Part shown: one piece after another, positions 1 to 61,545 of the stretch
Layout of the letters: every line of letters begins with the position of its first letter
How positions within the stretch are numbered: position 1 is the stretch's first letter
Assembly: GCA_021775835.1 (NCBI GenBank)
Contig: JAJFHC010000091.1
Span: 1-61,545 of the forward strand
Direction of reading: 5' to 3'
DNA length: 61,545 nt
Source of the DNA: Hyphomicrobiales bacterium
GTDB lineage: Bacteria > Pseudomonadota > Alphaproteobacteria > Rhizobiales > JAJFHC01
The notes under the pieces: generated by a model
What the model was told of the DNA's origin: nothing
What the model saw: the letters and a program-made list of their open reading frames with translations, nothing else
Database searches by the model: none
Position numbers and translations under genes: made by a program

Positions 1-236
1 TGCGTGATGTTGAGAGTGCCCCCGCCGCCACTATTGTCGAAATCGAAACCGAACGTCGGGTCATTCGCTGCTGTGCATCCTGGGGAGACCTGCGCAGCGG
101 CGGGGGTTGCAGAACCCAGGGACAAAGCCAGTGCCATAAAAAAGGCGGCAATCAGTTTCCTGCCTATCGACGCTTTAGGTATCGACAGACGAGTGACTGT
201 GATGGGATTTAAAGTGGTGATGTTTGCGATTGACAT
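1..236 (-). CDS. Secreted protein, N-terminal part only (gene runs off the left edge)
   Basis: The minus strand has an open frame from an ATG at 236 to the window edge without a stop. A G-rich ribosome site (GGGGGG) sits about 8 bases upstream of the ATG. The first ~29 residues are polar and basic, followed by a hydrophobic stretch (IAAFFMALALSLGS) and an Ala-rich signal-peptidase site (ATPAAAQ). The mature protein starts QVSPGCTAANDPTFGF and then becomes Gly-rich. The N-region is longer than in a standard signal peptide. The product cannot be named because only 78 residues are visible; Gly/Asn/Asp-rich starts of this sort occur in surface and cell-wall-like proteins. It diverges from the two-component genes, so these may control it, but that is inference. 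Confidence 0.6.
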   Translation of the reverse strand, partial: MSIANITTLNPITVTRLSIPKASIGRKLIAAFFMALALSLGSATPAAAQVSPGCTAANDPTFGFDFDNSGGGGTLNIT

Positions 237-366
237 TCGTCTGCCCCCCAAACGGCACACCATCGGTTTGCTGATGTCCCGGCATGTATTCGTGTCCGTG
301 TCAGGTTTGTCATCCCACCTGATTGTTTCGTCGGTAATGTTAGAATGAGAAAGGGGGGTCGCGTAA

Positions 367-382
367 CTGTCGCAAACGACAG
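367..382. promoter_or_regulatory. Inverted repeat in the divergent promoter region
   Basis: CTGTCG-CAAA-CGACAG is a perfect 6-bp inverted repeat between the divergent secreted-protein gene and the histidine kinase gene. It could be an operator for the downstream response regulator or a small hairpin. Nothing else in the gap is recognisable. Confidence 0.25.
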
Positions 383-448
383 GTTGCCCGTGTTTTGTTT
401 TGTTCCTAGTCTCGGGGCACTGACCCTTGATTGGGGGGCTGTTCTGTT

Positions 449-2338
449 GTGGTTGGATTGAGGGCTAGATTGTGGCGGGCGGGGACATTCCTCGCGGCTG
501 TTCGTGTGGCCGTTTTCGTGGCTGTGTTGACGATGGGTCCGCTGTCAGCAGCCATCGCTGACACGCCAGGGTTTTCCCTGCAGGGCAACCACGCCTTCAC
601 TATCGAGCACGACGGCCCGGACCTCAAAGTGCTGGAATACGACGACATCCAATGGCGGCGTATCCCGGTGCCCGCGAGTTGGAAATCGCTCGGCATTCCC
701 GGCAAAGCCGAAGTCGGCTGGTACCGGATCCGGTTCAAGACGCCGGAGAACTGGGGAGTCGCGAAACCCGCCATTCGTCTGGGCCTGATCAGTCGGCCGG
801 ACGAAACCTTTCTCAATGGCGTGCGGATCGGTGGCGAAGGAATTGTCGGCGCGCGTGGGTCCATGCTCCACAACATGCCGCCGTTCATTCCCCGCCTCTA
901 CCCGTTCGATAAGGCGCTCCTGTCAAAGGACGGCGACAACGTGCTGGCGGTCCGCGTCGCGCGTTTTCCTTACATCGATGAAGGCGGCATTGTCAGTGGA
1001 CCCGTGGCCCTCGTCGATTACACGGCGGCCCTGCCCGTGGTCTCTGCCCAGATCCAGCGTTTTGCCGGCCTCGACTTGTTCCTGTTCGGGATCGAAACCC
1101 TTGTGCTGCTGGTGGCCCTTGTCGCTTTCGCCCTTGGCGTCCGCGACCGGGTCATGACGAGCTTCATTCTCGTCTTCGCGCCCTATTATTGCGTGACTCT
1201 GGAAGAACAGTACTTCATCCATTTTCTAGGCTTCAATTCCGTCTACCTGCAACTGGCGGTGACCAAGCTTGGCGCCCTCGTGCTGGTGCCCCTCGTGGAA
1301 TTCGTCGCCGCTGTCTGCAACCGGCCTGTTGGCAGGATCGGCCGCATTCTCCAGGCAGCGACATTGGTTGTGTCGCTGACGTTTCCGACCGGTGTCGGAA
1401 GCTTCATGACGTCGCTGTACATTGCCAGCGGTCTGGTCTGGTCGATCCTGCTGATCGCAAACTTTCTGCTCATCATGGTCTGGACCCTGACAGCGATCTG
1501 GAGGAGACAGTCAAGCAGCATCGCTTTGCTGGCGGGCCTCATGTTCATGGTGGTGATGGTGATGCTGGATATCCTCCTGCCTACCAACGCTTTGGAGGCC
1601 TTCACTGGCATGCAACTGGGTGCGCTCGGTTTTACGGTTTTTCTGTTCTCCCTCGCCGGCATTCTCGGCTTGCGTATGCGCGAGACTGAACGGGCACTCC
1701 AGTTAGCCAATGCCCGGGCATTGAAACTCCACGAACATGAACGCGGCCGCCTGGCCCGTGACGTGCACGACGGCATCGGGCAGTGGCTGTCGACCATCAA
1801 GTTGAACCTCAAGATGCTGAAGTCCGACAACGAGCGCGGCGAAATGCTCGCGGGCGAACGCCTGGATGACCTGGTCGGTGAGGTTACCCATGCCATCGAG
1901 GATACCCGCCGGATTGCCCATGACCTGTCACCGGCCCTGCTGGAGAAACACGGTCTGGTCAATGCCATGCGCAGCCACGCCGACCGCATGTCCCGTCATC
2001 ACGGTATAGCAGTCGAGATTGACGCGCCGGCCGACCTGGCCGTGGCGTCCGGAACCCGGGATCATCTCTACCGCATCTTCCAGGAAGCGTTGCGTAACGC
2101 GGTCGAACACGGGCAGGCAAAACGCATCGATGCCGTAATTACCCCGACATCGCGGCAACTGGAACTGTCGGTCACCGACGACGGTGTCGGCCTTGAGACG
2201 CTCCCTGGATTTAGTGAAGCTGCCGGCCTGGGATTGCAGAATATTTCGGAGCGTACGGTTTTGCTCGGCGGGTGTTTCGATGTCCGCCCGGGTGACGGCG
2301 GCGGTACCGTTGTCGTAATCACTGTACCGAAAGGATGA
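449..2338 (+). CDS. Membrane sensor histidine kinase, NarL/UhpB type with extracytoplasmic and 7TM sensor region
   Basis: A signal-anchor or signal peptide comes first. Next is an extracytoplasmic beta-rich region (about residues 45-200 counted from an upstream TTG at 431) resembling the 7TMR-DISM or galactose-binding sensor fold. About seven hydrophobic helices span residues 210-415. A HisKA_3 dimerisation domain carries the phosphorylated His in LARDVHDGIGQ (His446), and a C-terminal HATPase domain has FQEALRNAVEHG, DDGVGL and GLGLQNISER. The kinase should autophosphorylate on His446 and pass phosphate to the regulator encoded 4 bases downstream. The start is uncertain: GTG 449 sits about 10 bases after a GGGGGG ribosome site, TTG 431 and TTG 458 are in frame, and ATG 533 would cut the signal sequence. 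The ligand is unknown. Confidence 0.88.
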   Translation: MVGLRARLWRAGTFLAAVRVAVFVAVLTMGPLSAAIADTPGFSLQGNHAFTIEHDGPDLKVLEYDDIQWRRIPVPASWKSLGIPGKAEVGWYRIRFKTPENWGVAKPAIRLGLISRPDETFLNGVRIGGEGIVGARGSMLHNMPPFIPRLYPFDKALLSKDGDNVLAVRVARFPYIDEGGIVSGPVALVDYTAALPVVSAQIQRFAGLDLFLFGIETLVLLVALVAFALGVRDRVMTSFILVFAPYYCVTLEEQYFIHFLGFNSVYLQLAVTKLGALVLVPLVEFVAAVCNRPVGRIGRILQAATLVVSLTFPTGVGSFMTSLYIASGLVWSILLIANFLLIMVWTLTAIWRRQSSSIALLAGLMFMVVMVMLDILLPTNALEAFTGMQLGALGFTVFLFSLAGILGLRMRETERALQLANARALKLHEHERGRLARDVHDGIGQWLSTIKLNLKMLKSDNERGEMLAGERLDDLVGEVTHAIEDTRRIAHDLSPALLEKHGLVNAMRSHADRMSRHHGIAVEIDAPADLAVASGTRDHLYRIFQEALRNAVEHGQAKRIDAVITPTSRQLELSVTDDGVGLETLPGFSEAAGLGLQNISERTVLLGGCFDVRPGDGGGTVVVITVPKG

Positions 2339-2342
2339 TTGA

Positions 2343-2957
2343 ATGACGTCAGCGACCGTACTCGACCTCGTGATTGCCGATGACCATGCAATGTTCCGCC
2401 AGGGTATCGTCCGGCTGTTTGCCGGGGTCGATGATATGCAGATCGTCGCTGAGACCGACAACGGTGATGACCTGATCGGCCTGATCGGGAGCCACAACCC
2501 AGCAGCGGCACTGGTCGACGTTTCGATGCCGGGTCCGGGCCCGGTCGGCATTGTCGAGCAGGTCGAAGCCTTGGGCGTTTCGTGCAAGCTCGTGGCGCTG
2601 ACGATGCACCTTGAACCCAGTTATGCTGAGACCTTGCTGGAGGCGGGGATGTCCGGTTACGTAATCAAGGATGCAGCCTTTGATGAATTGCTCGACGCCG
2701 TGCACACCGTGCTCGCCGGCGATCAGTATCTCTCCATGGATCTGCTAGATGTTCCCAGCAGCCTGCCGGTGTTGACCGCCCGGGAGATTGAATGCCTTAA
2801 GGCCGCGGCGTCTGGCGAAACCGGCAATGCCATTGGCGATGCCTTAGGCATCTCGGAGCGCACGGTACGGTTTCATCTCGCCAATATCTGCCGCAAATTC
2901 GGCGTTCAGCGGCGCAGCCAGGCCATCGCGCTGGCCCATCGCCACAACATGCTCTGA
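2343..2957 (+). CDS. Response regulator, NarL/FixJ (LuxR HTH) family
   Basis: The 204-residue protein has a receiver domain with the acidic pair Asp13/Asp14, phosphoacceptor Asp59 in ALVDVSMPG and conserved Lys109 in YVIKD. A LuxR-type helix-turn-helix follows (about 138-202; LTAREIECLKAAASGE, GISERTVRFHLANICRKF). It lies 4 bases after the histidine kinase gene and is surely its partner. The receiver's usual SMPG-x-G continues as GPGP, a slightly Gly/Pro-rich loop. Its target genes cannot be read from this window; the divergent secreted-protein gene is the nearest candidate. Confidence 0.92.
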   Translation: MTSATVLDLVIADDHAMFRQGIVRLFAGVDDMQIVAETDNGDDLIGLIGSHNPAAALVDVSMPGPGPVGIVEQVEALGVSCKLVALTMHLEPSYAETLLEAGMSGYVIKDAAFDELLDAVHTVLAGDQYLSMDLLDVPSSLPVLTAREIECLKAAASGETGNAIGDALGISERTVRFHLANICRKFGVQRRSQAIALAHRHNML

Positions 2958-2997
2958 TCGGTTATGGTGCACGGCATTCAAAGCATGAGGGTCAACG

Positions 2998-3987
2998 ATG
3001 TCGAAAGCACAGGTAATCCATGAGCTGGGAAGCCCCGATGCCATGCAATGGCAGGACTGGGCCGTGCCTGACCCGGAACCGGACGACGTCCGCCTGCGGC
3101 ACACGGCGATCGGCGTGAATTTTGCCGATACCTACCATCGCGGCGGCATCTCCCATCCCTGGCCGGTGCCGCCCTGTCCGGTGGTGATCGGGTTTGAAGG
3201 CGTTGGCATCGTTGAAGGTGTTGGTGAAGCGGTAACAGACTTCAAGACCGGCGACCGGGTGGCCTATGGTATCCCACCCCTGGGCAGTTATGCCGAGGTG
3301 AGAAACTATCCGGCAGACAAGCTTCTGCACCTGCCGGCCGATCTTGACGACAAACTGGTGGCCGCTCTCCTGATGAAAGGCATGACCGCGCACTACCTGC
3401 TCCACCGGACGTACAAGGTCCAGCCCGGCGACACGATTCTGGTCCATGCAGCCGCTGGCGGCATGGGGCTGATCCTGTGTCAGTGGGCACGGGCCCTGGG
3501 CGCCACAATAGTCGGGACGGTCAGCACTGAGGAAAAAGCCGAAGCCGCCCGGGCCGCCGGCTGCCATCATCCGGTCGTGCGTTCAAAGGAGGATTTTGTC
3601 GCAAAAGTCCGGGACGTGACTGATGGTGAAGGGGCGGCCGTCGTCTACGAAGCCATTGGCAGGGATACCCTGCAGCAATCCCTCGACTGTCTCCGCCCGA
3701 TGGGTGTCTGCGCCGCCTACGGTCACGTGTCCGGTCCACCCGACCCGGTCGACATCATCCAGGATCTCGGCCGGCGCGGGTCGCTGTTCATCACCCGGCC
3801 TGCAATCATGCACTATGTGGCCAAAAGATCAGACCTGGAGTGGACCGCGCGGGACCTGTTCAAGGCGATTAGCGACGGCATTCTGGATGCCAACATCAAT
3901 TACGAATACGCCCTGAAAGACGCAGCCCAGGCGCACACGGCAATCGAAAGCGGCAAGACGCTCGGCGCTACTGTTTTGATCTCGTGA
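2998..3987 (+). CDS. Zinc-independent NAD(P)H:quinone oxidoreductase (MDR family)
   Basis: The 329-residue protein starts MSKAQVIHELG. It belongs to the quinone oxidoreductase/zeta-crystallin branch of the medium-chain dehydrogenases. It has a GroES-like N-terminal half with GVNFADTYHRGG, then a Rossmann half with VHAAAGGMGLILCQWARALG for NADPH. The structural and catalytic zinc cysteines of alcohol dehydrogenases are absent, as expected for Qor. It should be a cytosolic enzyme that reduces quinones or enones with NADPH. It follows the two-component pair by 40 bases on the same strand and could be read through from it, though a metabolic link is not evident. Confidence 0.9.
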   Translation: MSKAQVIHELGSPDAMQWQDWAVPDPEPDDVRLRHTAIGVNFADTYHRGGISHPWPVPPCPVVIGFEGVGIVEGVGEAVTDFKTGDRVAYGIPPLGSYAEVRNYPADKLLHLPADLDDKLVAALLMKGMTAHYLLHRTYKVQPGDTILVHAAAGGMGLILCQWARALGATIVGTVSTEEKAEAARAAGCHHPVVRSKEDFVAKVRDVTDGEGAAVVYEAIGRDTLQQSLDCLRPMGVCAAYGHVSGPPDPVDIIQDLGRRGSLFITRPAIMHYVAKRSDLEWTARDLFKAISDGILDANINYEYALKDAAQAHTAIESGKTLGATVLIS

Positions 3988-4047
3988 ATGCCGGCAGGTT
4001 TGCAGAAGTCGTGTCTTGCGTCGCCAGAATCACAAGGCCAACATGCT

Positions 4048-5070
4048 CTAGTCCAGGTTCTGTGCGGCGGTGGACGAGGCTAGAGCAAACTTGGGCAGTT
4101 TTCGGCGCTCGTCCGTGGGCGACAGGCCGAATCGGTCACGATAACATTTCGAGAAATAGTTTGTGGTCGAGAAACCGACGATCAGAGCGATCTGCCAGAC
4201 GCTGAGTTCGGTCAGCCGAACCAGCGTACGGGCGTGATCCAGCCGCAATGCGCGGAAGTAAAGTTGCGGTGTGGTGGCAAAATAACTGCCGAACAACCGT
4301 TCGAGTTGCTTTTGGGATATGCCGGAGCTCTTTGCAATTTCGGACATTCTGATGGGAAGTTCGATATGATCCTCCATCAGTTTCAGGGCCCGGCGTATCG
4401 ACTGATGACGGATGTGCCTGAACGGGCTGTCAGCGCTCGGCTGGCTGTCCGAGCCGGGCCGGATGCTTTGATGCATGATCTGGCGGGCGACGGCCGAGGA
4501 GACATCGGGACCCAGATCATTTGCGACGATGTGCAGGAACATGTCTATCGCCCCGGTTCCGCCTGAACAGGTGAAAATGTCACCGTCAAACAAATACAGT
4601 TCACGGGACACCTCAATCAGAGGATGGGTTTCGGAAAAGGCCTGAATGTCCTCCCAGTGCAGCGTGCAGCGATGGCCGGACAACAGGCCCGCCTTGGCCA
4701 GAACCCACGTACCGGTGGCAATCGCACCAATCATGACATTATTGGCATGAAGTCTGTGCAGCCAGGCAATGGTGCGGGGATCGTCGATGAGATGGCCGTC
4801 CAGCCCGGCACAGACCACAACAGCATCGAGCGGCGGCACATTGTCGATAGTGTAATCGGCCACGGTCCTCAGACGGTTCATCGCCAGGAGTTCCTGACCA
4901 TGGCTTGAGACGCTGCACCACTGGTAGTGCTCGGACCCCGTGACATAGGCTGTGTCGCGCAGGACATCGATCATGCCCGATACGGGAAGAAGCGGATACT
5001 GATCGAACAGCAGAAAGCCGAAACGGCGGGGGCGCCGCGGCAGCAGGTCTGGGCGTTTATCGTGCGTCAT
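4048..5070 (-). CDS. GlxA-family transcriptional regulator (DJ-1/PfpI domain plus AraC HTH)
   Basis: The 340-residue protein has an N-terminal amidotransferase-like DJ-1/PfpI domain (about 15-190; FGFLLFDQYPLLPVSG, AIATGTWVLAKAGLL) with the nucleophilic Cys position replaced, as is common in this regulator family. Two AraC helix-turn-helix motifs follow (about 225-325; MSEIAKSSGISQKQLERLF and WQIALIVGFSTTNYFSKCYRDRFG). Well-studied relatives (GbdR, CdhR, ArgR types) control catabolism of glycine betaine, carnitine or arginine. It is transcribed away from the M24 peptidase gene across a 192-base gap that carries an inverted repeat, so it likely controls that gene, itself, or both. The inducer is unknown. 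Confidence 0.88.
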   Translation of the reverse strand: MTHDKRPDLLPRRPRRFGFLLFDQYPLLPVSGMIDVLRDTAYVTGSEHYQWCSVSSHGQELLAMNRLRTVADYTIDNVPPLDAVVVCAGLDGHLIDDPRTIAWLHRLHANNVMIGAIATGTWVLAKAGLLSGHRCTLHWEDIQAFSETHPLIEVSRELYLFDGDIFTCSGGTGAIDMFLHIVANDLGPDVSSAVARQIMHQSIRPGSDSQPSADSPFRHIRHQSIRRALKLMEDHIELPIRMSEIAKSSGISQKQLERLFGSYFATTPQLYFRALRLDHARTLVRLTELSVWQIALIVGFSTTNYFSKCYRDRFGLSPTDERRKLPKFALASSTAAQNLD

Positions 5071-5163
5071 CGGCTTGCATGGCGTTTCTCACTGGTTCGC
5101 GGCTCCTCCGTTGGAACTCTTTTCCCGGTAGCCCGGTACTGTGCCGTAGGAAGGTCGGAAAGG

Positions 5164-5193
5164 TCGAATCATTATCGCAATGGGACGATTCGA
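5164..5193. promoter_or_regulatory. Inverted repeat, candidate GlxA/AraC operator
   Basis: TCGAATC and GATTCGA form perfect 7-base arms separated by 16 bases, midway between the GlxA-type regulator gene and the divergent M24 peptidase gene. Spacing of about two turns between half-sites is usual for a dimeric AraC-type protein. The assignment is inferred from position. Confidence 0.35.
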
Positions 5194-5245
5194 TGTTTGT
5201 TGGTTGGCAAAACCGGGGGCAGTCTTGGAGGGAGGACCGATAACA

Positions 5246-5287
5246 ATGGGAACGACCAGCCGATGGCCCGGATGCATACAGAACTGA
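5246..5287 (+). other. Mini-ORF with a strong ribosome site overlapping the M24 start
   Basis: A strong Shine-Dalgarno run (GGAGGGAGG, 5228-5236) is well placed for ATG 5246. That ATG opens only a 13-codon frame (MGTTSRWPGCIQN, then TGA) ending inside the M24 gene in another frame. It may be a leader peptide coupling translation to the M24 gene, or mark a frameshift or sequence error at the true start of the peptidase. Confidence 0.3.
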
Positions 5288-6480
5288 GACAGCGACTGCG
5301 CAGCAAACTGCGGGCTCACGGCGTCGACGTCTACATCGCCTGTACCCCTTCCAACGTACATTACACATCAGGGTTCCAGAGTGCCTTTATTGACCTGTCC
5401 TGGCAGATGACGGGAACCGACCTCGTGATCGTTCCGGCGTCCGACGCATTGGAGTCGGCGCTTATTGTCAGCGAATATTGCGCACCACTCGCCCAGGCGG
5501 CCTCCGACATTGGCGACATCCGGTCCTATTCCATGTGGACCGAGGGTCGGGACCTGTCGGTTGTGGGCGCGGTCCGGTCAGGCCGGAGCCGAATCGTAAA
5601 TCGACCGGAACAGTATGATTCGGCAGAGATATTTGGACTCGTGGCAGATGTGCTGAGCGAACGCGGACTGGACAAGGCGGTCATTGGCACAGACCTCGCG
5701 CTCATGAAGCATGGCACCTTTGAATGGCTGCACAGAACGTTTCCCAATCATGAAATTGTAGACTGTGAGCATATTCTTTACGACGCTAGGCGGATCAAGC
5801 ATCCGGGCGAGATTGACCGTCTCCGCCGCGCCGCGACCTTGTTCGATGCCGGGGTCAGTCATGCGGTGTCGCGAGTTGTGGAAGGGCAGACGCTCGACCA
5901 GATGCGCTACAATTTCGAAGCCGGTGTCGCTGCCGCACTGGCGTCGACGCCTGGACTGGGATCTTGTCAGGGATCGTTTTTCTTTCCGCACGTGGGTATC
6001 GGTAGCGAATCGGTGGCAAGAAAAGGCGATATCATAAAACTGGACTGCGGCGTGAAGATCGATGGTTACTGGAGCGACGGGTGCCGGCATTTTTGCCTCG
6101 GCAAACCAAGCGCAGATCAACGCCGTGTGCACGACGCCTTGAAAGCGGGATTTGACGCCGCGGTACCGTTGCTGCGGTCCGGCACGGCCATGACGGATCT
6201 ATATGAGTCAGCGCTCACTGCGGTTCGCGACAGCGGTTTGCCGAACTACTCCCGTGGCCATTTTGGTCATTCGATCGGAATGGACGATCAGACCGAGGAA
6301 CCTCCCTTCATCGGACCCAACCAGGCTGTTCTCGAGGCCGGTATGGTCGTGTGCCTGGAAATTCCCTACTATCCGTCCGACGTCGGTGGTTTCAACATCG
6401 AGGACATGTTTGTCATTTCAGACACCGGCCCCGAAGTGCTGACGCATCTGCCTCGGGAACTCGTTGAGCTGCCGGTTTAG
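5263..6480 (+). CDS. M24-family metallopeptidase (Xaa-Pro dipeptidase/ectoine-hydrolase-like)
   Basis: The 405-residue protein has a creatinase-type N-terminal domain and a pita-bread catalytic domain. All five metal ligands of the M24 family are visible: the two Asp in KLDCGVKIDGYWSDG, the His in GHFGHSIGMD, and the two Glu in VVCLEIPYY and GFNIEDMFVI. It should be a cytosolic dinuclear metal hydrolase acting on X-Pro dipeptides or a related amide (DoeA-type ectoine hydrolases are in the same family). I chose ATG 5263; ATG 5272 is possible and neither has a good ribosome site. Its stop codon abuts the end of the convergent S15 hydrolase gene with no gap. The nearby oligopeptide-binding protein and hydrolase suggest a role in peptide use. 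Confidence 0.85.
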   Translation: MARMHTELRQRLRSKLRAHGVDVYIACTPSNVHYTSGFQSAFIDLSWQMTGTDLVIVPASDALESALIVSEYCAPLAQAASDIGDIRSYSMWTEGRDLSVVGAVRSGRSRIVNRPEQYDSAEIFGLVADVLSERGLDKAVIGTDLALMKHGTFEWLHRTFPNHEIVDCEHILYDARRIKHPGEIDRLRRAATLFDAGVSHAVSRVVEGQTLDQMRYNFEAGVAAALASTPGLGSCQGSFFFPHVGIGSESVARKGDIIKLDCGVKIDGYWSDGCRHFCLGKPSADQRRVHDALKAGFDAAVPLLRSGTAMTDLYESALTAVRDSGLPNYSRGHFGHSIGMDDQTEEPPFIGPNQAVLEAGMVVCLEIPYYPSDVGGFNIEDMFVISDTGPEVLTHLPRELVELPV

Positions 6481-8523
6481 TCAGAACCGGGGGATCCGCT
6501 CATTGACGGTTCTCGTATAAACGTTCCGATCCGTTTCCTGTGCCTGATATTGCCCTTGAACGACGAAGTGGTTTTCGGTTGCCGAAATTTCGACGTCCGT
6601 TTTCAGCCGGACCGTCCAGTCGCCCCGGCTGAACACAATCGTGTAGTGGAACACGGCGCCGGCGGTCAAAGGATCATTGCCTATCGCGGAAAACCCGAGG
6701 GAAGAGACGGAGTCGATGGTCATGCCATGCTCCTCAATGCAATAAGCACCGTCGTCCTTGACATAGGTTCGCCTGACTTCGCCGGAGACGACATCCTGGG
6801 TAACCGATCTGTCACGGTGCACATCCCGTATCCAGCGAATCGCCGGTTTCTGGGGCATCACAGCGTCCTCAAAGTCTGGAACCTCTCCGTCGGGTGCGCC
6901 GGTTTGACGTACCGGCAATGTCAGCGAACTTTGCCCGGTTTTCAAGGACAGCGTCATGGTTTCCGCTGAAGGCCAGATGAGGGGCCAGCTTTGCGTGGAA
7001 ACCGACAAACGCAACCGATGGCCGGCCGGCACGCTCTGTGCAATGACATTCAACGGCACATCGATCACCAGCCATTTCCCCGGCTCAAGCCGGTTGGGAT
7101 GCTCCATGCTTCTGTGCCGGGTGAGGTCGAGAAGGCCGTAGGTGATCAGTGTCGACTGCCCATCCGGTTGGATATCGTTGAGCCGGACACACACGGTTCC
7201 CGTTTCCGTATCCGGGCGAACCACCAGCCTTGCAATCGGTGTACCGCAAATCTCAACAGGCGCCCCAAGCACCGGCGTGTCGAAACACAGGGACCCGGCA
7301 TCCTCTACGCGCTGGTCCAGCGGCATTTCCGGGCCAACTCCATGTGGAAGCCATTCTCCGCCCTGGATGGCATTCGCCAGTGGCGTGCAAATGTCCAGTA
7401 TCTCCGTGGCGTTGACAGACCGTTCGAGTGAATTTCGATTGAGGATCAGCGTGTCGTCGCTAACATGCTGCATGGGCCATATGGAATCGGTTATCCAACG
7501 TCCGTCCCGCCTGTCGTAAGAAGGCCTGGGTGGCACGGAGCCCTGCATGTAGAGGCGAACGGGAGGTTCTTCGTCGACACCGTTCTCGATATCCTTCAGC
7601 CAGCGGTCCCACCAGCGTGTGGCTTCCTGGAGGAAGCCCATTTGCGGTCCGGGCAACGCGATATGCGGATAGGTATGGCCCCAGGGTCCGATGAGAACGC
7701 GATGCGGACAGGTCAGGCCGTTGATCATGCGAACTGCTGCGTTGGTGTACCCGTCCGCCCAGCCGCAGATGACATAGGTGGCGGCTTCTATGTCGCCATA
7801 GTTTTCACACACCGATGCATGCCGCCAGTAGTCATCGCGGCTGTGATGACCGAGCCAGGCCTTGAGGATGTCCGGTGCTTTCTCCATGCGCTCGAGCCAA
7901 ATTGAGCGCCAGTCGGGCCCGGCAACTCCCGGATCAGGCGGACGCATCATGTAGGTCTGATAAAGCGATCCCCAGGCGAGGCCGGCCGTCAGCACGCACC
8001 CGCCCTTGTAGTGAATATCATCGTTGTAACGGTCATCGGTTCCGTGCACCGGGATGATCGCTTTCAATGATGCCGGTCTGCGGGCGGCGACTTGGAGGGC
8101 ACTGAAGGCGCCCCATGACATGCCGAACATGCCGGTCCGGCCCGAACACCACGGCTGCGCCGCAATCCAGGCAAGAGCCGCCACACAGTCATCCTGTTCA
8201 GCCTGGACATACTCATCCATCGGCATGCCGTCCGACTCCTGTGAGCCAGCCGGTTCCAGCCTGAGTGAGGCGTAACCATGCCCTGCAAACCAGGGATGGA
8301 TGACGCAATCGCGCGGGTAGGTAAAATCGCGATGCCGGAACGGAGCATATTCGACAACCGCCGGCACCGCGCCCAAGCTTGTATCATCGGGCAACCACAA
8401 GCGAGCCGAAAGCGATCTTCCATCGGGAAGAGGAATCCTGAATTCCGGCTCCACCTTGATTGGATACGGCAGGCTTTCGGCAATCCTGGTTGCGCCCATG
8501 GGCGCGGCAATCAGATTGACCAT
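6481..8523 (-). CDS. CocE/NonD-family hydrolase (peptidase S15, X-Pro dipeptidyl-peptidase-like)
   Basis: The 680-residue protein has an alpha/beta-hydrolase catalytic part followed by a C-terminal jelly-roll (PepX_C) domain of about 250 residues. The triad is clear: Ser136 in GMFGMSWGAFSA, Asp257 in VICGWADGYTN and His283 in LIGPWGHTYPH. The family covers cocaine esterase, glutaryl acylases and X-prolyl dipeptidyl peptidases, so the substrate may be an ester, an amide or an N-terminal X-Pro peptide. No signal peptide is seen, so it is probably cytosolic. It is the last gene of a minus-strand group behind the aminotransferase and the oligopeptide-binding protein (18-base gap), which favours a peptide substrate. 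Confidence 0.87.
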   Translation of the reverse strand: MVNLIAAPMGATRIAESLPYPIKVEPEFRIPLPDGRSLSARLWLPDDTSLGAVPAVVEYAPFRHRDFTYPRDCVIHPWFAGHGYASLRLEPAGSQESDGMPMDEYVQAEQDDCVAALAWIAAQPWCSGRTGMFGMSWGAFSALQVAARRPASLKAIIPVHGTDDRYNDDIHYKGGCVLTAGLAWGSLYQTYMMRPPDPGVAGPDWRSIWLERMEKAPDILKAWLGHHSRDDYWRHASVCENYGDIEAATYVICGWADGYTNAAVRMINGLTCPHRVLIGPWGHTYPHIALPGPQMGFLQEATRWWDRWLKDIENGVDEEPPVRLYMQGSVPPRPSYDRRDGRWITDSIWPMQHVSDDTLILNRNSLERSVNATEILDICTPLANAIQGGEWLPHGVGPEMPLDQRVEDAGSLCFDTPVLGAPVEICGTPIARLVVRPDTETGTVCVRLNDIQPDGQSTLITYGLLDLTRHRSMEHPNRLEPGKWLVIDVPLNVIAQSVPAGHRLRLSVSTQSWPLIWPSAETMTLSLKTGQSSLTLPVRQTGAPDGEVPDFEDAVMPQKPAIRWIRDVHRDRSVTQDVVSGEVRRTYVKDDGAYCIEEHGMTIDSVSSLGFSAIGNDPLTAGAVFHYTIVFSRGDWTVRLKTDVEISATENHFVVQGQYQAQETDRNVYTRTVNERIPRF

Positions 8524-8541
8524 CTGCAGCTACTTTGACCT

Positions 8542-10158
8542 TTAGGCAAACCACCATCGGTCGGCGAGCTTATAGCCGTCCATATCCCAGTTTACGGCGA
8601 CCGGGCCGTGTGCCAACTTGTCAGACGCAGCCAGCAGGTCGGCGGCGAAAACCGGTATGACCTGCCCGCCTTCGTTGCTTACCATGCGCTGCATTTCCAC
8701 ATACATCTCCCGCCGCTTTTTCTCATCCAGTTCCACGCGGGCCGCGAGCAACAACTTGTCGAATTTATCATTCTTCCAAAATGCATCGTTGTAACTTGCA
8801 GTACTGAGATAGCCCTCGGTGAATTGCCAGTCTTCGGTCGGGCGGCCGCTCCAGTATGACATGACCCAGCTGTCCTTGCGCCATACATTGCTCCAGTAGC
8901 CGTCGCTTGGATGGCGTTTTATTTCAATGTCGATGCCACATTCCTTGGCACGGGCCTGATAGAGCTGTGCTGTGTCGACCGCACCGTCGAAGGCAACTTC
9001 CGACGTGTGCAACTGAATGGCAAGGCGATCCAGCCCGGCTTTCTTCAGGTGGAATTTCGCCTTGTCCGGGTCCAGGTTTCGCTGTGGAAGCTCTTCGGCG
9101 CTGGCGTGGTAACGGTTGGCCGTTGAAATCGGATGGTCATTGCCGAGCACTCCATAGCCGAAGAGGATTTTCTCGAGGACTTCCTGGCGGTCGACCGCAT
9201 GTTTGACCGCCAGCCGCACATCGTTGTTATCGAACGGCGCGGTATCGGCCCGCATTGGCAGGGTATAGTGCTTGTAGCCGTTCTGTACGACGACGGAAAC
9301 GCCAGGCACGGATCCAAGCCGCGAGGCGGTGGAACGTTCCACACGGTTCATGACGTCGATATCGCCCGTGCGCAGGGCCGTCGTGCGAGCGTTCACATCT
9401 TCGATTGCAATTGTTTCAACTTCGTCGAAATTTGCATGGCCCGATTTCCAGTAGTTTGGGTTTCTGACGCCGACGGCGCGTACGCCCGGGTTCCATTCCT
9501 TGAGAATGTAACCGCCGGTGCCGTTGGCCTTGTCGAATTCAGTGTCGCCAGACTGAACGATCTGAAGCCGCGGATCGCTGAGCATAACGGGGAAATCAGC
9601 GTTGCCTGCCGTCAGCGTGATCATGACGCCGTCTTTGCCATCGGCCGAAACGTCGGATATCGCGCCCAGGACGGTTTTCAGAGGCGACTTCGAATCCTTG
9701 CCCCTATGGAGCCCAATCGAATAGATGACATCTTCCGGGTTCAGCGTTTTGCCGCTGTGGAACTCGATGCCTTGGCGGAGCTTGAAGCGCCATTTGTCGG
9801 CCCCTGAACTTGCTGCTTCCCAGCTCTCCGCGAGTTCTCCCTTCAGTCCACCCTTGCCATCGATTTCAATCAGGCTGTTGCGGGCCTGTCCAATGAGAGC
9901 ACCGACCATTGAACTGGTGATCGCCCTGGGATCGAGCGTGTCTGTTGTGGAACTGCCTGCGACACCCAACCGCAAACGGCCGCCGCGTTTTGGTGTTGCC
10001 GCTGCAAGGCTGGAAAACGATCCCGCAAGACCGAGTTGGGATGCAGCAAGAACTGCGGTTGCGCCTATCAACACGCCTCTGCGCGTCGTGGCCGACTTAC
10101 GTTCTGTGGGCTTCCGGTCCAAACGCCGATTCCTGGTAGGCTTAATGTTCTTACCCAT
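8542..10158 (-). CDS. ABC transporter substrate-binding protein, family 5 (oligopeptide/dipeptide type), Tat-exported
   Basis: The 538-residue protein starts MGKNIKPTRN and carries a twin-arginine signal (TTRRGVLIGATAVLAASQ) with an Ala-rich cleavage region near SSLAAATPKRGG. The mature part is an SBP_bac_5 domain (LRLGVAGSSTTDTLDPR, LRQGIEFHSGKTLNPEDV, NARTTALRTGDIDVMNRV). It should bind a peptide or peptide-like solute in the periplasm. No matching permease or ATPase genes lie anywhere in this window, so the binding protein is an orphan that must use a membrane partner encoded elsewhere. Neighbours are an aminotransferase upstream and an S15-type hydrolase downstream. The ribosome site GGGAGGAACCC fits the ATG. 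Confidence 0.9.
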   Translation of the reverse strand: MGKNIKPTRNRRLDRKPTERKSATTRRGVLIGATAVLAASQLGLAGSFSSLAAATPKRGGRLRLGVAGSSTTDTLDPRAITSSMVGALIGQARNSLIEIDGKGGLKGELAESWEAASSGADKWRFKLRQGIEFHSGKTLNPEDVIYSIGLHRGKDSKSPLKTVLGAISDVSADGKDGVMITLTAGNADFPVMLSDPRLQIVQSGDTEFDKANGTGGYILKEWNPGVRAVGVRNPNYWKSGHANFDEVETIAIEDVNARTTALRTGDIDVMNRVERSTASRLGSVPGVSVVVQNGYKHYTLPMRADTAPFDNNDVRLAVKHAVDRQEVLEKILFGYGVLGNDHPISTANRYHASAEELPQRNLDPDKAKFHLKKAGLDRLAIQLHTSEVAFDGAVDTAQLYQARAKECGIDIEIKRHPSDGYWSNVWRKDSWVMSYWSGRPTEDWQFTEGYLSTASYNDAFWKNDKFDKLLLAARVELDEKKRREMYVEMQRMVSNEGGQVIPVFAADLLAASDKLAHGPVAVNWDMDGYKLADRWWFA

Positions 10159-10300
10159 GGGTTCCTCCCGTTCATGCCGGCCAGCAAAAATTGCAGACTC
10201 ACGCTTGGGTCAATATGGCCAAGGCAAAAAGCTCAAACGGATAATGATTCGTCAGTTTAGGGGAGTAAATCGTCGCGGGGAGAGGATTATCCTTCGGACA

Positions 10301-11503
10301 TCACCCGCCCAGACGGCGGCACAACGCTCCAATGGCATCACAGGCCCGGTGCAGGTTTTCCTGCGACGTGCACAGGCTCATGCGCAACAGGTGGTCGATG
10401 TTGTCGCCAAAGCTGCCGCACGGCAGGATCGATATGTTGGCCTCTTCGAGCAAGGCATGAGCGAAGACGGTCGCGTCCGGGGTCAGGTCGCTGACATCGA
10501 GCATGGCGAACATGCCGGCGTTGGGCGCAAACACACCGAGCCGCGGCACGGTCGACAGTCTCTCGACCACGAGATCGGCGCGCTCGCCATACGCTTTGAC
10601 CATGGACACGGTCTCGTCCTGGGGTCCTGTCAGGGCAGCCACGGCGGCATCCTGAACGAACGGCGGTAGACCGTAATGCAGACAAAGCGCCAGTGCCGAA
10701 AACCGTCTGGACAGAGCCAGTGGACCGATCACCCAACCCATGCGCCAGCCCGACATGCGATGGGATTTCGAAAGGCTGGAGGCAACGATGCATTTCTCCT
10801 CCGGGCCCAGGAAACCTGAAGGACTGATGTGTCGGCCGTGGAAGACGAAGTCGGCATAAACCTCGTCGCTGATCAGCCAGATGTCCCGGTTGCGGCACAA
10901 CTCGGCGACCGCCTTGACCAGGGCTTCGGAGTAGATCGCTCCCGTCGGATTGTTCGGCGAATTGAGGACGATCACCCGCGTCGCCGGTGAAATGGCAGCC
11001 TCAATATCCGAAAGCCGGGGCTCGAACCCGTTCTCCGCCGGTGCAGACACCTTTACGACGGTGGCGCCAGCAGCGGAAAACGTTGCAGGATAAGTCGAGT
11101 AATAGGGTTCGATGATGATCACTTCGTCGCCAGCTTGAAGCAAACACAGGGACGTTGCAAAGAGGGCGTTCTGGGCACCGGCGAAAACAACGCAATGGTC
11201 CGGTGCCATGGCTCGCCCGGTCAACGCGTTGTGGTGATCGGTAATCGCGGTTCTAAGCGCCAGGGTGCCTTCCATTTCCGAATAGTGGTGGCGTCCGGCA
11301 TTCATGCTGGCGACGCCGGCCTCGACGATATGCGCCGGCGTCCGCGCGTTGGCATCCTCCCCGATGCTGAGAATCAGGATGTCTTCGCCTGCATCCTTGC
11401 GTTCGAGCGCGATCCGGTGAATTTCCCAGGCCTCTGCGCCTTCGCCGCTGACCCGGGCGGCGAGCCCGCTGAAAGAACCCGCTGATATGTCCATCTTATT
11501 CAT
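10301..11503 (-). CDS. PLP-dependent aminotransferase, class I/II fold
   Basis: The start is taken at ATG 11503 (MNKMDISAGSF) because AGGGGA precedes it by 6 bases; an upstream TTG in the same frame lacks such a site. The 400-residue protein carries fold-type I signatures: SPNNPTGA, SDEVYADFVF, and the PLP-binding Lys in SLSKSHRMSGWRMGW (about Lys246). It resembles aspartate/aromatic or arginine:pyruvate type aminotransferases. It probably transfers the amino group of an imported or released amino acid. It is the first gene of the minus-strand group that continues to the oligopeptide-binding protein and the S15 hydrolase. The exact substrate cannot be told. Confidence 0.88.
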   Translation of the reverse strand: MNKMDISAGSFSGLAARVSGEGAEAWEIHRIALERKDAGEDILILSIGEDANARTPAHIVEAGVASMNAGRHHYSEMEGTLALRTAITDHHNALTGRAMAPDHCVVFAGAQNALFATSLCLLQAGDEVIIIEPYYSTYPATFSAAGATVVKVSAPAENGFEPRLSDIEAAISPATRVIVLNSPNNPTGAIYSEALVKAVAELCRNRDIWLISDEVYADFVFHGRHISPSGFLGPEEKCIVASSLSKSHRMSGWRMGWVIGPLALSRRFSALALCLHYGLPPFVQDAAVAALTGPQDETVSMVKAYGERADLVVERLSTVPRLGVFAPNAGMFAMLDVSDLTPDATVFAHALLEEANISILPCGSFGDNIDHLLRMSLCTSQENLHRACDAIGALCRRLGG

Positions 11504-11722
11504 CGTCAGTCCCCTCATTGTTCGACATTTGATCGACAGCAATCCGATCGCACATGCGCCTCTCGAGCGCCGGAGTCAAGAGGTGTGAAGGGGATCAACA
11601 AAGATGCTCAACATTGGCAGGTTGTTGAAACTGGAGTCTGCCCACATTGGGATAATTTTTTGGCAAGCCACGCTATAGTGCAGACGTCCGGTTTCAATGA
11701 AAGCAAAGGGCCAGCAGCCGAA

Positions 11723-12406
11723 ATGCCGATGAGAACGCGGGTAAAGATCTGTTGCATCGCCTCGATCGATGAGGCCCGCGAAGCGGTACGTGCAGGTGCA
11801 GATGCTCTGGGACTGGTCGGTTCGATGCCGTCTGGTCCGGGCATTATCGACGATCCGGCAATCGCCGGCATTTCAGCGCAGACGCCGCCTGCGGTGGCAA
11901 CCTTCCTGCTGACCTCAGAGCAAACTGCCGACGGCATCCACGAGCACGTATTACGAGCGGGAACGTCGACCGTCCAGATCGTGTCCCATATTCCAGAGCA
12001 TGAAGCCGCCCGCCTCGCGCAGTTGCTGCCAGCGACGCGGCGTGTCCAGGTCATTCATGTCGAAAATGCCGGGGTCGTGGACCTGATCCCTGTCTACGCG
12101 CCTTATGTGCATGGCTTCCTGCTCGACTCGGGCACACCGTCCGCCGCCGTGCCGCAGTTTGGGGGAACGGGGCAAGCCCACGACTGGGGGATCAGCAAGG
12201 CCTTTGTCGCCGCGAGCCCGCTCCCCGTGTTCCTGGCCGGGGGCCTCAACCCGGACAATGTGAAAGAGGCCGTTCGAACAGTGAGACCCTTCGGGCTCGA
12301 CCTGTGCACAGGTGTCAGAACCGACGATGCTCTTGATGGCCAAAAGCTAAAATCCTTCATGGCGTCGGTTGCAGCGGTCGATGCCGAGATGGCGAGACAA
12401 TACTGA
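11723..12406 (+). CDS. TrpF-like protein (phosphoribosylanthranilate isomerase family), likely divergent paralog
   Basis: The 227-residue TIM-barrel protein (start MPMRTRVKICC) retains the TrpF acid/base residues: Cys in VKICCIAS and Asp in HGFLLDSG. It also keeps the phosphate-loop AGGLNPDNVKEAV. Other hallmark positions differ: KICG reads KICC, and the usual D-x-SSGVE reads LDLCTGVRT. It sits alone rather than with trpA or trpB, and diverges from the aminotransferase gene. I think it is a TrpF-family isomerase that either supplies tryptophan synthesis from outside the operon or acts on another ribosyl or keto sugar amine. An in-frame start at 11585 exists but would add 46 residues unlike the family. 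Confidence 0.75.
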   Translation: MPMRTRVKICCIASIDEAREAVRAGADALGLVGSMPSGPGIIDDPAIAGISAQTPPAVATFLLTSEQTADGIHEHVLRAGTSTVQIVSHIPEHEAARLAQLLPATRRVQVIHVENAGVVDLIPVYAPYVHGFLLDSGTPSAAVPQFGGTGQAHDWGISKAFVAASPLPVFLAGGLNPDNVKEAVRTVRPFGLDLCTGVRTDDALDGQKLKSFMASVAAVDAEMARQY

Positions 12407-12491
12407 TTGGGTGCAAGCACATTGCACGCCGGCCTTGGTAAAATTGCCACAAAGGAGTGCACAATCTGGCGTTCCGAACGGACATGAAAAA

Positions 12492-12881
12492 ATGTTGAAA
12501 ATACTGGTCACAATCTCTGGAGGAGTGATGTTCTGTATCGCCATGAGTGACGCGCAGGCCCAAGACCCGTCCGCGAACCTCAGGCAACTGCAAGCCCAGG
12601 CAGCATTGAACTGCGCCAGGGCGGGCAGTTTCGGCGCCCGATCCAGGCAGGAAAATTTCAGAGCTGCCAGAAATCGGCGCCGGTACACACAGCGCTGTAC
12701 GGCGGGCAAGCGGGACAAGAACCGGATCTTCTGTTCAAGCGTGCAACGCCAGGCGGCCCGTAGCGCAAGCAATGCAAGACGGCTGGCCAGCCGTGCCGGA
12801 CAGTCGACCCTGGAATGTGCCAGGTATCGTCGTTTGGTAGAGCGGGAAAAGCGCCGGCAACGGCTGCAGTACAACAAGTAA
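12492..12881 (+). CDS. Small secreted basic protein, unknown function
   Basis: From ATG 12492 the product is about 129 residues. It has a clear signal peptide (MLKILVTISGGVMFCIAMSD, cleavage after AQA) and a mature part rich in Arg, Ala and Gln with several Cys (NCARAG, QRCTAGK, IFCSSVQ, LECARYR). The Cys spacing suggests disulphides in the periplasm. I recognise no family. A competing upstream frame start at 12369 overlaps the previous gene and is unlikely. The ribosome site is weak; an AAAGGAG at about 12450 is too far away. It stands between the TrpF-like gene and the acyltransferase on the same strand. Confidence 0.5.
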   Translation: MLKILVTISGGVMFCIAMSDAQAQDPSANLRQLQAQAALNCARAGSFGARSRQENFRAARNRRRYTQRCTAGKRDKNRIFCSSVQRQAARSASNARRLASRAGQSTLECARYRRLVEREKRRQRLQYNK

Positions 12882-13029
12882 CCGCCCTTCACTACGGACG
12901 CCGGTTCCTTTCATAAGGGACTACAAAAAGGGGCGTCGCCGTGCCATTCTGTCCCGGCCGATAAGGCCCAATTGGGGACATCAGTTAAAATTCAACAGCA
13001 CAGCTAGATGTTTAGTCGCGGGTATTCCA

Positions 13030-15009
13030 ATGCGTTATCGCGCTGAAATCGATGGCTTACGAGCCGTCGCCGTCGTTCCTGTCATCCTGTTTCACGCCGG
13101 GTTCGAGCTGTTCGGTGGCGGCTTCGTGGGCGTTGACGTCTTCTTTGTGATCAGTGGCTACCTCATCACCACCATCATCATTTCAGAACTGGATGACGGC
13201 AATTTCAGCCTCGTGAACTTTTATGAACGCCGGGCACGACGCATATTGCCGGCGCTGTTTTTCATCATGCTGGTGTCCGTGCCTTTCGCCTGGATGTGGC
13301 TCCTGCCGCGCGACATGAAGGACTTTGCGGAGAGTTTTGTCGCGGTCGCGACATTCTCGTCGAACTTCCTGTTCTGGAGCGAGAGTGGCTACTTTGACAC
13401 CGCCGCAGAACTGAAACCGTTCCTGCACACCTGGAGCCTGGCTGTCGAGGAGCAGTATTACATCATCTTCCCGTTGCTTCTGATGGTGTCGTGGCGGCTG
13501 GGCAAGCGTTGGGTGCTGACAATGCTTGCAGTCTTCTTTCTGTTCAGCCTGGGTCTGGCCCACTGGAGTACGGTCTATGGCAACGATCAGGGGGCGTTTT
13601 TCCTGCCCACCACAAGGTTTTGGGAGATATTGATCGGTGTTTTCACGGCCTTTCAGCTTCGCAGGGCCGATGCCGGTACTGGCAACAGAATCCTAAACCA
13701 ATTGCTCAGCCTGCTCGGCCTGTCACTGATCGGTTTTGCCATTTTTGCGTATGACAGTCAGACGCCTTTCCCGAGTCTGTATGCCCTGCCTCCCACGGTT
13801 GGCACCGCCTTGATCATTCTGTTTGCGGTCAAGGGAACGCTTGTCAATGCGTTGCTCAGCATCAGGGCGATCGTCGGTATCGGGCTGATCAGTTACAGCG
13901 CCTACCTGTGGCATCAGCCGATGCTCGCCCTTGCCCGGCACAGAATGGCCTCGGAGCCGGATGTCCTCACCGTAACCGGCCTGTGTCTGGCGATCATCCC
14001 GCTCGCCTATCTGACATGGCGGTTCATTGAAAGACCGTTCAGGCAAAAACAGGCTTTCACCAGGTTGTTCGTTTTCTCGTCAAGCGCTGCAATGATTGTT
14101 CTGTTTGTCGGTGTTGGCCTGACCGGGCACATCACCAAAGGGTTCAGGGATGTCTGGCTGGCGGGTCAATCTCCGTCGGTACAGAAGACCTATGCGGTCA
14201 TCTACACCAAGAAGTCGAAGCATGATTTTGGCATCGGTGCCGACGGCAAGCAGGATGATGGTGCATGCCGCTTCGCCGCCGGTGCGATGGGCGGGAAGGT
14301 CAGACAGAGGCTCCTCGACTGCCGTGAAAAATTCGGAGCCGGATTTGCTGTTCTTGGCGACAGTCACGCCGGTGATCTTTTTGGCCTTATCCTGTCGCAG
14401 AATGATGCGCCTTTCCTTGTGACGATCAAACAGAGCGGTTGCAATCTCAACAGGGTAGAGCCTCGATGTCCCTACGATGGCATCTATGCCTTCATCGAAG
14501 AACACCCAAACGTTTTCAGAGGTGTCGTGTACGAACAGGCGGCGTACTTTTTGTTGAAGAAGGGTCCGCACAGCGGCAGCCGGGAAATGTTCACCAGGTT
14601 GGCCCTGGACGACGAAGTTACCGGGATCACCACCAACGACACGAATATCCTGGCGGTTCGCGACTACCTGAACAACCTTGCCAGGCATGTGGATGTCGCA
14701 TGGTTCGGTCCGCGTATCGAACCGCATATCGCCAAAATGGACATCCTGAAGCGAGGCTGTGCCCATGATTTCAGGCTTCGTCCGAATCAACTCGACATTT
14801 TTCAGAATTTGGATGCCCGCATTGCCAGTCTCCTTGAGGGCGAAAGCCGCATCCGGTTTATGTCCCAGAACGAAGCGTTCCAATACCAGTTTCCGCGGGA
14901 TTTCATGTCCTGCGATGCCATTTACTGGTCGGACGGCGATCACCTGAGTGCCGAGGGCGAGAAAAGGTTCGGAAGCCGCTTCAATGTCCTGTCTCTTTTC
15001 GGAATTTGA
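13030..15009 (+). CDS. OafA/YrhL-type membrane acyltransferase with C-terminal SGNH domain
   Basis: The 659-residue protein begins with an acyltransferase-3 domain of about ten transmembrane helices (residues 5-360), with the family's catalytic His in GLRAVAVVPVILFHAG and the membrane motif VDVFFVISGYL. A periplasmic SGNH-like domain follows (about 400-655) with FAVLGDSHAGDLFGL (Ser nucleophile block) and WSDGDHLSAEG (Asp-x-x-His block). Such two-domain enzymes move acetyl groups across the membrane onto surface glycans, for example O-antigen or peptidoglycan. It appears monocistronic, with a 148-base upstream gap containing the palindrome CCCAATTGGG (12967-12976). No sugar biosynthesis genes are adjacent, so the acceptor is unknown. 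Confidence 0.9.
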   Translation: MRYRAEIDGLRAVAVVPVILFHAGFELFGGGFVGVDVFFVISGYLITTIIISELDDGNFSLVNFYERRARRILPALFFIMLVSVPFAWMWLLPRDMKDFAESFVAVATFSSNFLFWSESGYFDTAAELKPFLHTWSLAVEEQYYIIFPLLLMVSWRLGKRWVLTMLAVFFLFSLGLAHWSTVYGNDQGAFFLPTTRFWEILIGVFTAFQLRRADAGTGNRILNQLLSLLGLSLIGFAIFAYDSQTPFPSLYALPPTVGTALIILFAVKGTLVNALLSIRAIVGIGLISYSAYLWHQPMLALARHRMASEPDVLTVTGLCLAIIPLAYLTWRFIERPFRQKQAFTRLFVFSSSAAMIVLFVGVGLTGHITKGFRDVWLAGQSPSVQKTYAVIYTKKSKHDFGIGADGKQDDGACRFAAGAMGGKVRQRLLDCREKFGAGFAVLGDSHAGDLFGLILSQNDAPFLVTIKQSGCNLNRVEPRCPYDGIYAFIEEHPNVFRGVVYEQAAYFLLKKGPHSGSREMFTRLALDDEVTGITTNDTNILAVRDYLNNLARHVDVAWFGPRIEPHIAKMDILKRGCAHDFRLRPNQLDIFQNLDARIASLLEGESRIRFMSQNEAFQYQFPRDFMSCDAIYWSDGDHLSAEGEKRFGSRFNVLSLFGI

Positions 15010-15169
15010 AGTCTGGCCAAGACCTTCCTATGGACCTGAAAGTTCCCCCATATCTGGACAAGAAATCGCGACAGTCAGCACCGACAATGCGTTTCCGACG
15101 GGGCTCGAAACCAGTGCGCGACCTGCGTGATGGTCTCCTTCCCGACACACTTGATTACGGATGTTTGAC

Positions 15170-15199
15170 TTGACTCTGTCAAAGTGGCCAGCTTACACT
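15170..15199 (+). promoter_or_regulatory. Promoter of the PotFGHI-like operon
   Basis: TTGACT (15170-15175) and TACACT (15194-15199) are spaced by 18 bases. The BetI-type box begins at the end of the -10 element, so a bound repressor would cover the transcription start. Confidence 0.55.
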
Positions 15200-15215
15200 T
15201 TGAATGAACGTTCAG
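15199..15215. promoter_or_regulatory. BetI-type operator A
   Basis: The palindrome TGAACGTTCA (15205-15214) lies in a 17-base block, TTTGAATGAACGTTCAG. The same block recurs exactly on the minus strand at 23153-23169 in front of the methyltransferase gene. The operon it precedes ends with a betI-like gene, which fits autoregulation. Assignment to a BetI paralog is inference. Confidence 0.6.
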
Positions 15216-15353
15216 AAAGTCGGCAACATTTTTGCTTTTGATTTATCTAAGTCGGGGCGCAAATTCTCAGTTTGGCGGCTTGCCGTTTGAAGGTTATGTT
15301 AGCTTATGGAATAGTCTTATCGATACGAAATATACCTGGGAGGGAAAACGAGT

Positions 15354-16508
15354 ATGGATATCAAGAATCAACTAAAAGCAATTCGAACAGGCACTCTAAG
15401 AAGATCCGCTTTCAAGACATTGGGTATCGCTGCGGCCGCTGCCGGCGTGCTGTTGGCCGGGCAGGCGATGGCGCAGGAGCGGGTGCTGAAGGTCACCAAC
15501 TGGGCCGAGTACATCGGCGAAGAAACGATCAAGAACTTCGAAAAAGAATACGGTATAAAGGTTATCTACGATACCTACGAATCCGTCGAAGCGATCGATT
15601 CGAAACTGCTTGCCGGCAACAGCGGCTACGACGTGGTCTCGCATTCCTCCGGTTCGGTGGCCCGCCTGATCAAGGCCGGAAATATTCTGGCTCCGCTCGA
15701 CAAGACCAAGCTTGAAAACTTCAAGCATATGGATCCATCGGTCATGGCCCAGATGGAGATAAACTGGGATCCGGGTAACAAGTATCTGGTACCCTTTATG
15801 TGGGGCACCCATGGTGTCACCTACAACAAGGAACTGGTCCTGGAAACCTACAAGGACGCGCCGATCGGCTCGACGGACCTGATTTTCGATGCCAAGCATA
15901 TGGAGAAAATCGGGAAATGCGGCGTTGCCTTCCTGGATTCTCCAGGCGACGTCATTCCAATGGCATTGGCGCATATGGGGCTTGACCCGAATTCCACCAA
16001 CAGGGACGACTACAAGAAGGTGGGTGAGATGCTCGCCAAAATCCGTCCCCATATCAAGACATTCGACAATTACGCCTACCAGAAGATGCCGCAGAAAGAG
16101 TTTTGCGTCGCTGTGACCTGGGGTCCGGACGGCCTGCTTGCCATGTCGGGCGCGAAGGAAGCGAAAACCGGCGTGGTGCTCGATTTCTACCTGCCACCAG
16201 GCGAACGTAAAGCCAATCTCTGGGTTGACGGCTGGGTAATTCCGAAGGACGCCAAGAACATCGATGATGCGCATCTGTTTCTGAACTACATGATGCGCCC
16301 TGAAGTCGGTGCCGCAGACAGCAACTTCACCTGGTATGCGACGGCCAACATTACCGGAAAGTCCAAGGTCGATGAGGCGGTAACCTCCAGCCCGGCGGCG
16401 TATCCGACCCCGGATCAGGTCGCGAAGATGTGGACCGCAGCGGTGTTGCCACCGAAGATCGAACGCCTTCAGACACGGACATGGACCGAGTTCAAGGCCG
16501 GCAAGTAA
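15354..16508 (+). CDS. potF: Periplasmic substrate-binding protein, PotF/PotD type (putrescine/polyamine-like)
   Basis: The 384-residue protein has a signal peptide (LGIAAAAAGVLLAGQAMA, cleavage before QERV). Its mature start, VLKVTNWAEYIGEETIKNFE, matches the PotF/PotD family. Further family blocks are YDTYESVEAIDSKLLAG, FMWGTHGVTYNKELV and WVDGWVIPKDAKN. It should capture a polyamine or a related cationic amine in the periplasm and feed the PotGHI-like membrane complex encoded downstream. The control by a BetI-type repressor hints that the true ligand could be a methylated or quaternary amine rather than putrescine. A strong ribosome site (GGGAGGG) precedes the ATG. Confidence 0.85.
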   Translation: MDIKNQLKAIRTGTLRRSAFKTLGIAAAAAGVLLAGQAMAQERVLKVTNWAEYIGEETIKNFEKEYGIKVIYDTYESVEAIDSKLLAGNSGYDVVSHSSGSVARLIKAGNILAPLDKTKLENFKHMDPSVMAQMEINWDPGNKYLVPFMWGTHGVTYNKELVLETYKDAPIGSTDLIFDAKHMEKIGKCGVAFLDSPGDVIPMALAHMGLDPNSTNRDDYKKVGEMLAKIRPHIKTFDNYAYQKMPQKEFCVAVTWGPDGLLAMSGAKEAKTGVVLDFYLPPGERKANLWVDGWVIPKDAKNIDDAHLFLNYMMRPEVGAADSNFTWYATANITGKSKVDEAVTSSPAAYPTPDQVAKMWTAAVLPPKIERLQTRTWTEFKAGK

Positions 16509-16523
16509 CCGCCACTGGACTTA

Positions 16524-16555
16524 GGCGGCGGCATTCCAATTCGAATGCCGCCGCC
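16524..16555 (+). terminator. Intercistronic stem-loop between potF and potG
   Basis: A perfect 13-bp inverted repeat (16524-16536 with 16543-16555) encloses the loop CAATTC. No T-run follows, so it is likely a partial terminator or an mRNA-stabilising hairpin that keeps binding-protein expression above that of the membrane parts, as is common in ABC importer operons. Confidence 0.6.
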
Positions 16556-16593
16556 CCGCCACTGTGACACTCCGACACTGACGAGGGCCCGCC

Positions 16594-17733
16594 ATGACCG
16601 GTCAACCGGCAATCAGCGATACTCCGTGGCTTGATCAAGATGCCGAGCCTTTTATCAAGATCCGGAGCGTGACCAAGAAATTTGGCAACGTCACCGCCGT
16701 TAACAACGTTGATCTCGACATCTACCAGGGCGAACTGTTCTGCCTGCTAGGCGGATCCGGTTGCGGTAAGACCACCCTGCTCAGGATGTTGTCGGGCTTT
16801 GAGGTTCCGACGTCGGGAACCATCACCATCGATGGCAGCGACATGTCCAGTGTGCCGCCGTACGAACGGCCGACCAACATGATGTTTCAGAGCTACGCGC
16901 TTTTCCCTCACATGACGGTGGAAAAGAACGTGGCCTACGGTCTCAAGCAGGACAAGGTGCCAAGCGGCGAAATCGTTGACCGTGTGGATGAAATTCTGCG
17001 CCTCGTCGAACTACAGGACTTCAAGAAACGCAAGCCTCACCAGCTGTCCGGCGGTCAGAGGCAGCGCGTGGCGCTTGCCCGCGCCCTTGTCAAGCAACCC
17101 AAACTCTTGTTGCTCGACGAACCGCTTGCCGCCCTCGACAAGAAGCTGCGCGAGCAAACCCAGTTCGAACTCATGAACATTCAGGAAAAGGTCGGCATTA
17201 CCTTTGTCGTCGTCACCCATGACCAGGAGGAGGCAATGACGCTGTCCAGCCGGATCGCGGTGATGGATCAGGGCCAGTTCATGCAGATCGGCACGCCGAC
17301 CGAAATCTACGAGTTTCCGGAAACCCGCTTCGTTGCCGATTTCATCGGCTCCGCCAATATAATTGAAGGCCGGATTATCGAAGACGGATCCGATCATGTT
17401 CGGGTCAAGACCGACCTTGGCGAAATCTATATCGACCACGGTCAGTCGACCAAGGAGGGCGACCGCGTCTGGATTGCCATCAGGCCCGAAAAGATTCATC
17501 TCAGCAAGGAACCCCCTGCCGAACCGGGACCCAATCAGGCTGCCGGCCAGGTTGACGACATCGGGTACCTTGGGGATACCTCAATCTACAAGATTCTACT
17601 GGAAGGCGGCCGGATTGTTGACGTGACCGCACCCAACCAGATCAGGCCCAAGAGCCGAACTCACCGGATAACCTGGGAAGAGGAAGTATATCTTCACTGG
17701 GAGGCCTCGAGCGCGGTCCTGTTGACCAAATGA
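16594..17733 (+). CDS. potG: Polyamine-type ABC transporter ATP-binding protein
   Basis: The 379-residue protein has a complete ABC ATPase: Walker A GGSGCGKTTLL, signature LSGGQRQRVALARAL, Walker B LLLLDEPLAALD and the H-loop VVTHDQEEA. A C-terminal TOBE/OB regulatory region follows (about 280-375). The length and the TOBE domain fit PotA/PotG. It energises import of the ligand bound by the upstream protein. It is separated from potF by 85 bases containing a stem-loop and overlaps the next gene by 4 bases (ATGA), a sign of translational coupling. Confidence 0.9.
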   Translation: MTGQPAISDTPWLDQDAEPFIKIRSVTKKFGNVTAVNNVDLDIYQGELFCLLGGSGCGKTTLLRMLSGFEVPTSGTITIDGSDMSSVPPYERPTNMMFQSYALFPHMTVEKNVAYGLKQDKVPSGEIVDRVDEILRLVELQDFKKRKPHQLSGGQRQRVALARALVKQPKLLLLDEPLAALDKKLREQTQFELMNIQEKVGITFVVVTHDQEEAMTLSSRIAVMDQGQFMQIGTPTEIYEFPETRFVADFIGSANIIEGRIIEDGSDHVRVKTDLGEIYIDHGQSTKEGDRVWIAIRPEKIHLSKEPPAEPGPNQAAGQVDDIGYLGDTSIYKILLEGGRIVDVTAPNQIRPKSRTHRITWEEEVYLHWEASSAVLLTK

Positions 17734-18683
17734 CCGATATTTCCTCCCCCGCCCCGCTTCCAAGGCCGGATATTCTGGCGCGGCTGGGACAGCGCGCGCA
17801 GGCGGCATGGCGGTCGATCATTGTCTTCATCCCTTACGTCTGGCTGCTGGTCTTCTTCCTGCTGCCGTTCTTCATTGTCGGCAAAATCAGCCTTGCCGAA
17901 ACCAAGATCGCCAGCCCGCCATTCTCAAATCTCGTTGAATGGGCCGATGACGGGATCGTGACGATCAGGCTCGCGTTCGAAAACTTCGCCTATATCTTTA
18001 ACGACGACCTTTATCTGTCGACCTATTTGAACTCGGTCAAGATTTCGACGATCTCAACAATCCTTTGCCTTTTGATCGGATATCCGATCGCGTATGGCAT
18101 TGTGCGTTCCGACCCTTTCACCAAAAAGTTGCTGCTTTTTGCGATCATCCTGCCGTTCTGGACATCGTTTCTGCTCCGTGTTTACGCCTGGATGGGTCTG
18201 CTCGCCGATCAGGGGACTATCAACAATCTGCTGATCTGGATGGGCATGATCGATGAGCCGATCCGCATGCTTTACAACGAGTTCGCGGTCTATGTGGGCA
18301 TTGTCTACACATACGTGCCGTTCATGATTCTGCCGCTTTACGCCAACATGGAAAAACTCGACGGGACGCTCAACGAGGCAGCCGCCGACCTTGGCGCCAG
18401 ACCTATGACGACGTTTTTCACGATCACCTTGCCGCTGACCACTCCGGGTATCGTCGCGGGATCGCTGCTTGTGTTCATCCCCGCAACCGGCGAGTACGTG
18501 ATCCCCGATCTGCTTGGCGGCGGTAATGTCTTGATGATCGGCCGGTTGCTCTACAACGAATTCCACGCCAATCACGACTGGCCGGTGGCGTCGGCTGTTG
18601 CCATTGTCCTGCTAATTGGGCTCGTCCTGCCTATGACCCTCTATCAGTACTATCAGGGCAAGGCCGAAGCGGGATCGGGGTAA
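17730..18683 (+). CDS. potH: Polyamine-type ABC transporter permease 1
   Basis: The 317-residue inner-membrane protein has about six transmembrane helices (FIPYVWLLVFFLLPFFIVG at the start). It carries the EAA loop NEAAADLGARPMTTFFTITLPLTTPG that contacts the ATPase. It matches the PotB/PotH permease branch and pairs with the next gene to form the channel. Its start overlaps potG by 4 bases, and it ends 4 bases before the second permease. Confidence 0.9.
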   Translation: MTDISSPAPLPRPDILARLGQRAQAAWRSIIVFIPYVWLLVFFLLPFFIVGKISLAETKIASPPFSNLVEWADDGIVTIRLAFENFAYIFNDDLYLSTYLNSVKISTISTILCLLIGYPIAYGIVRSDPFTKKLLLFAIILPFWTSFLLRVYAWMGLLADQGTINNLLIWMGMIDEPIRMLYNEFAVYVGIVYTYVPFMILPLYANMEKLDGTLNEAAADLGARPMTTFFTITLPLTTPGIVAGSLLVFIPATGEYVIPDLLGGGNVLMIGRLLYNEFHANHDWPVASAVAIVLLIGLVLPMTLYQYYQGKAEAGSG

Positions 18684-18687
18684 GGCC

Positions 18688-19530
18688 ATGTACAACAAGC
18701 GCTCCGGATTTCTGACCTTCATGATCGCAGCGGGTATGGCGTTCCTCTACATACCCATGATCCTGCTGGTCATCTATTCATTCAACTATTCCAAGATTGT
18801 GCCGATCTGGGGGGGCTGGTCGTTGCGCTGGTACGCGACTCTGTTCCAGTCCGAAGACGTCTGGAATGCGGTCCTGTTGAGTCTTAAGATTGCCGTCGTC
18901 AACGCGACGTTCGCGACACTTCTGGGCACCCTTGCGGGCCTTGCCATGGTCAGGTTTGGCAGGTTCAGGGGACGGACCCTGTTCGGCGGCATGCTGGTTG
19001 CTCCGCTGGTGATGCCGGAAGTGATCACCGGCCTGTCGCTTTTGATGCTGTTCATCATGCTCAAGGGCCTGACCGGCTGGCCCGACGAACGCGGTTTCAC
19101 CACGATCACGATCGCCCACATTACCTTTTCGCTGGCCTATGTGGCGGTGATCATCCAGTCGCGTCTGACGGGCATGGGGGAAACCCTGGAGGAGGCGGCC
19201 CTCGATCTCGGCGCCAAGCCCTTCCGTGTGCTGGCGGATATCACCATGCCGCGCCTGGCACCGGGAATGCTCTCCGGCTGGCTGCTGGCCTTTACCCTGT
19301 CGCTCGACGATCTGGTCATCGCCAGCTTTGTTACAGGCCCTGGTGCGAACACGTTGCCGATTCTGATTTATTCGCGCATCCGGCTCGGCCTGCGCCCCGA
19401 CATCAACGCGCTGGCGACAATCATCATTCTGGTCGTGGCGATCGGTGTCGCACTGGCGGCCCTTATCATGTTCCGTCAACAGAAACGAATGCAACGCGAC
19501 CTTGAGATGGCCGAACAGGACGCGTCGTGA
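18688..19530 (+). CDS. potI: Polyamine-type ABC transporter permease 2
   Basis: The 280-residue protein has about six transmembrane helices and the EAA motif LEEAALDLGAKPFRVLADITMP, followed by SLDDLVIASFVTGPG, characteristic of PotC/PotI. It completes the importer. The following betI-like gene starts inside its last codons (4-base overlap, GTGA), so importer and repressor are made from one transcript. Confidence 0.9.
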   Translation: MYNKRSGFLTFMIAAGMAFLYIPMILLVIYSFNYSKIVPIWGGWSLRWYATLFQSEDVWNAVLLSLKIAVVNATFATLLGTLAGLAMVRFGRFRGRTLFGGMLVAPLVMPEVITGLSLLMLFIMLKGLTGWPDERGFTTITIAHITFSLAYVAVIIQSRLTGMGETLEEAALDLGAKPFRVLADITMPRLAPGMLSGWLLAFTLSLDDLVIASFVTGPGANTLPILIYSRIRLGLRPDINALATIIILVVAIGVALAALIMFRQQKRMQRDLEMAEQDAS

Positions 19531-20207
19531 AGGGGGCCGGCCAAACGCGATCACGCAATGGCCGGACGGCGACCAAGGAAGTGCGCCGGCAACAACTCAT
19601 CGATGCCACCATAGAATCGATCGCCGAACGCGGTTTCTCCGGCACGACACTCGTAACGGTGACGAAGTTCGCGAACCTGTCACACGGAACCGTCAACTTC
19701 CATTTCAAGAACAAGGAATCGCTGTTTGCCGATACCCTCGGCTTTTTGGCCGAGGAACATGGTGCCCTGTGGCGCGAAAACCTCGCAAAGTCAGGGACGA
19801 CCCCGCAGGAGAAGTTGCTGGCTCTGATCGACTCCGAATTTGATGAGAGGATCTGCAACCGCAAGAAGCTTGCGGTCTGGTTTGCATTTTACGGCGAAGC
19901 CAAGTATCGCGCGGTTTATCGTGAGAGATGCGCCCATATCGATAACGAACGCCTGGCGGAAACCGAAAGACTGTGCCGGATGATGATGAAGGATGGGGGC
20001 TACGATCACGTCAACCCGCGGTCGTTCGCCAAAGGCCTGGAAGCTTTCATAGACGGCCTGCTGTTGAACATGCTGCTCTATCCCGAGACGTTTTCCCGCG
20101 AGGACGCGAGAGAAGAATGTCTTGGATTTCTTGGCGAAACTTTCACGGGACACTTCCCCGTGCCGGTCAGTGCCCAGGCATGCATGACTGGCCAGGCCCG
20201 GCCATAG
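19527..20207 (+). CDS. TetR/BetI-family transcriptional repressor 1
   Basis: The 226-residue protein starts at GTG 19527. It has an N-terminal TetR helix-turn-helix (about 18-65; RRQQLIDATIESIAERG, recognition helix LSHGTVNFHFKNKESL) and a BetI-type ligand domain (KKLAVWFAFYGEAKYRAVY). BetI proteins repress choline and betaine genes and release DNA when an amine ligand binds. This one is the last gene of the importer operon and is translationally coupled to the second permease. It most likely represses its own operon through the box at 15199-15215. It is a paralog of the repressor at 21603-22274 and of the N-terminal part of the fusion at 30345-32129. Confidence 0.88.
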   Translation: MKGAGQTRSRNGRTATKEVRRQQLIDATIESIAERGFSGTTLVTVTKFANLSHGTVNFHFKNKESLFADTLGFLAEEHGALWRENLAKSGTTPQEKLLALIDSEFDERICNRKKLAVWFAFYGEAKYRAVYRERCAHIDNERLAETERLCRMMMKDGGYDHVNPRSFAKGLEAFIDGLLLNMLLYPETFSREDAREECLGFLGETFTGHFPVPVSAQACMTGQARP

Positions 20208-20390
20208 GAGGCAGAGCACCGTTCCGTTCCTTCAAGTCCATGATTTGTTGTTATGGCAGGGACAGAACATCGCTTGCACCAATCGGCTGACACCACCGCT
20301 GCTTGATGGTTACGATGTGTCGGAAACCCACCCTTATCAAACCAACCTAAACTGCCCCATTGGCCCTGGCGTCAGACAAAGTCAAACATT

Positions 20391-21230
20391 CTAGTTTGGT
20401 ACGGTTCCTTCTGCACAACACACCGTGTACCACAAAACAGCAGAGGAGTGCGCTTTCCATTGCTGAAGCCCGTCTATACCAATACAGAAAGACTCTTCGT
20501 CCAGGAATTCTTCAGACAATATCGCGTCTTTAGCTCCCTCAAGAGCGCCAATCAAATTGTCAGCGACAGCCTGAAATCTTTCATTTCCGGCACACCCCCC
20601 AAAGAACACGCAACTGTTGCGAATGGAGGTTAGTCCAGCATCTTGAAGTAACGAGACAAGCCGACGCCCAACGTACGGGTCATTGCCAAGCCTTTCATAC
20701 GAACGGACGTACGCCTGCCAAAGCGCAGGGAAACCCCGCGGTTCGGGCCACGGACGAAAGTTGTCATGATCATCATCAGAGACAAAAACTCTTCCGCCGG
20801 GGCGAACCGAACGAACCATCTGTGCAATGACCAATGCTGGGCGGGGAATATGCTCTAGAAGAAAGCGAGCATGCGCAACGTCGAACGTTCCTAATTCTGA
20901 CCCGCTCAACGGGAGCTCTAACGCATCCCCTTTGCGAAATTCCACAAGCTCCGACTCCCCTGAACTGTCCGCGAGTCTTTTCGCTTGCAATATTTGATGT
21001 CGATCTCGTTCAATTCCGACTACAAGCCCCTCGTTGCCCACTGTTCGTGCAATTAGACGAGTAAACTGACCAAGTCCGCTGCCAAGATCCAAGACCCTCT
21101 CTCCTTGCTGGAGGTCAAGCTCTCTCAAGCAAGAATCATTCAAGATGCCATTAAGTAAGGACAACCGGTGTTGTTCCTCCGGCGAACTGCCGTGAATATA
21201 TTCAGACGACTCTGACATATCATCATTCAT
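20391..21230 (-). CDS. SAM-dependent methyltransferase (class I), possibly acquired
   Basis: The 279-residue protein has the SAM motif ERVLDLGSGLGQFTRL (about 55), the acidic loop VVGIERDRHQI and post-motif blocks FDVAHARFLLEHIP and RSVRPGGRVFVSDDDH. The substrate cannot be told. The gene and its flanks (roughly 20208-21602) are visibly poorer in G+C and less codon-biased than neighbours, and it faces the betI-1 gene. Both flanks are long gaps without genes. This suggests a recently acquired piece inserted into the amine island. Confidence 0.75.
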   Translation of the reverse strand: MNDDMSESSEYIHGSSPEEQHRLSLLNGILNDSCLRELDLQQGERVLDLGSGLGQFTRLIARTVGNEGLVVGIERDRHQILQAKRLADSSGESELVEFRKGDALELPLSGSELGTFDVAHARFLLEHIPRPALVIAQMVRSVRPGGRVFVSDDDHDNFRPWPEPRGFPALWQAYVRSYERLGNDPYVGRRLVSLLQDAGLTSIRNSCVFFGGCAGNERFQAVADNLIGALEGAKDAILSEEFLDEESFCIGIDGLQQWKAHSSAVLWYTVCCAEGTVPN

Positions 21231-21602
21231 AATTTTCTTTCCCCGGCATATTCAGCGGCGCATAGCTCCCGGTAGATATTTCCAAACGCGAAGCACAATC
21301 AATTATCGACGGAATGTACAGAACAACGTCGTCAACGAAAACTGGGGGCGTGCTTGGTCTAACAATCGCTCTGCGCCGAAATACCCCGAAACGGTCATTC
21401 TATTGCACAAGCCAAAAGACCGCTTTGGTTCGCATCACCGTCATTTGATCTGAGCAAAACGCACGCTGGCATTGTTCCGAGAACGATCAAAAAAGTCTTT
21501 CTACATTCCCTCAATAGCCAGACGCCGAACACCAACGCATAACCGTGGATTCCAGCAATTCTCATACAATCCGGCTTGATTTGGAATGATCGAAATCGGA
21601 CT
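21231..21602. other. Gene-free stretch, lower G+C
   Basis: This 372-base gap lies between two minus-strand genes. I find no convincing ORF, tRNA or hairpin with a T-run. It is less G+C-rich than the surroundings and probably contains the promoter of the methyltransferase gene and remnant DNA. Confidence 0.4.
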
Positions 21603-22274
21603 CTACTGTTCGGCACCAGTCGTTTTCAAGGGGCCATTCGTAGCAAAATGCCTGGGAAAAACGGCAATCAGGTAGTCAACCGCACAGGCGTGCCCCCGTT
21701 CCCGGGTGAAATCGTGGCGGTTCATCAGCAATCGAAGCCAGAGGCCCTCAAGCAGGGCGTCGAGAGCCAGCGCAACCGAGTCGGAATTACCGTCATAGCC
21801 GCCTTCGGCAATGATCTCCCTGCACAGCGAAGTAAGCGTATCCGTGTATTCCTGGTCACGCGACCCGCACAGTGCCTGGTAACGCGGCCGGGATTCCGCT
21901 TCGCCCCAGAAGGCGCACCACGCGGAGATCTTACGCCGGTTGCAGACTTTCCTGTCGAAATCGGCCTTGACCAGGGCCCACAATTTATCTGACGGCGTGT
22001 CTCCAGCCTTTGCCAACGCCGCGCGCCAGTGATTGCCGTATTCGTCCGCCATGGACTTCAACGTTTCGACCAGCAGTTTTTCTTTTGAATCGAAGTGGAA
22101 ATTGACGATGCCGCGCGAAAGGCCGGCACCGTCTGCCACGTCCGCCATGGTCGTCTTGGCAAAGCCGCGCTTTGCAATGGAATCAATGGTCGCGTCGATC
22201 AGTTGTTGGCGCCGGACTTCCCGTGACGCCTTGCGCCCGGTTCCCTGTGCTCTGGTGTCTGCAGAAACGGCCAT
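21603..22274 (-). CDS. TetR/BetI-family transcriptional repressor 2
   Basis: The 223-residue protein has a TetR helix-turn-helix (about 20-65; RRQQLIDATIDSIAKRG, recognition helix LSRGIVNFHFDSKEKL) and a BetI-type sensor domain (KISAWCAFWGEAESRPRYQ). It is close in sequence to repressor 1, sharing REVRRQQLIDATI and VNFHF. It lies 12 bases behind the PMT-like methyltransferase gene and is presumably co-transcribed with it. The operon's upstream region carries the same 17-base box as the importer operon, so repressors 1 and 2 may share operators and cross-regulate. Confidence 0.87.
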   Translation of the reverse strand: MAVSADTRAQGTGRKASREVRRQQLIDATIDSIAKRGFAKTTMADVADGAGLSRGIVNFHFDSKEKLLVETLKSMADEYGNHWRAALAKAGDTPSDKLWALVKADFDRKVCNRRKISAWCAFWGEAESRPRYQALCGSRDQEYTDTLTSLCREIIAEGGYDGNSDSVALALDALLEGLWLRLLMNRHDFTRERGHACAVDYLIAVFPRHFATNGPLKTTGAEQ

Positions 22275-22286
22275 CGTGTTCCGGTC

Positions 22287-23084
22287 TTATTGTCGTGTTG
22301 CGGGCTTCTGGCCGCGCAGATGGGTCGGTTGATGTTCGCCTGAATCCAGAACAACCTGCATGGCGACCCAGGTTTCGATGTTCTTGTCGACGTCTTCACG
22401 TCCGACGGCCGCGACCGCCGGTTCGTAAAGCGGTCCCTTCAACTGTGCATGCTCGTAAGCCGCGGTCTCGCGGTACCAATCGTTTCGGCTGACCGTTGAA
22501 ATGTTTTCAAACCCGGCATCCTGCATGGCCGAACGATAGCGCTCCGGCGAGGCCATGCCGAAACTCAACTCCTCAAGCGCGATGTAATGTTTCATGTCTG
22601 CAGACGGCTCGCCGTCATGGCTGATCAGCCAGTCACTGGCGGCAAACCATCCACCGGGCTTGAGAATGCGATGGATATCGGCCATGAGCGTATGCTTGTC
22701 GGGAATATGGATGATCGCGTCTTTTGAAAAGACCACATCGAACTGAGCGTCGGCGAATGGCAGGGGGCCGGGGTCGACCAATTGAAAGGAGACGCTTTTC
22801 AGAAGGTTTTTCGACCGGGCCCGCGACTGGGCCTTGTCGAGTACCGGAGACTCCACGTCAATTCCGGTAACGTGTGCAGCGCCGTGGGTCTGGGCCAGGT
22901 ACATGGTTATGCCGCCCGATCCGCAGCCGATATCGAGCACGTTGGCACCGGCAAGATCGAGGCCGTCGACCACCCGGTCCACCTCTTCCGGTCCGCCTGG
23001 CGAAAGATAACCTTCGCCCCAGACAATCTCCAGAAAGTCGATCAGGGCATCGTCATACTCGACATCTGGATGTGTAGTCTTCAT
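22287..23084 (-). CDS. SAM-dependent N-methyltransferase, phosphoethanolamine/sarcosine-dimethylglycine type
   Basis: From ATG 23084 ([12 protein letters not shown]) the product is about 265 residues. It has a class I SAM motif [18 protein letters not shown], acidic loop HVTGIDVES, and the block [20 protein letters not shown], which resembles phosphoethanolamine and glycine/sarcosine N-methyltransferases, then [15 protein letters not shown]. It probably N-methylates an amine. Upstream in-frame ATGs (23120, 23126, 23147) are possible; the last lies only 6 bases after the operator box, which would leave almost no leader. It shares a transcript with betI-2 and diverges from the FAD oxidoreductase gene. 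Confidence 0.8.
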
Positions 23085-23152
23085 TATAAGGCCCGGTACG
23101 TTTACACTGACGTCAACCATAGGCATTTTCGGGTTGTTAGGCAACATGTTTG

Positions 23153-23169
23153 CTGAACGTTCATTCAAA
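23153..23169. promoter_or_regulatory. BetI-type operator B
   Basis: Read on the minus strand, this is the same 17-base block as at 15199-15215 (TTTGAATGAACGTTCAG), with palindrome core TGAACGTTCA at 23154-23163. It lies in the 214-base divergent region between the methyltransferase-betI operon and the FAD oxidoreductase operon, and could control both directions. Confidence 0.6.
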
Positions 23170-23298
23170 ATAACTGGACAGGGAAAACCGTCCCGTGCCA
23201 TTGTTGCAGTCGAGATTTGAGACGTTCGCTGGGAAAATCGGAAATCCGTAACATCGGCGGTAACAGGCCCTAAATCAGCAATGGCGAAGTGATCTGAC

Positions 23299-24918
23299 AT
23301 GAAAACCTGGGATGCTGTCATTATTGGTGCCGGACACAACGGCCTGGTCACCGCCGGATATCTGGCCAGGGCCGGCCTTGAGGTTCTGGTGGTTGAAAAG
23401 AACGACTGGGTTGGTGGCGCTGCCGTCAGCCGTGAATTGCATCCAGGTTTCCTTTATTCCAACTGCTCCTATGTTTGCTCTCTCCTGCGGCCGGAGATCA
23501 TGCGCGATCTGGAACTCCCGAAATACGGTCTGCAGGTTGTGGCCTTCGACGGTGGCGCGGTCCTGACAAGAGACGGTGACTACCTGGCCACCTACCGCGA
23601 CCATGAAGCCCATCGCCGGGAGATTGCCAGGTTCTCGGCAAAGGACGCGGAAAGCTACGACCGATATTCACGCGATGTCCTGCGCCAGTGCCGATTCATC
23701 AAACCGCTCCTGCTCAGGACAGCACCCGACCCCACGTCCTTCAGGCCGCGTGACCTTCAGGAACTGCTCTATCTGGGATCCAAGTTCCACGACCTGTCGG
23801 AAACCGAAATGTATGACACCGTCCGGTTCTGGACCATGTCGATCGCGGAATTTCTCGATGAGTATTTCGAAACCGACGTGATCAAGGCCAATCTGGCGAT
23901 CTCAGGCATCATCGGCACGGCTCTCGGCCCGATGTCGCCGGGAACGGCTTATGTGCTGCTCCATCACTATATGGGCGATGTCGACGGATCAGTTGGCGCC
24001 TGGGGATACAGCCGCGGTGGTATGGGAGGCATCACGAAAGCCCTTGCGGCATCGTTTGAAGCCTCCGGCGGCACCATCCGCACAGGTGCCGGTGTCGATT
24101 ACGTGACGATTTCGCATGGCGCCAGTCGAGGTGTTGTTCTCGACAATGGCGAAGAGATCTCCGCCCGCGTTGTGATTTCGAACGCCGATGTCAAACGGAC
24201 ATTCCTCAAGCTGGTGGAAGAAAAGCACCTGCCAGATGAATTCGTCCGCAAGGTCCGGAACTTCAAGATCAGAGGCTCTTCCGGCAAGGTCAATATTGCG
24301 CTCGATTCTATGCCCGAGTTTCCTGCACTGCCGGACGGCTCCCCCTGCGTCAGGGGCGACATGCACTTCACCGATTCGATCGAACGCATGGAGCGCGGCT
24401 ATGATGACTGGAAAGCAGGCCGGTGGTCGGCGGATCCGTTCCTGGACATGATGATCCCCACAGCGGTTGACCCGACCATGACACCGCCCGGTCAGCACTT
24501 CATGAGTTGCTTCGTGCAGTATTGCCCGCCCCTGGTTGAAGGTCGCGACTGGACCGATGCCGATCGCGACGCTTTCGGGCAAACGGTCATCGACCAGATT
24601 GCCGACTATTCGCCGGGCTTCAAGGAGCGGATCCTGCACATGGAAGTCCGCACACCTAGAGAACTGGAAGCGGAAGTAGGTCTCACGGAAGGCAACATAT
24701 TCCAGGGTGAACTGACCTTCGACCAGATCCTGTTCAACCGGCCGGTGCCGGGTTATGCGCAGTACCGGTCGCCGGTTGAGGGGTTGTATATGTGTGGATC
24801 GTCAACCCATCCCGGTGGCGGTGTCATGGGTGCTCCAGGGCGCAACGCCGCTGCTGAAATTCTCCGCGATCTGCGCCGGCCCGTAAAAGACATGAGTGAT
24901 GCCTATGCCGTCCTGTGA
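23299..24918 (+). CDS. FAD-dependent oxidoreductase, phytoene-desaturase (CrtI)-like, copy 1
   Basis: The 539-residue protein has an N-terminal FAD-binding Rossmann motif ([21 protein letters not shown]) followed by [16 protein letters not shown]. Its C-terminal FAD block is [24 protein letters not shown], typical of the CrtI/amine-oxidase-like NAD(P)/FAD oxidoreductases. No carotenoid synthesis genes are nearby, so carotenoid desaturation is unlikely. Its partners (a second copy, a GcvT-like demethylase and RidA) point to oxidation of a C-N bond in a methylated amine; this is inference. It starts 7 bases after a weak purine run and overlaps the second copy by about 20 bases. Confidence 0.8.
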
Positions 24919-26470
24919 TGCGATAGTTATCGGCGCCGGCCATAACGGCCTTGTCTGCGCGGCTTACCTGGCACGCGCCGGTTTGAACGTGCTGGTGGTC
25001 GAGTCGGCTGATGAGGTCGGCGGTGCCGCCCGCACCGTGGAATTCGCGCCGGGCTACAAGGTCTCCCACGTGGCTCATATCCTGAACCAGCTTCAGCCGG
25101 GCGTGGTGCGCGAGTTGCAATTGAAAAAATACGGTCTGTCCTATGCAGCCAGCGACCTTCCGACAACCGCCCTGGCGGCCGACGCACGTCACCTGACGCT
25201 TCGGGGCGGGGCCGCTGCACGCGTTGATGGCGACCTGGCCGATACCGAGCGCGCGGCGTGGACCGAACTGCGCGGCCGTCTCGTGAAATATTCGGGTGTC
25301 CTCAAGCCCTATCTCGCCAAGACGCCGCCGCGGCTGCGCTCAGGACGGATGCCCGATAGCGTCGATCTTGCGGGCCTCGGCCTCGCGGTGCGCCGGCTGG
25401 GCCGCAAGCACATGCAGGAATTCCTGCGCATGATCCTGATGAACGTGGCCGATGTCCTGGAAGAAGACCTGAGCGACGATCGGCTGATGGGCGCGCTGGC
25501 CTTCGACTCGGTGTTGGGCACGGGCCTCGGGCCACGCTCGCCAAACTCCCTGATGTGCCTGTACTACCGGCTTGCCGGCGACGCCAACGGTATACCGGGT
25601 GGGCTGGCCCTGCCCACAGGCGGCATGGGATCCGTCGCCGAAACCTTCAAGAACGCGGCGATTGCCCAGGGCGCGCAGGTCAGAACCGGCTCTCCGGTCC
25701 GGCGCATCCTTGTAGAAAATGACTGGGCCTGCGGCGTGCGGCTCGACAACGGCGAGGAAATCCACGCCTCGATCGTGGTCTCCGCCGCCAATCCGAAGAC
25801 AACTTTCCTCGATCTCCTGGGCGCGCAACATCTCGACACGGGCTTCGTTCGCCGCGTCTCGTCCATTCGCATGAACGGCAAGGCTGCAAAACTCCACCTG
25901 GCACTTGATGGTTTGCCTTCGTTCGAGGGCGTTCCGGAATCCGACTATGGCGGCCGGTTTGTCATCTCGCCGTCGATCGATCATGTGGAGCGGGCCTTCA
26001 ACCCATCGAAATATGGTGAGTTCGCCCTGGAACCGGTCCTGGAGTTTGTCCTGCCTTCGGTTTCCGACCCTTCACTGGCGCCGGAGGGCAAGCACGTGCT
26101 TTCGGCGGTCGTGCAGTACGCGCCGGCCGGTCTGAAGGCCGGTTGGGATACGGCACGAGATGAATTCTACAATGCGATCATGACTGTACTGGAACAGTAC
26201 AGCCCGGGCATCAGGGGGCAGGTCACGGCCCATGAACTGCTGACGCCCGATGACATGGAAAGCCAGTACGCCATGCCCGGCGGTCACTGGCACCATGGCG
26301 AACTGGGTGTTGATCAGATGTTCATGTTGAGACCGGCGCCTGGTGCCGCGCAGTACGCATCCCCCGTTCCGGGGCTCTATTTGTGTGGTGCCGGCAGTCA
26401 CCCCGGCGGCGGCATCATGGGTGCTGCGGGCCGCAATGCTGCTGCTGTCATCGTGAAACGGGAGGCCTGA
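24899..26470 (+). CDS. FAD-dependent oxidoreductase, phytoene-desaturase (CrtI)-like, copy 2
   Basis: About 523 residues. The FAD motif is [21 protein letters not shown], followed by VVESADEVGGAARTVEF. The C-terminal block is GLYLCGAGSHPGGGIMGAAGRNAAA. It is clearly homologous to the gene before it but well diverged, so the pair is an old duplication that may act as a hetero-oligomer. ATG 24899 and ATG 24905 are both possible and both lie inside the end of copy 1, indicating translational coupling. It is followed 3 bases later by the GcvT-like gene. Confidence 0.8.
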   Translation: MPMPSCDAIVIGAGHNGLVCAAYLARAGLNVLVVESADEVGGAARTVEFAPGYKVSHVAHILNQLQPGVVRELQLKKYGLSYAASDLPTTALAADARHLTLRGGAAARVDGDLADTERAAWTELRGRLVKYSGVLKPYLAKTPPRLRSGRMPDSVDLAGLGLAVRRLGRKHMQEFLRMILMNVADVLEEDLSDDRLMGALAFDSVLGTGLGPRSPNSLMCLYYRLAGDANGIPGGLALPTGGMGSVAETFKNAAIAQGAQVRTGSPVRRILVENDWACGVRLDNGEEIHASIVVSAANPKTTFLDLLGAQHLDTGFVRRVSSIRMNGKAAKLHLALDGLPSFEGVPESDYGGRFVISPSIDHVERAFNPSKYGEFALEPVLEFVLPSVSDPSLAPEGKHVLSAVVQYAPAGLKAGWDTARDEFYNAIMTVLEQYSPGIRGQVTAHELLTPDDMESQYAMPGGHWHHGELGVDQMFMLRPAPGAAQYASPVPGLYLCGAGSHPGGGIMGAAGRNAAAVIVKREA

Positions 26471-26473
26471 ACC

Positions 26474-27709
26474 ATGAACTCCATGCCCCGCTCTCCCCGG
26501 CGTCAGGAACTTCCCAGGGACCATTACCTGAAGCCTCTCCTTGAGACACCGTTTGATGCCCGTATCGCCGGGCTCATGACCACCGAGTCCTGGGCCGGCT
26601 GGGCAGGCTATCGGTCGCCCGTCGTCATCGAAGACGAGGAGCTTGAGTATACCGCCATCCGCAACTCCTGCGCCCTGTTCGACATGACGCCCATGATCAA
26701 GTACCGGATCGAAGGACCGGGCGCCGAAGCCTACCTCACGCGCCTGACCTTGCGTGATGTGGGCAAACTGAAAACCGGCCGTGTCCAGTACACCGCCTGG
26801 TGCGATGACGAGGGCAAGGTCCTCGATGACGGTACTTTGTTCCGATGGTCCGACACCGAGTTTAGGCTGTGCGCCCAGGAGCGTCATTTGCCTTGGTTGC
26901 TTGACTCGTGCACGGGCTTCGATGTGTCGATCACGGAAGAAACCGAAGAATTCGCCGCCCTGGCAGTCCAGGGACCCACGTCCTATTCAGTCCTGAAGGC
27001 GGCTGGCTTCAAGGGTATCGAAGACCTGAAGCCGTTCCAGATCATGGAAAGCCCGCTGGGCCGCGGCAAAGCCAAGGCGGTCTTATCCCGGACCGGGTTT
27101 ACCGGAGATCTGGGATATGAGGTGTTCGTCGATGCCGGGGACGCCCTCAAGCTCTGGGACCTGCTCTGGAAAGCCGGCGCGCTCCACGGTATCCGGGCCA
27201 TCGGTTCCGCTGCTCTGGACATGGCCCGTGTCGAGGCGGGCTTCATTGCCACCAATGCCGATTTCATCGCGTCGGAACAGGCAGTTCGCAACGACCGCCG
27301 GCGCTCACCCTTCGAGATTGGCCTCGAATGGATGGTCGATTTTGAAAAAGGCCACTTCAATGGCCGGCGTGCACTGCTGGCTGAAAAGGTAAATGGTACG
27401 TCGCGCTACTGTCTCGTTGGGTTGGAAATCGAAGGCAACGAACCGGCTCATCATGCTTTGGTCTATCATCGCAAGAAACGCGAGGCAGGCGTCATCACCG
27501 CCGGTGTCTGGTCGCCCACCTGCAAGCGCAATATCGCCATCGCCACCCTGGAGCGGCCCTTCGGCGCAACCGTGAATGACGATCTTTGGGTCGAAATATA
27601 CGCCATGCACGAACTCCAATACCACAAGCTCATGGTCCGCGCCCGTGTCGTTGACCGTCCGTTCCTGCGCCTGGCCCGCCGCACGGCCACGCCACCCGGA
27701 CTGTTTTGA
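26474..27709 (+). CDS. GcvT-like aminomethyltransferase (folate-dependent demethylase)
   Basis: The 411-residue protein is of the glycine-cleavage T-protein family. It shows SCALFDMTPMIKYRIEGPGAEAYL, the central TGRVQYTAWCDDEGKVLDD and SRTGFTGDLGYEVF, and a C-terminal barrel with VEIYAMHELQYHKLM. Stand-alone members include DmdA and the folate domains of dimethylglycine and sarcosine oxidases, which move a one-carbon unit to tetrahydrofolate. No glycine-cleavage H or P protein is near, so glycine cleavage is unlikely. Encoded straight after two FAD oxidoreductases, it could accept the formaldehyde-level carbon from oxidative N-demethylation. Confidence 0.82.
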   Translation: MNSMPRSPRRQELPRDHYLKPLLETPFDARIAGLMTTESWAGWAGYRSPVVIEDEELEYTAIRNSCALFDMTPMIKYRIEGPGAEAYLTRLTLRDVGKLKTGRVQYTAWCDDEGKVLDDGTLFRWSDTEFRLCAQERHLPWLLDSCTGFDVSITEETEEFAALAVQGPTSYSVLKAAGFKGIEDLKPFQIMESPLGRGKAKAVLSRTGFTGDLGYEVFVDAGDALKLWDLLWKAGALHGIRAIGSAALDMARVEAGFIATNADFIASEQAVRNDRRRSPFEIGLEWMVDFEKGHFNGRRALLAEKVNGTSRYCLVGLEIEGNEPAHHALVYHRKKREAGVITAGVWSPTCKRNIAIATLERPFGATVNDDLWVEIYAMHELQYHKLMVRARVVDRPFLRLARRTATPPGLF

Positions 27710-27746
27710 CACCGGCATACAATGACGGTGCGCGAAGGGAGTGTTC

Positions 27747-28097
27747 ATGACGATCAGGAGAGTACACGGCAGTGCCCAGGGCAGATGCCGTGCTGTTGCC
27801 TATAACGGGTTGGTTTATGCGGTCGCGACCGACCTCGCTTGTGCCGACAACGTTGCCGATCAGACCCGGTCGACACTGCAGGCCCTGGACCAAAACCTGG
27901 CTGAAGCCGGCAGCGACAAGTCCCGCCTGCTACAGGCCACCGTCTATCTGAAGGACATGTCATCCAAGGCGAAGATGGACGAGGTCTGGTGTGAGTGGAT
28001 CGGTGACCGGCAGAACTGGCCACAGAGAGCCTGCGTCGGTGCGGATCTCGCCGACAAGGACCTTGTCGAAATTGTCGTGACCGCCGTTCAATCGTAA
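27747..28097 (+). CDS. RidA/YjgF-family imine/enamine deaminase
   Basis: The 116-residue protein starts at ATG 27747, which has AGGGAG 5 bases upstream; a GTG at 27741 is less likely. It matches RidA: GLVYAVATDLA, LDQNLAEAGSDKSRLLQATVYLKD, and the catalytic Arg in WPQRACVGADL with Glu in DLVEIVVTA. RidA enzymes hydrolyse reactive imines made by amine oxidation, or act as dedicated catabolic deaminases. Its place at the end of the oxidoreductase-GcvT operon supports an imine intermediate in the pathway. Confidence 0.85.
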   Translation: MTIRRVHGSAQGRCRAVAYNGLVYAVATDLACADNVADQTRSTLQALDQNLAEAGSDKSRLLQATVYLKDMSSKAKMDEVWCEWIGDRQNWPQRACVGADLADKDLVEIVVTAVQS

Positions 28098-28143
28098 CAG
28101 CATCGCTCGATGGACCAGCCGGCCTTGCGTCATCGGTGCGGCA

Positions 28144-28160
28144 CTGAAAGGGACTTTCAG
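28144..28160. terminator. Stem-loop between convergent genes
   Basis: CTGAAAG-GGA-CTTTCAG is a perfect 7-bp stem between ridA and the convergent hydroxylase gene and touches the latter's stop codon. There is no T-run on either side, so termination is only suggested. Confidence 0.3.
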
Positions 28161-29176
28161 AGGTTCCGGTCGCGGATACGCTTCATCGTTCCTGCCGTGC
28201 CGTCATGGAATGTGCCGAACCATTTGTCCCAGGGCATTTCAGCGGTGCCGTAGTTGCATTCGAAGAAGCGGTGGTGCAGCTGGTGAAAGAACGGCGAAAG
28301 GTAGGCCCGCTTCTTTTCCTTGACCAGAAGGCTTTCATATCCCGTGTGCGAACTGGCCGCCGTCAGCGCCAGGTACTGCAGGTGGAAGATCACGTGGATC
28401 GGGTGAGAGGCAATCACCCAGTGGATCAGCACCGAACTCAGATAAAGCAGATGTTCGATCGGGTGCATGGAGAACCCGGACCACGGGCCCACATTGACGT
28501 TGCGGTGGTGCAGCGCGTGAGCCATCTTATAAAGCGGCGGCCAGTGCAGCAGCCGGTGCACCCAATAAAAGTGAAAAGAGTGCAGCAGTGGCATCAGCAG
28601 GAACATGACGCAGAACCAGACCGGGTTCGCCTGCCATGACAGAAAAGGCACCATGTTGTTGGCGTAGCCCCACATCAGCAGAACTTCATAGGCCGACCAC
28701 AACGTCACGCCGCTGGCACACGACCAGAGCATGTTGTCGAGAACCTGGTTGTTCCAAGTGAACATGCGGATGTTCTGGGCCATCCCGCGCTTATCGTATT
28801 TGAGCTTCGTGCCCTGCTTCTTGTAGACGTGGAAATAGAGATGCAGGCCGCCTGCAACGGTAAACATGAGAATGAGATTGCGGGCCCAGATCTGCGCGAT
28901 CCAGCCGGCTTCGAAGGTCACGCAGCGCTCAAGTGCCGGGGCGGCATAAAACCAGACCGCGACTGAAGCCATGGCCAGGATGAAGTTGGCTGACAGCGGC
29001 TGCCAGCTCAGAACGAACCACGCCTGCAGCTTTTTCAAGTCCACAGGCCAGGCGTACAGTGGCGCATACTCGATCGGCACATCAGGATGCCAGTTCCAGG
29101 ATCCATCCCCGCCTTTGGACGCTGTTTCGGTATCAGTCGCGGGGTTCCCCGACACGGTGGAATCGACGTTTGCCAT
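28157..29176 (-). CDS. Membrane di-iron hydroxylase (fatty acid hydroxylase/sterol desaturase superfamily)
   Basis: The start is taken at ATG 29176 (MANVDSTVSG) because GGAGAG precedes it by 6 bases. The product is about 339 residues with several transmembrane helices. The eight-His metal signature is present: HRLLH, HALHHRN, and FFHQLHH near the end, with HPIEH between. Such enzymes hydroxylate or desaturate lipid or alkyl substrates in the membrane. The gene faces ridA and is divergent from the LysR gene, which probably controls it. Whether it belongs to the amine pathway or modifies a lipid is unclear; ornithine-lipid hydroxylases are in the same superfamily. Confidence 0.8.
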   Translation of the reverse strand: MANVDSTVSGNPATDTETASKGGDGSWNWHPDVPIEYAPLYAWPVDLKKLQAWFVLSWQPLSANFILAMASVAVWFYAAPALERCVTFEAGWIAQIWARNLILMFTVAGGLHLYFHVYKKQGTKLKYDKRGMAQNIRMFTWNNQVLDNMLWSCASGVTLWSAYEVLLMWGYANNMVPFLSWQANPVWFCVMFLLMPLLHSFHFYWVHRLLHWPPLYKMAHALHHRNVNVGPWSGFSMHPIEHLLYLSSVLIHWVIASHPIHVIFHLQYLALTAASSHTGYESLLVKEKKRAYLSPFFHQLHHRFFECNYGTAEMPWDKWFGTFHDGTAGTMKRIRDRNL

Positions 29177-29253
29177 GGCCGCGCTCTCCATATTCTGTCG
29201 GAAACACAATCGCAGACTCTCAAACATTTGAAAAACAGAATTTATGAGGTATC

Positions 29254-29274
29254 TTCTTCAGAAATTCAGAAGAA
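29254..29274. promoter_or_regulatory. Candidate LysR operator
   Basis: A 21-base dyad has arms TTCTTC and GAAGAA around a 9-base centre, and contains the T-N11-A arrangement used by LysR proteins. It lies 22 bases before the LysR start and about 80 bases before the divergent hydroxylase start. Confidence 0.5.
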
Positions 29275-29296
29275 TGAAATTCAATCGGCAGTACCC

Positions 29297-30217
29297 ATGC
29301 GTGTCACCCTCAAGGCCCTGCACTATTTCATGACGGCGGTTGACCGCAGCAGCATCACCCGTGCCGCCGAAGAGCTTCATGTGGTTCCGTCTGCGGTGTC
29401 CGCAGCAATCGACCTGGTCGAGGACGAGTTCGCCCTGAAACTGGTCATGAGGTATCCGTCCAAGGGCATTCAGCCAACTGCGACCGGTCAGATACTCCTG
29501 GGCAAGTTCCGCCATCTTCTTGAGGAGTACAACAACCTGCTGATCGAGGGCAGCGATCTCAGAACCGCGCTCACCGGCACCCTCCGGGTCGGATATTATG
29601 CGCCGATCGCCCCGGCTTTCATGCCTGACATCATCATACCCATGGTCGACGGCAACCCGGATGTCTCGGTCAAGCTGGTCGAATGCGATAATGAAACCGC
29701 TCAGAGTGGCCTGTTGAATGGCGACTTCGACGTCATAATTTTCGCAGCGGAGAACGTGAAGCCCCGGATCACGTTCGAAACCCTGTTGGAAATTCCAGCT
29801 TATGTCCTGGCTCCCGAGTCCCATGTTCTGGCCGCGCGCAAATCGGTCCCCCTCACCGACCTGGCGTCGGAGAACCTGGTCCTGCTCGACCTGCCGGTGA
29901 TGAGCGAGTACTACCGCGGGATTCTCGAGGATGCAGGTGTCACGTCAAGGATTGTCGCCACCGCCAACACGACGGAAATGATCAGAAGCCTGGTGGGTGC
30001 CGACGTTGGTTGTGCCGTCCTCAATATGCGCCCGCTCAACCACACAAGCTATGCGGGCGACCCGCTGGTGGCAATTCCCGTCAGCCCGCCGCCCAAACCG
30101 CTGCGGTTGGTGCTGGGCCATCTCCGGGAAAATCCTCGCCGCCTTGTCCATGCTTTCGTCGAGCAATGCCGAAGTTATTTCGCCTCCGACGCCGCCCGCC
30201 GGATGATCGTCGAGTAG
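29297..30217 (+). CDS. LysR-family transcriptional regulator
   Basis: From ATG 29297 (MRVTLKALHYF) the product is 306 residues. It has an N-terminal winged helix-turn-helix (about 1-60; SITRAAEELHVVPSAVSAAI) and a periplasmic-binding-like effector domain (about 90-295; GTLRVGYYAPIAPAFMPDI). It is divergent from the membrane hydroxylase gene, with a LysR-type dyad between them. An upstream in-frame start at 29087 would run through the divergent gene and is rejected. The effector is unknown. Confidence 0.87.
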   Translation: MRVTLKALHYFMTAVDRSSITRAAEELHVVPSAVSAAIDLVEDEFALKLVMRYPSKGIQPTATGQILLGKFRHLLEEYNNLLIEGSDLRTALTGTLRVGYYAPIAPAFMPDIIIPMVDGNPDVSVKLVECDNETAQSGLLNGDFDVIIFAAENVKPRITFETLLEIPAYVLAPESHVLAARKSVPLTDLASENLVLLDLPVMSEYYRGILEDAGVTSRIVATANTTEMIRSLVGADVGCAVLNMRPLNHTSYAGDPLVAIPVSPPPKPLRLVLGHLRENPRRLVHAFVEQCRSYFASDAARRMIVE

Positions 30218-30250
30218 GGTAGGGGCAAGGCTTAGCAACAACAACTCGTT

Positions 30251-30327
30251 ACACCGGTGAAAAACGGTGTTCAGAGACGCACATGTCCATTCTTGAGGTG
30301 GTCCTGGATCCCGGTTTTCACCGGGAT
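30251..30327. repeat. Intergenic inverted-repeat element
   Basis: Two hairpins lie close together: ACACCG/CGGTGT (30251-30270) and ATCCCGG-TTTTCA-CCGGGAT (30308-30327). The second is of the dispersed kind seen in many alphaproteobacterial genomes; translated, it gives the tell-tale false peptide HPGENRDPG. It sits between the convergent LysR and fusion genes. Confidence 0.5.
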
Positions 30328-30344
30328 GACGCAAGTGGGGAGAA

Positions 30345-32129
30345 CTAAATGTCCTTCCCTTTGCCCGCAACGATCGCATCGGCCATGTCCTCACCCACCC
30401 AGCTGTGGAGGGCGCTGACGATGACTTCCTTTTCGCTGAGAACGCCGCGGTCGTAGGCCGATGTGGCGAGACCTCTCTGGACCGACTCGATCAGTGTCCG
30501 GTCTTCCTCGTGGACATTCATGTTGACGCGTTTATTGAGAAATATTGTGGCATCGTGCTCCCGTGACCGTTTCGGCAGGGCGAAGGGGCGCCAGCGGATC
30601 TTCGTGCGCCCGGGCCCGAGCGGCACCGTGTGGAAAAAATCCATCATCTCCGGATAGACGTCGAACGAGACCGACGGATACATGAAGTAATAGCTCCACC
30701 GGCGTTTCAGGCCGTCCGGCAGGTGCTTGAAATCCGGCAGCGCGGAGGCATAAGCCCTGTTCGACCAGGCGCCTTTGACCTTGTCGCGGATGGTGTGGCT
30801 GAGTCGCGCGGTCCGGCTGGTGTCGTCGGGTTGGCGCTCGTAGTTCATGGACATGAGCGAGAACAGTCCAGGGTGCCCGGTCGGAAAATGATAATCCTCC
30901 AGGTAGTTGTCCCAGACGTTCTTCCAGTCCGCATCGACCACGTCTTCCCAAAGCTCGCCGACCGGTTCCATATCCTCGAAGCGGTAGGACTCCAGTTCTT
31001 CTGCAAGAGGTCCGTAGCGTTCCGCAACCGGTGCGCCACCGCTTTCAAAACGGATATAGACAAAGCCCATGTAGATCTCGCAGTCCAGCGACCGCAAGCC
31101 GAACTTGCCGTTGTCGAAGGGCGGGAATGTCTTCTTTGCGGCAATCGCCTTCAGGTCGCCGGAAAAATCATATCCCCAGGCATGATAGGGACAGCGGATC
31201 AGGCCGTCGCAGGCGCCGCGGCCTTCCACCAGGGCATGGGCCCGGTGCCGGCACACATTATGAAAGGCGCGGATCACCCCGTCTTCGCCCCGGATGACAA
31301 AGGCCTTTTCACCAAACGCCTCGAATGAAGCATAGGCGCCAGTCTCGCGGATCTCGCTCACATGACAGACCAGTTGCCAGGCCGGGCGATGAATGGTCGC
31401 CACTTCCTGCGCGAAAAAGTCTTCTGACGAATAGGTCCAGGCAGGCAGGGTTCGTGGCATTTCAGGTGGCAGGCCGTCGTCGTGCCTGGTGCCGGTGTCT
31501 GCCGGGAACGGCTGGCGGAAATGTCCAGGCGCAAACAGATTGTCCACGTAGGCCCGGCAAAGATCTCGCGCCGCATTCCGGTCGACATCCTCACCATCGA
31601 GCAGGATCTGCTGCCACAACGAGTCCACAAGGCCAGCCAGTCCCAACGCTGCCGCAGGCACGTGGACATCGCGTCTGGTCGTGTGGCTGACCTGCGCAAA
31701 GAGGGTCTCGATGGCATTGTGAAACGCCGTGTCCGCGCGCCCGCAAATTGTCTGGTACTCCGCCCGGGCCCGGGTTTCGCTCCAGAATGCGTACCAGACG
31801 GCCACCTTGTCCGGGTAGGAAATCGACGGATCGAAGCAAATGTCGATCAGTCCGTCGATAGCAGCGTGCGGATCCTGACCGGCATTGGCAATGGCGTCCT
31901 CGCAGGCATCGTGGAACTCATGGGCCACTTGTTCGAGGGTGGCCGTCAGCAGAGCCTGTTTGCTGGTGAAGTGAAAGTTCACCATGCTTGGCGCGAGGCC
32001 TGCCTGTTTGGCTACTTTCTGCAGGGTAATGCTGGAAAGGCCGTGTTCGGCGATGGTTGAAATCGTGGCGTCGATCAACTGTGAGCGCCGGGCGTCCTGG
32101 GGTTGGCGTGAAGTGGGGGTGTCGAGCAT
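30345..32129 (-). CDS. BetI-type repressor fused to a Rieske non-heme iron oxygenase
   Basis: A single 594-residue frame. Residues 10-200 are a complete TetR/BetI repressor (RRSQLIDATISTIAEHG, recognition helix LAPSMVNFHFTSKQAL, sensor part VAVWYAFWSETRARAEYQ). After a linker of about 25 residues, 230-594 are an alpha-type Rieske oxygenase of the choline monooxygenase, glycine-betaine or carnitine demethylase kind. Rieske ligands are Cys293, His295, Cys313 and His316; mononuclear iron ligands are His414 and His419 (EDYHFPTGHPG) and probably Asp543 (VHEEDRTLIESVQRGL). No stop or good internal ribosome site lies at the junction (an ATG at 31460 has none). A GGAG precedes the start. The promoter carries two palindromes. 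No ferredoxin reductase gene is adjacent. I infer an enzyme that represses its own gene, but dual activity is unproven. Confidence 0.88.
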   Translation of the reverse strand: MLDTPTSRQPQDARRSQLIDATISTIAEHGLSSITLQKVAKQAGLAPSMVNFHFTSKQALLTATLEQVAHEFHDACEDAIANAGQDPHAAIDGLIDICFDPSISYPDKVAVWYAFWSETRARAEYQTICGRADTAFHNAIETLFAQVSHTTRRDVHVPAAALGLAGLVDSLWQQILLDGEDVDRNAARDLCRAYVDNLFAPGHFRQPFPADTGTRHDDGLPPEMPRTLPAWTYSSEDFFAQEVATIHRPAWQLVCHVSEIRETGAYASFEAFGEKAFVIRGEDGVIRAFHNVCRHRAHALVEGRGACDGLIRCPYHAWGYDFSGDLKAIAAKKTFPPFDNGKFGLRSLDCEIYMGFVYIRFESGGAPVAERYGPLAEELESYRFEDMEPVGELWEDVVDADWKNVWDNYLEDYHFPTGHPGLFSLMSMNYERQPDDTSRTARLSHTIRDKVKGAWSNRAYASALPDFKHLPDGLKRRWSYYFMYPSVSFDVYPEMMDFFHTVPLGPGRTKIRWRPFALPKRSREHDATIFLNKRVNMNVHEEDRTLIESVQRGLATSAYDRGVLSEKEVIVSALHSWVGEDMADAIVAGKGKDI

Positions 32130-32164
32130 GGCAGGCTCCGCAAGCGAGAGATGTACGTTTTATT

Positions 32165-32176
32165 GAACATGCATTC
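32165..32176. promoter_or_regulatory. Operator-like dyad 1 of the fusion gene
   Basis: GAACATGCATTC is a near-palindrome over the -10 element and the expected transcription start of the fusion gene. Its centre is 21 bp, two helical turns, from that of dyad 2. Confidence 0.45.
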
Positions 32177-32202
32177 TACACTATCGAATGATCATTCGAC
32201 AA
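32173..32202 (-). promoter_or_regulatory. Promoter of the BetI-Rieske fusion gene
   Basis: On the minus strand TTGTCG (32202-32197) and TAGAAT (32178-32173) are 18 bases apart. Dyad 2 fills the spacer and dyad 1 covers the -10 and start, an arrangement expected for strong repression. Confidence 0.5.
32184..32199. promoter_or_regulatory. Operator-like palindrome 2 of the fusion gene
   Basis: TCGAATGATCATTCGA is a perfect 16-base palindrome between the -35 and -10 elements. It shares GAAT/ATTC half-sites with the other BetI boxes in the window but not their core, so the fusion may have its own specificity. Confidence 0.6.
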
Positions 32203-32224
32203 GAGCGGTCTGACTCTCCAACAC

Positions 32225-33178
32225 CTACCGGCGGGTGGACGCATAGACCGCCAACAGGTCGTAGGCCACCGTTGCCCCGGCAAGGGCCGTGACCCCAGAG
32301 ACATCGTAGGCCGGCGAGACTTCCACCACATCCATGCCAACCAGCCGGATGCCGGAGAGGCCGCGCAGAATGGTCTGCACCTGATAGGGCATGAGGCCAC
32401 CGATCACCGGTGTTCCCGTGCCCGGCGCATGGGACGGATCGAAACAGTCGATGTCGAAAGTGATGTAGACCGGGTTCTCGCCGACGATCTCGCGGATCAT
32501 CTCGAATGTTTTCTCAGGGCCCTGGCGGTGGACCTGCGGCGCATCGATGATGTTGACGCCGAGCGGGTCGTCCTGGACCGTGCGGATGCCGACCTGAACC
32601 GAGCGTTCCGGCGCCACGACACCACCTTTGACCGCCTGATAGAACATGGTGCCGTGATCGACCCGGCCCTCTTCGTCGTCCGCGCACCAGGTGTCGGTAT
32701 GGGCATCGAACTGAACCAGCGAAAGGGGGCCGAACCGCTCCGCATAGGCCTTCAGGATCGGATAGGTGACATAGTGGTCGCCGCCGATCGCGAGCGTTGC
32801 CGTGTCCTTGTCCAGAATTCCGGAGATATGGGACTGGATGGCAACGGGGATCGCCGCGGGGCGGCCATGATCGAAGGCGCAGTCGCCATAGTCGACCACA
32901 GCCAGCACGTCGAACGGGTCGAAATCCCAGTAGTAGGGCCGGTCCCAGGCGATGAGTGACGATTCTGCGCGCACGCCACGCGGGCCGAACCTTGTACCGG
33001 GCCGGTTCGTGGTGGCCGCATCAAACGGTATGCCGGTCACCGCAACGTCCACACCCTTAAGGTCCCGGGAGTATTTCCGGCGCATGAAGCTGAGTGCACC
33101 GGCGAAGCTGATTTCGGGCTGCGTGCCGTAAAGGTCAGTCCGACGGAAGGCATTATCGATATGCGAGTTCTTGGACAC
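32225..33178 (-). CDS. Ureohydrolase: agmatinase/guanidino-acid hydrolase family
   Basis: With GTG 33178 (VSKNSHIDNAFRRTDLYG) as start, the product is 317 residues, the usual family length; upstream in-frame starts run to 33328 and into fetB. The binuclear Mn ligands are present: His in IGGDHYVTYP, Asp-His-Asp in FDAHTDTW, and two Asp in FDIDCFDPSHAPG. The enzyme cleaves a guanidino compound such as agmatine, guanidinobutyrate or guanidinopropionate to urea and an amine. It follows the FetAB genes and precedes the fusion gene on the same strand, fitting polyamine or arginine-derived amine use. Confidence 0.85.
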   Translation of the reverse strand: MSKNSHIDNAFRRTDLYGTQPEISFAGALSFMRRKYSRDLKGVDVAVTGIPFDAATTNRPGTRFGPRGVRAESSLIAWDRPYYWDFDPFDVLAVVDYGDCAFDHGRPAAIPVAIQSHISGILDKDTATLAIGGDHYVTYPILKAYAERFGPLSLVQFDAHTDTWCADDEEGRVDHGTMFYQAVKGGVVAPERSVQVGIRTVQDDPLGVNIIDAPQVHRQGPEKTFEMIREIVGENPVYITFDIDCFDPSHAPGTGTPVIGGLMPYQVQTILRGLSGIRLVGMDVVEVSPAYDVSGVTALAGATVAYDLLAVYASTRR

Positions 33179-33290
33179 GGGAGTTCTGCTTTCAGTGGAT
33201 TGAGTGTTGACTGTTGCCTGCAGTGTTGCCGCGAATGAACGGAAAGACAACATCAATCCCGGGGCAATCCACGATTCCCTGTTGCGCGAT

Positions 33291-34085
33291 TCATTGCAAC
33301 CGGTCGAGCCGCAGGCGGTGACGCTCATCGGTCAGCCACCAGACGCCGCAAAGCACCGCAGTCATGACGCCGAGCCCGGTGGCGCCGCCAATCAGGAACA
33401 TGATGAGGAGTTGATACTGGACGGCTTGGGTCGGATCCACGCCGGACAGGATCTGCCCGGTCATCATGCCGGGCAGGGACACCACGCCCGTGGCCGCCAT
33501 GGAATTGATGATCGGCATGAACCCGCTCCTCAGCGCGCGCCGGGTGAACGGCCGCACGGCCTCCCACCGTGTTGCCCCCAGAAAAAGCTGCGCCTCGATC
33601 GCGAGCCGTTCCCGGTGGACGGCCGTCGTCAGCGTGTCCAGCCCCAGGCTGACACCGGTCATGGTGTTGCCCAGGATCATGCCGAACAGCGGCAGCGCGT
33701 ATTGTGGCCGCCACCACGGGTCCGCCCCGATCATCGATCCAAGCGCCACGAGCGTGATGATTCCGCCGGACAGGACCATGGCGCCGGCGCCCAGACCGTA
33801 ACCCGCCGGTCCCGCGATACGGCGCTCCTGTCGCGCCCGGATCTCGCGCGCGGCAAACGCGCTCATGACCGCTGCGACCCCAAGGGTGAGCCAGCCTGAC
33901 GATGCCGCAAACACCGCCTTGAGCACCAGACCCACAAGCAGCAGTTGAATGACCATCCGGACCGCCGAGATGAATAGCTGGCGTTCGAGCTTGAGTTTCA
34001 GCAGGAAGGATGCCGCGCCATTGAGGATCAGGAAGACCGATGCCAGGACCAGATCCCAATAAGACAGGGCCACATAGCCGCTCAT
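33291..34085 (-). CDS. fetB: ABC permease, FetB/YbbM (UPF0014) family
   Basis: The 264-residue protein has about six or seven transmembrane helices and matches the FetB family (ISAVRMVIQLLLVGLVLKAVF, AFAAREIRARQERR, MTGQILSGVDPTQAVQYQLLIMFLIGG). With the ATPase before it (4-base overlap) it forms a half-size exporter, implicated in iron homeostasis in Escherichia coli. In this setting it could protect iron-rich oxygenases or export something else; that is speculation. Confidence 0.85.
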   Translation of the reverse strand: MSGYVALSYWDLVLASVFLILNGAASFLLKLKLERQLFISAVRMVIQLLLVGLVLKAVFAASSGWLTLGVAAVMSAFAAREIRARQERRIAGPAGYGLGAGAMVLSGGIITLVALGSMIGADPWWRPQYALPLFGMILGNTMTGVSLGLDTLTTAVHRERLAIEAQLFLGATRWEAVRPFTRRALRSGFMPIINSMAATGVVSLPGMMTGQILSGVDPTQAVQYQLLIMFLIGGATGLGVMTAVLCGVWWLTDERHRLRLDRLQ

Positions 34086-34687
34086 GTCGGTGCACCGCCG
34101 CTGAGGCGTCCGTCGGCCATGACGTACGACCGGTCGGCGAGGCGTGCCACCTGGGCTTCGTCGTGGCTGACAATGATGACCGCCGCACCAGCACTCTTGC
34201 GTAGACCGATAAGGCCCTCAACGGCCGCCGTGGCCTGGTCGTCAAGCGGTGCGGTCGGCTCATCGAGCACCAGGACCTCGCGCTCAAGACACAGCGTACG
34301 CGCCAACGCGAGCCGGTGGCGTTCCCCGGTGGACAACCGCGACACCGGCCACCCGAGACACTCGCCGGGAAGCAGCAGCGATTCCAGCAACGGCGGCAGG
34401 GCTTCGCCTACAGAGTCAGGAAAATGATCGCCCGCAATGTCCGACCACCATCCACTTTCGGCGGGCACCATGGAAACCCGGCTGCGCCACAGGTTGGCCG
34501 GCACATCTTCACGGCGATCGCCGTTCAGGAAAACATCCCCGGTGTTCGGCTCCATGTCGCACAGCGCCCGCAGCAGCAATGTCTTTCCCGAGCCGGAACT
34601 GCCCGACAGCGCCACGCATTCCCCGCCCGAGACCACAAGCCGGTCGGCCCGGACGTGATGGACGGTAAGATTGCTGATCTCAAGCAT
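34082..34687 (-). CDS. fetA: ABC transporter ATP-binding protein, FetA/YbbL type
   Basis: From ATG 34687 (MLEISNLTVHHV) the product is about 201 residues, a compact ABC ATPase: Walker A LSGSSGSGKTLLLRAL, signature RLSTGERHRLALARTL (a variant of LSGGQ), Walker B EVLVLDEPTAPLD and H-loop VIIVSHDEAQVARL. GTG 34705 is an alternative start. It is translationally coupled to fetB. The short length and the pairing define FetA. Confidence 0.85.
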   Translation of the reverse strand: MLEISNLTVHHVRADRLVVSGGECVALSGSSGSGKTLLLRALCDMEPNTGDVFLNGDRREDVPANLWRSRVSMVPAESGWWSDIAGDHFPDSVGEALPPLLESLLLPGECLGWPVSRLSTGERHRLALARTLCLEREVLVLDEPTAPLDDQATAAVEGLIGLRKSAGAAVIIVSHDEAQVARLADRSYVMADGRLSGGAPT

Positions 34688-35127
34688 GATAATGTCAGGT
34701 GCCACCGCCCCTCAATTCTGTCATTGCCGGACGTGATCCGGCAATCCCAAGTGTCGATGCGCCCGCCTGCAGCAGTGGATCATCAGATCGACGTCCGATG
34801 ATGACAGTTTCTGGGGTGTCGTCCACCCACAATTCGGGAATGACCATCGACCGGCATTCGGACCAATTGCCATTCAGAAATGTCAGCCAGGGCGAGCTGG
34901 GATTATCCCAGACATCGTGGATTGCGTCTGCGGCGGTCGCTGTGTGCGATAGTGGAGTGGATGGGAGACAACATCGTTCCCCGTACGCGATGCAGCATGA
35001 AATGCTGCGTCGCAGAGACGGGGGCGTACCGAACGCCAACCTTTGTATTTGATGCGATCCAGTGTCTGCGATGCAACACTGACGTGCTGCATCGCGCACG
35101 GGAAACGATTAGGTTGCCCGGAAGTCT
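34688..35127. repeat. Gene-free stretch made of intergenic inverted repeats
   Basis: About 440 bases without a credible gene. It contains ATTGCCGGA-CGTGA-TCCGGCAAT (34723-34745), a dispersed alphaproteobacterial-type repeat. Two hairpins sharing the core GCGATGCA follow: a 12-bp stem with one mismatch at about 34987-35013 and another at about 35067-35096. They resemble REP/BIME elements. The ORF across them ends GIAGSRPAMTELRGG, a typical false translation of such repeats. Confidence 0.6.
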
Positions 35128-36588
35128 TCAGAACATCTCGAAATATTCCCGGTGTTCCCAGTCGGTCACGGTCGACAGGAACCGCGCAATCTCCGCTTCC
35201 TTGATCGTGACCAGATAGTCGACAAACTGATCGCCGAGCTGCGACCGGTAGAAGTCGCTCTGGCGCAGATGGCTCACCGCTTCCATCAGGCTTGCGGGCA
35301 GGCGTTCGGCCTCGGCTGAATAGGGTTCGTCAGTCGCCGATCCGGGGTCGGTCTCGTTCTTTAGGCCGTCGAGGCCGCTCAGGACCTGGGACGCCATGTA
35401 GAGATAGGGATTGGCCGCAGGCTCGCCCGCCCGGTTCTCGATCCGGGTCGCCGTGTCGCCCGGTGCGCCAACCGCCCGGATCATCGCCCCCCGGTTATCA
35501 CGGCCCCACACCACCCGGTCGGGCGCAAGCGTGTGCGGTTGGTAGCGCTTGTAGCCGTTGATTGTCGGTGTCGTGAACACCGATGACGCGCGGGCATGAT
35601 TCAACACGCCGCCCACATACTGCCGTGCTGTGGGAGACAGCAGGTGTTGCGGGTCGTCGCTGACAAAGGCATTGGCCCCGGTGTGCCGGTCAACAAGTGA
35701 CTGGTGCAGATGCCAGCCGCTGGAGAATATGTTCTCAAGCCCCGGACGGCACATGAAGGTGGCATGAAGCCCGTTGCGCCGGCAGACCTGCTTCACCGCG
35801 CTGCGCACCAGCACCACCATGTCGGCGCAGGCCATGCCGACCTGCGCATCGAACGTGATTTCGAACTGGCTCGGACCGAATTCGACCTCCATGGAACGCA
35901 ACGGCAGGTCCAGGGCGGTCAGATTGGAACGCAGGATCTCCATGACCGGTTCCAGCTCGTCCATGCGCTGCTCGGTCAGGTATTGAAACCCGTGCGCCAG
36001 CAGGTGGACATCCGGCGGCTCGGCCGGCTGTCCCGCCTGGGCGGGGGCAAGCTTGGGGTCGACCAGATCGAACACGTGAAATTCCAGTTCCGCGCCGGCC
36101 CTGAAGTGATACCCCTCCGTCTCCAGGCGGCCCAGGCTGTCCTGCAGGATCCGGCGGGTCGAAAACGGCACGGGTGTTCCATCCGGGAAATAGATGTCGC
36201 ACAACATCCAGGCTGTGCCCGGCACCCAGGGCAACTCACGATAGGTCTCAGGGTCAGGCACCATGTAGAAATCGCCGGCACCGGTCAGCTGGTCGAGCCC
36301 CATGCCGCCGCCGGCCTGCCAGACCGGATAGACCGTACGGTGGGCGGTGTCCTTGAGCAGCAGCGTCGTCGTCATGGAACAGCCATTGGTGAAAACCGAA
36401 CGCATTTCCCCCGGCATCACGGTCTTACCGCGCAACAGGCCGTGCTGGTCGGCAAACGACAGGCGTACCGCATCGATGCCGCCGGCGTCCAGGCGCTCGG
36501 CAACGTCCTGTGCTGCCCGGGCCTGGTCGTCGGTCCACAGGCCGTGGCGTTCAATCAGTCCCGAAGACGGGCCTTTCCCCACATTCAC
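35128..36588 (-). CDS. Glutamine synthetase family protein (gamma-glutamyl-amine ligase-like)
   Basis: The 486-residue protein starts at GTG 36588 after GGAAGGA. It has the beta-grasp domain (about 30-130; DAVRLSFADQHGLLRGKTV) and the catalytic domain with metal and ATP residues in AELEFHVF, MEVEFGPSQFEITF, GWHLHQSL and ENRAGEPAANPYLYMA. It lacks the adenylylation tail of GlnA. This branch includes gamma-glutamylputrescine synthetases and ligases acting on other amines. With the Pot-like importer and the agmatinase-family gene it suggests gamma-glutamylation of an amine. It follows the second Rieske oxygenase gene by 45 bases. Confidence 0.83.
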   Translation of the reverse strand: MNVGKGPSSGLIERHGLWTDDQARAAQDVAERLDAGGIDAVRLSFADQHGLLRGKTVMPGEMRSVFTNGCSMTTTLLLKDTAHRTVYPVWQAGGGMGLDQLTGAGDFYMVPDPETYRELPWVPGTAWMLCDIYFPDGTPVPFSTRRILQDSLGRLETEGYHFRAGAELEFHVFDLVDPKLAPAQAGQPAEPPDVHLLAHGFQYLTEQRMDELEPVMEILRSNLTALDLPLRSMEVEFGPSQFEITFDAQVGMACADMVVLVRSAVKQVCRRNGLHATFMCRPGLENIFSSGWHLHQSLVDRHTGANAFVSDDPQHLLSPTARQYVGGVLNHARASSVFTTPTINGYKRYQPHTLAPDRVVWGRDNRGAMIRAVGAPGDTATRIENRAGEPAANPYLYMASQVLSGLDGLKNETDPGSATDEPYSAEAERLPASLMEAVSHLRQSDFYRSQLGDQFVDYLVTIKEAEIARFLSTVTDWEHREYFEMF

Positions 36589-36633
36589 GTTCTTTGTCCT
36601 TCCCGCAGATTCGCCCCGATATCTGTCAGCCTG

Positions 36634-37962
36634 TCACCAGGGATCCTGCGCCCAATCCGACTGTGCCCGCCGTTCCAGGTCGCGCGCCTTCCAGCTCTCC
36701 TGCCAGCCTTCAGCCGGCCCGATGGCATCGATCGAAACCGGGCCGCGGACGCTCTTGGAAGCCCCGCCATTGCCATCGCTATCTTGCACCATGGGCAGAC
36801 TACCACCGTCGCGTGCAGATTGGATAGCCCGGCGCAGCATCCGCCGGTAGGCGATGATGGCCACGTCCGACTTACCCAGATGCTCGGCTGTGCGGTCCTG
36901 GATCCGTCCCGGTGACTCAACCGCCCACTGGTCGTGCACGTTTATGTCGAGGCCCATGCCCGTATAGGTCTTGGTTGCCTGCTCGAAAGGGTCGAAGCCG
37001 TAGTTGTTCGACTTGTTCAGCCGGGGACGGTAGTCGGGCAACTCGTACAGTTCCAGCCGCTGCTCGCGCATTACCGCCTTGTCGACCGGTGCGCCGAAAC
37101 TGGTGAAGATTGCGTACCAGTAGCAGGTCTCGTCATCGACCGGCACGTGCCACTGGGTAATCGTCATCTCGTTGCTCATGGGAATGACAATGGCGTGGGG
37201 GAAAACCTGGTTGGTCACCCGCACGTGCATGCCGTGATTGCCCAGGTCCCGCAATGCAATGATGCGCAGGCCGTAGTCGGTTTGCTCCACAGTGATCTCA
37301 GGCCGGGGATACTCACGCAGGATCTGCGTCATCGGTATGGCGGTATCGGCGGCCTTGTCGCGGAACTGCTTGCCATAGCCTTCATCGGGGTTTTCGTCTT
37401 CCAGGAATCTGTGCAGAAACGAGGCATGGGCGGGGTCGATGCCCACTTCCAGCGCCTGCAGCCAGTTGCATTCGATCAGGCCCTTGAAGGCAAATGTATG
37501 GGTGTCCGGTGCCACAAAGCAGTCGAGTTCCGGAAAATCCGGGGCCGCCCCTGGTCCCATATAGGCGAACACAATGCCGTGTCTCTCGACGCATTCGTAG
37601 GCGGAGACCGTGATGTTTTCATGAAACCGGCTGCCTTCGGGTTCCGCCGGCTGCTCGAGGCAATGGCCGTCGGTATCGAACAGCCAGCCGTGAAACGGGC
37701 AGCGCAGGCCGCCGTCCTCGAGCCTGCCGAAACACAGGTCGGCACCCCGGTGCGGGCAATGCCGCGCGATCATGGCATAACCGCCGTCGGGTTTGCGGAA
37801 GAGCACGAGGTCTTCGCCCAGCAGCTGTACCGCGCGAACCGGGCGCTCGTCCGGCAGCTCCTCGATCAGGGCCGCCGGTTGCCAGTATCGCCGCATGACA
37901 TCGCCCGCCGGCGTGCCGGTTCCGATCCGGGTGATTTCGTCGTTCTGTTCACGGCTCATCAT
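36634..37962 (-). CDS. Rieske aromatic-ring-hydroxylating oxygenase alpha subunit (phthalate-dioxygenase-like)
   Basis: From ATG 37962 (MMSREQNDEITR; GGGAGG 9 bases upstream) the product is 442 residues. Rieske ligands are Cys69, His71, Cys88 and His91 (ARHCPHRGAD and RCPFHGWLFD). The mononuclear iron site is Asp176, His179 and His184 in EVGIDPAHASFLH. The C-terminal part resembles phthalate 4,5-dioxygenase and vanillate or dicamba demethylase oxygenases. It needs a reductase and ferredoxin, none of which is encoded in the window. It is the first gene of the minus-strand series running through the glutamine-synthetase-like gene, and is back to back with the repeat region near the reductive dehalogenase. 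Substrate unknown: aromatic ring, O-methyl or N-methyl. Confidence 0.87.
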   Translation of the reverse strand: MMSREQNDEITRIGTGTPAGDVMRRYWQPAALIEELPDERPVRAVQLLGEDLVLFRKPDGGYAMIARHCPHRGADLCFGRLEDGGLRCPFHGWLFDTDGHCLEQPAEPEGSRFHENITVSAYECVERHGIVFAYMGPGAAPDFPELDCFVAPDTHTFAFKGLIECNWLQALEVGIDPAHASFLHRFLEDENPDEGYGKQFRDKAADTAIPMTQILREYPRPEITVEQTDYGLRIIALRDLGNHGMHVRVTNQVFPHAIVIPMSNEMTITQWHVPVDDETCYWYAIFTSFGAPVDKAVMREQRLELYELPDYRPRLNKSNNYGFDPFEQATKTYTGMGLDINVHDQWAVESPGRIQDRTAEHLGKSDVAIIAYRRMLRRAIQSARDGGSLPMVQDSDGNGGASKSVRGPVSIDAIGPAEGWQESWKARDLERRAQSDWAQDPW

Positions 37963-38316
37963 GGCGTAACGCCCTCCCGCATGGTTTGCTGTTGTTGTCA
38001 ATGTTCGCACAGAGCACAAATGTTCGCTGTTTAGATATTACAGAGACTTGGAGGCCTCCGCAAGATTCGAGGAGGCCTCCCCCTCCCACATCGTCATCCT
38101 TGGCTGGGCGCAAGCCCGGTCGAGGATCTACTCGCCGTCCGGAATTCCAAGGTGAGGCGATTGGATCCTCGCCCTCGCTTGCACTCGGCCAAGAATGACG
38201 GACGGAATGGCAAAGTGATCCGTACTTAACCGACAACGGGACACCTGCCCTGGTTTGCACGCTGAAACTGCGAATGTTACCGTGCCGACCACCTCAAACT
38301 TCTCAGAGACCATCGG
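37963..38316. repeat. Gene-free stretch with two large inverted repeats
   Basis: GAGGCCTCC/GGAGGCCTC (38051-38079) is a 9-bp perfect stem. An imperfect 37-base inverted repeat joins 38092-38128 to 38164-38200 (arms start CGTCATCCTTGGC and CGTCATTCTTGGC). The long one looks like a dispersed intergenic palindrome or MITE-like unit of alphaproteobacteria. The rest must hold the divergent promoters of the Rieske gene and the small membrane protein gene. Confidence 0.55.
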
Positions 38317-38913
38317 ATGACGGCATCAAATCAGCATGAATGGATCAAGGACACCCTGGAAAGCGTGCCGCCCATCGTCTTCCTCGTTCTGTGGCGCAGC
38401 GGCGTCGACTTGGCTATGGCCGGCTGGATCGGAACCGGTCTGGCCGCCGCCCTGTTGCTGGGCTTCTGGCTCAAGGGCGTCCGGCATAACCCGATCCTGC
38501 TGGGTATGAACATTCATCTGGTTGTCATAACGCCGTTAATCGTCGGCTTGTTCAATCTCGGCGCGGCAGACCTTGCCCGGACCCTGGTTGCCTTGGCTGA
38601 AGCCGGTGTCCTGATCTCGATAACGGCCGTTGGTTTTATCCTGACTTTCTTCCACCCCCGCGGTTTCATCGGGATCGAGGGCTTGCCGTCTGCATTGCAG
38701 CGCGCCTATTCGCTGATTCTCCTGACCGCGTCAGCCGCCATGGTCTTCTGGTCGTTTGCCAATCTCGGCAACACGCTGATCTCCATTGGCCTGCCACTGA
38801 TGGTGCTGTTCGGCCTGCGCCGTTTCTACGCGGCCCGCGCTCGTGACCGCTCAGGTCCAGGCGCCAAGGCCGGCATGGCGGTTGCGGCAGCCCCTGGCAG
38901 CGACCTGGATTAG
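38317..38913 (+). CDS. Small multi-pass membrane protein, unknown function
   Basis: The 198-residue protein has about five or six hydrophobic helices (WIGTGLAAALLLGFWL, NIHLVVITPLIVGLF, AGVLISITAVGFILTFF, AYSLILLTASAAMVFWSF, TLISIGLPLMVLFGL) and a polar Ala/Gly-rich tail. I recognise no family. It converges on the reductive dehalogenase gene with a 13-base gap and sits where RdhB-type anchors are found in respiratory systems. However, it is on the opposite strand and does not look like RdhB. Confidence 0.65.
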   Translation: MTASNQHEWIKDTLESVPPIVFLVLWRSGVDLAMAGWIGTGLAAALLLGFWLKGVRHNPILLGMNIHLVVITPLIVGLFNLGAADLARTLVALAEAGVLISITAVGFILTFFHPRGFIGIEGLPSALQRAYSLILLTASAAMVFWSFANLGNTLISIGLPLMVLFGLRRFYAARARDRSGPGAKAGMAVAAAPGSDLD

Positions 38914-38926
38914 GGTGAAGACAACC

Positions 38927-41122
38927 TCACTGATATGGGTTCTTCACCCCGTCCTTGCCTTCAGCTTCGCCGGACGGCGGTGTCGGCCGGTAATGCAGCA
39001 GAGTCCCGCCGCTCGCATCGCTTCCGTTTGCCCTCGCCCGCGCCTCATCCGGTGTCTCCAGCAAGTCGCCCGCCGCGACCGCCGCTTTGCGGTCAAGCGG
39101 ATGCGGACTGCCGTCGTCGGGCGGCGGCATCATGCTGGCGTGGTAGTATGCCGTCTTCTGCTTGGAGGCGTCCACCGTTCGGGTCGGGTCGATGTCGCGT
39201 TGGTTGGTGCCCTTGGGCGGGTCAACCGTGATGCCATCGATTATCTCATGGTCGAACCACCACTTCTTGAGTGGGTTGCGCCGGCCGTTGCCCAGCCAGT
39301 CGTCCATCCAGGTGGCAATCGGCACCATCAGCGGTTTCAGCCACATGGCGTTGACGCCGAGCCAGCTGGCGGCCCTGGTCAGCAGGGCGCCGTCGGCGTC
39401 GACCACCTTGTTGATCGGGCAGGTCTTCATGCACCGGCCGCAGGCAGCCCCCTTCGGGTTGGTCAGCCGGTAGCGCGTGCAGCGCTCCACATCCGGCTTC
39501 CACATCTCGTAGCCGTTGAACATCACCTTGTCGCCAAAGGGAATCGCATCGCACGGGCATTCGCGTGCGCATTTCAGGCAATTGTTGCAGAAATACTGGA
39601 GGCCGAAGTCAATCGGTTTGTCGATTTCAAGCGGCAGGTCGGTGGTCAGCACCACTGACTTGAAGCGCGGCCCGACAAACGGGTTGAGCACCAGCTCGCC
39701 GATCCGGCTCAGTTCGCCCAGGCCCGCCCACAGCACCAGCGGTATCTGCAGCACGTCGCTGTCCGCGTTGGTCTGGGGCCGGGCGGACACGCCCTTGGAG
39801 CGCAGGAACTCCGCCATGACACCGGCGATTTCCGCACCGCGCAGGTAAGACCGCATGGACTGGGCGCCCGACGCCCAGTCATCGCCGCTTGCGCCCTCCA
39901 TGGTGTCGTAGCCCTGGTCCACCAGCATGACCACCGCATAACGATGATAGGGCACAATCTCCTCGCCGTCCGCATGGTGCGAGAACCAGGCATAGCGCGG
40001 GATCTCGCAGATCCCGGTGAGGTCCGAGCCCAGGGCATAGGACAATGACTTCAGCGCCCGGGCATTGGCGGCGGGATCGCCGAACGAATCGGGATCTTCT
40101 GACCCCAGTTCACCATCCTGATGCGGCACCATCGACCGGATCGCGCCCAGCAGGGAGAACGAGAACGGTGTCTTGAACGAAAACCGGCTGCGCTCGCGTT
40201 TTGATTTCTCCCCCAGATCGCCATGCAGCGCGCGTTGAAAGAAAGCCGCCCGCTTGGGCACCCGGGGGATCTCGTCGTCGAGGATCAGGGTCGTCGGTCG
40301 GTCGACCCGTTTGACGGTCTCCATGGGATACCGGCTCTGGTGGGAGGCCCGTTTCGCCCGCCGCCGCCGCTCCCGGCCGGAAACCGCACCGCCACTGCCC
40401 CACCAGTAAGCAAGGCCCGGTGCCTTGAGGGCTGAGGCGGCCAGTGGCCGGTCGGTCGCGATGGCGTAATCGGTGGTCACGACGCCAATCGAGAAGGCCT
40501 CACCCAGGTATGGGTTGAGCACACTTTCACGGTTGCGCACCCCAAGCCCGGCGAGCACGGCAAGCCGTTGCCGGTCAACATCGCACGCGCCCTGCATGTG
40601 CGCCTTCGCCGAAAAACCCATGGCGCGGATGTGACCGGCAAGACAGATCCCGATCTCTGCCACCCGCAGTTCCGAGACCGCACTGGTGCTGCCGATCATC
40701 CAGGCGTGCGCCAGATTGTCCTGTTCCGGCATCCTCGGGACGGCTGCGATGAACACGATCGCATGATCGTGGCCGTGCTCTTGAGCCCCTTCCAGCCACG
40801 CGGTGTCCGGCATGGCGCAGATTCCGGCTTGATCCGCATCCATGAAGTAGGCGCCGCCCTTGATGTCCACGGCCCGGCGCTCGAGGTCATCGGGAACAGG
40901 CGCCTGTGCCGGGGCCACATCCCCGTCGGCGAAGCTTGCGAAAATGTTCCTGTAGTGCGCCGCCGCGCGGGCCAGGGGACTGTCGGTTTCGGTGGCCGTT
41001 TCTCTGCTGCCCCTGGGGTCTGCCCCCTCGTGCGCGGCGATGGCGTCGTCGCGCGGCAATGTTTCCAGGGGATAAGGGCCGAAGTGGAAAGGCCGATTCT
41101 TCGATCGAGGGTAGAGCAGCAT
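38927..41122 (-). CDS. Soluble (catabolic-type) cobalamin-dependent reductive dehalogenase
   Basis: From ATG 41122 (MLLYPRSKNRPFHFGPYPLE) the product is 731 residues. It ends with two 4Fe-4S sites: Cys512, 515, 518, 522 (CNNCLKCARECP) and Cys548, 561, 564, 568 (ending CGRCMKTCP). Before them lie two copies of a nitroreductase-like cobalamin-binding unit (about 84-224 and 354-499; compare AGLGVRNRESVLNPYLG with AGLGELSRIGELVLNPFVG). There is no Tat signal and no rdhB, so it is cytoplasmic, like the BhbA and NpRdhA enzymes that remove halogens from aromatics during aerobic growth. Unlike BhbA it lacks a fused reductase domain. It could dehalogenate an aromatic; epoxyqueuosine reductase (QueG) shares the fold but is about half as long. 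Confidence 0.82.
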   Translation of the reverse strand: MLLYPRSKNRPFHFGPYPLETLPRDDAIAAHEGADPRGSRETATETDSPLARAAAHYRNIFASFADGDVAPAQAPVPDDLERRAVDIKGGAYFMDADQAGICAMPDTAWLEGAQEHGHDHAIVFIAAVPRMPEQDNLAHAWMIGSTSAVSELRVAEIGICLAGHIRAMGFSAKAHMQGACDVDRQRLAVLAGLGVRNRESVLNPYLGEAFSIGVVTTDYAIATDRPLAASALKAPGLAYWWGSGGAVSGRERRRRAKRASHQSRYPMETVKRVDRPTTLILDDEIPRVPKRAAFFQRALHGDLGEKSKRERSRFSFKTPFSFSLLGAIRSMVPHQDGELGSEDPDSFGDPAANARALKSLSYALGSDLTGICEIPRYAWFSHHADGEEIVPYHRYAVVMLVDQGYDTMEGASGDDWASGAQSMRSYLRGAEIAGVMAEFLRSKGVSARPQTNADSDVLQIPLVLWAGLGELSRIGELVLNPFVGPRFKSVVLTTDLPLEIDKPIDFGLQYFCNNCLKCARECPCDAIPFGDKVMFNGYEMWKPDVERCTRYRLTNPKGAACGRCMKTCPINKVVDADGALLTRAASWLGVNAMWLKPLMVPIATWMDDWLGNGRRNPLKKWWFDHEIIDGITVDPPKGTNQRDIDPTRTVDASKQKTAYYHASMMPPPDDGSPHPLDRKAAVAAGDLLETPDEARARANGSDASGGTLLHYRPTPPSGEAEGKDGVKNPYQ

Positions 41123-41221
41123 GGTCTGGTCCCGTATAGTCCGATGTGCACGGTTACACTGTAGAGCCTTGGATTGACCCCTGTCACCCGTGTGGTTCAC
41201 GGGATCTCAGGAACAGAAATC

Positions 41222-41764
41222 ATGAGCACGTTCATAGCCCTCCTGCGTGGCATAAATGTTGGCGGCCACCGCAAGATCTTGATGAGCGCCCTGAAGCAGG
41301 TTCATGAGGCACTCGGCCACGATAACCCCGTGACCTATCTGCAATCGGGGAATGTGGTCTTTGACTGTGACGACCACGACCACCAGGCATTACGCCAGAC
41401 CCTGATGTCCGCCTACGACCGGGCATTCGGTTTCCCCGTCGACGTCATCCTCCGCACCGCCGACGATCTTGTCCACATTGCCGATGGCAACCCGTTCCCG
41501 CACTCAGGCGGCAGGGAAGCGAGGTTTCTGCATGTTTTTATGTTGTCCGGAACGCCCGGCGGAAATGCCATCGAAACGTTCTCTGCCCTGGATAGGCCGG
41601 AGGAAGTGCAGGCGGCCGGTGACATCCTCTACGTCTATTACCCGCAAGGTGCTGGACGGTCGAAGCTGACGCTGAACGTCGTGGAAAAGGCCTTGGGTGT
41701 CACGGCAACCGCCAGAAACTGGAACACGGTGACCAAGCTCCTGGAACTGGTCACACAGCGATAA
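41222..41764 (+). CDS. DUF1697 family protein
   Basis: From ATG 41222 (MSTFIALLRGINVGGHRKI) the product is 180 residues, matching the DUF1697 family from its first residues, with YLQSGNVVFDC and ILRTADDLVHIADGNPF. The function of the family is not known. An in-frame start at 41174 would add 16 unrelated residues. It is divergent from the reductive dehalogenase gene with a 99-base gap and converges on the IclR gene. Confidence 0.85.
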   Translation: MSTFIALLRGINVGGHRKILMSALKQVHEALGHDNPVTYLQSGNVVFDCDDHDHQALRQTLMSAYDRAFGFPVDVILRTADDLVHIADGNPFPHSGGREARFLHVFMLSGTPGGNAIETFSALDRPEEVQAAGDILYVYYPQGAGRSKLTLNVVEKALGVTATARNWNTVTKLLELVTQR

Positions 41765-41775
41765 GCTACGGCAAG

Positions 41776-42546
41776 TCAGAGCAGCGCCTGCGATACCGCG
41801 TGAGCGCAGTGTTTCATGACAGGCAGGTGTTTGGCTACCAGGTCATCCACGCTGGTCCGCCCCGACGACACGATGACGTTGAGGGCGCCGACACTCGTCC
41901 CATCGGACGTCAGCACTGGCACGCCGATTGACCGCACGCCCTTCTCGAATTCTTCGTCGACGATAGCATACCCGTCCTGCCTTGCCTTTGTCAGGACGGT
42001 GAGGAGCCGCGCACGATCGGTGACGGTTGCCGGCGTGTGTGCCTCGAGAGGGGCCGACGCCACAAGTGCGCCTCTTTGGGCCTCGGGCAAAAAGGCCAGA
42101 TAGGCGCGTCCGATCGCCGTCGTCAGCAGCGGCATGCGGCTGCCCACCGTCAGCCCGATGGTGAGGACACGCTGGGCGCCGGGCGCATGGGCGACACAGA
42201 CCATGGCGTCGTCTTCCGGCATGGCCAGCGCCACGGCCTCGCCCAGTTCCTGGGAGGCTTGTTTCAGGATCGGATGAATCCGGGTTGAGATGCCTTGTGA
42301 TGACAGGAAACCGAACCCGAGGCTCAGGATCCGCGGTGTCAGGGCAAACAGCCGACCGTCGCTGCGCACGTAGCCCAGTTCCTGCAGCGTAAGCAGGCAA
42401 CGGCGCGCGCTGGCCCTGCTGTAGCCGGTCTCGCGCGCCACATCGGCCAGGGTCATTTGAGGATGATCGGTGCCGAACGCCCGAATGACCGCAAGCCCCC
42501 TGGCGAGGCCTTGTATGAATTCCTTGGATTGGGGTTCATCGGTCAT
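41776..42546 (-). CDS. IclR-family transcriptional regulator
   Basis: The 256-residue protein has an N-terminal winged helix-turn-helix (about 8-70; MTLADVARETGYSRASARRCL) and an IclR effector domain (about 80-250; GTDHPQ upstream, then VAHAPGAQRVLTIGLTVGS and FEKGVRSIGVPVLTSDG). The PcaR/PobR-like subgroup controls aromatic catabolism. It is divergent from the sulfatase gene across 116 bases; a short dyad GTGA-TTCGG-TCAC (42563-42575) lies there and may be its site. The likely target is the sulfatase gene. Confidence 0.88.
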   Translation of the reverse strand: MTDEPQSKEFIQGLARGLAVIRAFGTDHPQMTLADVARETGYSRASARRCLLTLQELGYVRSDGRLFALTPRILSLGFGFLSSQGISTRIHPILKQASQELGEAVALAMPEDDAMVCVAHAPGAQRVLTIGLTVGSRMPLLTTAIGRAYLAFLPEAQRGALVASAPLEAHTPATVTDRARLLTVLTKARQDGYAIVDEEFEKGVRSIGVPVLTSDGTSVGALNVIVSSGRTSVDDLVAKHLPVMKHCAHAVSQALL

Positions 42547-42662
42547 TGCAGCGACAGATTACGTGATTCGGTCACCCGTGGTTTGTCCGATTGTGCCGGC
42601 CCAGTTTTGATGCCAGAGTTCTTCCAGCGATACCCAGCGCACAACAGCACCATGAGGCAATG

Positions 42663-44105
42663 ATGACCGGCAAGAACATCCTGATCCTGTGTTCCGACGA
42701 GCATTCCCGTTCAGCGCTGGGGTGTTATGGGCACCCGGTCGCAAAAACCCCGGCGCTCGACAAGCTGGCATTGGCCGGCATGCGGTTTACCCAAGGTTAC
42801 ACGCCGTCACCAATCTGCATTCCCGCCCGGGCGAGCCTCGCCACCGGGCTGCATGTTCATGAAACCCGGTGCTGGTCGTCTGCAGAGCCCTATTACGGAC
42901 AGATCGAAAGCTGGATGCATCGGCTGCGCGATGCCGGTCACCCTGTGGTCTCCATCGGCAAACTGCATTTCCGGTCGGGCCAGGACGACAACGGTTTCAG
43001 CGAAGAGATCGTGCCGATGTACCTGACGAACGGCGGACGCGGTTGGCCACAGGGCCTGCTGCGCGACCCCATGCCGCCGTTTGACGGTTCCAGGGAACTG
43101 GCCGCCGAAACCGGGCCCGGCGACAGCACGTATACGGACTATGACCGGCTGGTCACCGACGAGGCCTGCCGCTGGCTGCGGCGCTACCCGGCCAAAGCTG
43201 CCGACAAACCCTGGGCGGCGTTCGTATCCATGGTCAGCCCGCATTTCCCGCTGACCGCGCCACAGGCCTTCTTCGACCTCTATGAGGGTCTTGAAATGCC
43301 GGCAGCCTATGGCCGGGGAGAAAACGAGCGCTGGCAGCATCCGGCATTGGAGGAAATGCTGAAATTCTGGGACTATGACGACTATTTCGACGAACCCACC
43401 CGCGTCCTTGCCCGGCGTTGTTATTACGGGCTGTGCAGTTTTCTCGATGACAATATCCGCAAGGTCCTGGAGGCGCTGGAAGACTCCGGCCAGGCCCGCG
43501 ACACGGTGGTTCTCTACATTTCCGATCACGGCGAAATGCTGGGCAATCACGGGTTCTGGACAAAATCCGTGATGTACGAGGATTCCGTCGCTGTTCCCAT
43601 CATCATGTCAGGCCCTGGTGTGGCAACAGGCGTGAACCGCACGCCGGTGTCCCTGACCGATGTTGCGGCAACCGTCGAGCACTGTGTCGGCCTGACGCCA
43701 CAGGTCCCGTCCGGGGCCTGGGCCAGCCGTCCCTTGCAGGGTTTCATAGATGTTCCGGAAGCGGGGCGGCCCATATTGAGCGAGTATCACGACGGCGGCA
43801 GCCCGACCGGCTTTTACATGATCCGCCAGGGCCACTGGAAATATGTCCACTACGCCGGCAACTATCCGCCCCAGCTCTTCAATCTGGAGAAGGATCCGCT
43901 CGAATGCGAGGATCTGGGACAAAGCCCGGCCCACGCGGCCGAGCGCGAAAGGCTCGACGGTGTGCTCACCTCGATACTCGATCCCGACGCCGTCAGCGCT
44001 CAGGCCTTCGAAGACCAGGCGGCCCTGATTGAAACCTATGGTGGCCCTGAAGCGGTTTTGTCCATGCCCAGCTTCAACCACACGCCGACACCGACAGCGG
44101 GGTAG
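42663..44105 (+). CDS. Sulfatase family hydrolase (formylglycine-dependent type)
   Basis: From ATG 42663 (GAGG 5 bases upstream) the product is 480 residues. The sulfatase signature Cys52-x-Pro-x-Arg is present in SPICIPARASLATG, so Cys52 can be converted to formylglycine. Metal residues include LCSDEHSRSALGCYG near the N-terminus and YISDHGEMLGNHGFWTKS. No signal peptide is seen, so it acts in the cytosol, like choline sulfatases. It may hydrolyse a small sulfate or phosphate ester; choline-O-sulfate would suit the amine island but this is a guess. It is divergent from iclR. Confidence 0.85.
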   Translation: MTGKNILILCSDEHSRSALGCYGHPVAKTPALDKLALAGMRFTQGYTPSPICIPARASLATGLHVHETRCWSSAEPYYGQIESWMHRLRDAGHPVVSIGKLHFRSGQDDNGFSEEIVPMYLTNGGRGWPQGLLRDPMPPFDGSRELAAETGPGDSTYTDYDRLVTDEACRWLRRYPAKAADKPWAAFVSMVSPHFPLTAPQAFFDLYEGLEMPAAYGRGENERWQHPALEEMLKFWDYDDYFDEPTRVLARRCYYGLCSFLDDNIRKVLEALEDSGQARDTVVLYISDHGEMLGNHGFWTKSVMYEDSVAVPIIMSGPGVATGVNRTPVSLTDVAATVEHCVGLTPQVPSGAWASRPLQGFIDVPEAGRPILSEYHDGGSPTGFYMIRQGHWKYVHYAGNYPPQLFNLEKDPLECEDLGQSPAHAAERERLDGVLTSILDPDAVSAQAFEDQAALIETYGGPEAVLSMPSFNHTPTPTAG

Positions 44106-44163
44106 GTCTGGTCTGCTGGGTCGCCGTTTGTTTCAGGCCGAAAGGATCGTCGGTAATCGGGTG

Positions 44164-44796
44164 CTACTTGGTGCCGTACATGCGGTCGCCGGCGTCGCCG
44201 AGGCCTGGAACGATATAGCCGTGATCGTTCAGGCATTCATCCAGGGCTGCGGTATAGACGTGCACATCCGGGTGGGCTGCGGTCAGGGCCGCCACCCCTT
44301 CGGGGGCTGCAAGCAGGCAGACGAATTTGATATCCCGGGCGCCAGCTTCCTTCAAACGTGTAAGCGCAGCCGAAGCCGAATTCGACGTTGCCAGCATCGG
44401 GTCGACCGCGATGCAGGTGCGCTCGTTCATGTACTCCGGCAGCTTGAGATAATACTCCACGGGCTGAAGTGTCTTGGGGTCACGGTACAATCCGATATGA
44501 CCGACCCTTGCCGACGGCACCAGGTCGAGCATGCCGTCAAGCAGACCATTGCCGGCGCGCAGGATCGATACGAACACCAGTTTCCGGCCTTTGAGAATCG
44601 GCGCTTCCATTTCCGCAAGTGGCGTGTTGATGGTCCGTGTGGTTGTCGGCAGATCGCGCAGGACTTCGTAGGCAAGAAGCATGCTGATTTCCCGCAGAAG
44701 CTGCCTGAAAACGGCGGATGCCGTGTCCACGTCGCGCATCAGCGTCAGCTTGTGCTGGATCAGGGGGTGATCCACGACCGTCAGTTTGTCTGTCAC
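44164..44796 (-). CDS. upp: Uracil phosphoribosyltransferase
   Basis: The start is GTG 44796 ([17 protein letters not shown]), with AAGGAG 8 bases upstream; the frame is open to 44847. The 210-residue protein matches Upp: [32 protein letters not shown], the PRPP loop [11 protein letters not shown] (usual VDPMLATG, with an S for the Gly) and the uracil-binding end [17 protein letters not shown]. It makes UMP from uracil and PRPP in the cytosol for pyrimidine salvage. It converges on the sulfatase gene. A GC hairpin (44878-44893) lies just upstream of it. Confidence 0.95.
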
Positions 44797-45017
44797 GGTT
44801 TTAGCTCCTTGCCAGTTTTCACTCTCATTGCCAGCTTGCCGCCACACGACAAGAACGACCGGTGAAGCTGATCAATAGACCGCAGTCGCGGTCGTCGGCA
44901 AGGGGCGGAAGGAGATATGGACAGCTTATCGACAGGTCAGGTCAAACAGCGTGTTGGTTCTTGACAAGCCTGATGGATCAGTCCGTCGTCGGCGCAAATC
45001 GGATGCAATACAGGAGG

Positions 45018-46331
45018 TTACACAGGCTGTTGGCGATATTTGTCGAGCGGTCTGCAATAGGTTTCGGGCAAGGTGAGCGCGCACAGGAAACCGATAACGC
45101 CACAGATGATGAGGCTCGCAAACGCGAAATGATAGGCATCGAGGGAGTATTGCCTGGCCCCGTCGATCAATTGTCCGTCCCACTGCAAATCCAGCAGCAG
45201 CCCGATCACCGGTTGCAGGAGGGCGCCGGAGCCCACCGTGAAGCCATTGACGATTCCCGTTACCGTGCCGTGATATGCGGGATCGATGATCTCGCGGGAC
45301 AGGGCGAAGCTGATGACCATCGTCGCCCCGAACAGCCCGGTCAGGAATATCGCCGTTGCAGCTCCTTCGAGCGGCAGACCCGGCCAGAAGAACAGGATCG
45401 AAATCATGCTGGTTGAGACAAGCGATCCAACCACCACCGAAGTTTTCCGGCGCCCGATGAAGTCGGACAGCCAGCCATTCAAGGGCGCACCGATGGCCCA
45501 TCCGACAAACATCAGGGATGCCACAAAGGCTGCCTCCGGGCGGTCTATGCCGTAGCGTGCCATGAGGTAGGGCACAGCCCACAGGCCGCCAAACGCCAGC
45601 ATCGGCCCCGTCATGGTCAGCGCCGTGATCGATATGGTCCAGACGTGGATGTTGGAAAACGTAGAGCGAAGATCCCGCAACACACTGTGCTTGGCGGTCC
45701 CGACTTTCCGCACCGCAATGCCGGCGGCAACTTCAGGTGTTGCCCGCACGGTAATCCAGATGAGGCCTGCCAGGACAAATCCGAATACGCCGGCCCCGAT
45801 CATCGTTGTCCGCCAGCCGGTCGCCTCGACCACAGCCGCCAGCGGCGCCTGGCCTCCGATGCCCGCCAGCATGGCCACGAACATGGTCAGGCCGGACAGG
45901 AGCGCAAAACGGTTCTGTGGAAACCAGTGGCTGATGAGCGTGAGCGTACCGACGAATCCCACTGCAGAGCCGATCCCGATCAGGAGCCGTCCGGCATAGG
46001 CCGGGTAGATCGACGGTGCCAGTCCGAATAATACGCTTCCGGTCGCCGCCAGAATCAGGGAAACGGCGATCATGCGGCGTGCACCCCAACGGTCGATCAG
46101 GGAGCCGATCGGCAACTGGAGGCCGGCATAGGCATAAAAATAGAGTGCCGACAGATTGCCCAGAACGGCAGCGCCCACGGAAAAGTCCCGCATCAGGTCG
46201 TCGACCATGACGCTGGGGGTCACCCGTTGAAAAAAGGCATAGCCGAAAGCCGTCGCGCCGAGTGCCCAGATCGTCCAGGCCCGCGGCCCGCCGAGCGGCG
46301 GGACGGTCGCCGTACCAGAATTGTTGTTCAT
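45018..46331 (-). CDS. Major facilitator superfamily transporter
   Basis: The 437-residue protein has twelve predicted helices and MFS hallmarks: the loop GSLIDRWGARRMIAVS between helices 2 and 3, GRLLIGIGSAVGFVGTLTLISHWFP in helix 4, and a second-half repeat NGWLSDFIGRRKTSVVVGS. The substrate is unclear; anion:cation symporters and sugar-phosphate antiporters are possible. An 8-bp dyad is located just upstream (46377-46402), so a local regulator may control it. It follows the TadE-like operon terminator. Confidence 0.88.
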   Translation of the reverse strand: MNNNSGTATVPPLGGPRAWTIWALGATAFGYAFFQRVTPSVMVDDLMRDFSVGAAVLGNLSALYFYAYAGLQLPIGSLIDRWGARRMIAVSLILAATGSVLFGLAPSIYPAYAGRLLIGIGSAVGFVGTLTLISHWFPQNRFALLSGLTMFVAMLAGIGGQAPLAAVVEATGWRTTMIGAGVFGFVLAGLIWITVRATPEVAAGIAVRKVGTAKHSVLRDLRSTFSNIHVWTISITALTMTGPMLAFGGLWAVPYLMARYGIDRPEAAFVASLMFVGWAIGAPLNGWLSDFIGRRKTSVVVGSLVSTSMISILFFWPGLPLEGAATAIFLTGLFGATMVISFALSREIIDPAYHGTVTGIVNGFTVGSGALLQPVIGLLLDLQWDGQLIDGARQYSLDAYHFAFASLIICGVIGFLCALTLPETYCRPLDKYRQQPV

Positions 46332-46344
46332 GTGGGCTCATCGC

Positions 46345-46375
46345 AAAGAAAAGGCCCGTCGCATTCCCAACGGGC
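46345..46375 (-). terminator. Intrinsic terminator of the tadE-like operon
   Basis: Read on the minus strand, GCCCGT and ACGGGC form a stem around 10 bases and are followed by CTTTTCTTT. It separates the tadE-like genes from the MFS gene, although it lies only about 14 bases from the MFS start. Confidence 0.6.
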
Positions 46376-46376
46376 A

Positions 46377-46402
46377 TTATAAGTCACATACCGTACTTAT
46401 AA
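46377..46402. promoter_or_regulatory. Dyad upstream of the MFS gene
   Basis: TTATAAGT and ACTTATAA are perfect 8-base arms with a 10-base spacer, 45 bases upstream of the MFS start. It is a candidate operator. The AT-rich arms could also serve as a promoter element. Confidence 0.4.
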
Positions 46403-46542
46403 GTGGTCTGCGGGTAAAGGCAAACCGGCCTCACATTCGTTTGAGAGCATGGCGTTGTTGGGTCTGGGCACCAGCCGATTGGATACGCAGATTGACGAAT
46501 GTCGCTGCGGAACCGACGCGATCGCGATGGGCAGGTTTCCCG

Positions 46543-47106
46543 TCAGTTGCGCGTAATCTCGTTGGTGCGCCGCGGCCGCAGGTAGAACGTGTCCGTCAGA
46601 ACGGTCCCGTTCTGCACGAAATGATTGAGGATCGAATCGTAGGTGTACGACACCTCGGTCATGATCAGGCTCTCGCCCGGGCTGAGCAATCCGTTGGGAA
46701 CCGTGATCGCGGCCCCCTCCGACTTTGCGGTCCCGTTGTGAGAATCGCTCCATGCAACGGTCGTGCTTCCGTCGCCGGGGTCGGCAATAATGCTGGTGAC
46801 CACAATTTGTGTCGGTCCGGACTGGTAAGGAACGATCATCGAGCTGGCGGCGACAAAGATGTCGGCAATCTGACCGTCGTCGATTTCGGTCTCCTGGGTG
46901 ACCAGGTCGGCAGTTGCGCTGGCAATGTTGGTCAGCTTCCGGTTGAGTGTCAGCACCTGTCCGATTTCCACGGCACCGAAATAGAGCGTCACCATGACCG
47001 GAAATACCAGGGCAAACTCCACCGCTGCCATGCCCTTGGTGTTACCAAACCATTGGCGGGCATGATAGGTGGTCCATTCAAACGCGGATTCTATTGTCAT
47101 AAACAT
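46543..47106 (-). CDS. TadE-like pseudopilin 1
   Basis: The 187-residue protein has a short N-terminal leader then a class III pilin-like segment, GMAAVEFALVFPVMVTLYFG, with Glu at +5 after the Gly cleavage site and one transmembrane helix. The periplasmic remainder has no recognised domain. TadE proteins are minor pseudopilins needed to build Flp pili. It is the second gene of a two-gene operon, 34 bases after TadE-like 2, and ends before a terminator. Confidence 0.82.
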   Translation of the reverse strand: MFMTIESAFEWTTYHARQWFGNTKGMAAVEFALVFPVMVTLYFGAVEIGQVLTLNRKLTNIASATADLVTQETEIDDGQIADIFVAASSMIVPYQSGPTQIVVTSIIADPGDGSTTVAWSDSHNGTAKSEGAAITVPNGLLSPGESLIMTEVSYTYDSILNHFVQNGTVLTDTFYLRPRRTNEITRN

Positions 47107-47140
47107 AGGTTTTGTCCGTGGGTTTGATCAATTGCCAGTT

Positions 47141-47734
47141 TTAAAACGGTTCATTGCGGAAGGACGCGCTTGCAGCCAGCAATCGTCGCCCGCCTGTCAT
47201 GTTCGACAAGCCGGTGATCCCGTCGGGGATCGGCAGGTCGAACGCGTAGAACGCACGAAACACGACCACTTCACTGCCGGCACCCGGGCTGAAGGACGTG
47301 CTGTCGTCGATTTCACCGTCGCCATCGAGCGGATCGGGCACATTGACGTCGGTGAAGCTTGGAAAACTCCGGACGTCGACCACCAGGCCGTTCGAACAAT
47401 CGATGAAGGCATAGACATTGTCGCAAATCGCCGTACGGATGGCGGCCTCGTCCATGCCACCGGTTTGGGCCTGGCCGGTCCTGATCAGACGGGCCGCTTC
47501 AGCCACGCCGGTTTCAAGCATTGACTGGGCAAAATAGACGATTGTCACCTGGAAGATGCCCATCAAGAGGGCAAAGAAGGGAGCAGCAACGATACCGAAT
47601 TCCACGGCAGCTGTGCCGTCCCGTGATGACCGGAACCGCCGCAACAGTCCGGAGCGGCGCTTCTTCGAGCCGTCCTGTGATGCGGGCTCACCAGTTCGGC
47701 GCGTTGGACGCCATTTTGGGAACAGTGAGTTCAT
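47141..47734 (-). CDS. TadE-like pseudopilin 2
   Basis: The 197-residue protein has a basic N-terminus (about 1-37), then DGTAAVEFGIVAAPFFALLMGIFQ, a TadE-type processing site (Gly before T-A-A-V-E) and one helix. The rest is periplasmic. AAAGG stands before the ATG. It is the first gene of the operon and is divergent from the first TadG-like gene across 273 AT-rich bases. Confidence 0.82.
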   Translation of the reverse strand: MNSLFPKWRPTRRTGEPASQDGSKKRRSGLLRRFRSSRDGTAAVEFGIVAAPFFALLMGIFQVTIVYFAQSMLETGVAEAARLIRTGQAQTGGMDEAAIRTAICDNVYAFIDCSNGLVVDVRSFPSFTDVNVPDPLDGDGEIDDSTSFSPGAGSEVVVFRAFYAFDLPIPDGITGLSNMTGGRRLLAASASFRNEPF

Positions 47735-48007
47735 GAATCACCTTTGAATCATTGCTAATGCGAATTGAAGCGAAACATATCAAATACAGATTATGGAAGT
47801 ATTTATTCAGAAGATAAAAAGTAAATAGTAAATTTAATATTTGAGTTACCATATGAAAATTCGCGTTTACATATTGATAACCTATAATTTTGTGACAATT
47901 TTAATCTATCTGAGCAATAACAGTGCAAACCGGGGCAATTCATAGTCAGGATACGACGGGTTCCAGAGTGCATGATCGCCGAACCCGACGAACAGGACCG
48001 ACAGAAT
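47735..48007. promoter_or_regulatory. AT-rich divergent control region of the Tad accessory genes
   Basis: The region is very AT-rich against the G+C-rich genome, with many TTTA and AATTT runs, and lies between divergent tadE-like and tadG-like genes. It must contain the promoters for both directions. I cannot place single -10 and -35 boxes with confidence. Confidence 0.45.
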
Positions 48008-49525
48008 ATGATGACAGGAATTTGCGCATTCATCCGAAAACTGGCGAGAGATAAATCCGCCAACGTGGCCATGATCTTCGGGCTTTTGCTCGTGCCGCTC
48101 GTGGGAGCAGCAGGGGTCGGAGTTGATCTGTCCCGTGGGTTTCTTGTCCAGCAGCGATTGAATCATGCGATTGATGCTGCCGCTCTTGCCGTGGCGACCG
48201 CGTCGGAAGACAAGACGGAAGACGAACTTCAGGAACTCGCTCAGAAGTATTTTGACGCCAACTATTCACCGGACGGTAGTGCCACGCCTGGCACAATACA
48301 GGTCACCTTCGGCGACGAAACGGTTCGAATTCTGGCAACGGCAGAAGTGCCGACAGCTCTGATGAGTGCTCTCGGCATCCACGACATGAATGTTGCCGCA
48401 CACACTGAAGTCACCCGGAAATTGTCCGGTGTGGAAGTCGTGCTGGTCCTCGACAACACAGGTTCAATGAGCCGGAACGGTAAGATTGATGCGCTCAAGA
48501 CCGCCGCAACGGATCTAATGGACATCATGTTCGCCGAGGAGGAAACTTCGGAGCTCATCAAGGTGGGCCTCGTCCCGTTCTCTGCGGCCGTCAATGTCGG
48601 CACCCAGCATCGGGATGACGGTTGGATCGACACCACAGGGCGGTCGAGTGTCAACGGATTGAACTTCAACGGTGGACGTCACGCCATGCAGGTTTTCGAT
48701 CTGCTGGACAACAAATCCTGGAACGGCTGCGTCGAAGCACGCCCGTCACCGATGGATGTCAATGACACCCCTCCTACCAGTGATGACGGCGATTCATTGT
48801 GGGTCCCCTATTTCGCACCGGATGAACCCGATTCAAGCGCTGCGAGCGAACATGGCTATGAATACTACAACAGCTATCTGTCGGACGACACCGGCAGCAA
48901 CAACATGCAGACGCGCCAGAAGCGTTGGCGCAAATACCGGGACCAGACTGTCAGCGGCGACGGCCCGCACTGGAATTGCAACACCCGGCCGGTGACCGCC
49001 ATGACCGGTGACAAGAGCGATATTCTGGACGCGATCGACGCTATGAACGCAACTGGAAACACGAACATTCCGCAGGGAATGGCCTGGGGCTGGCGGCTGA
49101 TTTCACCCGCTGAGCCATTTACCGAAGGTGTTGCCTATGACGACGAATCGTTCCGAAAGGTGATCATCCTTCTAACGGACGGGCAAAACGTGATCGGTGA
49201 AGCCGATAACCACAACCGTTCAACATACGGCGCCTATGGTTTCGTAAAGGACCGGCGTCTCGGCACGAACAACAGCAGCACGGCGCAAGACCGCCTGAAC
49301 GATCGTACCACTGATGTTTGCAATAATATCAAGAACGCAGATTCCGATCGCCCGATCATTGTCTACACGATCACGTTTCAGCTTGGTGACGGAACGACCA
49401 AGGACCTGATGCGCAACTGCGCCTCCGACCCGGAAAAATATTTCGACTCACCGTCGAATGAAGCCCTGAGGCGCAATTTCGAAGCGATTGCCGGCGAGCT
49501 GAGTGATTTGCGGATCAGCAAGTGA
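48008..49525 (+). CDS. TadG-like pilus assembly protein with vWA domain, paralog 1
   Basis: From ATG 48008 (MMTGICAFIRKL) the product is 505 residues. An N-terminal Tad segment, SANVAMIFGLLLVPLVGAAG, forms a transmembrane helix. A von Willebrand A domain follows, starting VEVVLVLDNTGSMSRNGKID, where DNTGSM is a variant MIDAS. A long Asp/Asn/Tyr-rich insert with WNGCVEARPSPMDV and WVPYFAPDEPD comes next, and the end is LSDLRISK. TadG proteins anchor or regulate the Flp pilus at the cell envelope. It is the most diverged of three tandem copies. An upstream ATG at 47972 is possible but has no ribosome site. Confidence 0.82.
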   Translation: MMTGICAFIRKLARDKSANVAMIFGLLLVPLVGAAGVGVDLSRGFLVQQRLNHAIDAAALAVATASEDKTEDELQELAQKYFDANYSPDGSATPGTIQVTFGDETVRILATAEVPTALMSALGIHDMNVAAHTEVTRKLSGVEVVLVLDNTGSMSRNGKIDALKTAATDLMDIMFAEEETSELIKVGLVPFSAAVNVGTQHRDDGWIDTTGRSSVNGLNFNGGRHAMQVFDLLDNKSWNGCVEARPSPMDVNDTPPTSDDGDSLWVPYFAPDEPDSSAASEHGYEYYNSYLSDDTGSNNMQTRQKRWRKYRDQTVSGDGPHWNCNTRPVTAMTGDKSDILDAIDAMNATGNTNIPQGMAWGWRLISPAEPFTEGVAYDDESFRKVIILLTDGQNVIGEADNHNRSTYGAYGFVKDRRLGTNNSSTAQDRLNDRTTDVCNNIKNADSDRPIIVYTITFQLGDGTTKDLMRNCASDPEKYFDSPSNEALRRNFEAIAGELSDLRISK

Positions 49526-49658
49526 TTGCCGAAGCTCCGGGCGAGGTGAGTGTAACAGCATCTCTAAACCGGCCAAATTTATCGAAATACTAAAGAAAAT
49601 CTGACTCAAAACTGACAAGGTATTTTTGCAATTCATTGGCACCTGCAGTCTTAGGGTT

Positions 49659-49680
49659 GGTGATGGTTCTTTGAATCACC
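49659..49680. promoter_or_regulatory. Small dyad before TadG paralog 2
   Basis: GGTGAT and ATCACC are 6-base arms around 10 bases, about 30 bases before the ATG at 49709, inside an AT-rich gap. It may be a leader hairpin or operator. Confidence 0.25.
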
Positions 49681-49708
49681 GACTTCAGACGAAAGGTATC
49701 TTCAAGCC

Positions 49709-51268
49709 ATGTTGCAGATATGCAAAGAACAGGCACTGGTCCTGAGTAGGGGTATTGACAGGGTTTTCCATAAGGTCGCCCGGTCGCTGGAAAACTTTCG
49801 ACGCGATACCCGCGGCAACATCGCGATGATATTTGGCCTGGCGGTCATTCCCATGGTGACGGCAGCCGGCGTCGGTATCGATCTTTCCCGCGGCTACATG
49901 GTCAAGCAGCGCCTTGGCCATGCCCTCGATGCCGCGGCCCTGGCGGTGGGAACCGCGACCGGCAAGACCGGCGACGAGCTTGATGCCATTGCTCAAAGTT
50001 ATTTCGATGCAAATTACCCCGCCGCCGAATTGGGCGTGCCGGGCGCCCTGACCCTGACCGTCACTGACGGTGTCGTATCCATGGCCGCCACTGCCGAAGT
50101 CGACACAGCCATGATGAATGTGGTTGGCTATGACACGCTGAATGTATCCGCCACCACTGAAGTGACCCGGAAGATCACCGGCCTGGAAGTCGTCATGGTA
50201 CTCGACAACACCGGTTCAATGGGATCCTACGGCAAATTGTCCGCCCTCAAGACAGCAGCCGACGACCTGGTGGACATCTTGTATGGTCCGGAAACATCGT
50301 CGGAAAACCTCAAGATTGGCCTGGTGCCGTTTGCAGCTGCAGTCAATGTCGGCACGGATTACGAGGACTCCGGCTGGATCGATACAACGGGTGCTTCCAG
50401 TGTCAACGGACTGAACTTCCGCAACGGCAAGCACGCCATGCAGATCTATGGTTTTTTGACCAACAAGAGCTGGAATGGTTGCGTGGAAGCGCGGCCGTCA
50501 CCCTATGATATTCAGGACACCACTCCCGATCCTTCTCTCGGCGATACGTTATGGGTGCCCTATTTTGCGCCGGATGAGCCAGACAACGGGAATGACTACG
50601 GCTACTACTACCCGACCAACTATCTGAATGACAACACGACGAACAACGATCTCCAGATTCGCCAGAGCAAGAACAACAAGTACAAGACGAATGTCTATTC
50701 ATCCGGACCGCACACGAACTGCTCGACCAAACCGATCACACCGCTGACGGGCACCAAAGTCACGGTTACGGATGCGATCTCTGCCATGAACTCCACCGGG
50801 ACAACAAACATTCCCTTCGGCATGGCGTGGGGATGGCGAGTCATTTCGCCGACCGAGCCTTTCACCGAAGGGTCACCCTATGACGACGAAAAATTCCAGA
50901 AGGTGATAATTCTGCTCACCGACGGCGAGAACTACATTGGCAGCTACAACAATCACAACAAGAGCTACTACAATGGCTATGGCTATGTGAAGGATGGCCG
51001 TCTCGGGACCACAAGTGCCAGTGCCGCACTGACGGAACTGAACGAACGGACGGCGGAAGTCTGCGAGAACATCAAGGATGAGAATCCGGACAAGCCGATC
51101 ATCATCTACACGATCACGTTCCAACTCTATGATGACGATATCAAGGACATCATGCGCAACTGCGCCAGTGATCCGGAAAAATTCTTCGACTCACCGTCAA
51201 ACTCCGTCCTGAAGCAGAATTTCCAGACGATCGCCAACGAACTGAGTGAACTTCGGATCAGCAAGTAA
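49709..51268 (+). CDS. TadG-like pilus assembly protein with vWA domain, paralog 2
   Basis: The 519-residue protein has a variable first 35 residues, then RGNIAMIFGLAVIPMVTAAG (Tad transmembrane segment). The vWA start is VVMVLDNTGSMGSYGKLS, and the vWA core continues through KVIILLTDGENYIGSYN. A Tyr/Asn-rich insert (YGYYYPTNYLNDNTT) lies between. It ends NELSELRISK. It is the same length as paralog 3 and about nine-tenths identical to it from residue 36 on, with no gaps. It has its own AT-rich upstream region, so the copies are probably transcribed separately. Confidence 0.82.
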   Translation: MLQICKEQALVLSRGIDRVFHKVARSLENFRRDTRGNIAMIFGLAVIPMVTAAGVGIDLSRGYMVKQRLGHALDAAALAVGTATGKTGDELDAIAQSYFDANYPAAELGVPGALTLTVTDGVVSMAATAEVDTAMMNVVGYDTLNVSATTEVTRKITGLEVVMVLDNTGSMGSYGKLSALKTAADDLVDILYGPETSSENLKIGLVPFAAAVNVGTDYEDSGWIDTTGASSVNGLNFRNGKHAMQIYGFLTNKSWNGCVEARPSPYDIQDTTPDPSLGDTLWVPYFAPDEPDNGNDYGYYYPTNYLNDNTTNNDLQIRQSKNNKYKTNVYSSGPHTNCSTKPITPLTGTKVTVTDAISAMNSTGTTNIPFGMAWGWRVISPTEPFTEGSPYDDEKFQKVIILLTDGENYIGSYNNHNKSYYNGYGYVKDGRLGTTSASAALTELNERTAEVCENIKDENPDKPIIIYTITFQLYDDDIKDIMRNCASDPEKFFDSPSNSVLKQNFQTIANELSELRISK

Positions 51269-51467
51269 TAGCGATCCACGGTATTATGAATAAAGAATCG
51301 TAAAAAGCCGGATTCACAATTTAATCAAAGTGCTGATTGTGCGTTGACGGAATATATACCAAGTAAATTTCCCGTTAATTTACACATGGATCGTACATTG
51401 GCCGGGAATACAATGAATAGGTGCACTCTAATTCATTATTTGCTGTGGACAAGAGGTTCAAACGGTC

Positions 51468-53027
51468 ATGTTGCAGAACTGGAAAAAACACACGCGAAGC
51501 CTCGTTAGAGGTGTCGAGGAATGCTGCCGAAACGCTGGCAGAACTTTAACGGCATTCCGTCATGACAAGCGTGGCAACATCGCGATGATCTTCGGCCTGG
51601 CCGTCATTCCCATGGTGACGGCAGCCGGTGTCGGTATCGATCTTTCCCGTGCTCACATGGTCAAGCAACGCCTTGGCCACGCTCTCGACGCTGCTGCCCT
51701 GGCCGTTGGAACCGCGACCGGCAAGACCGGCGACGAGCTGGATGCCATGGCCCAGAGTTATTTCGATGCCAATTATCCTGCCGCCGAACTGGGCGTGCCG
51801 GGTACCCTGACCCTGACTGTGACCGACGGTGTCGTATCCATGTCGGCTTCTGCTGAAGTTGACACGGCCATGATGAGTGTTGCCGGTTATGACAAGCTGG
51901 ACGTTTCCGCCAATACAGAGGTGACCAGAAAGATCACCGGTCTTGAAGTTGTCATGGTGCTCGACAATACCGGGTCCATGGGCTCCTACGGCAAATTGTC
52001 GGCTCTCAAGACTGCGGCCGACGATCTGGTGGATATCCTCTACGGTGAAGAGACGTCGTCGGAAAACCTCAAGATCGGCCTGGTGCCGTTTGCCGCTGCG
52101 GTCAATGTCGGAACCGATTACGAGGACTCCGGCTGGATCGATACAACGGGTGCTTCCAGCGTCAACGGACTGAACTTCCGCAACGGCAAGCACGCCATGC
52201 AGATCTATGGCTTTGTGACCAACAAGAGCTGGAACGGTTGCGTCGAAGCGCGGCCTACGCCCTATGACATTCAGGATACCGCCCCGGACGTCGCTATTGG
52301 CGATACGTTGTGGGTGCCCTACTTTGCACCTGATGAACCCGATAACGGGAGCGATTACGGCTATTATTATCCAACCAATTATCTCGATGACAACACGGAC
52401 AAGACCGACCTCCAGAAGCGTCAAAGCAAAAACAACAAGTACAAGACGAATGTCTATTCGTCCGGGCCGCACACGAACTGCTCGACCAAGGCAATCACAC
52501 CTCTGACAGGCACAAAAGTCACGGTCACGGACGCGATTGAAGAGATGAACGCCACTGGAACCACAAACATTCCCTTCGGCATGGCCTGGGGATGGCGTGT
52601 GATTTCGCCGACCGAGCCTTTCACTGAAGGGTCGCCCTATGACGACGAGAAATTCCAGAAGGTGATTATCCTGCTCACCGATGGCGAGAATTACATCGGC
52701 AGTTACAACAATCACAACAAGAGCTACTACAACGGCTATGGCTACGTGAAGGATGGCCGTCTCGGGACCACGAGTGCCAGTGCCGCGCTGACAGAGTTGA
52801 ACGAGCGCACCGCTGAGGTTTGCGAAAACATCAAGGATGAAAATCCGGACAAGCCGATCATCATCTATACGATCACGTTCCAGCTCTATAACAACGACAT
52901 CAAGGATCTCATGCGCAATTGCGCCAGTGACCCGGAGAAGTTTTTCGATTCGCCGTCAAACTCTGTCCTGAAACAGAATTTCCAGACGATCGCCAACGAA
53001 CTGAGCGAATTGCGGATCAGCAAATAG
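51468..53027 (+). CDS. TadG-like pilus assembly protein with vWA domain, paralog 3
   Basis: The 519-residue protein is nearly the same as paralog 2 after residue 36; the last ~130 residues differ at only about three places. Variable spots are the cytoplasmic N-terminus (MLQNWKKHTRSLVRG) and the insert near YLDDNTDKTDLQKRQ. It has the same Tad segment and vWA signature DNTGSM. Recent duplication or gene conversion explains the identity. It is followed by a GC hairpin and a strong intrinsic terminator. Confidence 0.82.
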   Translation: MLQNWKKHTRSLVRGVEECCRNAGRTLTAFRHDKRGNIAMIFGLAVIPMVTAAGVGIDLSRAHMVKQRLGHALDAAALAVGTATGKTGDELDAMAQSYFDANYPAAELGVPGTLTLTVTDGVVSMSASAEVDTAMMSVAGYDKLDVSANTEVTRKITGLEVVMVLDNTGSMGSYGKLSALKTAADDLVDILYGEETSSENLKIGLVPFAAAVNVGTDYEDSGWIDTTGASSVNGLNFRNGKHAMQIYGFVTNKSWNGCVEARPTPYDIQDTAPDVAIGDTLWVPYFAPDEPDNGSDYGYYYPTNYLDDNTDKTDLQKRQSKNNKYKTNVYSSGPHTNCSTKAITPLTGTKVTVTDAIEEMNATGTTNIPFGMAWGWRVISPTEPFTEGSPYDDEKFQKVIILLTDGENYIGSYNNHNKSYYNGYGYVKDGRLGTTSASAALTELNERTAEVCENIKDENPDKPIIIYTITFQLYNNDIKDLMRNCASDPEKFFDSPSNSVLKQNFQTIANELSELRISK

Positions 53028-53037
53028 CAATGAGTTT

Positions 53038-53052
53038 CGGCCCTCTGGGCCG
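53038..53052 (+). terminator. Short hairpin after TadG paralog 3
   Basis: CGGCCC-TCT-GGGCCG is a perfect 6-bp stem 11 bases after the stop codon, with no T-run. It may protect the mRNA end ahead of the main terminator. Confidence 0.35.
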
Positions 53053-53076
53053 AACGAACCTGGACTCAAAAAGAAA

Positions 53077-53114
53077 CCCCGGCATATCCTGCGATATGCC
53101 GGGGCTTTTTGTTT
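53077..53114 (+). terminator. Strong Rho-independent terminator
   Basis: A perfect 12-bp stem (53077-53088 with 53093-53104, CCCCGGCATATC) has the loop CTGC and is followed by CTTTTTGTTTG. It ends transcription of TadG paralog 3, and also stands just past the stop of the convergent secretin-N-domain gene. Confidence 0.9.
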
Positions 53115-53153
53115 GAAGCGAGGGCCGTAATCGGTGCGCTAACGGAGCGCTGC

Positions 53154-53672
53154 TTATTCTCCGTCGCCGGCCGCGTCGGCCGAGCCCTGGGAAATTCCCG
53201 ATTTGCCGGCTATCTGTTTCTGCAAACCCTGGAACGATGCGTCATTGTCACCGACCACAAGGGTGCGGTCGCATGTGGGGGCACAATTATACGTCAATCG
53301 GGCCACACCCCTGTAAAGTGTCACGCTCCGTGAACTTGTGCTGCGCACATGAATGGTCACCTCGTCGATCTGAACACCCTTACGGTCCAGCGCGATAAGG
53401 TTTGTGCTGCCGGGGTTTTTGCCGAGAACAACAAGCATCTTGCCGCTTTGCACGTTCACGTCGGCCGTCGAGGGATTGCCGACAATTACCGTTGCAGCTG
53501 ATCGGACCAGCCGGTGAATCGACGCTTCATCGACGTTGACGACAATTTCTGCAGCCTGTGCCGAACTCGATGCGAACGGCCCGGATGCCGAAAACGACAA
53601 GACTGTAAGGGCACCCAGTGCAGCGGTCACAGCAATCCGGCCAAGTTTTCTGGAAATTTGTGTGTAACGCAT
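53154..53672 (-). CDS. Orphan pilus-secretin N-terminal domain protein
   Basis: The 172-residue exported protein has a signal peptide (LGRIAVTAALGALTVLSFSA, cleavage near AQA) and one domain, EIVVNVDEASIHRLVRSAAT through VTIHVRSTSS. It matches the N-terminal domain of CpaC/RcpA secretins, as in full-length CpaC here (DVLVSDPETVNAV). It has no secretin pore domain. A Cys pair (YNCAPTCDRTL) follows. It probably binds the secretin or the pilus channel in the periplasm. It lies on the strand opposite to the other Cpa genes, facing TadG paralog 3. Confidence 0.78.
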   Translation of the reverse strand: MRYTQISRKLGRIAVTAALGALTVLSFSASGPFASSSAQAAEIVVNVDEASIHRLVRSAATVIVGNPSTADVNVQSGKMLVVLGKNPGSTNLIALDRKGVQIDEVTIHVRSTSSRSVTLYRGVARLTYNCAPTCDRTLVVGDNDASFQGLQKQIAGKSGISQGSADAAGDGE

Positions 53673-54290
53673 GGAATTGTCTTTCCAATTTAAGTCGGGA
53701 AACGACGATTAAGCCGGGAAAATGGTGAATGAATCCTTACCCGAAGCGTTTCCGCCGTCGAATTTGCTCCACAACAACCTCTATCGGTCGGTGTAGGGCG
53801 GTCAATTGGAGAAAATTTGCGGCCTGTGGAACAAAAATCACATTTTTTTCGACCCACTGGTGATCTGGCATGGAGAATACCGGTTGGAACGGATGCCCAA
53901 TGTAGACATCTCCGGCGAAGAATTCACGCCGGACGCCATTTGAAGGCGCGGTCGCCATGAAAAAGCGATCACATTTCAAGTATTGTTTCGCGCTTGTGGG
54001 TTCGTAAAGTGGTGTGTTGAGGCGATATTAACCAATATTTTCCAGTGTAAAATTCCTATTAACAAGTAACATTGATATTTTTATTCACAGAGTCATGTAT
54101 AACAATGAAAAAATATATAGTTAACAAGCATTAATGGATAAATTAATTTCGTTTAACTATAAGAATCCGCACCTGTTAACTTGATTGTAACTCCTCAGGC
54201 CTATTATCACGACAGTTCAGTACTGCACATGGCCGGACGGCTCGCAGACGGAACTGGTGCTGTCAAACCTGTGTACCTAGGAGAAAAAAA
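53673..54290. promoter_or_regulatory. Long AT-rich control region of flp
   Basis: About 620 bases with no convincing gene; the part from about 54000 is extremely AT-rich. It has several TTAAC half-sites: TTAACC at 54028-54033, and TTAACTTGATTGTAAC at 54176-54191, a TTAA-N7-TTAA-like CtrA box with one mismatch about 100 bases before flp. A weak 80-codon minus-strand frame (53737-53979) is not accepted as a gene. Confidence 0.5.
54176..54191 (+). promoter_or_regulatory. CtrA-like box upstream of flp
   Basis: TTAACTTGATTGTAAC fits TTAA-N7-TTAAC with one changed base (G for T). In Caulobacter pilA is under CtrA control. Assignment here rests on the motif and position only. Confidence 0.4.
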
Positions 54291-54455
54291 ATGAAAAAGC
54301 TTTTTGCACGTTTTGCTAAGGACGAGTCTGGTGCCACTGCCATTGAGTATGGCCTTATTGCCGCTGGTATCTCTGTTGCGATCGTTACGGTCGTCAGCAA
54401 CATCGGTGGAAGCCTGAGCTCGACATTCGGTGAAGTGGATGACGGCCTGCAGTAG
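54291..54455 (+). CDS. flp: Flp/Fap-type major pilin
   Basis: The 54-residue prepilin starts MKKLFARFAKDESG and is cleaved after Gly14 to give ATAIEYGLIAAGISVAIVTV. Glu at +5 and Tyr at +6 are the hallmark of Flp pilins. It is the structural subunit of the Tad pilus, processed by the CpaA peptidase encoded downstream. The ribosome site is TAGGAG with an A-run. A strong hairpin after the gene suggests that most transcripts end there, which fits the need for far more pilin than assembly proteins. Confidence 0.95.
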   Translation: MKKLFARFAKDESGATAIEYGLIAAGISVAIVTVVSNIGGSLSSTFGEVDDGLQ

Positions 54456-54527
54456 AGGCTTAGTTTACTACTCCCAGGTTGTGTTGGTTTAGTCCGGCCA
54501 ATCAGGGAGGCGTCAATAATAATAAGA

Positions 54528-54568
54528 AACCGCCGGTTGTCCTTTGGGCAGCCGGCGGTTCGCTTTTG
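54528..54568 (+). terminator. Rho-independent terminator after flp
   Basis: A 15-bp stem including two wobble pairs (54528-54542 with 54546-54560) has the loop TTT and is followed by CGCTTTTG. It should limit read-through from flp into cpaA. Confidence 0.8.
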
Positions 54569-54570
54569 AA

Positions 54571-54587
54571 GGACAGGCTGCCTGTCC
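54571..54587. other. Second small hairpin between flp and cpaA
   Basis: GGACAGG-CTG-CCTGTCC is a perfect 7-bp stem right after the flp terminator. Its role is unknown. Confidence 0.35.
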
Positions 54588-54731
54588 GACGCAGACTTCG
54601 CTGCCCGCAGGAATCATGCAACTCACCGTCTTTCCGTCTGGGAGTTTACGTGGATTTTACCCGATTGCCCTACAACAGTCATGAGCGCGCAAAGACGGCG
54701 CACTCGCCGACAAGCCAGATGGGAACGTTCA

Positions 54732-55232
54732 ATGTTTGAAGTGCTGATTTTGCTGATCTTCCCGTGGGCCATGGCGTTTGCAGCGACAAGCGACCTGGTC
54801 ACGATGACCATATCCAACAAGGTGTCGGCTATTCTTATCGCCGGATTTGTCGCCATGGCTGTTTGGGCGGGCATGGATCTGCACACGTTTGGGCTTCATG
54901 TTCTGGCCGGCGCGGCTATGCTCGCGGTGGGAATAGTGTTTTTTGCAATGAACTGGATCGGCGGCGGGGACGCCAAATTGTTTGCAGCCACGGCTTTGTG
55001 GTTGGGATGGACGCATCTTTTCGAATACGTCATCGCCATCGGAATCTACGGTGGTCTGCTGACCCTGGGTCTGATTATGATCCGGAAACAGCCGATGCCG
55101 GCCTTTGCGATCCGTCACGACTGGTTTGCCCGTCTGCACGACCGCGACTCCGGTATCCCCTATGGCATCGCCCTCGCGGCCGCCGGCCTGATGATCTATC
55201 CCCGCTCGGGCTGGATGACTCTTTATCTTTGA
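54732..55232 (+). CDS. cpaA: Prepilin peptidase (TadV/CpaA type)
   Basis: From ATG 54732 (MFEVLILLIFPWAMAFA) the product is 166 residues with about four to six membrane helices. It carries both catalytic Asp of the A24 family: ATSDLVTMTISN and WIGGGDAKLFAA. It removes the leader of Flp and of the TadE/TadG-like pseudopilins. An upstream in-frame ATG at 54681 adds 17 basic residues and is less likely. It is a short member of the family without the methyltransferase domain of PilD. Confidence 0.92.
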   Translation: MFEVLILLIFPWAMAFAATSDLVTMTISNKVSAILIAGFVAMAVWAGMDLHTFGLHVLAGAAMLAVGIVFFAMNWIGGGDAKLFAATALWLGWTHLFEYVIAIGIYGGLLTLGLIMIRKQPMPAFAIRHDWFARLHDRDSGIPYGIALAAAGLMIYPRSGWMTLYL

Positions 55233-55334
55233 GCCGATTGAAAACAGGCGTTTCTGGTGTGGCAGACCTGACTTGGGCGTAAACAAGGCGATCGTACAGA
55301 TTTCGGTCATCTTAAAGCGTTAGTTTCACCACAA

Positions 55335-55350
55335 TTAACCATAAGTTGAC
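55335..55350 (+). promoter_or_regulatory. CtrA-like box upstream of cpaB
   Basis: TTAACCATAAGTTGAC fits TTAA-N7-TTAAC with one changed base and includes the common TTAACCAT half-site. It stands 72 bases before the cpaB start, the right place for a cell-cycle-controlled promoter of the cpaBCDEF-tadB operon. Confidence 0.5.
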
Positions 55351-55421
55351 CATTACCCGTTCAAATGTACCCAGCAGCGTTGATTTTTGCGCGTGTTGAG
55401 TTGTGTTCTGGGTAGGTTGAG

Positions 55422-56240
55422 ATGAAATTAGTCCGTGTCGCTCTTGTCGTCGTAGCGTTGGTTGCCGCAATCGGAGCCGCCGTATTATCGCAGGGCCTTC
55501 TTGGCGGAAACAAATCCGTAAAGAAGAAAGCTGGTCCCGATCTTAATACCGTTCAGGTTCTTGTAGCGGGAAAGAAGATCAAGATTGGCGAAAAGATCTC
55601 CGCAAGCATGCTGCGCTGGCAGCCCTGGCCAAAGGCGGCTTTGTCTTCGGAGTATCTGGTCAAGGGCAAAAGCCCGAATGCCATGAAGGACTTCACCGGT
55701 GCAACCGCAAGAGCCAGGCTAGTCAAGAACGAACCCATCCTCGCCGCCAAACTGGTCAAGGCAGGTAAGGGCGGATTCATGGCAGCCGTATTGCCGGCAG
55801 GACTGCGCGCGATCAGCGTGAAGATATCACCGGAAACCGGCGCCGGCGGGTTTATTCTCCCCAACGACCGGGTTGACGTCATTCTGACACGCCGCCAACG
55901 CTCGAAACGGTCGGGCCAAGGCCATGTCAGTGAAACCATCCTGACCAACGTTCAGGTCCTGGCCATCGACCAGGCGCTCAAGAGCAAGAAGGAAGGTAAG
56001 GACGGCAAGGGCGGTAAGGTCGCAGTCGGCAAGACCGCGACCCTGGCCCTGAAATCATTCCAGGCAGAGCAATTGGCTCTGGCCGAAGCCCGGGGCGACC
56101 TTTCGCTCGCATTGCGCAGCATGGCCGATTCTGATCCGACGGCGAAGGCCGACGATGATCTCGAAGATTTCCACCGCCGAACCGGATCCGTGACCGTCGT
56201 TCGTTATGGCGTTTCCTCGCAAGTCAGCGCCAGCCAGTAA
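55422..56240 (+). CDS. cpaB: Flp pilus assembly protein CpaB/RcpC
   Basis: The 272-residue protein has an N-terminal membrane anchor (VRVALVVVALVAAIGAAVLS) and a SAF domain (about 45-120; VQVLVAGKKIKIGEKISASML), followed by the RcpC-type region with VLPAGLRAISVKISPETGAG and FILPNDRVDVILTRR. CpaB is a periplasmic part that steadies the secretin channel. It opens the main assembly operon; the next start lies 13 bases on. Confidence 0.92.
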   Translation: MKLVRVALVVVALVAAIGAAVLSQGLLGGNKSVKKKAGPDLNTVQVLVAGKKIKIGEKISASMLRWQPWPKAALSSEYLVKGKSPNAMKDFTGATARARLVKNEPILAAKLVKAGKGGFMAAVLPAGLRAISVKISPETGAGGFILPNDRVDVILTRRQRSKRSGQGHVSETILTNVQVLAIDQALKSKKEGKDGKGGKVAVGKTATLALKSFQAEQLALAEARGDLSLALRSMADSDPTAKADDDLEDFHRRTGSVTVVRYGVSSQVSASQ

Positions 56241-56253
56241 AGGGGCCGAGTTC

Positions 56254-57705
56254 ATGTTTAGTTTCAACGCACCAAACCCCGCGCGCCTTTCCCGTCACTG
56301 TATGATGTTGGGGTTGGCTGCGATGATGGCAATGCTTGTTTCACTGATCAGTCCACTGAGTACACCGGCAACTGCTGCCGATATGGATCTGTTTATCGAT
56401 GAAGTCGGGACCAAGCGTTACGTCAAGATCGGGTTAGGAAAATCACTGATCGTGCGCCTGCCGCGCGCCGCTCGCGATGTTCTCGTGTCCGATCCCGAAA
56501 CCGTCAATGCGGTAACACGGACAGCCCGGACCACCTATCTGATCGGCAAGAAGGTCGGCTTGACCAACGCCTTTTTCTTTGACAAATCCGGTCGCGAAAT
56601 CCTGAACCTGGAGATCCAGGTGGAACGCGATCTGGCCGTATTGCGGCGCATGATGCGCAGGTTGATTCCCAACAATGCCATCAAGCTCGAGTCGATAAAC
56701 GACAATGTGGTGCTGTCGGGAGTGGTGAGAAACGCCTCCCAGGCGAAGCAGGCCTCCGACATTGCCGCCCGATTTGCAGGAAAACCGGAAAACGTCCTGA
56801 ACATGCTGTCAATCAGTGGCAAGCAACAGGTCACCCTGAAGGTCACGATTGCAGAAATGCAGCGGACCGTCCTCAAACAGTTGGGTGTCGACCTCACAGC
56901 TGCATTCGATATCGCCAGCACGGTCGTCAATCTTGCTTCACTCAATCCGTTCACGGTAAGTGCCGACGGTGCCTTAAGCGGGACCAATGCTGCGGGAACT
57001 TTTACCAATGGCGGTACCAGTATCTCGAGCACGATCCGGGCATTGGAGAGAAATGGGTTGCTGCGTACCCTGGCCGAACCAACGCTGACGGCGGTCTCTG
57101 GCGAGTCTGCAAAGTTCCTGGCGGGCGGGGAATTCCCAGTACCTGTTGGTGGCGATGGAAACGAAATCAAGATTGAATTCAAACCCTTCGGTGTAGGGCT
57201 CGGCTTCACGCCCATAGTGCTGTCCGAGGGCAGAATCAGCCTCAAGGTCTCGACCGAAGTCAGTGAGTTGTCAAATGAGAATGCAATTCAGCTGACCGGT
57301 ACGACAACCAGTTCCAGCCTTGTGGTCCCCGGTCTGATCACGAGGCGCGCGGAGACGGTCGTGGAGATGCCCAGTGGCGGCTCAATGGTGATGGCCGGGC
57401 TTATCAAGGAACAGACGAAGCAGGAACTGAACGGCGTGCCGGGCATCAAGGACGTGCCAATTCTGGGGGCACTGTTTCGCAGCCGCGATTTTGAGCGTTC
57501 GGACACCGAACTGGTCGTGATTGTCACGCCCTATATCGTTCAGCCCGTGGCGCGAAAGAAACTCTCGAAGCCCGATAAGAACTTCAATATCGCACATGAC
57601 GTGGAGACCGTTCTCCTGGGCCGCCTCAACAAGGTCTACGGAACATCGGGACGTGCAATGCCTGAGGGCAAATACCATGGAAGCTACGGCTTCATTGTCG
57701 AGTAA
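56254..57705 (+). CDS. cpaC: Flp pilus outer-membrane secretin CpaC/RcpA
   Basis: From ATG 56254 (MFSFNAPNPARLSRH; AGGGG upstream) the product is 483 residues. It has a signal peptide (MMLGLAAMMAMLVSLIS through ATAAD), a pilus-secretin N domain (about 45-120), a BON-like segment (NNAIKLESINDNVVLSGVV) and the secretin pore domain ending VPILGALFRSRDFERSDTELV. It forms the ring through which the pilus leaves the outer membrane. The frame is also open to 56206, but that would overlap cpaB and lose the signal peptide. Confidence 0.95.
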   Translation: MFSFNAPNPARLSRHCMMLGLAAMMAMLVSLISPLSTPATAADMDLFIDEVGTKRYVKIGLGKSLIVRLPRAARDVLVSDPETVNAVTRTARTTYLIGKKVGLTNAFFFDKSGREILNLEIQVERDLAVLRRMMRRLIPNNAIKLESINDNVVLSGVVRNASQAKQASDIAARFAGKPENVLNMLSISGKQQVTLKVTIAEMQRTVLKQLGVDLTAAFDIASTVVNLASLNPFTVSADGALSGTNAAGTFTNGGTSISSTIRALERNGLLRTLAEPTLTAVSGESAKFLAGGEFPVPVGGDGNEIKIEFKPFGVGLGFTPIVLSEGRISLKVSTEVSELSNENAIQLTGTTTSSSLVVPGLITRRAETVVEMPSGGSMVMAGLIKEQTKQELNGVPGIKDVPILGALFRSRDFERSDTELVVIVTPYIVQPVARKKLSKPDKNFNIAHDVETVLLGRLNKVYGTSGRAMPEGKYHGSYGFIVE

Positions 57706-57726
57706 GCCCGATTGGGAGCGGAAAAA

Positions 57727-58491
57727 ATGACTAAGTATAGCGTAACGGGCGGCCCGGCTGCGGCCGCGTTGGAAGCAAGATCCAAGAGCACCGCCCGCTC
57801 GATGGCGATCCTGGTGGCGCTGGCCTTGTCGGCTGTCGTGCTGACGGGTTGCCTGATGCCCAAACAGGGGTTTGTGGACTATCGGCCCGTCGAGGTGTCC
57901 CAGAACCATCCAATCACTGTCGAACAGGGTGAAGCGCGGCTTGAAATTCAGGTGCCGCCGCGTTCGAAGAAACTTTCAAGGGAAGACCGCGCCCGTGTCG
58001 CGCAGTTTGCAAGCGAGCACCGGTCGGAAGGCCATGGCCCCCTCGTTGTTGCCAGGCCGCGCGGTGGCAGAAACGAGATATCGGCGGCGGGAACCGTTGC
58101 GTCGGTCCAGCGTGTGCTGCGCCGTTCGGGTGTGCCGGGCAACACCGTTCAGTACCGTGCTTACAGGGTCGAACAGGCATCGGCGCCAGCGCCGGTGATC
58201 CTGACATTCGAGCGCTATCAGGCCCGTGTGGAAGAATGTGGCAGATGGCCCAAGAACGTCGCCAATACATACGACAACCGGCCTTATGCCAATTTTGGCT
58301 GTGCCTCCCAGGCGAACCTTGCCGCCATGGTCGTGAATCCCAAGGATTTTGTAACCCCTCGCACAATGACCCCTGCAGATGCGATCCGGCGCGACAACGT
58401 GTACGACGCCTATCGTAAAGGCGATGCCACCCAGTCCGAACGTACTAAGGACGATAGTGGCAAGGTCAGTGAGCAAAAAGTTGGCGAATAA
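57727..58491 (+). CDS. cpaD: Flp pilus lipoprotein CpaD
   Basis: From ATG 57727 (GGAGCGG upstream) the product is 254 residues. It has a lipoprotein signal, ILVALALSAVVLTGC, ending in a lipobox Cys. The CpaD region contains QNHPITVEQGEARLEIQVP and FGCASQANLAAMVVNPKDFV. CpaD is needed for the stability and placing of the CpaC secretin. It lies between cpaC (21-base gap) and cpaE (12-base gap) in the operon. Confidence 0.92.
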   Translation: MTKYSVTGGPAAAALEARSKSTARSMAILVALALSAVVLTGCLMPKQGFVDYRPVEVSQNHPITVEQGEARLEIQVPPRSKKLSREDRARVAQFASEHRSEGHGPLVVARPRGGRNEISAAGTVASVQRVLRRSGVPGNTVQYRAYRVEQASAPAPVILTFERYQARVEECGRWPKNVANTYDNRPYANFGCASQANLAAMVVNPKDFVTPRTMTPADAIRRDNVYDAYRKGDATQSERTKDDSGKVSEQKVGE

Positions 58492-58503
58492 GGAGAGACC
58501 GTC

Positions 58504-59778
58504 ATGAGCGAAGCAGCATACCAGGACGATCCGATAATGGATGTCGCGGAACCGGTTTCGCAGGCTCTGTCGATTCCCCGGATTTCGATTCACGGATTCT
58601 TCGAAGATCCAACGTCGGCCCACGTGCTCGAAAGCGCGGCCACGGACCGACGTCTTGCCAAGACGCACACCAGTGCGCAACTGGGCGGTATCCCTGCCGC
58701 CGTGGAACAGTTCGCAAGCGCACCGACCCCCAACCTGATCATTGTCGAAAGCCGGGCCGGGCGTGAAGGCATGCTTGCCGAACTTAGCCGCCTGGCAGAA
58801 GTTTGTGACGCCGGCACCAAGGTCGTCGTGATCGGCCATCTGAACGACGTTGTGCTCTATCGTGAAATGGTTCGCCAGGGTGTGAGCGAGTATATCGTCG
58901 CGCCCTTCAGCCAGATGCAGATCATTAATTCAATCGCATCGCTGTACAACGACCCGGACGTCTCGCCTGTTGGGCGCGTGTTCGCCTTCGTTGGCGCGAA
59001 AGGTGGCGTGGGGTCCAGCACGATTGCCCACAACATTGGTTGGGTAATCTCCGACAGCCTGAATGAGGATGCGGTCATTGCCGATCTCGACATCCCGTTC
59101 GGCACAGCGGGCCTCAATTTCAACCAGGATCCGACCCAGGGAATTGCGGAAGCCCTGACGTCCCCCGATCGCTTGGATGAAGTCTTCCTCGAACGCCTGC
59201 TGTCCAAATGCAGCGATCGTCTCAGCCTGTTTGCTGCGCCCGCTGTCATCGACCGGGACTTCGAATGGGAAGACAGTGCACTCGAGGCCGTCATCGACGT
59301 CGTTCGGCGCCAGGTTCCCTGCTTCGTGATGGACATCCCACATGTCTGGACCCCCTGGGCACGTCAGGCCATGCTCGCGGCAGATGATGTTGTGATCACC
59401 GCAGAGCCCGATCTTGCTAACCTTCGCAACGCGAAGAATCTTGTCGATGTTCTCAAGGCAGCGCGCAAAAATGACAACCCGCCCAGACTGGTTCTGAATA
59501 AGGTTGGTATGACGAAACGGCCGGAAATCTCCCCTGAGGATTTCTCTAGCGCTCTCGAACTTCAGCCGTCGGCCATCATTCCCTACGAGCCCATGATTTT
59601 CGGCACCGCAGCCAACAATGGCCAGATGATTGATGAAATGGAAAAATCGGACCGCGTCAGCGAACAACTGCACGGACTGGCCCGTGTCGTGGCCGGCCGT
59701 TCCGAAGCACCGGTCGTGCGCAAGTCCATGTTTGCTCCATTGCTTGAGAAATTCTCGCGGAATAAGGACGCCAACTGA
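58504..59778 (+). CDS. cpaE: Pilus-localising ATPase CpaE/TadZ
   Basis: The 424-residue protein has an N-terminal receiver-like domain (about 25-155) lacking a phosphoacceptor Asp, then a MinD/ParA-like ATPase with the deviant Walker A motif FVGAKGGVGSSTIAHN, DLDIPFGTAGLNF and LVLNKVGM. TadZ/CpaE proteins mark the pole and recruit the pilus machine. Its stop shares one base with the cpaF start, so translation is coupled. Confidence 0.93.
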   Translation: MSEAAYQDDPIMDVAEPVSQALSIPRISIHGFFEDPTSAHVLESAATDRRLAKTHTSAQLGGIPAAVEQFASAPTPNLIIVESRAGREGMLAELSRLAEVCDAGTKVVVIGHLNDVVLYREMVRQGVSEYIVAPFSQMQIINSIASLYNDPDVSPVGRVFAFVGAKGGVGSSTIAHNIGWVISDSLNEDAVIADLDIPFGTAGLNFNQDPTQGIAEALTSPDRLDEVFLERLLSKCSDRLSLFAAPAVIDRDFEWEDSALEAVIDVVRRQVPCFVMDIPHVWTPWARQAMLAADDVVITAEPDLANLRNAKNLVDVLKAARKNDNPPRLVLNKVGMTKRPEISPEDFSSALELQPSAIIPYEPMIFGTAANNGQMIDEMEKSDRVSEQLHGLARVVAGRSEAPVVRKSMFAPLLEKFSRNKDAN

Positions 59779-61412
59779 TGTTCGGCAAACGTAACGGATC
59801 GGGCGGCGCGGCGGGCGCTCCACCCAAACCGGCGCCTCCGCCGCAACCGGTAGCACCGCCGGTCGCGGACGAGCACTTGGCGGCACCGTCTGCGCCACCA
59901 ATTCCGGATTTGCCGCCAATGGCGCCAACGCCTGAAAGCGCGCCTCAAACCCAGTCGACCATGCCGGAGCCGGCCGCGGTGGCGCCACCACCAGTGGCAG
60001 CCCCGACACCTGCCGCTGCTCCTGCGCAACCGGTACCCGCTGCCCCAAAGGTCGCGGTTCAGGCAGAGCATCAACTCAAATCTGCGCCGGAGCCGGTCAC
60101 GGCGCCGCGGTCGGACGAGTATTACGCGGTCAAGACCACGATCTTCAATGCGCTGATCGATACCATCGATCTGACACAGCTTGCCCAGCTCGATCGCGAA
60201 GCCGCCCGCGACGAGATCCGGGACATCGTCAACGAGATCATCGCGATCAAGGACGTTGTCATGAGCATCGCCGAGCAGGAAGAACTGCTCGAAGACATCT
60301 GCAACGACGTTCTGGGCTACGGACCGCTTGAACCGCTGCTTGCGCGCGATGACATCGCAGACATCATGGTCAATGGCGCTGCGCGTACGTTCATCGAGGT
60401 TGACGGCAAGGTGCGCGAGACCTCCATCCGATTCCGTGACAATGGGCAGTTGATGAACATCTGTCAGCGGATCGTGAGTCAGGTCGGCCGGCGTGTCGAT
60501 GAATCGAGCCCGATCTGTGACGCCCGCCTGCCGGACGGCAGTCGTGTCAACGTGATTGCACCGCCTTTGGCAATTGACGGTCCTTCGCTCACCATTCGTA
60601 AGTTCAAGAAAGACAAGCTGACCATGGAGAAGCTGGTCAGCTTTAATTCGATCACGCCAGAGGGTGCCAAGATCCTGGAGATCATTGGCAGATGCCGCTG
60701 CAACGTTCTGATTTCCGGCGGTACGGGGTCGGGCAAGACCACATTGCTCAACTGTCTTACGGCCTTCATCGAGGAAGACGAGCGCGTCATCACCTGCGAG
60801 GACTCCGCGGAGTTGCAGCTCCAGAAGCCTCATGTGGTGAGACTGGAAACCCGCCCGCCAAATCTGGAAGGCGAAGGCGAGGTGACCATGCGTGAACTGG
60901 TCAAGAACTGCCTGCGTATGAGACCCGAGCGGATCATCGTCGGTGAGGTTCGCGGTCCAGAGGCCTTTGATCTGCTTCAGGCAATGAACACCGGCCACGA
61001 TGGCTCTATGGGCACGCTTCACTCCAACAGCCCCAGGGAATGCCTCAGCCGTATCGAAAGCATGATCACGATGGGCGGCTTCGGCCTGCCGTCGCAGACC
61101 ATCCGCGACATGATCGTGGGATCCGTGGACATCATCGTGCAGGCGGCCCGTCTGCGCGACGGTTCGCGCCGCATCACCCACGTCACGGAAGTGCTGGGTT
61201 CCGAAGGCGACGTCATTACCACGCAGGATTTGTTCCTCTATGACATCCAGGGTGAAGATGCCGACGGCAACATCATAGGTCAACATCGTTCAACCGGAAT
61301 CGCCCGGCCAAAGTTCTGGGAGCGGGCACGTTACTTCAACGTTGAAATGGAACTGGCTGCGGCTCTCGAAGCCGCCGAAATGTCCACTGAGGAAAACACT
61401 CAGCGGATGTAG
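59778..61412 (+). CDS. cpaF: Flp pilus assembly ATPase CpaF/TadA
   Basis: The 544-residue protein has a long Pro/Ala-rich N-terminal tail (about 1-110) before the conserved helical part ([21 protein letters not shown]). The secretion ATPase core holds Walker [16 protein letters not shown], Asp box [10 protein letters not shown], Walker [19 protein letters not shown] and the His box [17 protein letters not shown]. It is the hexameric motor for pilus extension and retraction. The Pro-rich tail is longer than in many homologs and may be flexible. Confidence 0.95.
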
Positions 61413-61440
61413 GCCGGTTTACAGGTTTTAAGGAGCGCAT

Positions 61441-61545
61441 ATGTTCTCTTCGACACTCAGCATAGTTGCCGTGGTTTTCATGGGGCTTTTGGCTGTCGGT
61501 GGACTGGTGGTAGCGGTGTTCTTTCCGCAAATCTCCACCAAGGCC
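61441..61545 (+). CDS. tadB: TadB inner-membrane platform protein, start only
   Basis: The ATG at 61441 follows AAGGAGCGC. The visible 35 residues (MFSSTLSIVAVVFMGLLAVG, continuing VAVFFPQISTKA) are a membrane anchor, as at the start of TadB/CpaG. Position directly after cpaF fixes the assignment, though the domain itself is outside the window. Confidence 0.75.
   Translation, partial: MFSSTLSIVAVVFMGLLAVGGLVVAVFFPQISTKA

Follow-up and report, generated by a model that had tools for sequence, protein, structure and literature searches.

A conserved protein family joining a TetR/BetI-type repressor to a Rieske oxygenase, and its probable control of its own gene

A stretch of DNA of 61,545 nucleotides, referred to here as the window, carries a gene that encodes a TetR/BetI-type repressor and a Rieske oxygenase as a single polypeptide. 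By sequence comparison, both halves are intact and the fusion is conserved, and the TetR–Rieske fusion is a recurrent protein family rather than an artefact. Our preferred reading, which we hold to be rather likely, is that a single protein both represses its own gene and, as a Rieske non-haem iron oxygenase, acts on a quaternary or N-methylated amine; in other words, the enzyme would be the on-off switch of its own gene. To our knowledge, few enzymes repress their own genes, PutA being the usual example. If the reading is true, the fusion represents a second solution, unrelated to PutA, built on the widespread TetR fold and an iron enzyme that activates oxygen.

The gene is a single minus-strand open reading frame that runs from ATG to stop and encodes 594 amino acids (Table 1), and the preliminary description of a complete repressor and a complete oxygenase in one 594-codon frame stands to the exact coordinates. 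Four Pfam domains follow one another along the protein, all above their curated cut-offs: TetR_N (residues 18-63; 38.2 bits vs a cut-off of 24), TetR_C_6 (88-199; 60.2 bits vs 27), Rieske (251-336) and Ring_hydroxyl_A (394-582). The AlphaFold2 model (mean pLDDT 92.2, pTM 0.68) displays nine TetR helices and two confident parts, between which residues 205-216 are of low confidence.

Table 1. Features of the window, with the evidence on which each assignment rests
Feature	Position	Strand	Evidence
Polyamine-type ABC transporter genes: PotF-like and PotG-like	15354..19530	+	NCBIfam, below PotF and PotG cut-offs
PotH (17730-18683), PotI (18688-19530)		+	named from position only
Operator-like site, ~140 bp before PotF-like gene	15198..15217	.	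score 11.8
Second separate TetR regulator	19527..20207	+	37% identical to fused TetR half
Separate BetI-like TetR regulator	21603..22274	-	above NF001978 BetI cut-off, below TIGR03384 cut-off
Operator-like site, ~130 bp before first CrtO-like frame	23151..23170	.	score 15.7
Two CrtO/amine-oxidase-like flavoproteins and GcvT-like protein	23299..27709	+	profile matches
Fused TetR–Rieske oxygenase gene, 594 aa	30345..32129	-	frame, Pfam, homologues, 22 loci
Mononuclear-iron catalytic domain, residues 394-582; H414, H419, D543, bridging E411, Y409	30384..30950	-	Pfam, alignment
Rieske [2Fe-2S] domain, residues 251-336; ligands C293, H295, C313, H316	31122..31379	-	Pfam, alignment
Linker, residues 201-226 (205-216 low model confidence)	31452..31529	-	start-codon check, AlphaFold2
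TetR/BetI-type repressor half, residues 10-200	31530..32102	-	TetR_N and TetR_C_6; nine helices in model; dN/dS 0.15 vs L001
Helix-turn-helix, helices 2 and 3, residues 36-53	31971..32024	-	model secondary structure; conserved among fused proteins
Operator-like palindrome 2, 21 bp from palindrome 1	32161..32180	.	score 10.5
Sigma-70-like promoter match: TTGTCG, 18 nt, TAGAAT	32173..32202	-	consensus match only
Operator-like palindrome 1, TGTCGAATGATCATTCGATA on minus strand; inner 16 bp perfect	32182..32201	.	motif search, leave-one-out

A homologue search, scored on the 7995 candidates sharing most words, gave 938 matches, and among the 120 listed, the window protein counted, 119 have all four Pfam domains; the exception, P0067 (462 aa), has no TetR_N and was dropped as outside the length range from the alignment, which thus comprises 119 fused proteins, window included. 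In genome collections, the two halves share a reading frame at 22 distinct loci, one of them the window; two of these (L007 and L042) belong to one genome (G004), and a fused homologue is carried by Labrys wisconsinensis (P0037). Judging from titles and from the classes searched, the fused loci point to alpha- and gammaproteobacteria. The fused gene of a locus labelled Mycobacterium sp. KBS0706 (L004) groups with alphaproteobacterial rows in both of the trees described below, and the organism label looks doubtful. In a class sample, 20 of 385 genomes match at E <= 1e-60 and three of the 20 are fused (G001, G171, G346); in the class of G008, six of 369 match at the same limit, four of them fused; and in an order sample, nine of 297 match at E <= 1e-90, a stricter limit that favours fused genes, with seven of the nine fused. 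Overall, fused genes look uncommon. Among plasmid records, 38 match at E <= 1e-30; in none does a single place cover 80% of the query, and no fused copy was seen.

Could the joining be a sequencing or assembly artefact that links two neighbouring genes? Seven unfused relatives do have an adjoining TetR gene, but 22 distinct in-frame loci and 119 fused proteins among 120 listed homologues leave this explanation a negligible probability, and a missed stop or frameshift at the junction, which the preliminary description had named as a way for its proposal to fail, is very unlikely on the same counts. Its other such case, that homologues are always two separate genes, fails as well: fused loci recur, and unfused relatives with an adjoining TetR gene also exist. 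As for the statement that no protein with this layout had been described, our literature searches agree, in that no title or start of abstract among the best-ranked papers describes a TetR–Rieske fusion (subscription papers and preprints lay outside the scope); automatic annotation, on the other hand, already joins both names for some members.

Both halves are under purifying selection and look functional. Across the 119 fused proteins, mean column conservation is 0.71 for the helix-turn-helix, 0.70 for the Rieske domain, 0.66 for the catalytic domain and 0.57 for the TetR C-terminal domain, and residues 201-250 are the least conserved stretch at 0.50. Between the window and L001 (85% identical), dN/dS is 0.15 for the TetR part, 0.056 for the Rieske domain and 0.053 for the catalytic domain. 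The metal ligands named in the preliminary description are borne out by the alignment of listed homologues: C293, H295, H414, H419 and D543 are present in 119 of 119 fused proteins, C313 and H316 in 118. The protein thus has the C-x-H / C-x2-H cluster ligands and the 2-His-1-Asp iron site by which Rieske oxygenase alpha subunits are recognized.

Would the cell nevertheless obtain two proteins from this one gene, via an internal start or cleavage of the linker? The low model confidence of residues 205-216 and the poor conservation of residues 201-250 speak for such an outcome; the search for an internal start for the oxygenase half, however, found none conserved in the 22 loci: at 19 of them, the window included, no start codon near the junction has a Shine-Dalgarno-like word of at least four bases, and the three loci with such a start codon differ in where it lies. 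Additionally, the linker varies in length among the 119 aligned proteins with the reading frame kept throughout. We regard two separate products as highly improbable.

What might the repressor half bind? A de novo palindrome search covered 260 bp of upstream sequence from each of 20 fused genes, excluding the near-copies L010 and L046. It yielded TATTGAATGATCATTCAATA, with a site in 19 of the 20 regions and a log-likelihood ratio of 205.7 vs 36.5-45.3 in eight Markov-1 controls; part of this score reflects kinship, since related upstream regions share descent and the Markov controls do not. Site scores are at least 11.4 in 19 of 20 upstream regions and only 4.7 in L041. With a leave-one-out matrix, from which a region's own site and those of its named near kin were removed, 21 of 22 regions exceed all 200 shuffles, and no site is found in the L041 upstream region (leave-one-out p 0.06); in four of the 22 loci (L005, L009, L081, L082), other stretches of the locus score equally high with this matrix. 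A second site lies 20-22 bp away in nine of the 20 regions (window, L003, L005, L006, L007, L009, L078, L079, L080), a spacing given without a formal test. In the window, these conserved palindromes, which are candidate operators, fall in the region that the preliminary description had proposed to test for binding (32160-32205). The predicted promoter there is the sole match in 32100-32300 (1 vs a mean of 0.0, sd 0.2, in shuffles); palindrome 1 lies over its spacer and most of its -35 element, and palindrome 2 over its -10 element.

Five positions in the window pass the scan threshold: the pair at the fused gene, a site ahead of the PotF-like gene, another ahead of the first CrtO-like frame and a fifth within a transporter gene. 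The leave-one-out matrix gives four sites vs 0.8 expected. The site before the CrtO-like frame falls inside the longest frame of a divergent methyltransferase gene (22287-23351), the true start of which may be further in. In a genome-wide search with a strict pattern, matches were obtained in 12 of 15 genomes and comprise 28 rows, i.e. 19 distinct places. Nine of these places lie no more than about 250 bp ahead of a fused gene (five places), an unfused Rieske gene (two) or a TetR gene (two), and a control with the pattern reversed yielded 5. The strict pattern has no match in three of the 15 genomes searched, all three with fused genes.

We strongly infer from this arrangement that the TetR half represses its own gene by binding the palindromes over its promoter. 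Alternatively, a separate BetI-like regulator would bind the palindromes and the fused TetR domain would be only an oligomerization or ligand domain, an explanation that we consider quite unlikely. Several of the clusters do include separate BetI-like genes, close to which related sites lie, and similar sites precede unfused oxygenase genes; against this, the fused helix-turn-helix is as conserved as the Rieske domain, and the sites persist in genomes in which no second regulator was detected. Specifically, a search with the TetR half at E <= 1e-12 finds no TetR protein other than the fused one in two of 11 genomes (G008 and G896), although a more distant regulator, or one lying outside the assembled sequence, could exist, and both still have the palindrome (loci L012 and L079). 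Because the site is kept there, binding by the fused protein of its own upstream palindrome is favoured. The other nine genomes have further TetR matches at the same threshold, and since similar sites also lie near separate BetI-like genes, cross-binding is possible.

By sequence and by fold, the oxygenase half is nearest to carnitine, stachydrine and betaine oxygenases. The carnitine monooxygenase CntA, one of the group V Rieske oxygenases, is its best solved relative on both counts, at about 25% identity; in Foldseek, CntA ranks top, followed by stachydrine-demethylase-type structures, and the best 50 rows all match the oxygenase half. According to the accessible text of PMC7948474, E205 of CntA is a bridging residue and Y203 is a pi-cation residue that marks group Va. 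The fused protein has E411 and Y409 at these positions, matched via an aligned motif; among the listed homologues, the 119 aligned fused proteins have Glu at 411 without exception and Tyr at 409 in 118, with Phe in the remaining one. The window thus has the aromatic residue of group Va, and across the 22 fused loci that position is Y in 19 and D in three. The 32 unfused rows have Y (16), N (eight), D (six) or F (two) at this position and E (19) or D (13) at that of E411; with such variation, the case for an amine is less strong beyond the main group. CntA differs in having no TetR domain, and the fused gene in having no PF00970 reductase domain alongside: none was found on the contig of the fused gene within 150 kb in 14 genomes, many of whose contigs are short.

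The proposal that sensor and enzyme would see related compounds was made with choline and betaines in mind. Related amines are plausible from the nearest oxygenases and from several amine-like neighbours, whereas orthology with BetI or GbcA fails at the family cut-offs. As BetI proper, the TetR half scores 105.7 bits vs the TIGR03384 cut-off of 201.3 and 108 vs 118 for NF001978; as the glycine betaine monooxygenase GbcA, the oxygenase half scores 123.1 vs the NCBIfam equivalog cut-off of 670 bits. Since neither half reaches these cut-offs, we make no choline or betaine assignment. The homarine pathway was also tried as an identity, and the best-ranked papers offered nothing usable. The fused protein resembles BetI in its TetR_N and TetR_C_6 domains and in the palindrome over a predicted promoter; unlike BetI, it carries an enzyme. 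For E. coli BetI, choline stimulates formation of the DNA complex, as worded in the title of a reference in PMC6790063.

Is the oxygenase half still an enzyme at all? The fused protein might instead be a dedicated transcription factor, in which an oxygenase half without turnover senses a compound, oxygen or redox state and signals to the TetR half. The lack of a nearby PF00970 reductase in the 14 genomes fits this view, as does, in L040, L077 and L078, a tandem unfused Rieske paralogue, which might be the enzyme that does the work; such a paralogue is nevertheless present in only three of the 22 fused loci (several of the others being short), the ligands, the bridging Glu and the catalytic Asp show little or no variation, and dN/dS over the oxygenase half, at about 0.05, is below that of the TetR half. 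We judge a dedicated transcription factor unlikely and retain the self-repressing oxygenase as the preferred reading. The paralogue in these three loci lies after the fused gene on the same strand.

The gene neighbourhood fits the uptake and breakdown of a methylated amine. At least two Pot-type genes accompany the fused gene in 11 of 22 loci (window, L004, L007, L008, L009, L010, L011, L012, L042, L079, L081), and no pair of Pot genes lies within the stretch covered in the other 11. CrtO-like flavoproteins occur in seven (window, L001, which equals L046, L007, L008, L009, L041 and, at its edge, L081), accompanied by GcvT in all of these except L081; the Pot and CrtO counts are lower bounds, since several loci are short. 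The CrtO-like pair and the GcvT-like protein may together constitute a split N-demethylase. A CrtO-like gene is also found near unfused Rieske genes (L043, L044, L052, L053, L054, L056, L083, L084). In the Arenicellales locus L012 (3892-6849), an MTTB-type trimethylamine methyltransferase and a class-III aminotransferase are encoded 3-6 kb upstream of the fused gene.

How would such a protein work? In the mechanism that we propose, dimers of the TetR half on one or two palindromes over their own promoter would block RNA polymerase, and an amine ligand in the TetR half, either the substrate or a related compound, would lift the block and so raise enzyme production. The oxygenase half would form a head-to-tail trimer, as in CntA, and oxidize a quaternary or N-methylated amine that the neighbouring Pot-type ABC transporter may import in many loci, with an electron-donating reductase supplied from elsewhere in the genome, and the CrtO-like flavoproteins, GcvT and other amine enzymes would take the product further. 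The ligand, the substrate, the catalysis and any cross-talk between the halves are what we infer here. Repressor and enzyme amounts would be locked one to one, resulting in tight autoregulation. A more speculative version, which we think rather doubtful, is that a dimeric repressor and a trimeric oxygenase in one chain would form a hexamer that holds a pair of operators spaced by two helical turns, and that substrate binding or the Rieske redox state in the enzyme half would release the DNA, so that the oxygenase would report its working state to its own promoter.

Unfused relatives, in which regulator and enzyme are two genes, offer a view of how the fusion may have arisen. Their oxygenases are about 34-47% identical to the fused oxygenase, and seven loci (L023-L028, L036) have a BetI-like TetR gene within the same short locus. 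Of 27 unfused loci, 14 have a similar site no more than 250 bp ahead of the oxygenase gene and 13 have none, a count made without a shuffle control (the 27 are 34 rows minus L033, L069, L075, L076, L038, L039 and L087). These arrangements suggest that operator and regulator predate the fusion. In the TetR tree, 20 of 22 fused domains form one group (94/97), and a single clade for all 22 is not rejected (p-AU 0.325). The Rieske tree, calculated without six of the 38 unfused rows (L033, L069, L075 and L076 are duplicate or cut; L038 and L039 have broken or partial frames), rejects a grouping of all 22 fused rows on one side (p-AU 2.6e-42, L087_S1333 excluded), places unfused rows among them and requires five or six changes between the fused and unfused states. 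Taken together, the two trees imply loss of the TetR part in some lines, its exchange, or repeated joining; they are compatible with an ancient fusion of adjacent genes followed by losses and also with several joining events. In the Rieske tree, the unfused oxygenases of L015 and L058 lie close to fused ones, which may reflect loss of the TetR part; L015 sits among the fused rows with weak support.

In its logic, the fused protein is reminiscent of the trifunctional PutA, which, in the accessible text of PMC5293562, has an N-terminal DNA-binding domain on a catabolic redox enzyme and represses its own regulon. The likeness is a DNA-binding domain fused to an enzyme and, as proposed here, repression of its own gene, and we claim no homology: PutA consists of ribbon-helix-helix and proline-oxidizing domains and switches to the membrane, whereas the fused protein couples a Rieske oxygenase to a TetR/BetI-type half that includes a ligand-type domain. 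No PutA domain (ribbon-helix-helix, PRODH, P5CDH) is among the Pfam matches of the fused protein at E <= 0.001. With a candidate operator and unfused relatives, about half of which have a similar site, the regulatory effect of the fusion is directly testable, and, if the reading is true, the fused protein could be used to sense and convert an amine with a single polypeptide.

The window has two further gene groups of note. A second Rieske protein, with a LigXa_C-like C-terminal domain, is encoded at 36634-38019 and adjoins a glutamine-synthetase-like gene (35128-36588), and three adjoining related genes on the plus strand (47972-53027), encoding proteins of 517-519 aa, form one cluster.
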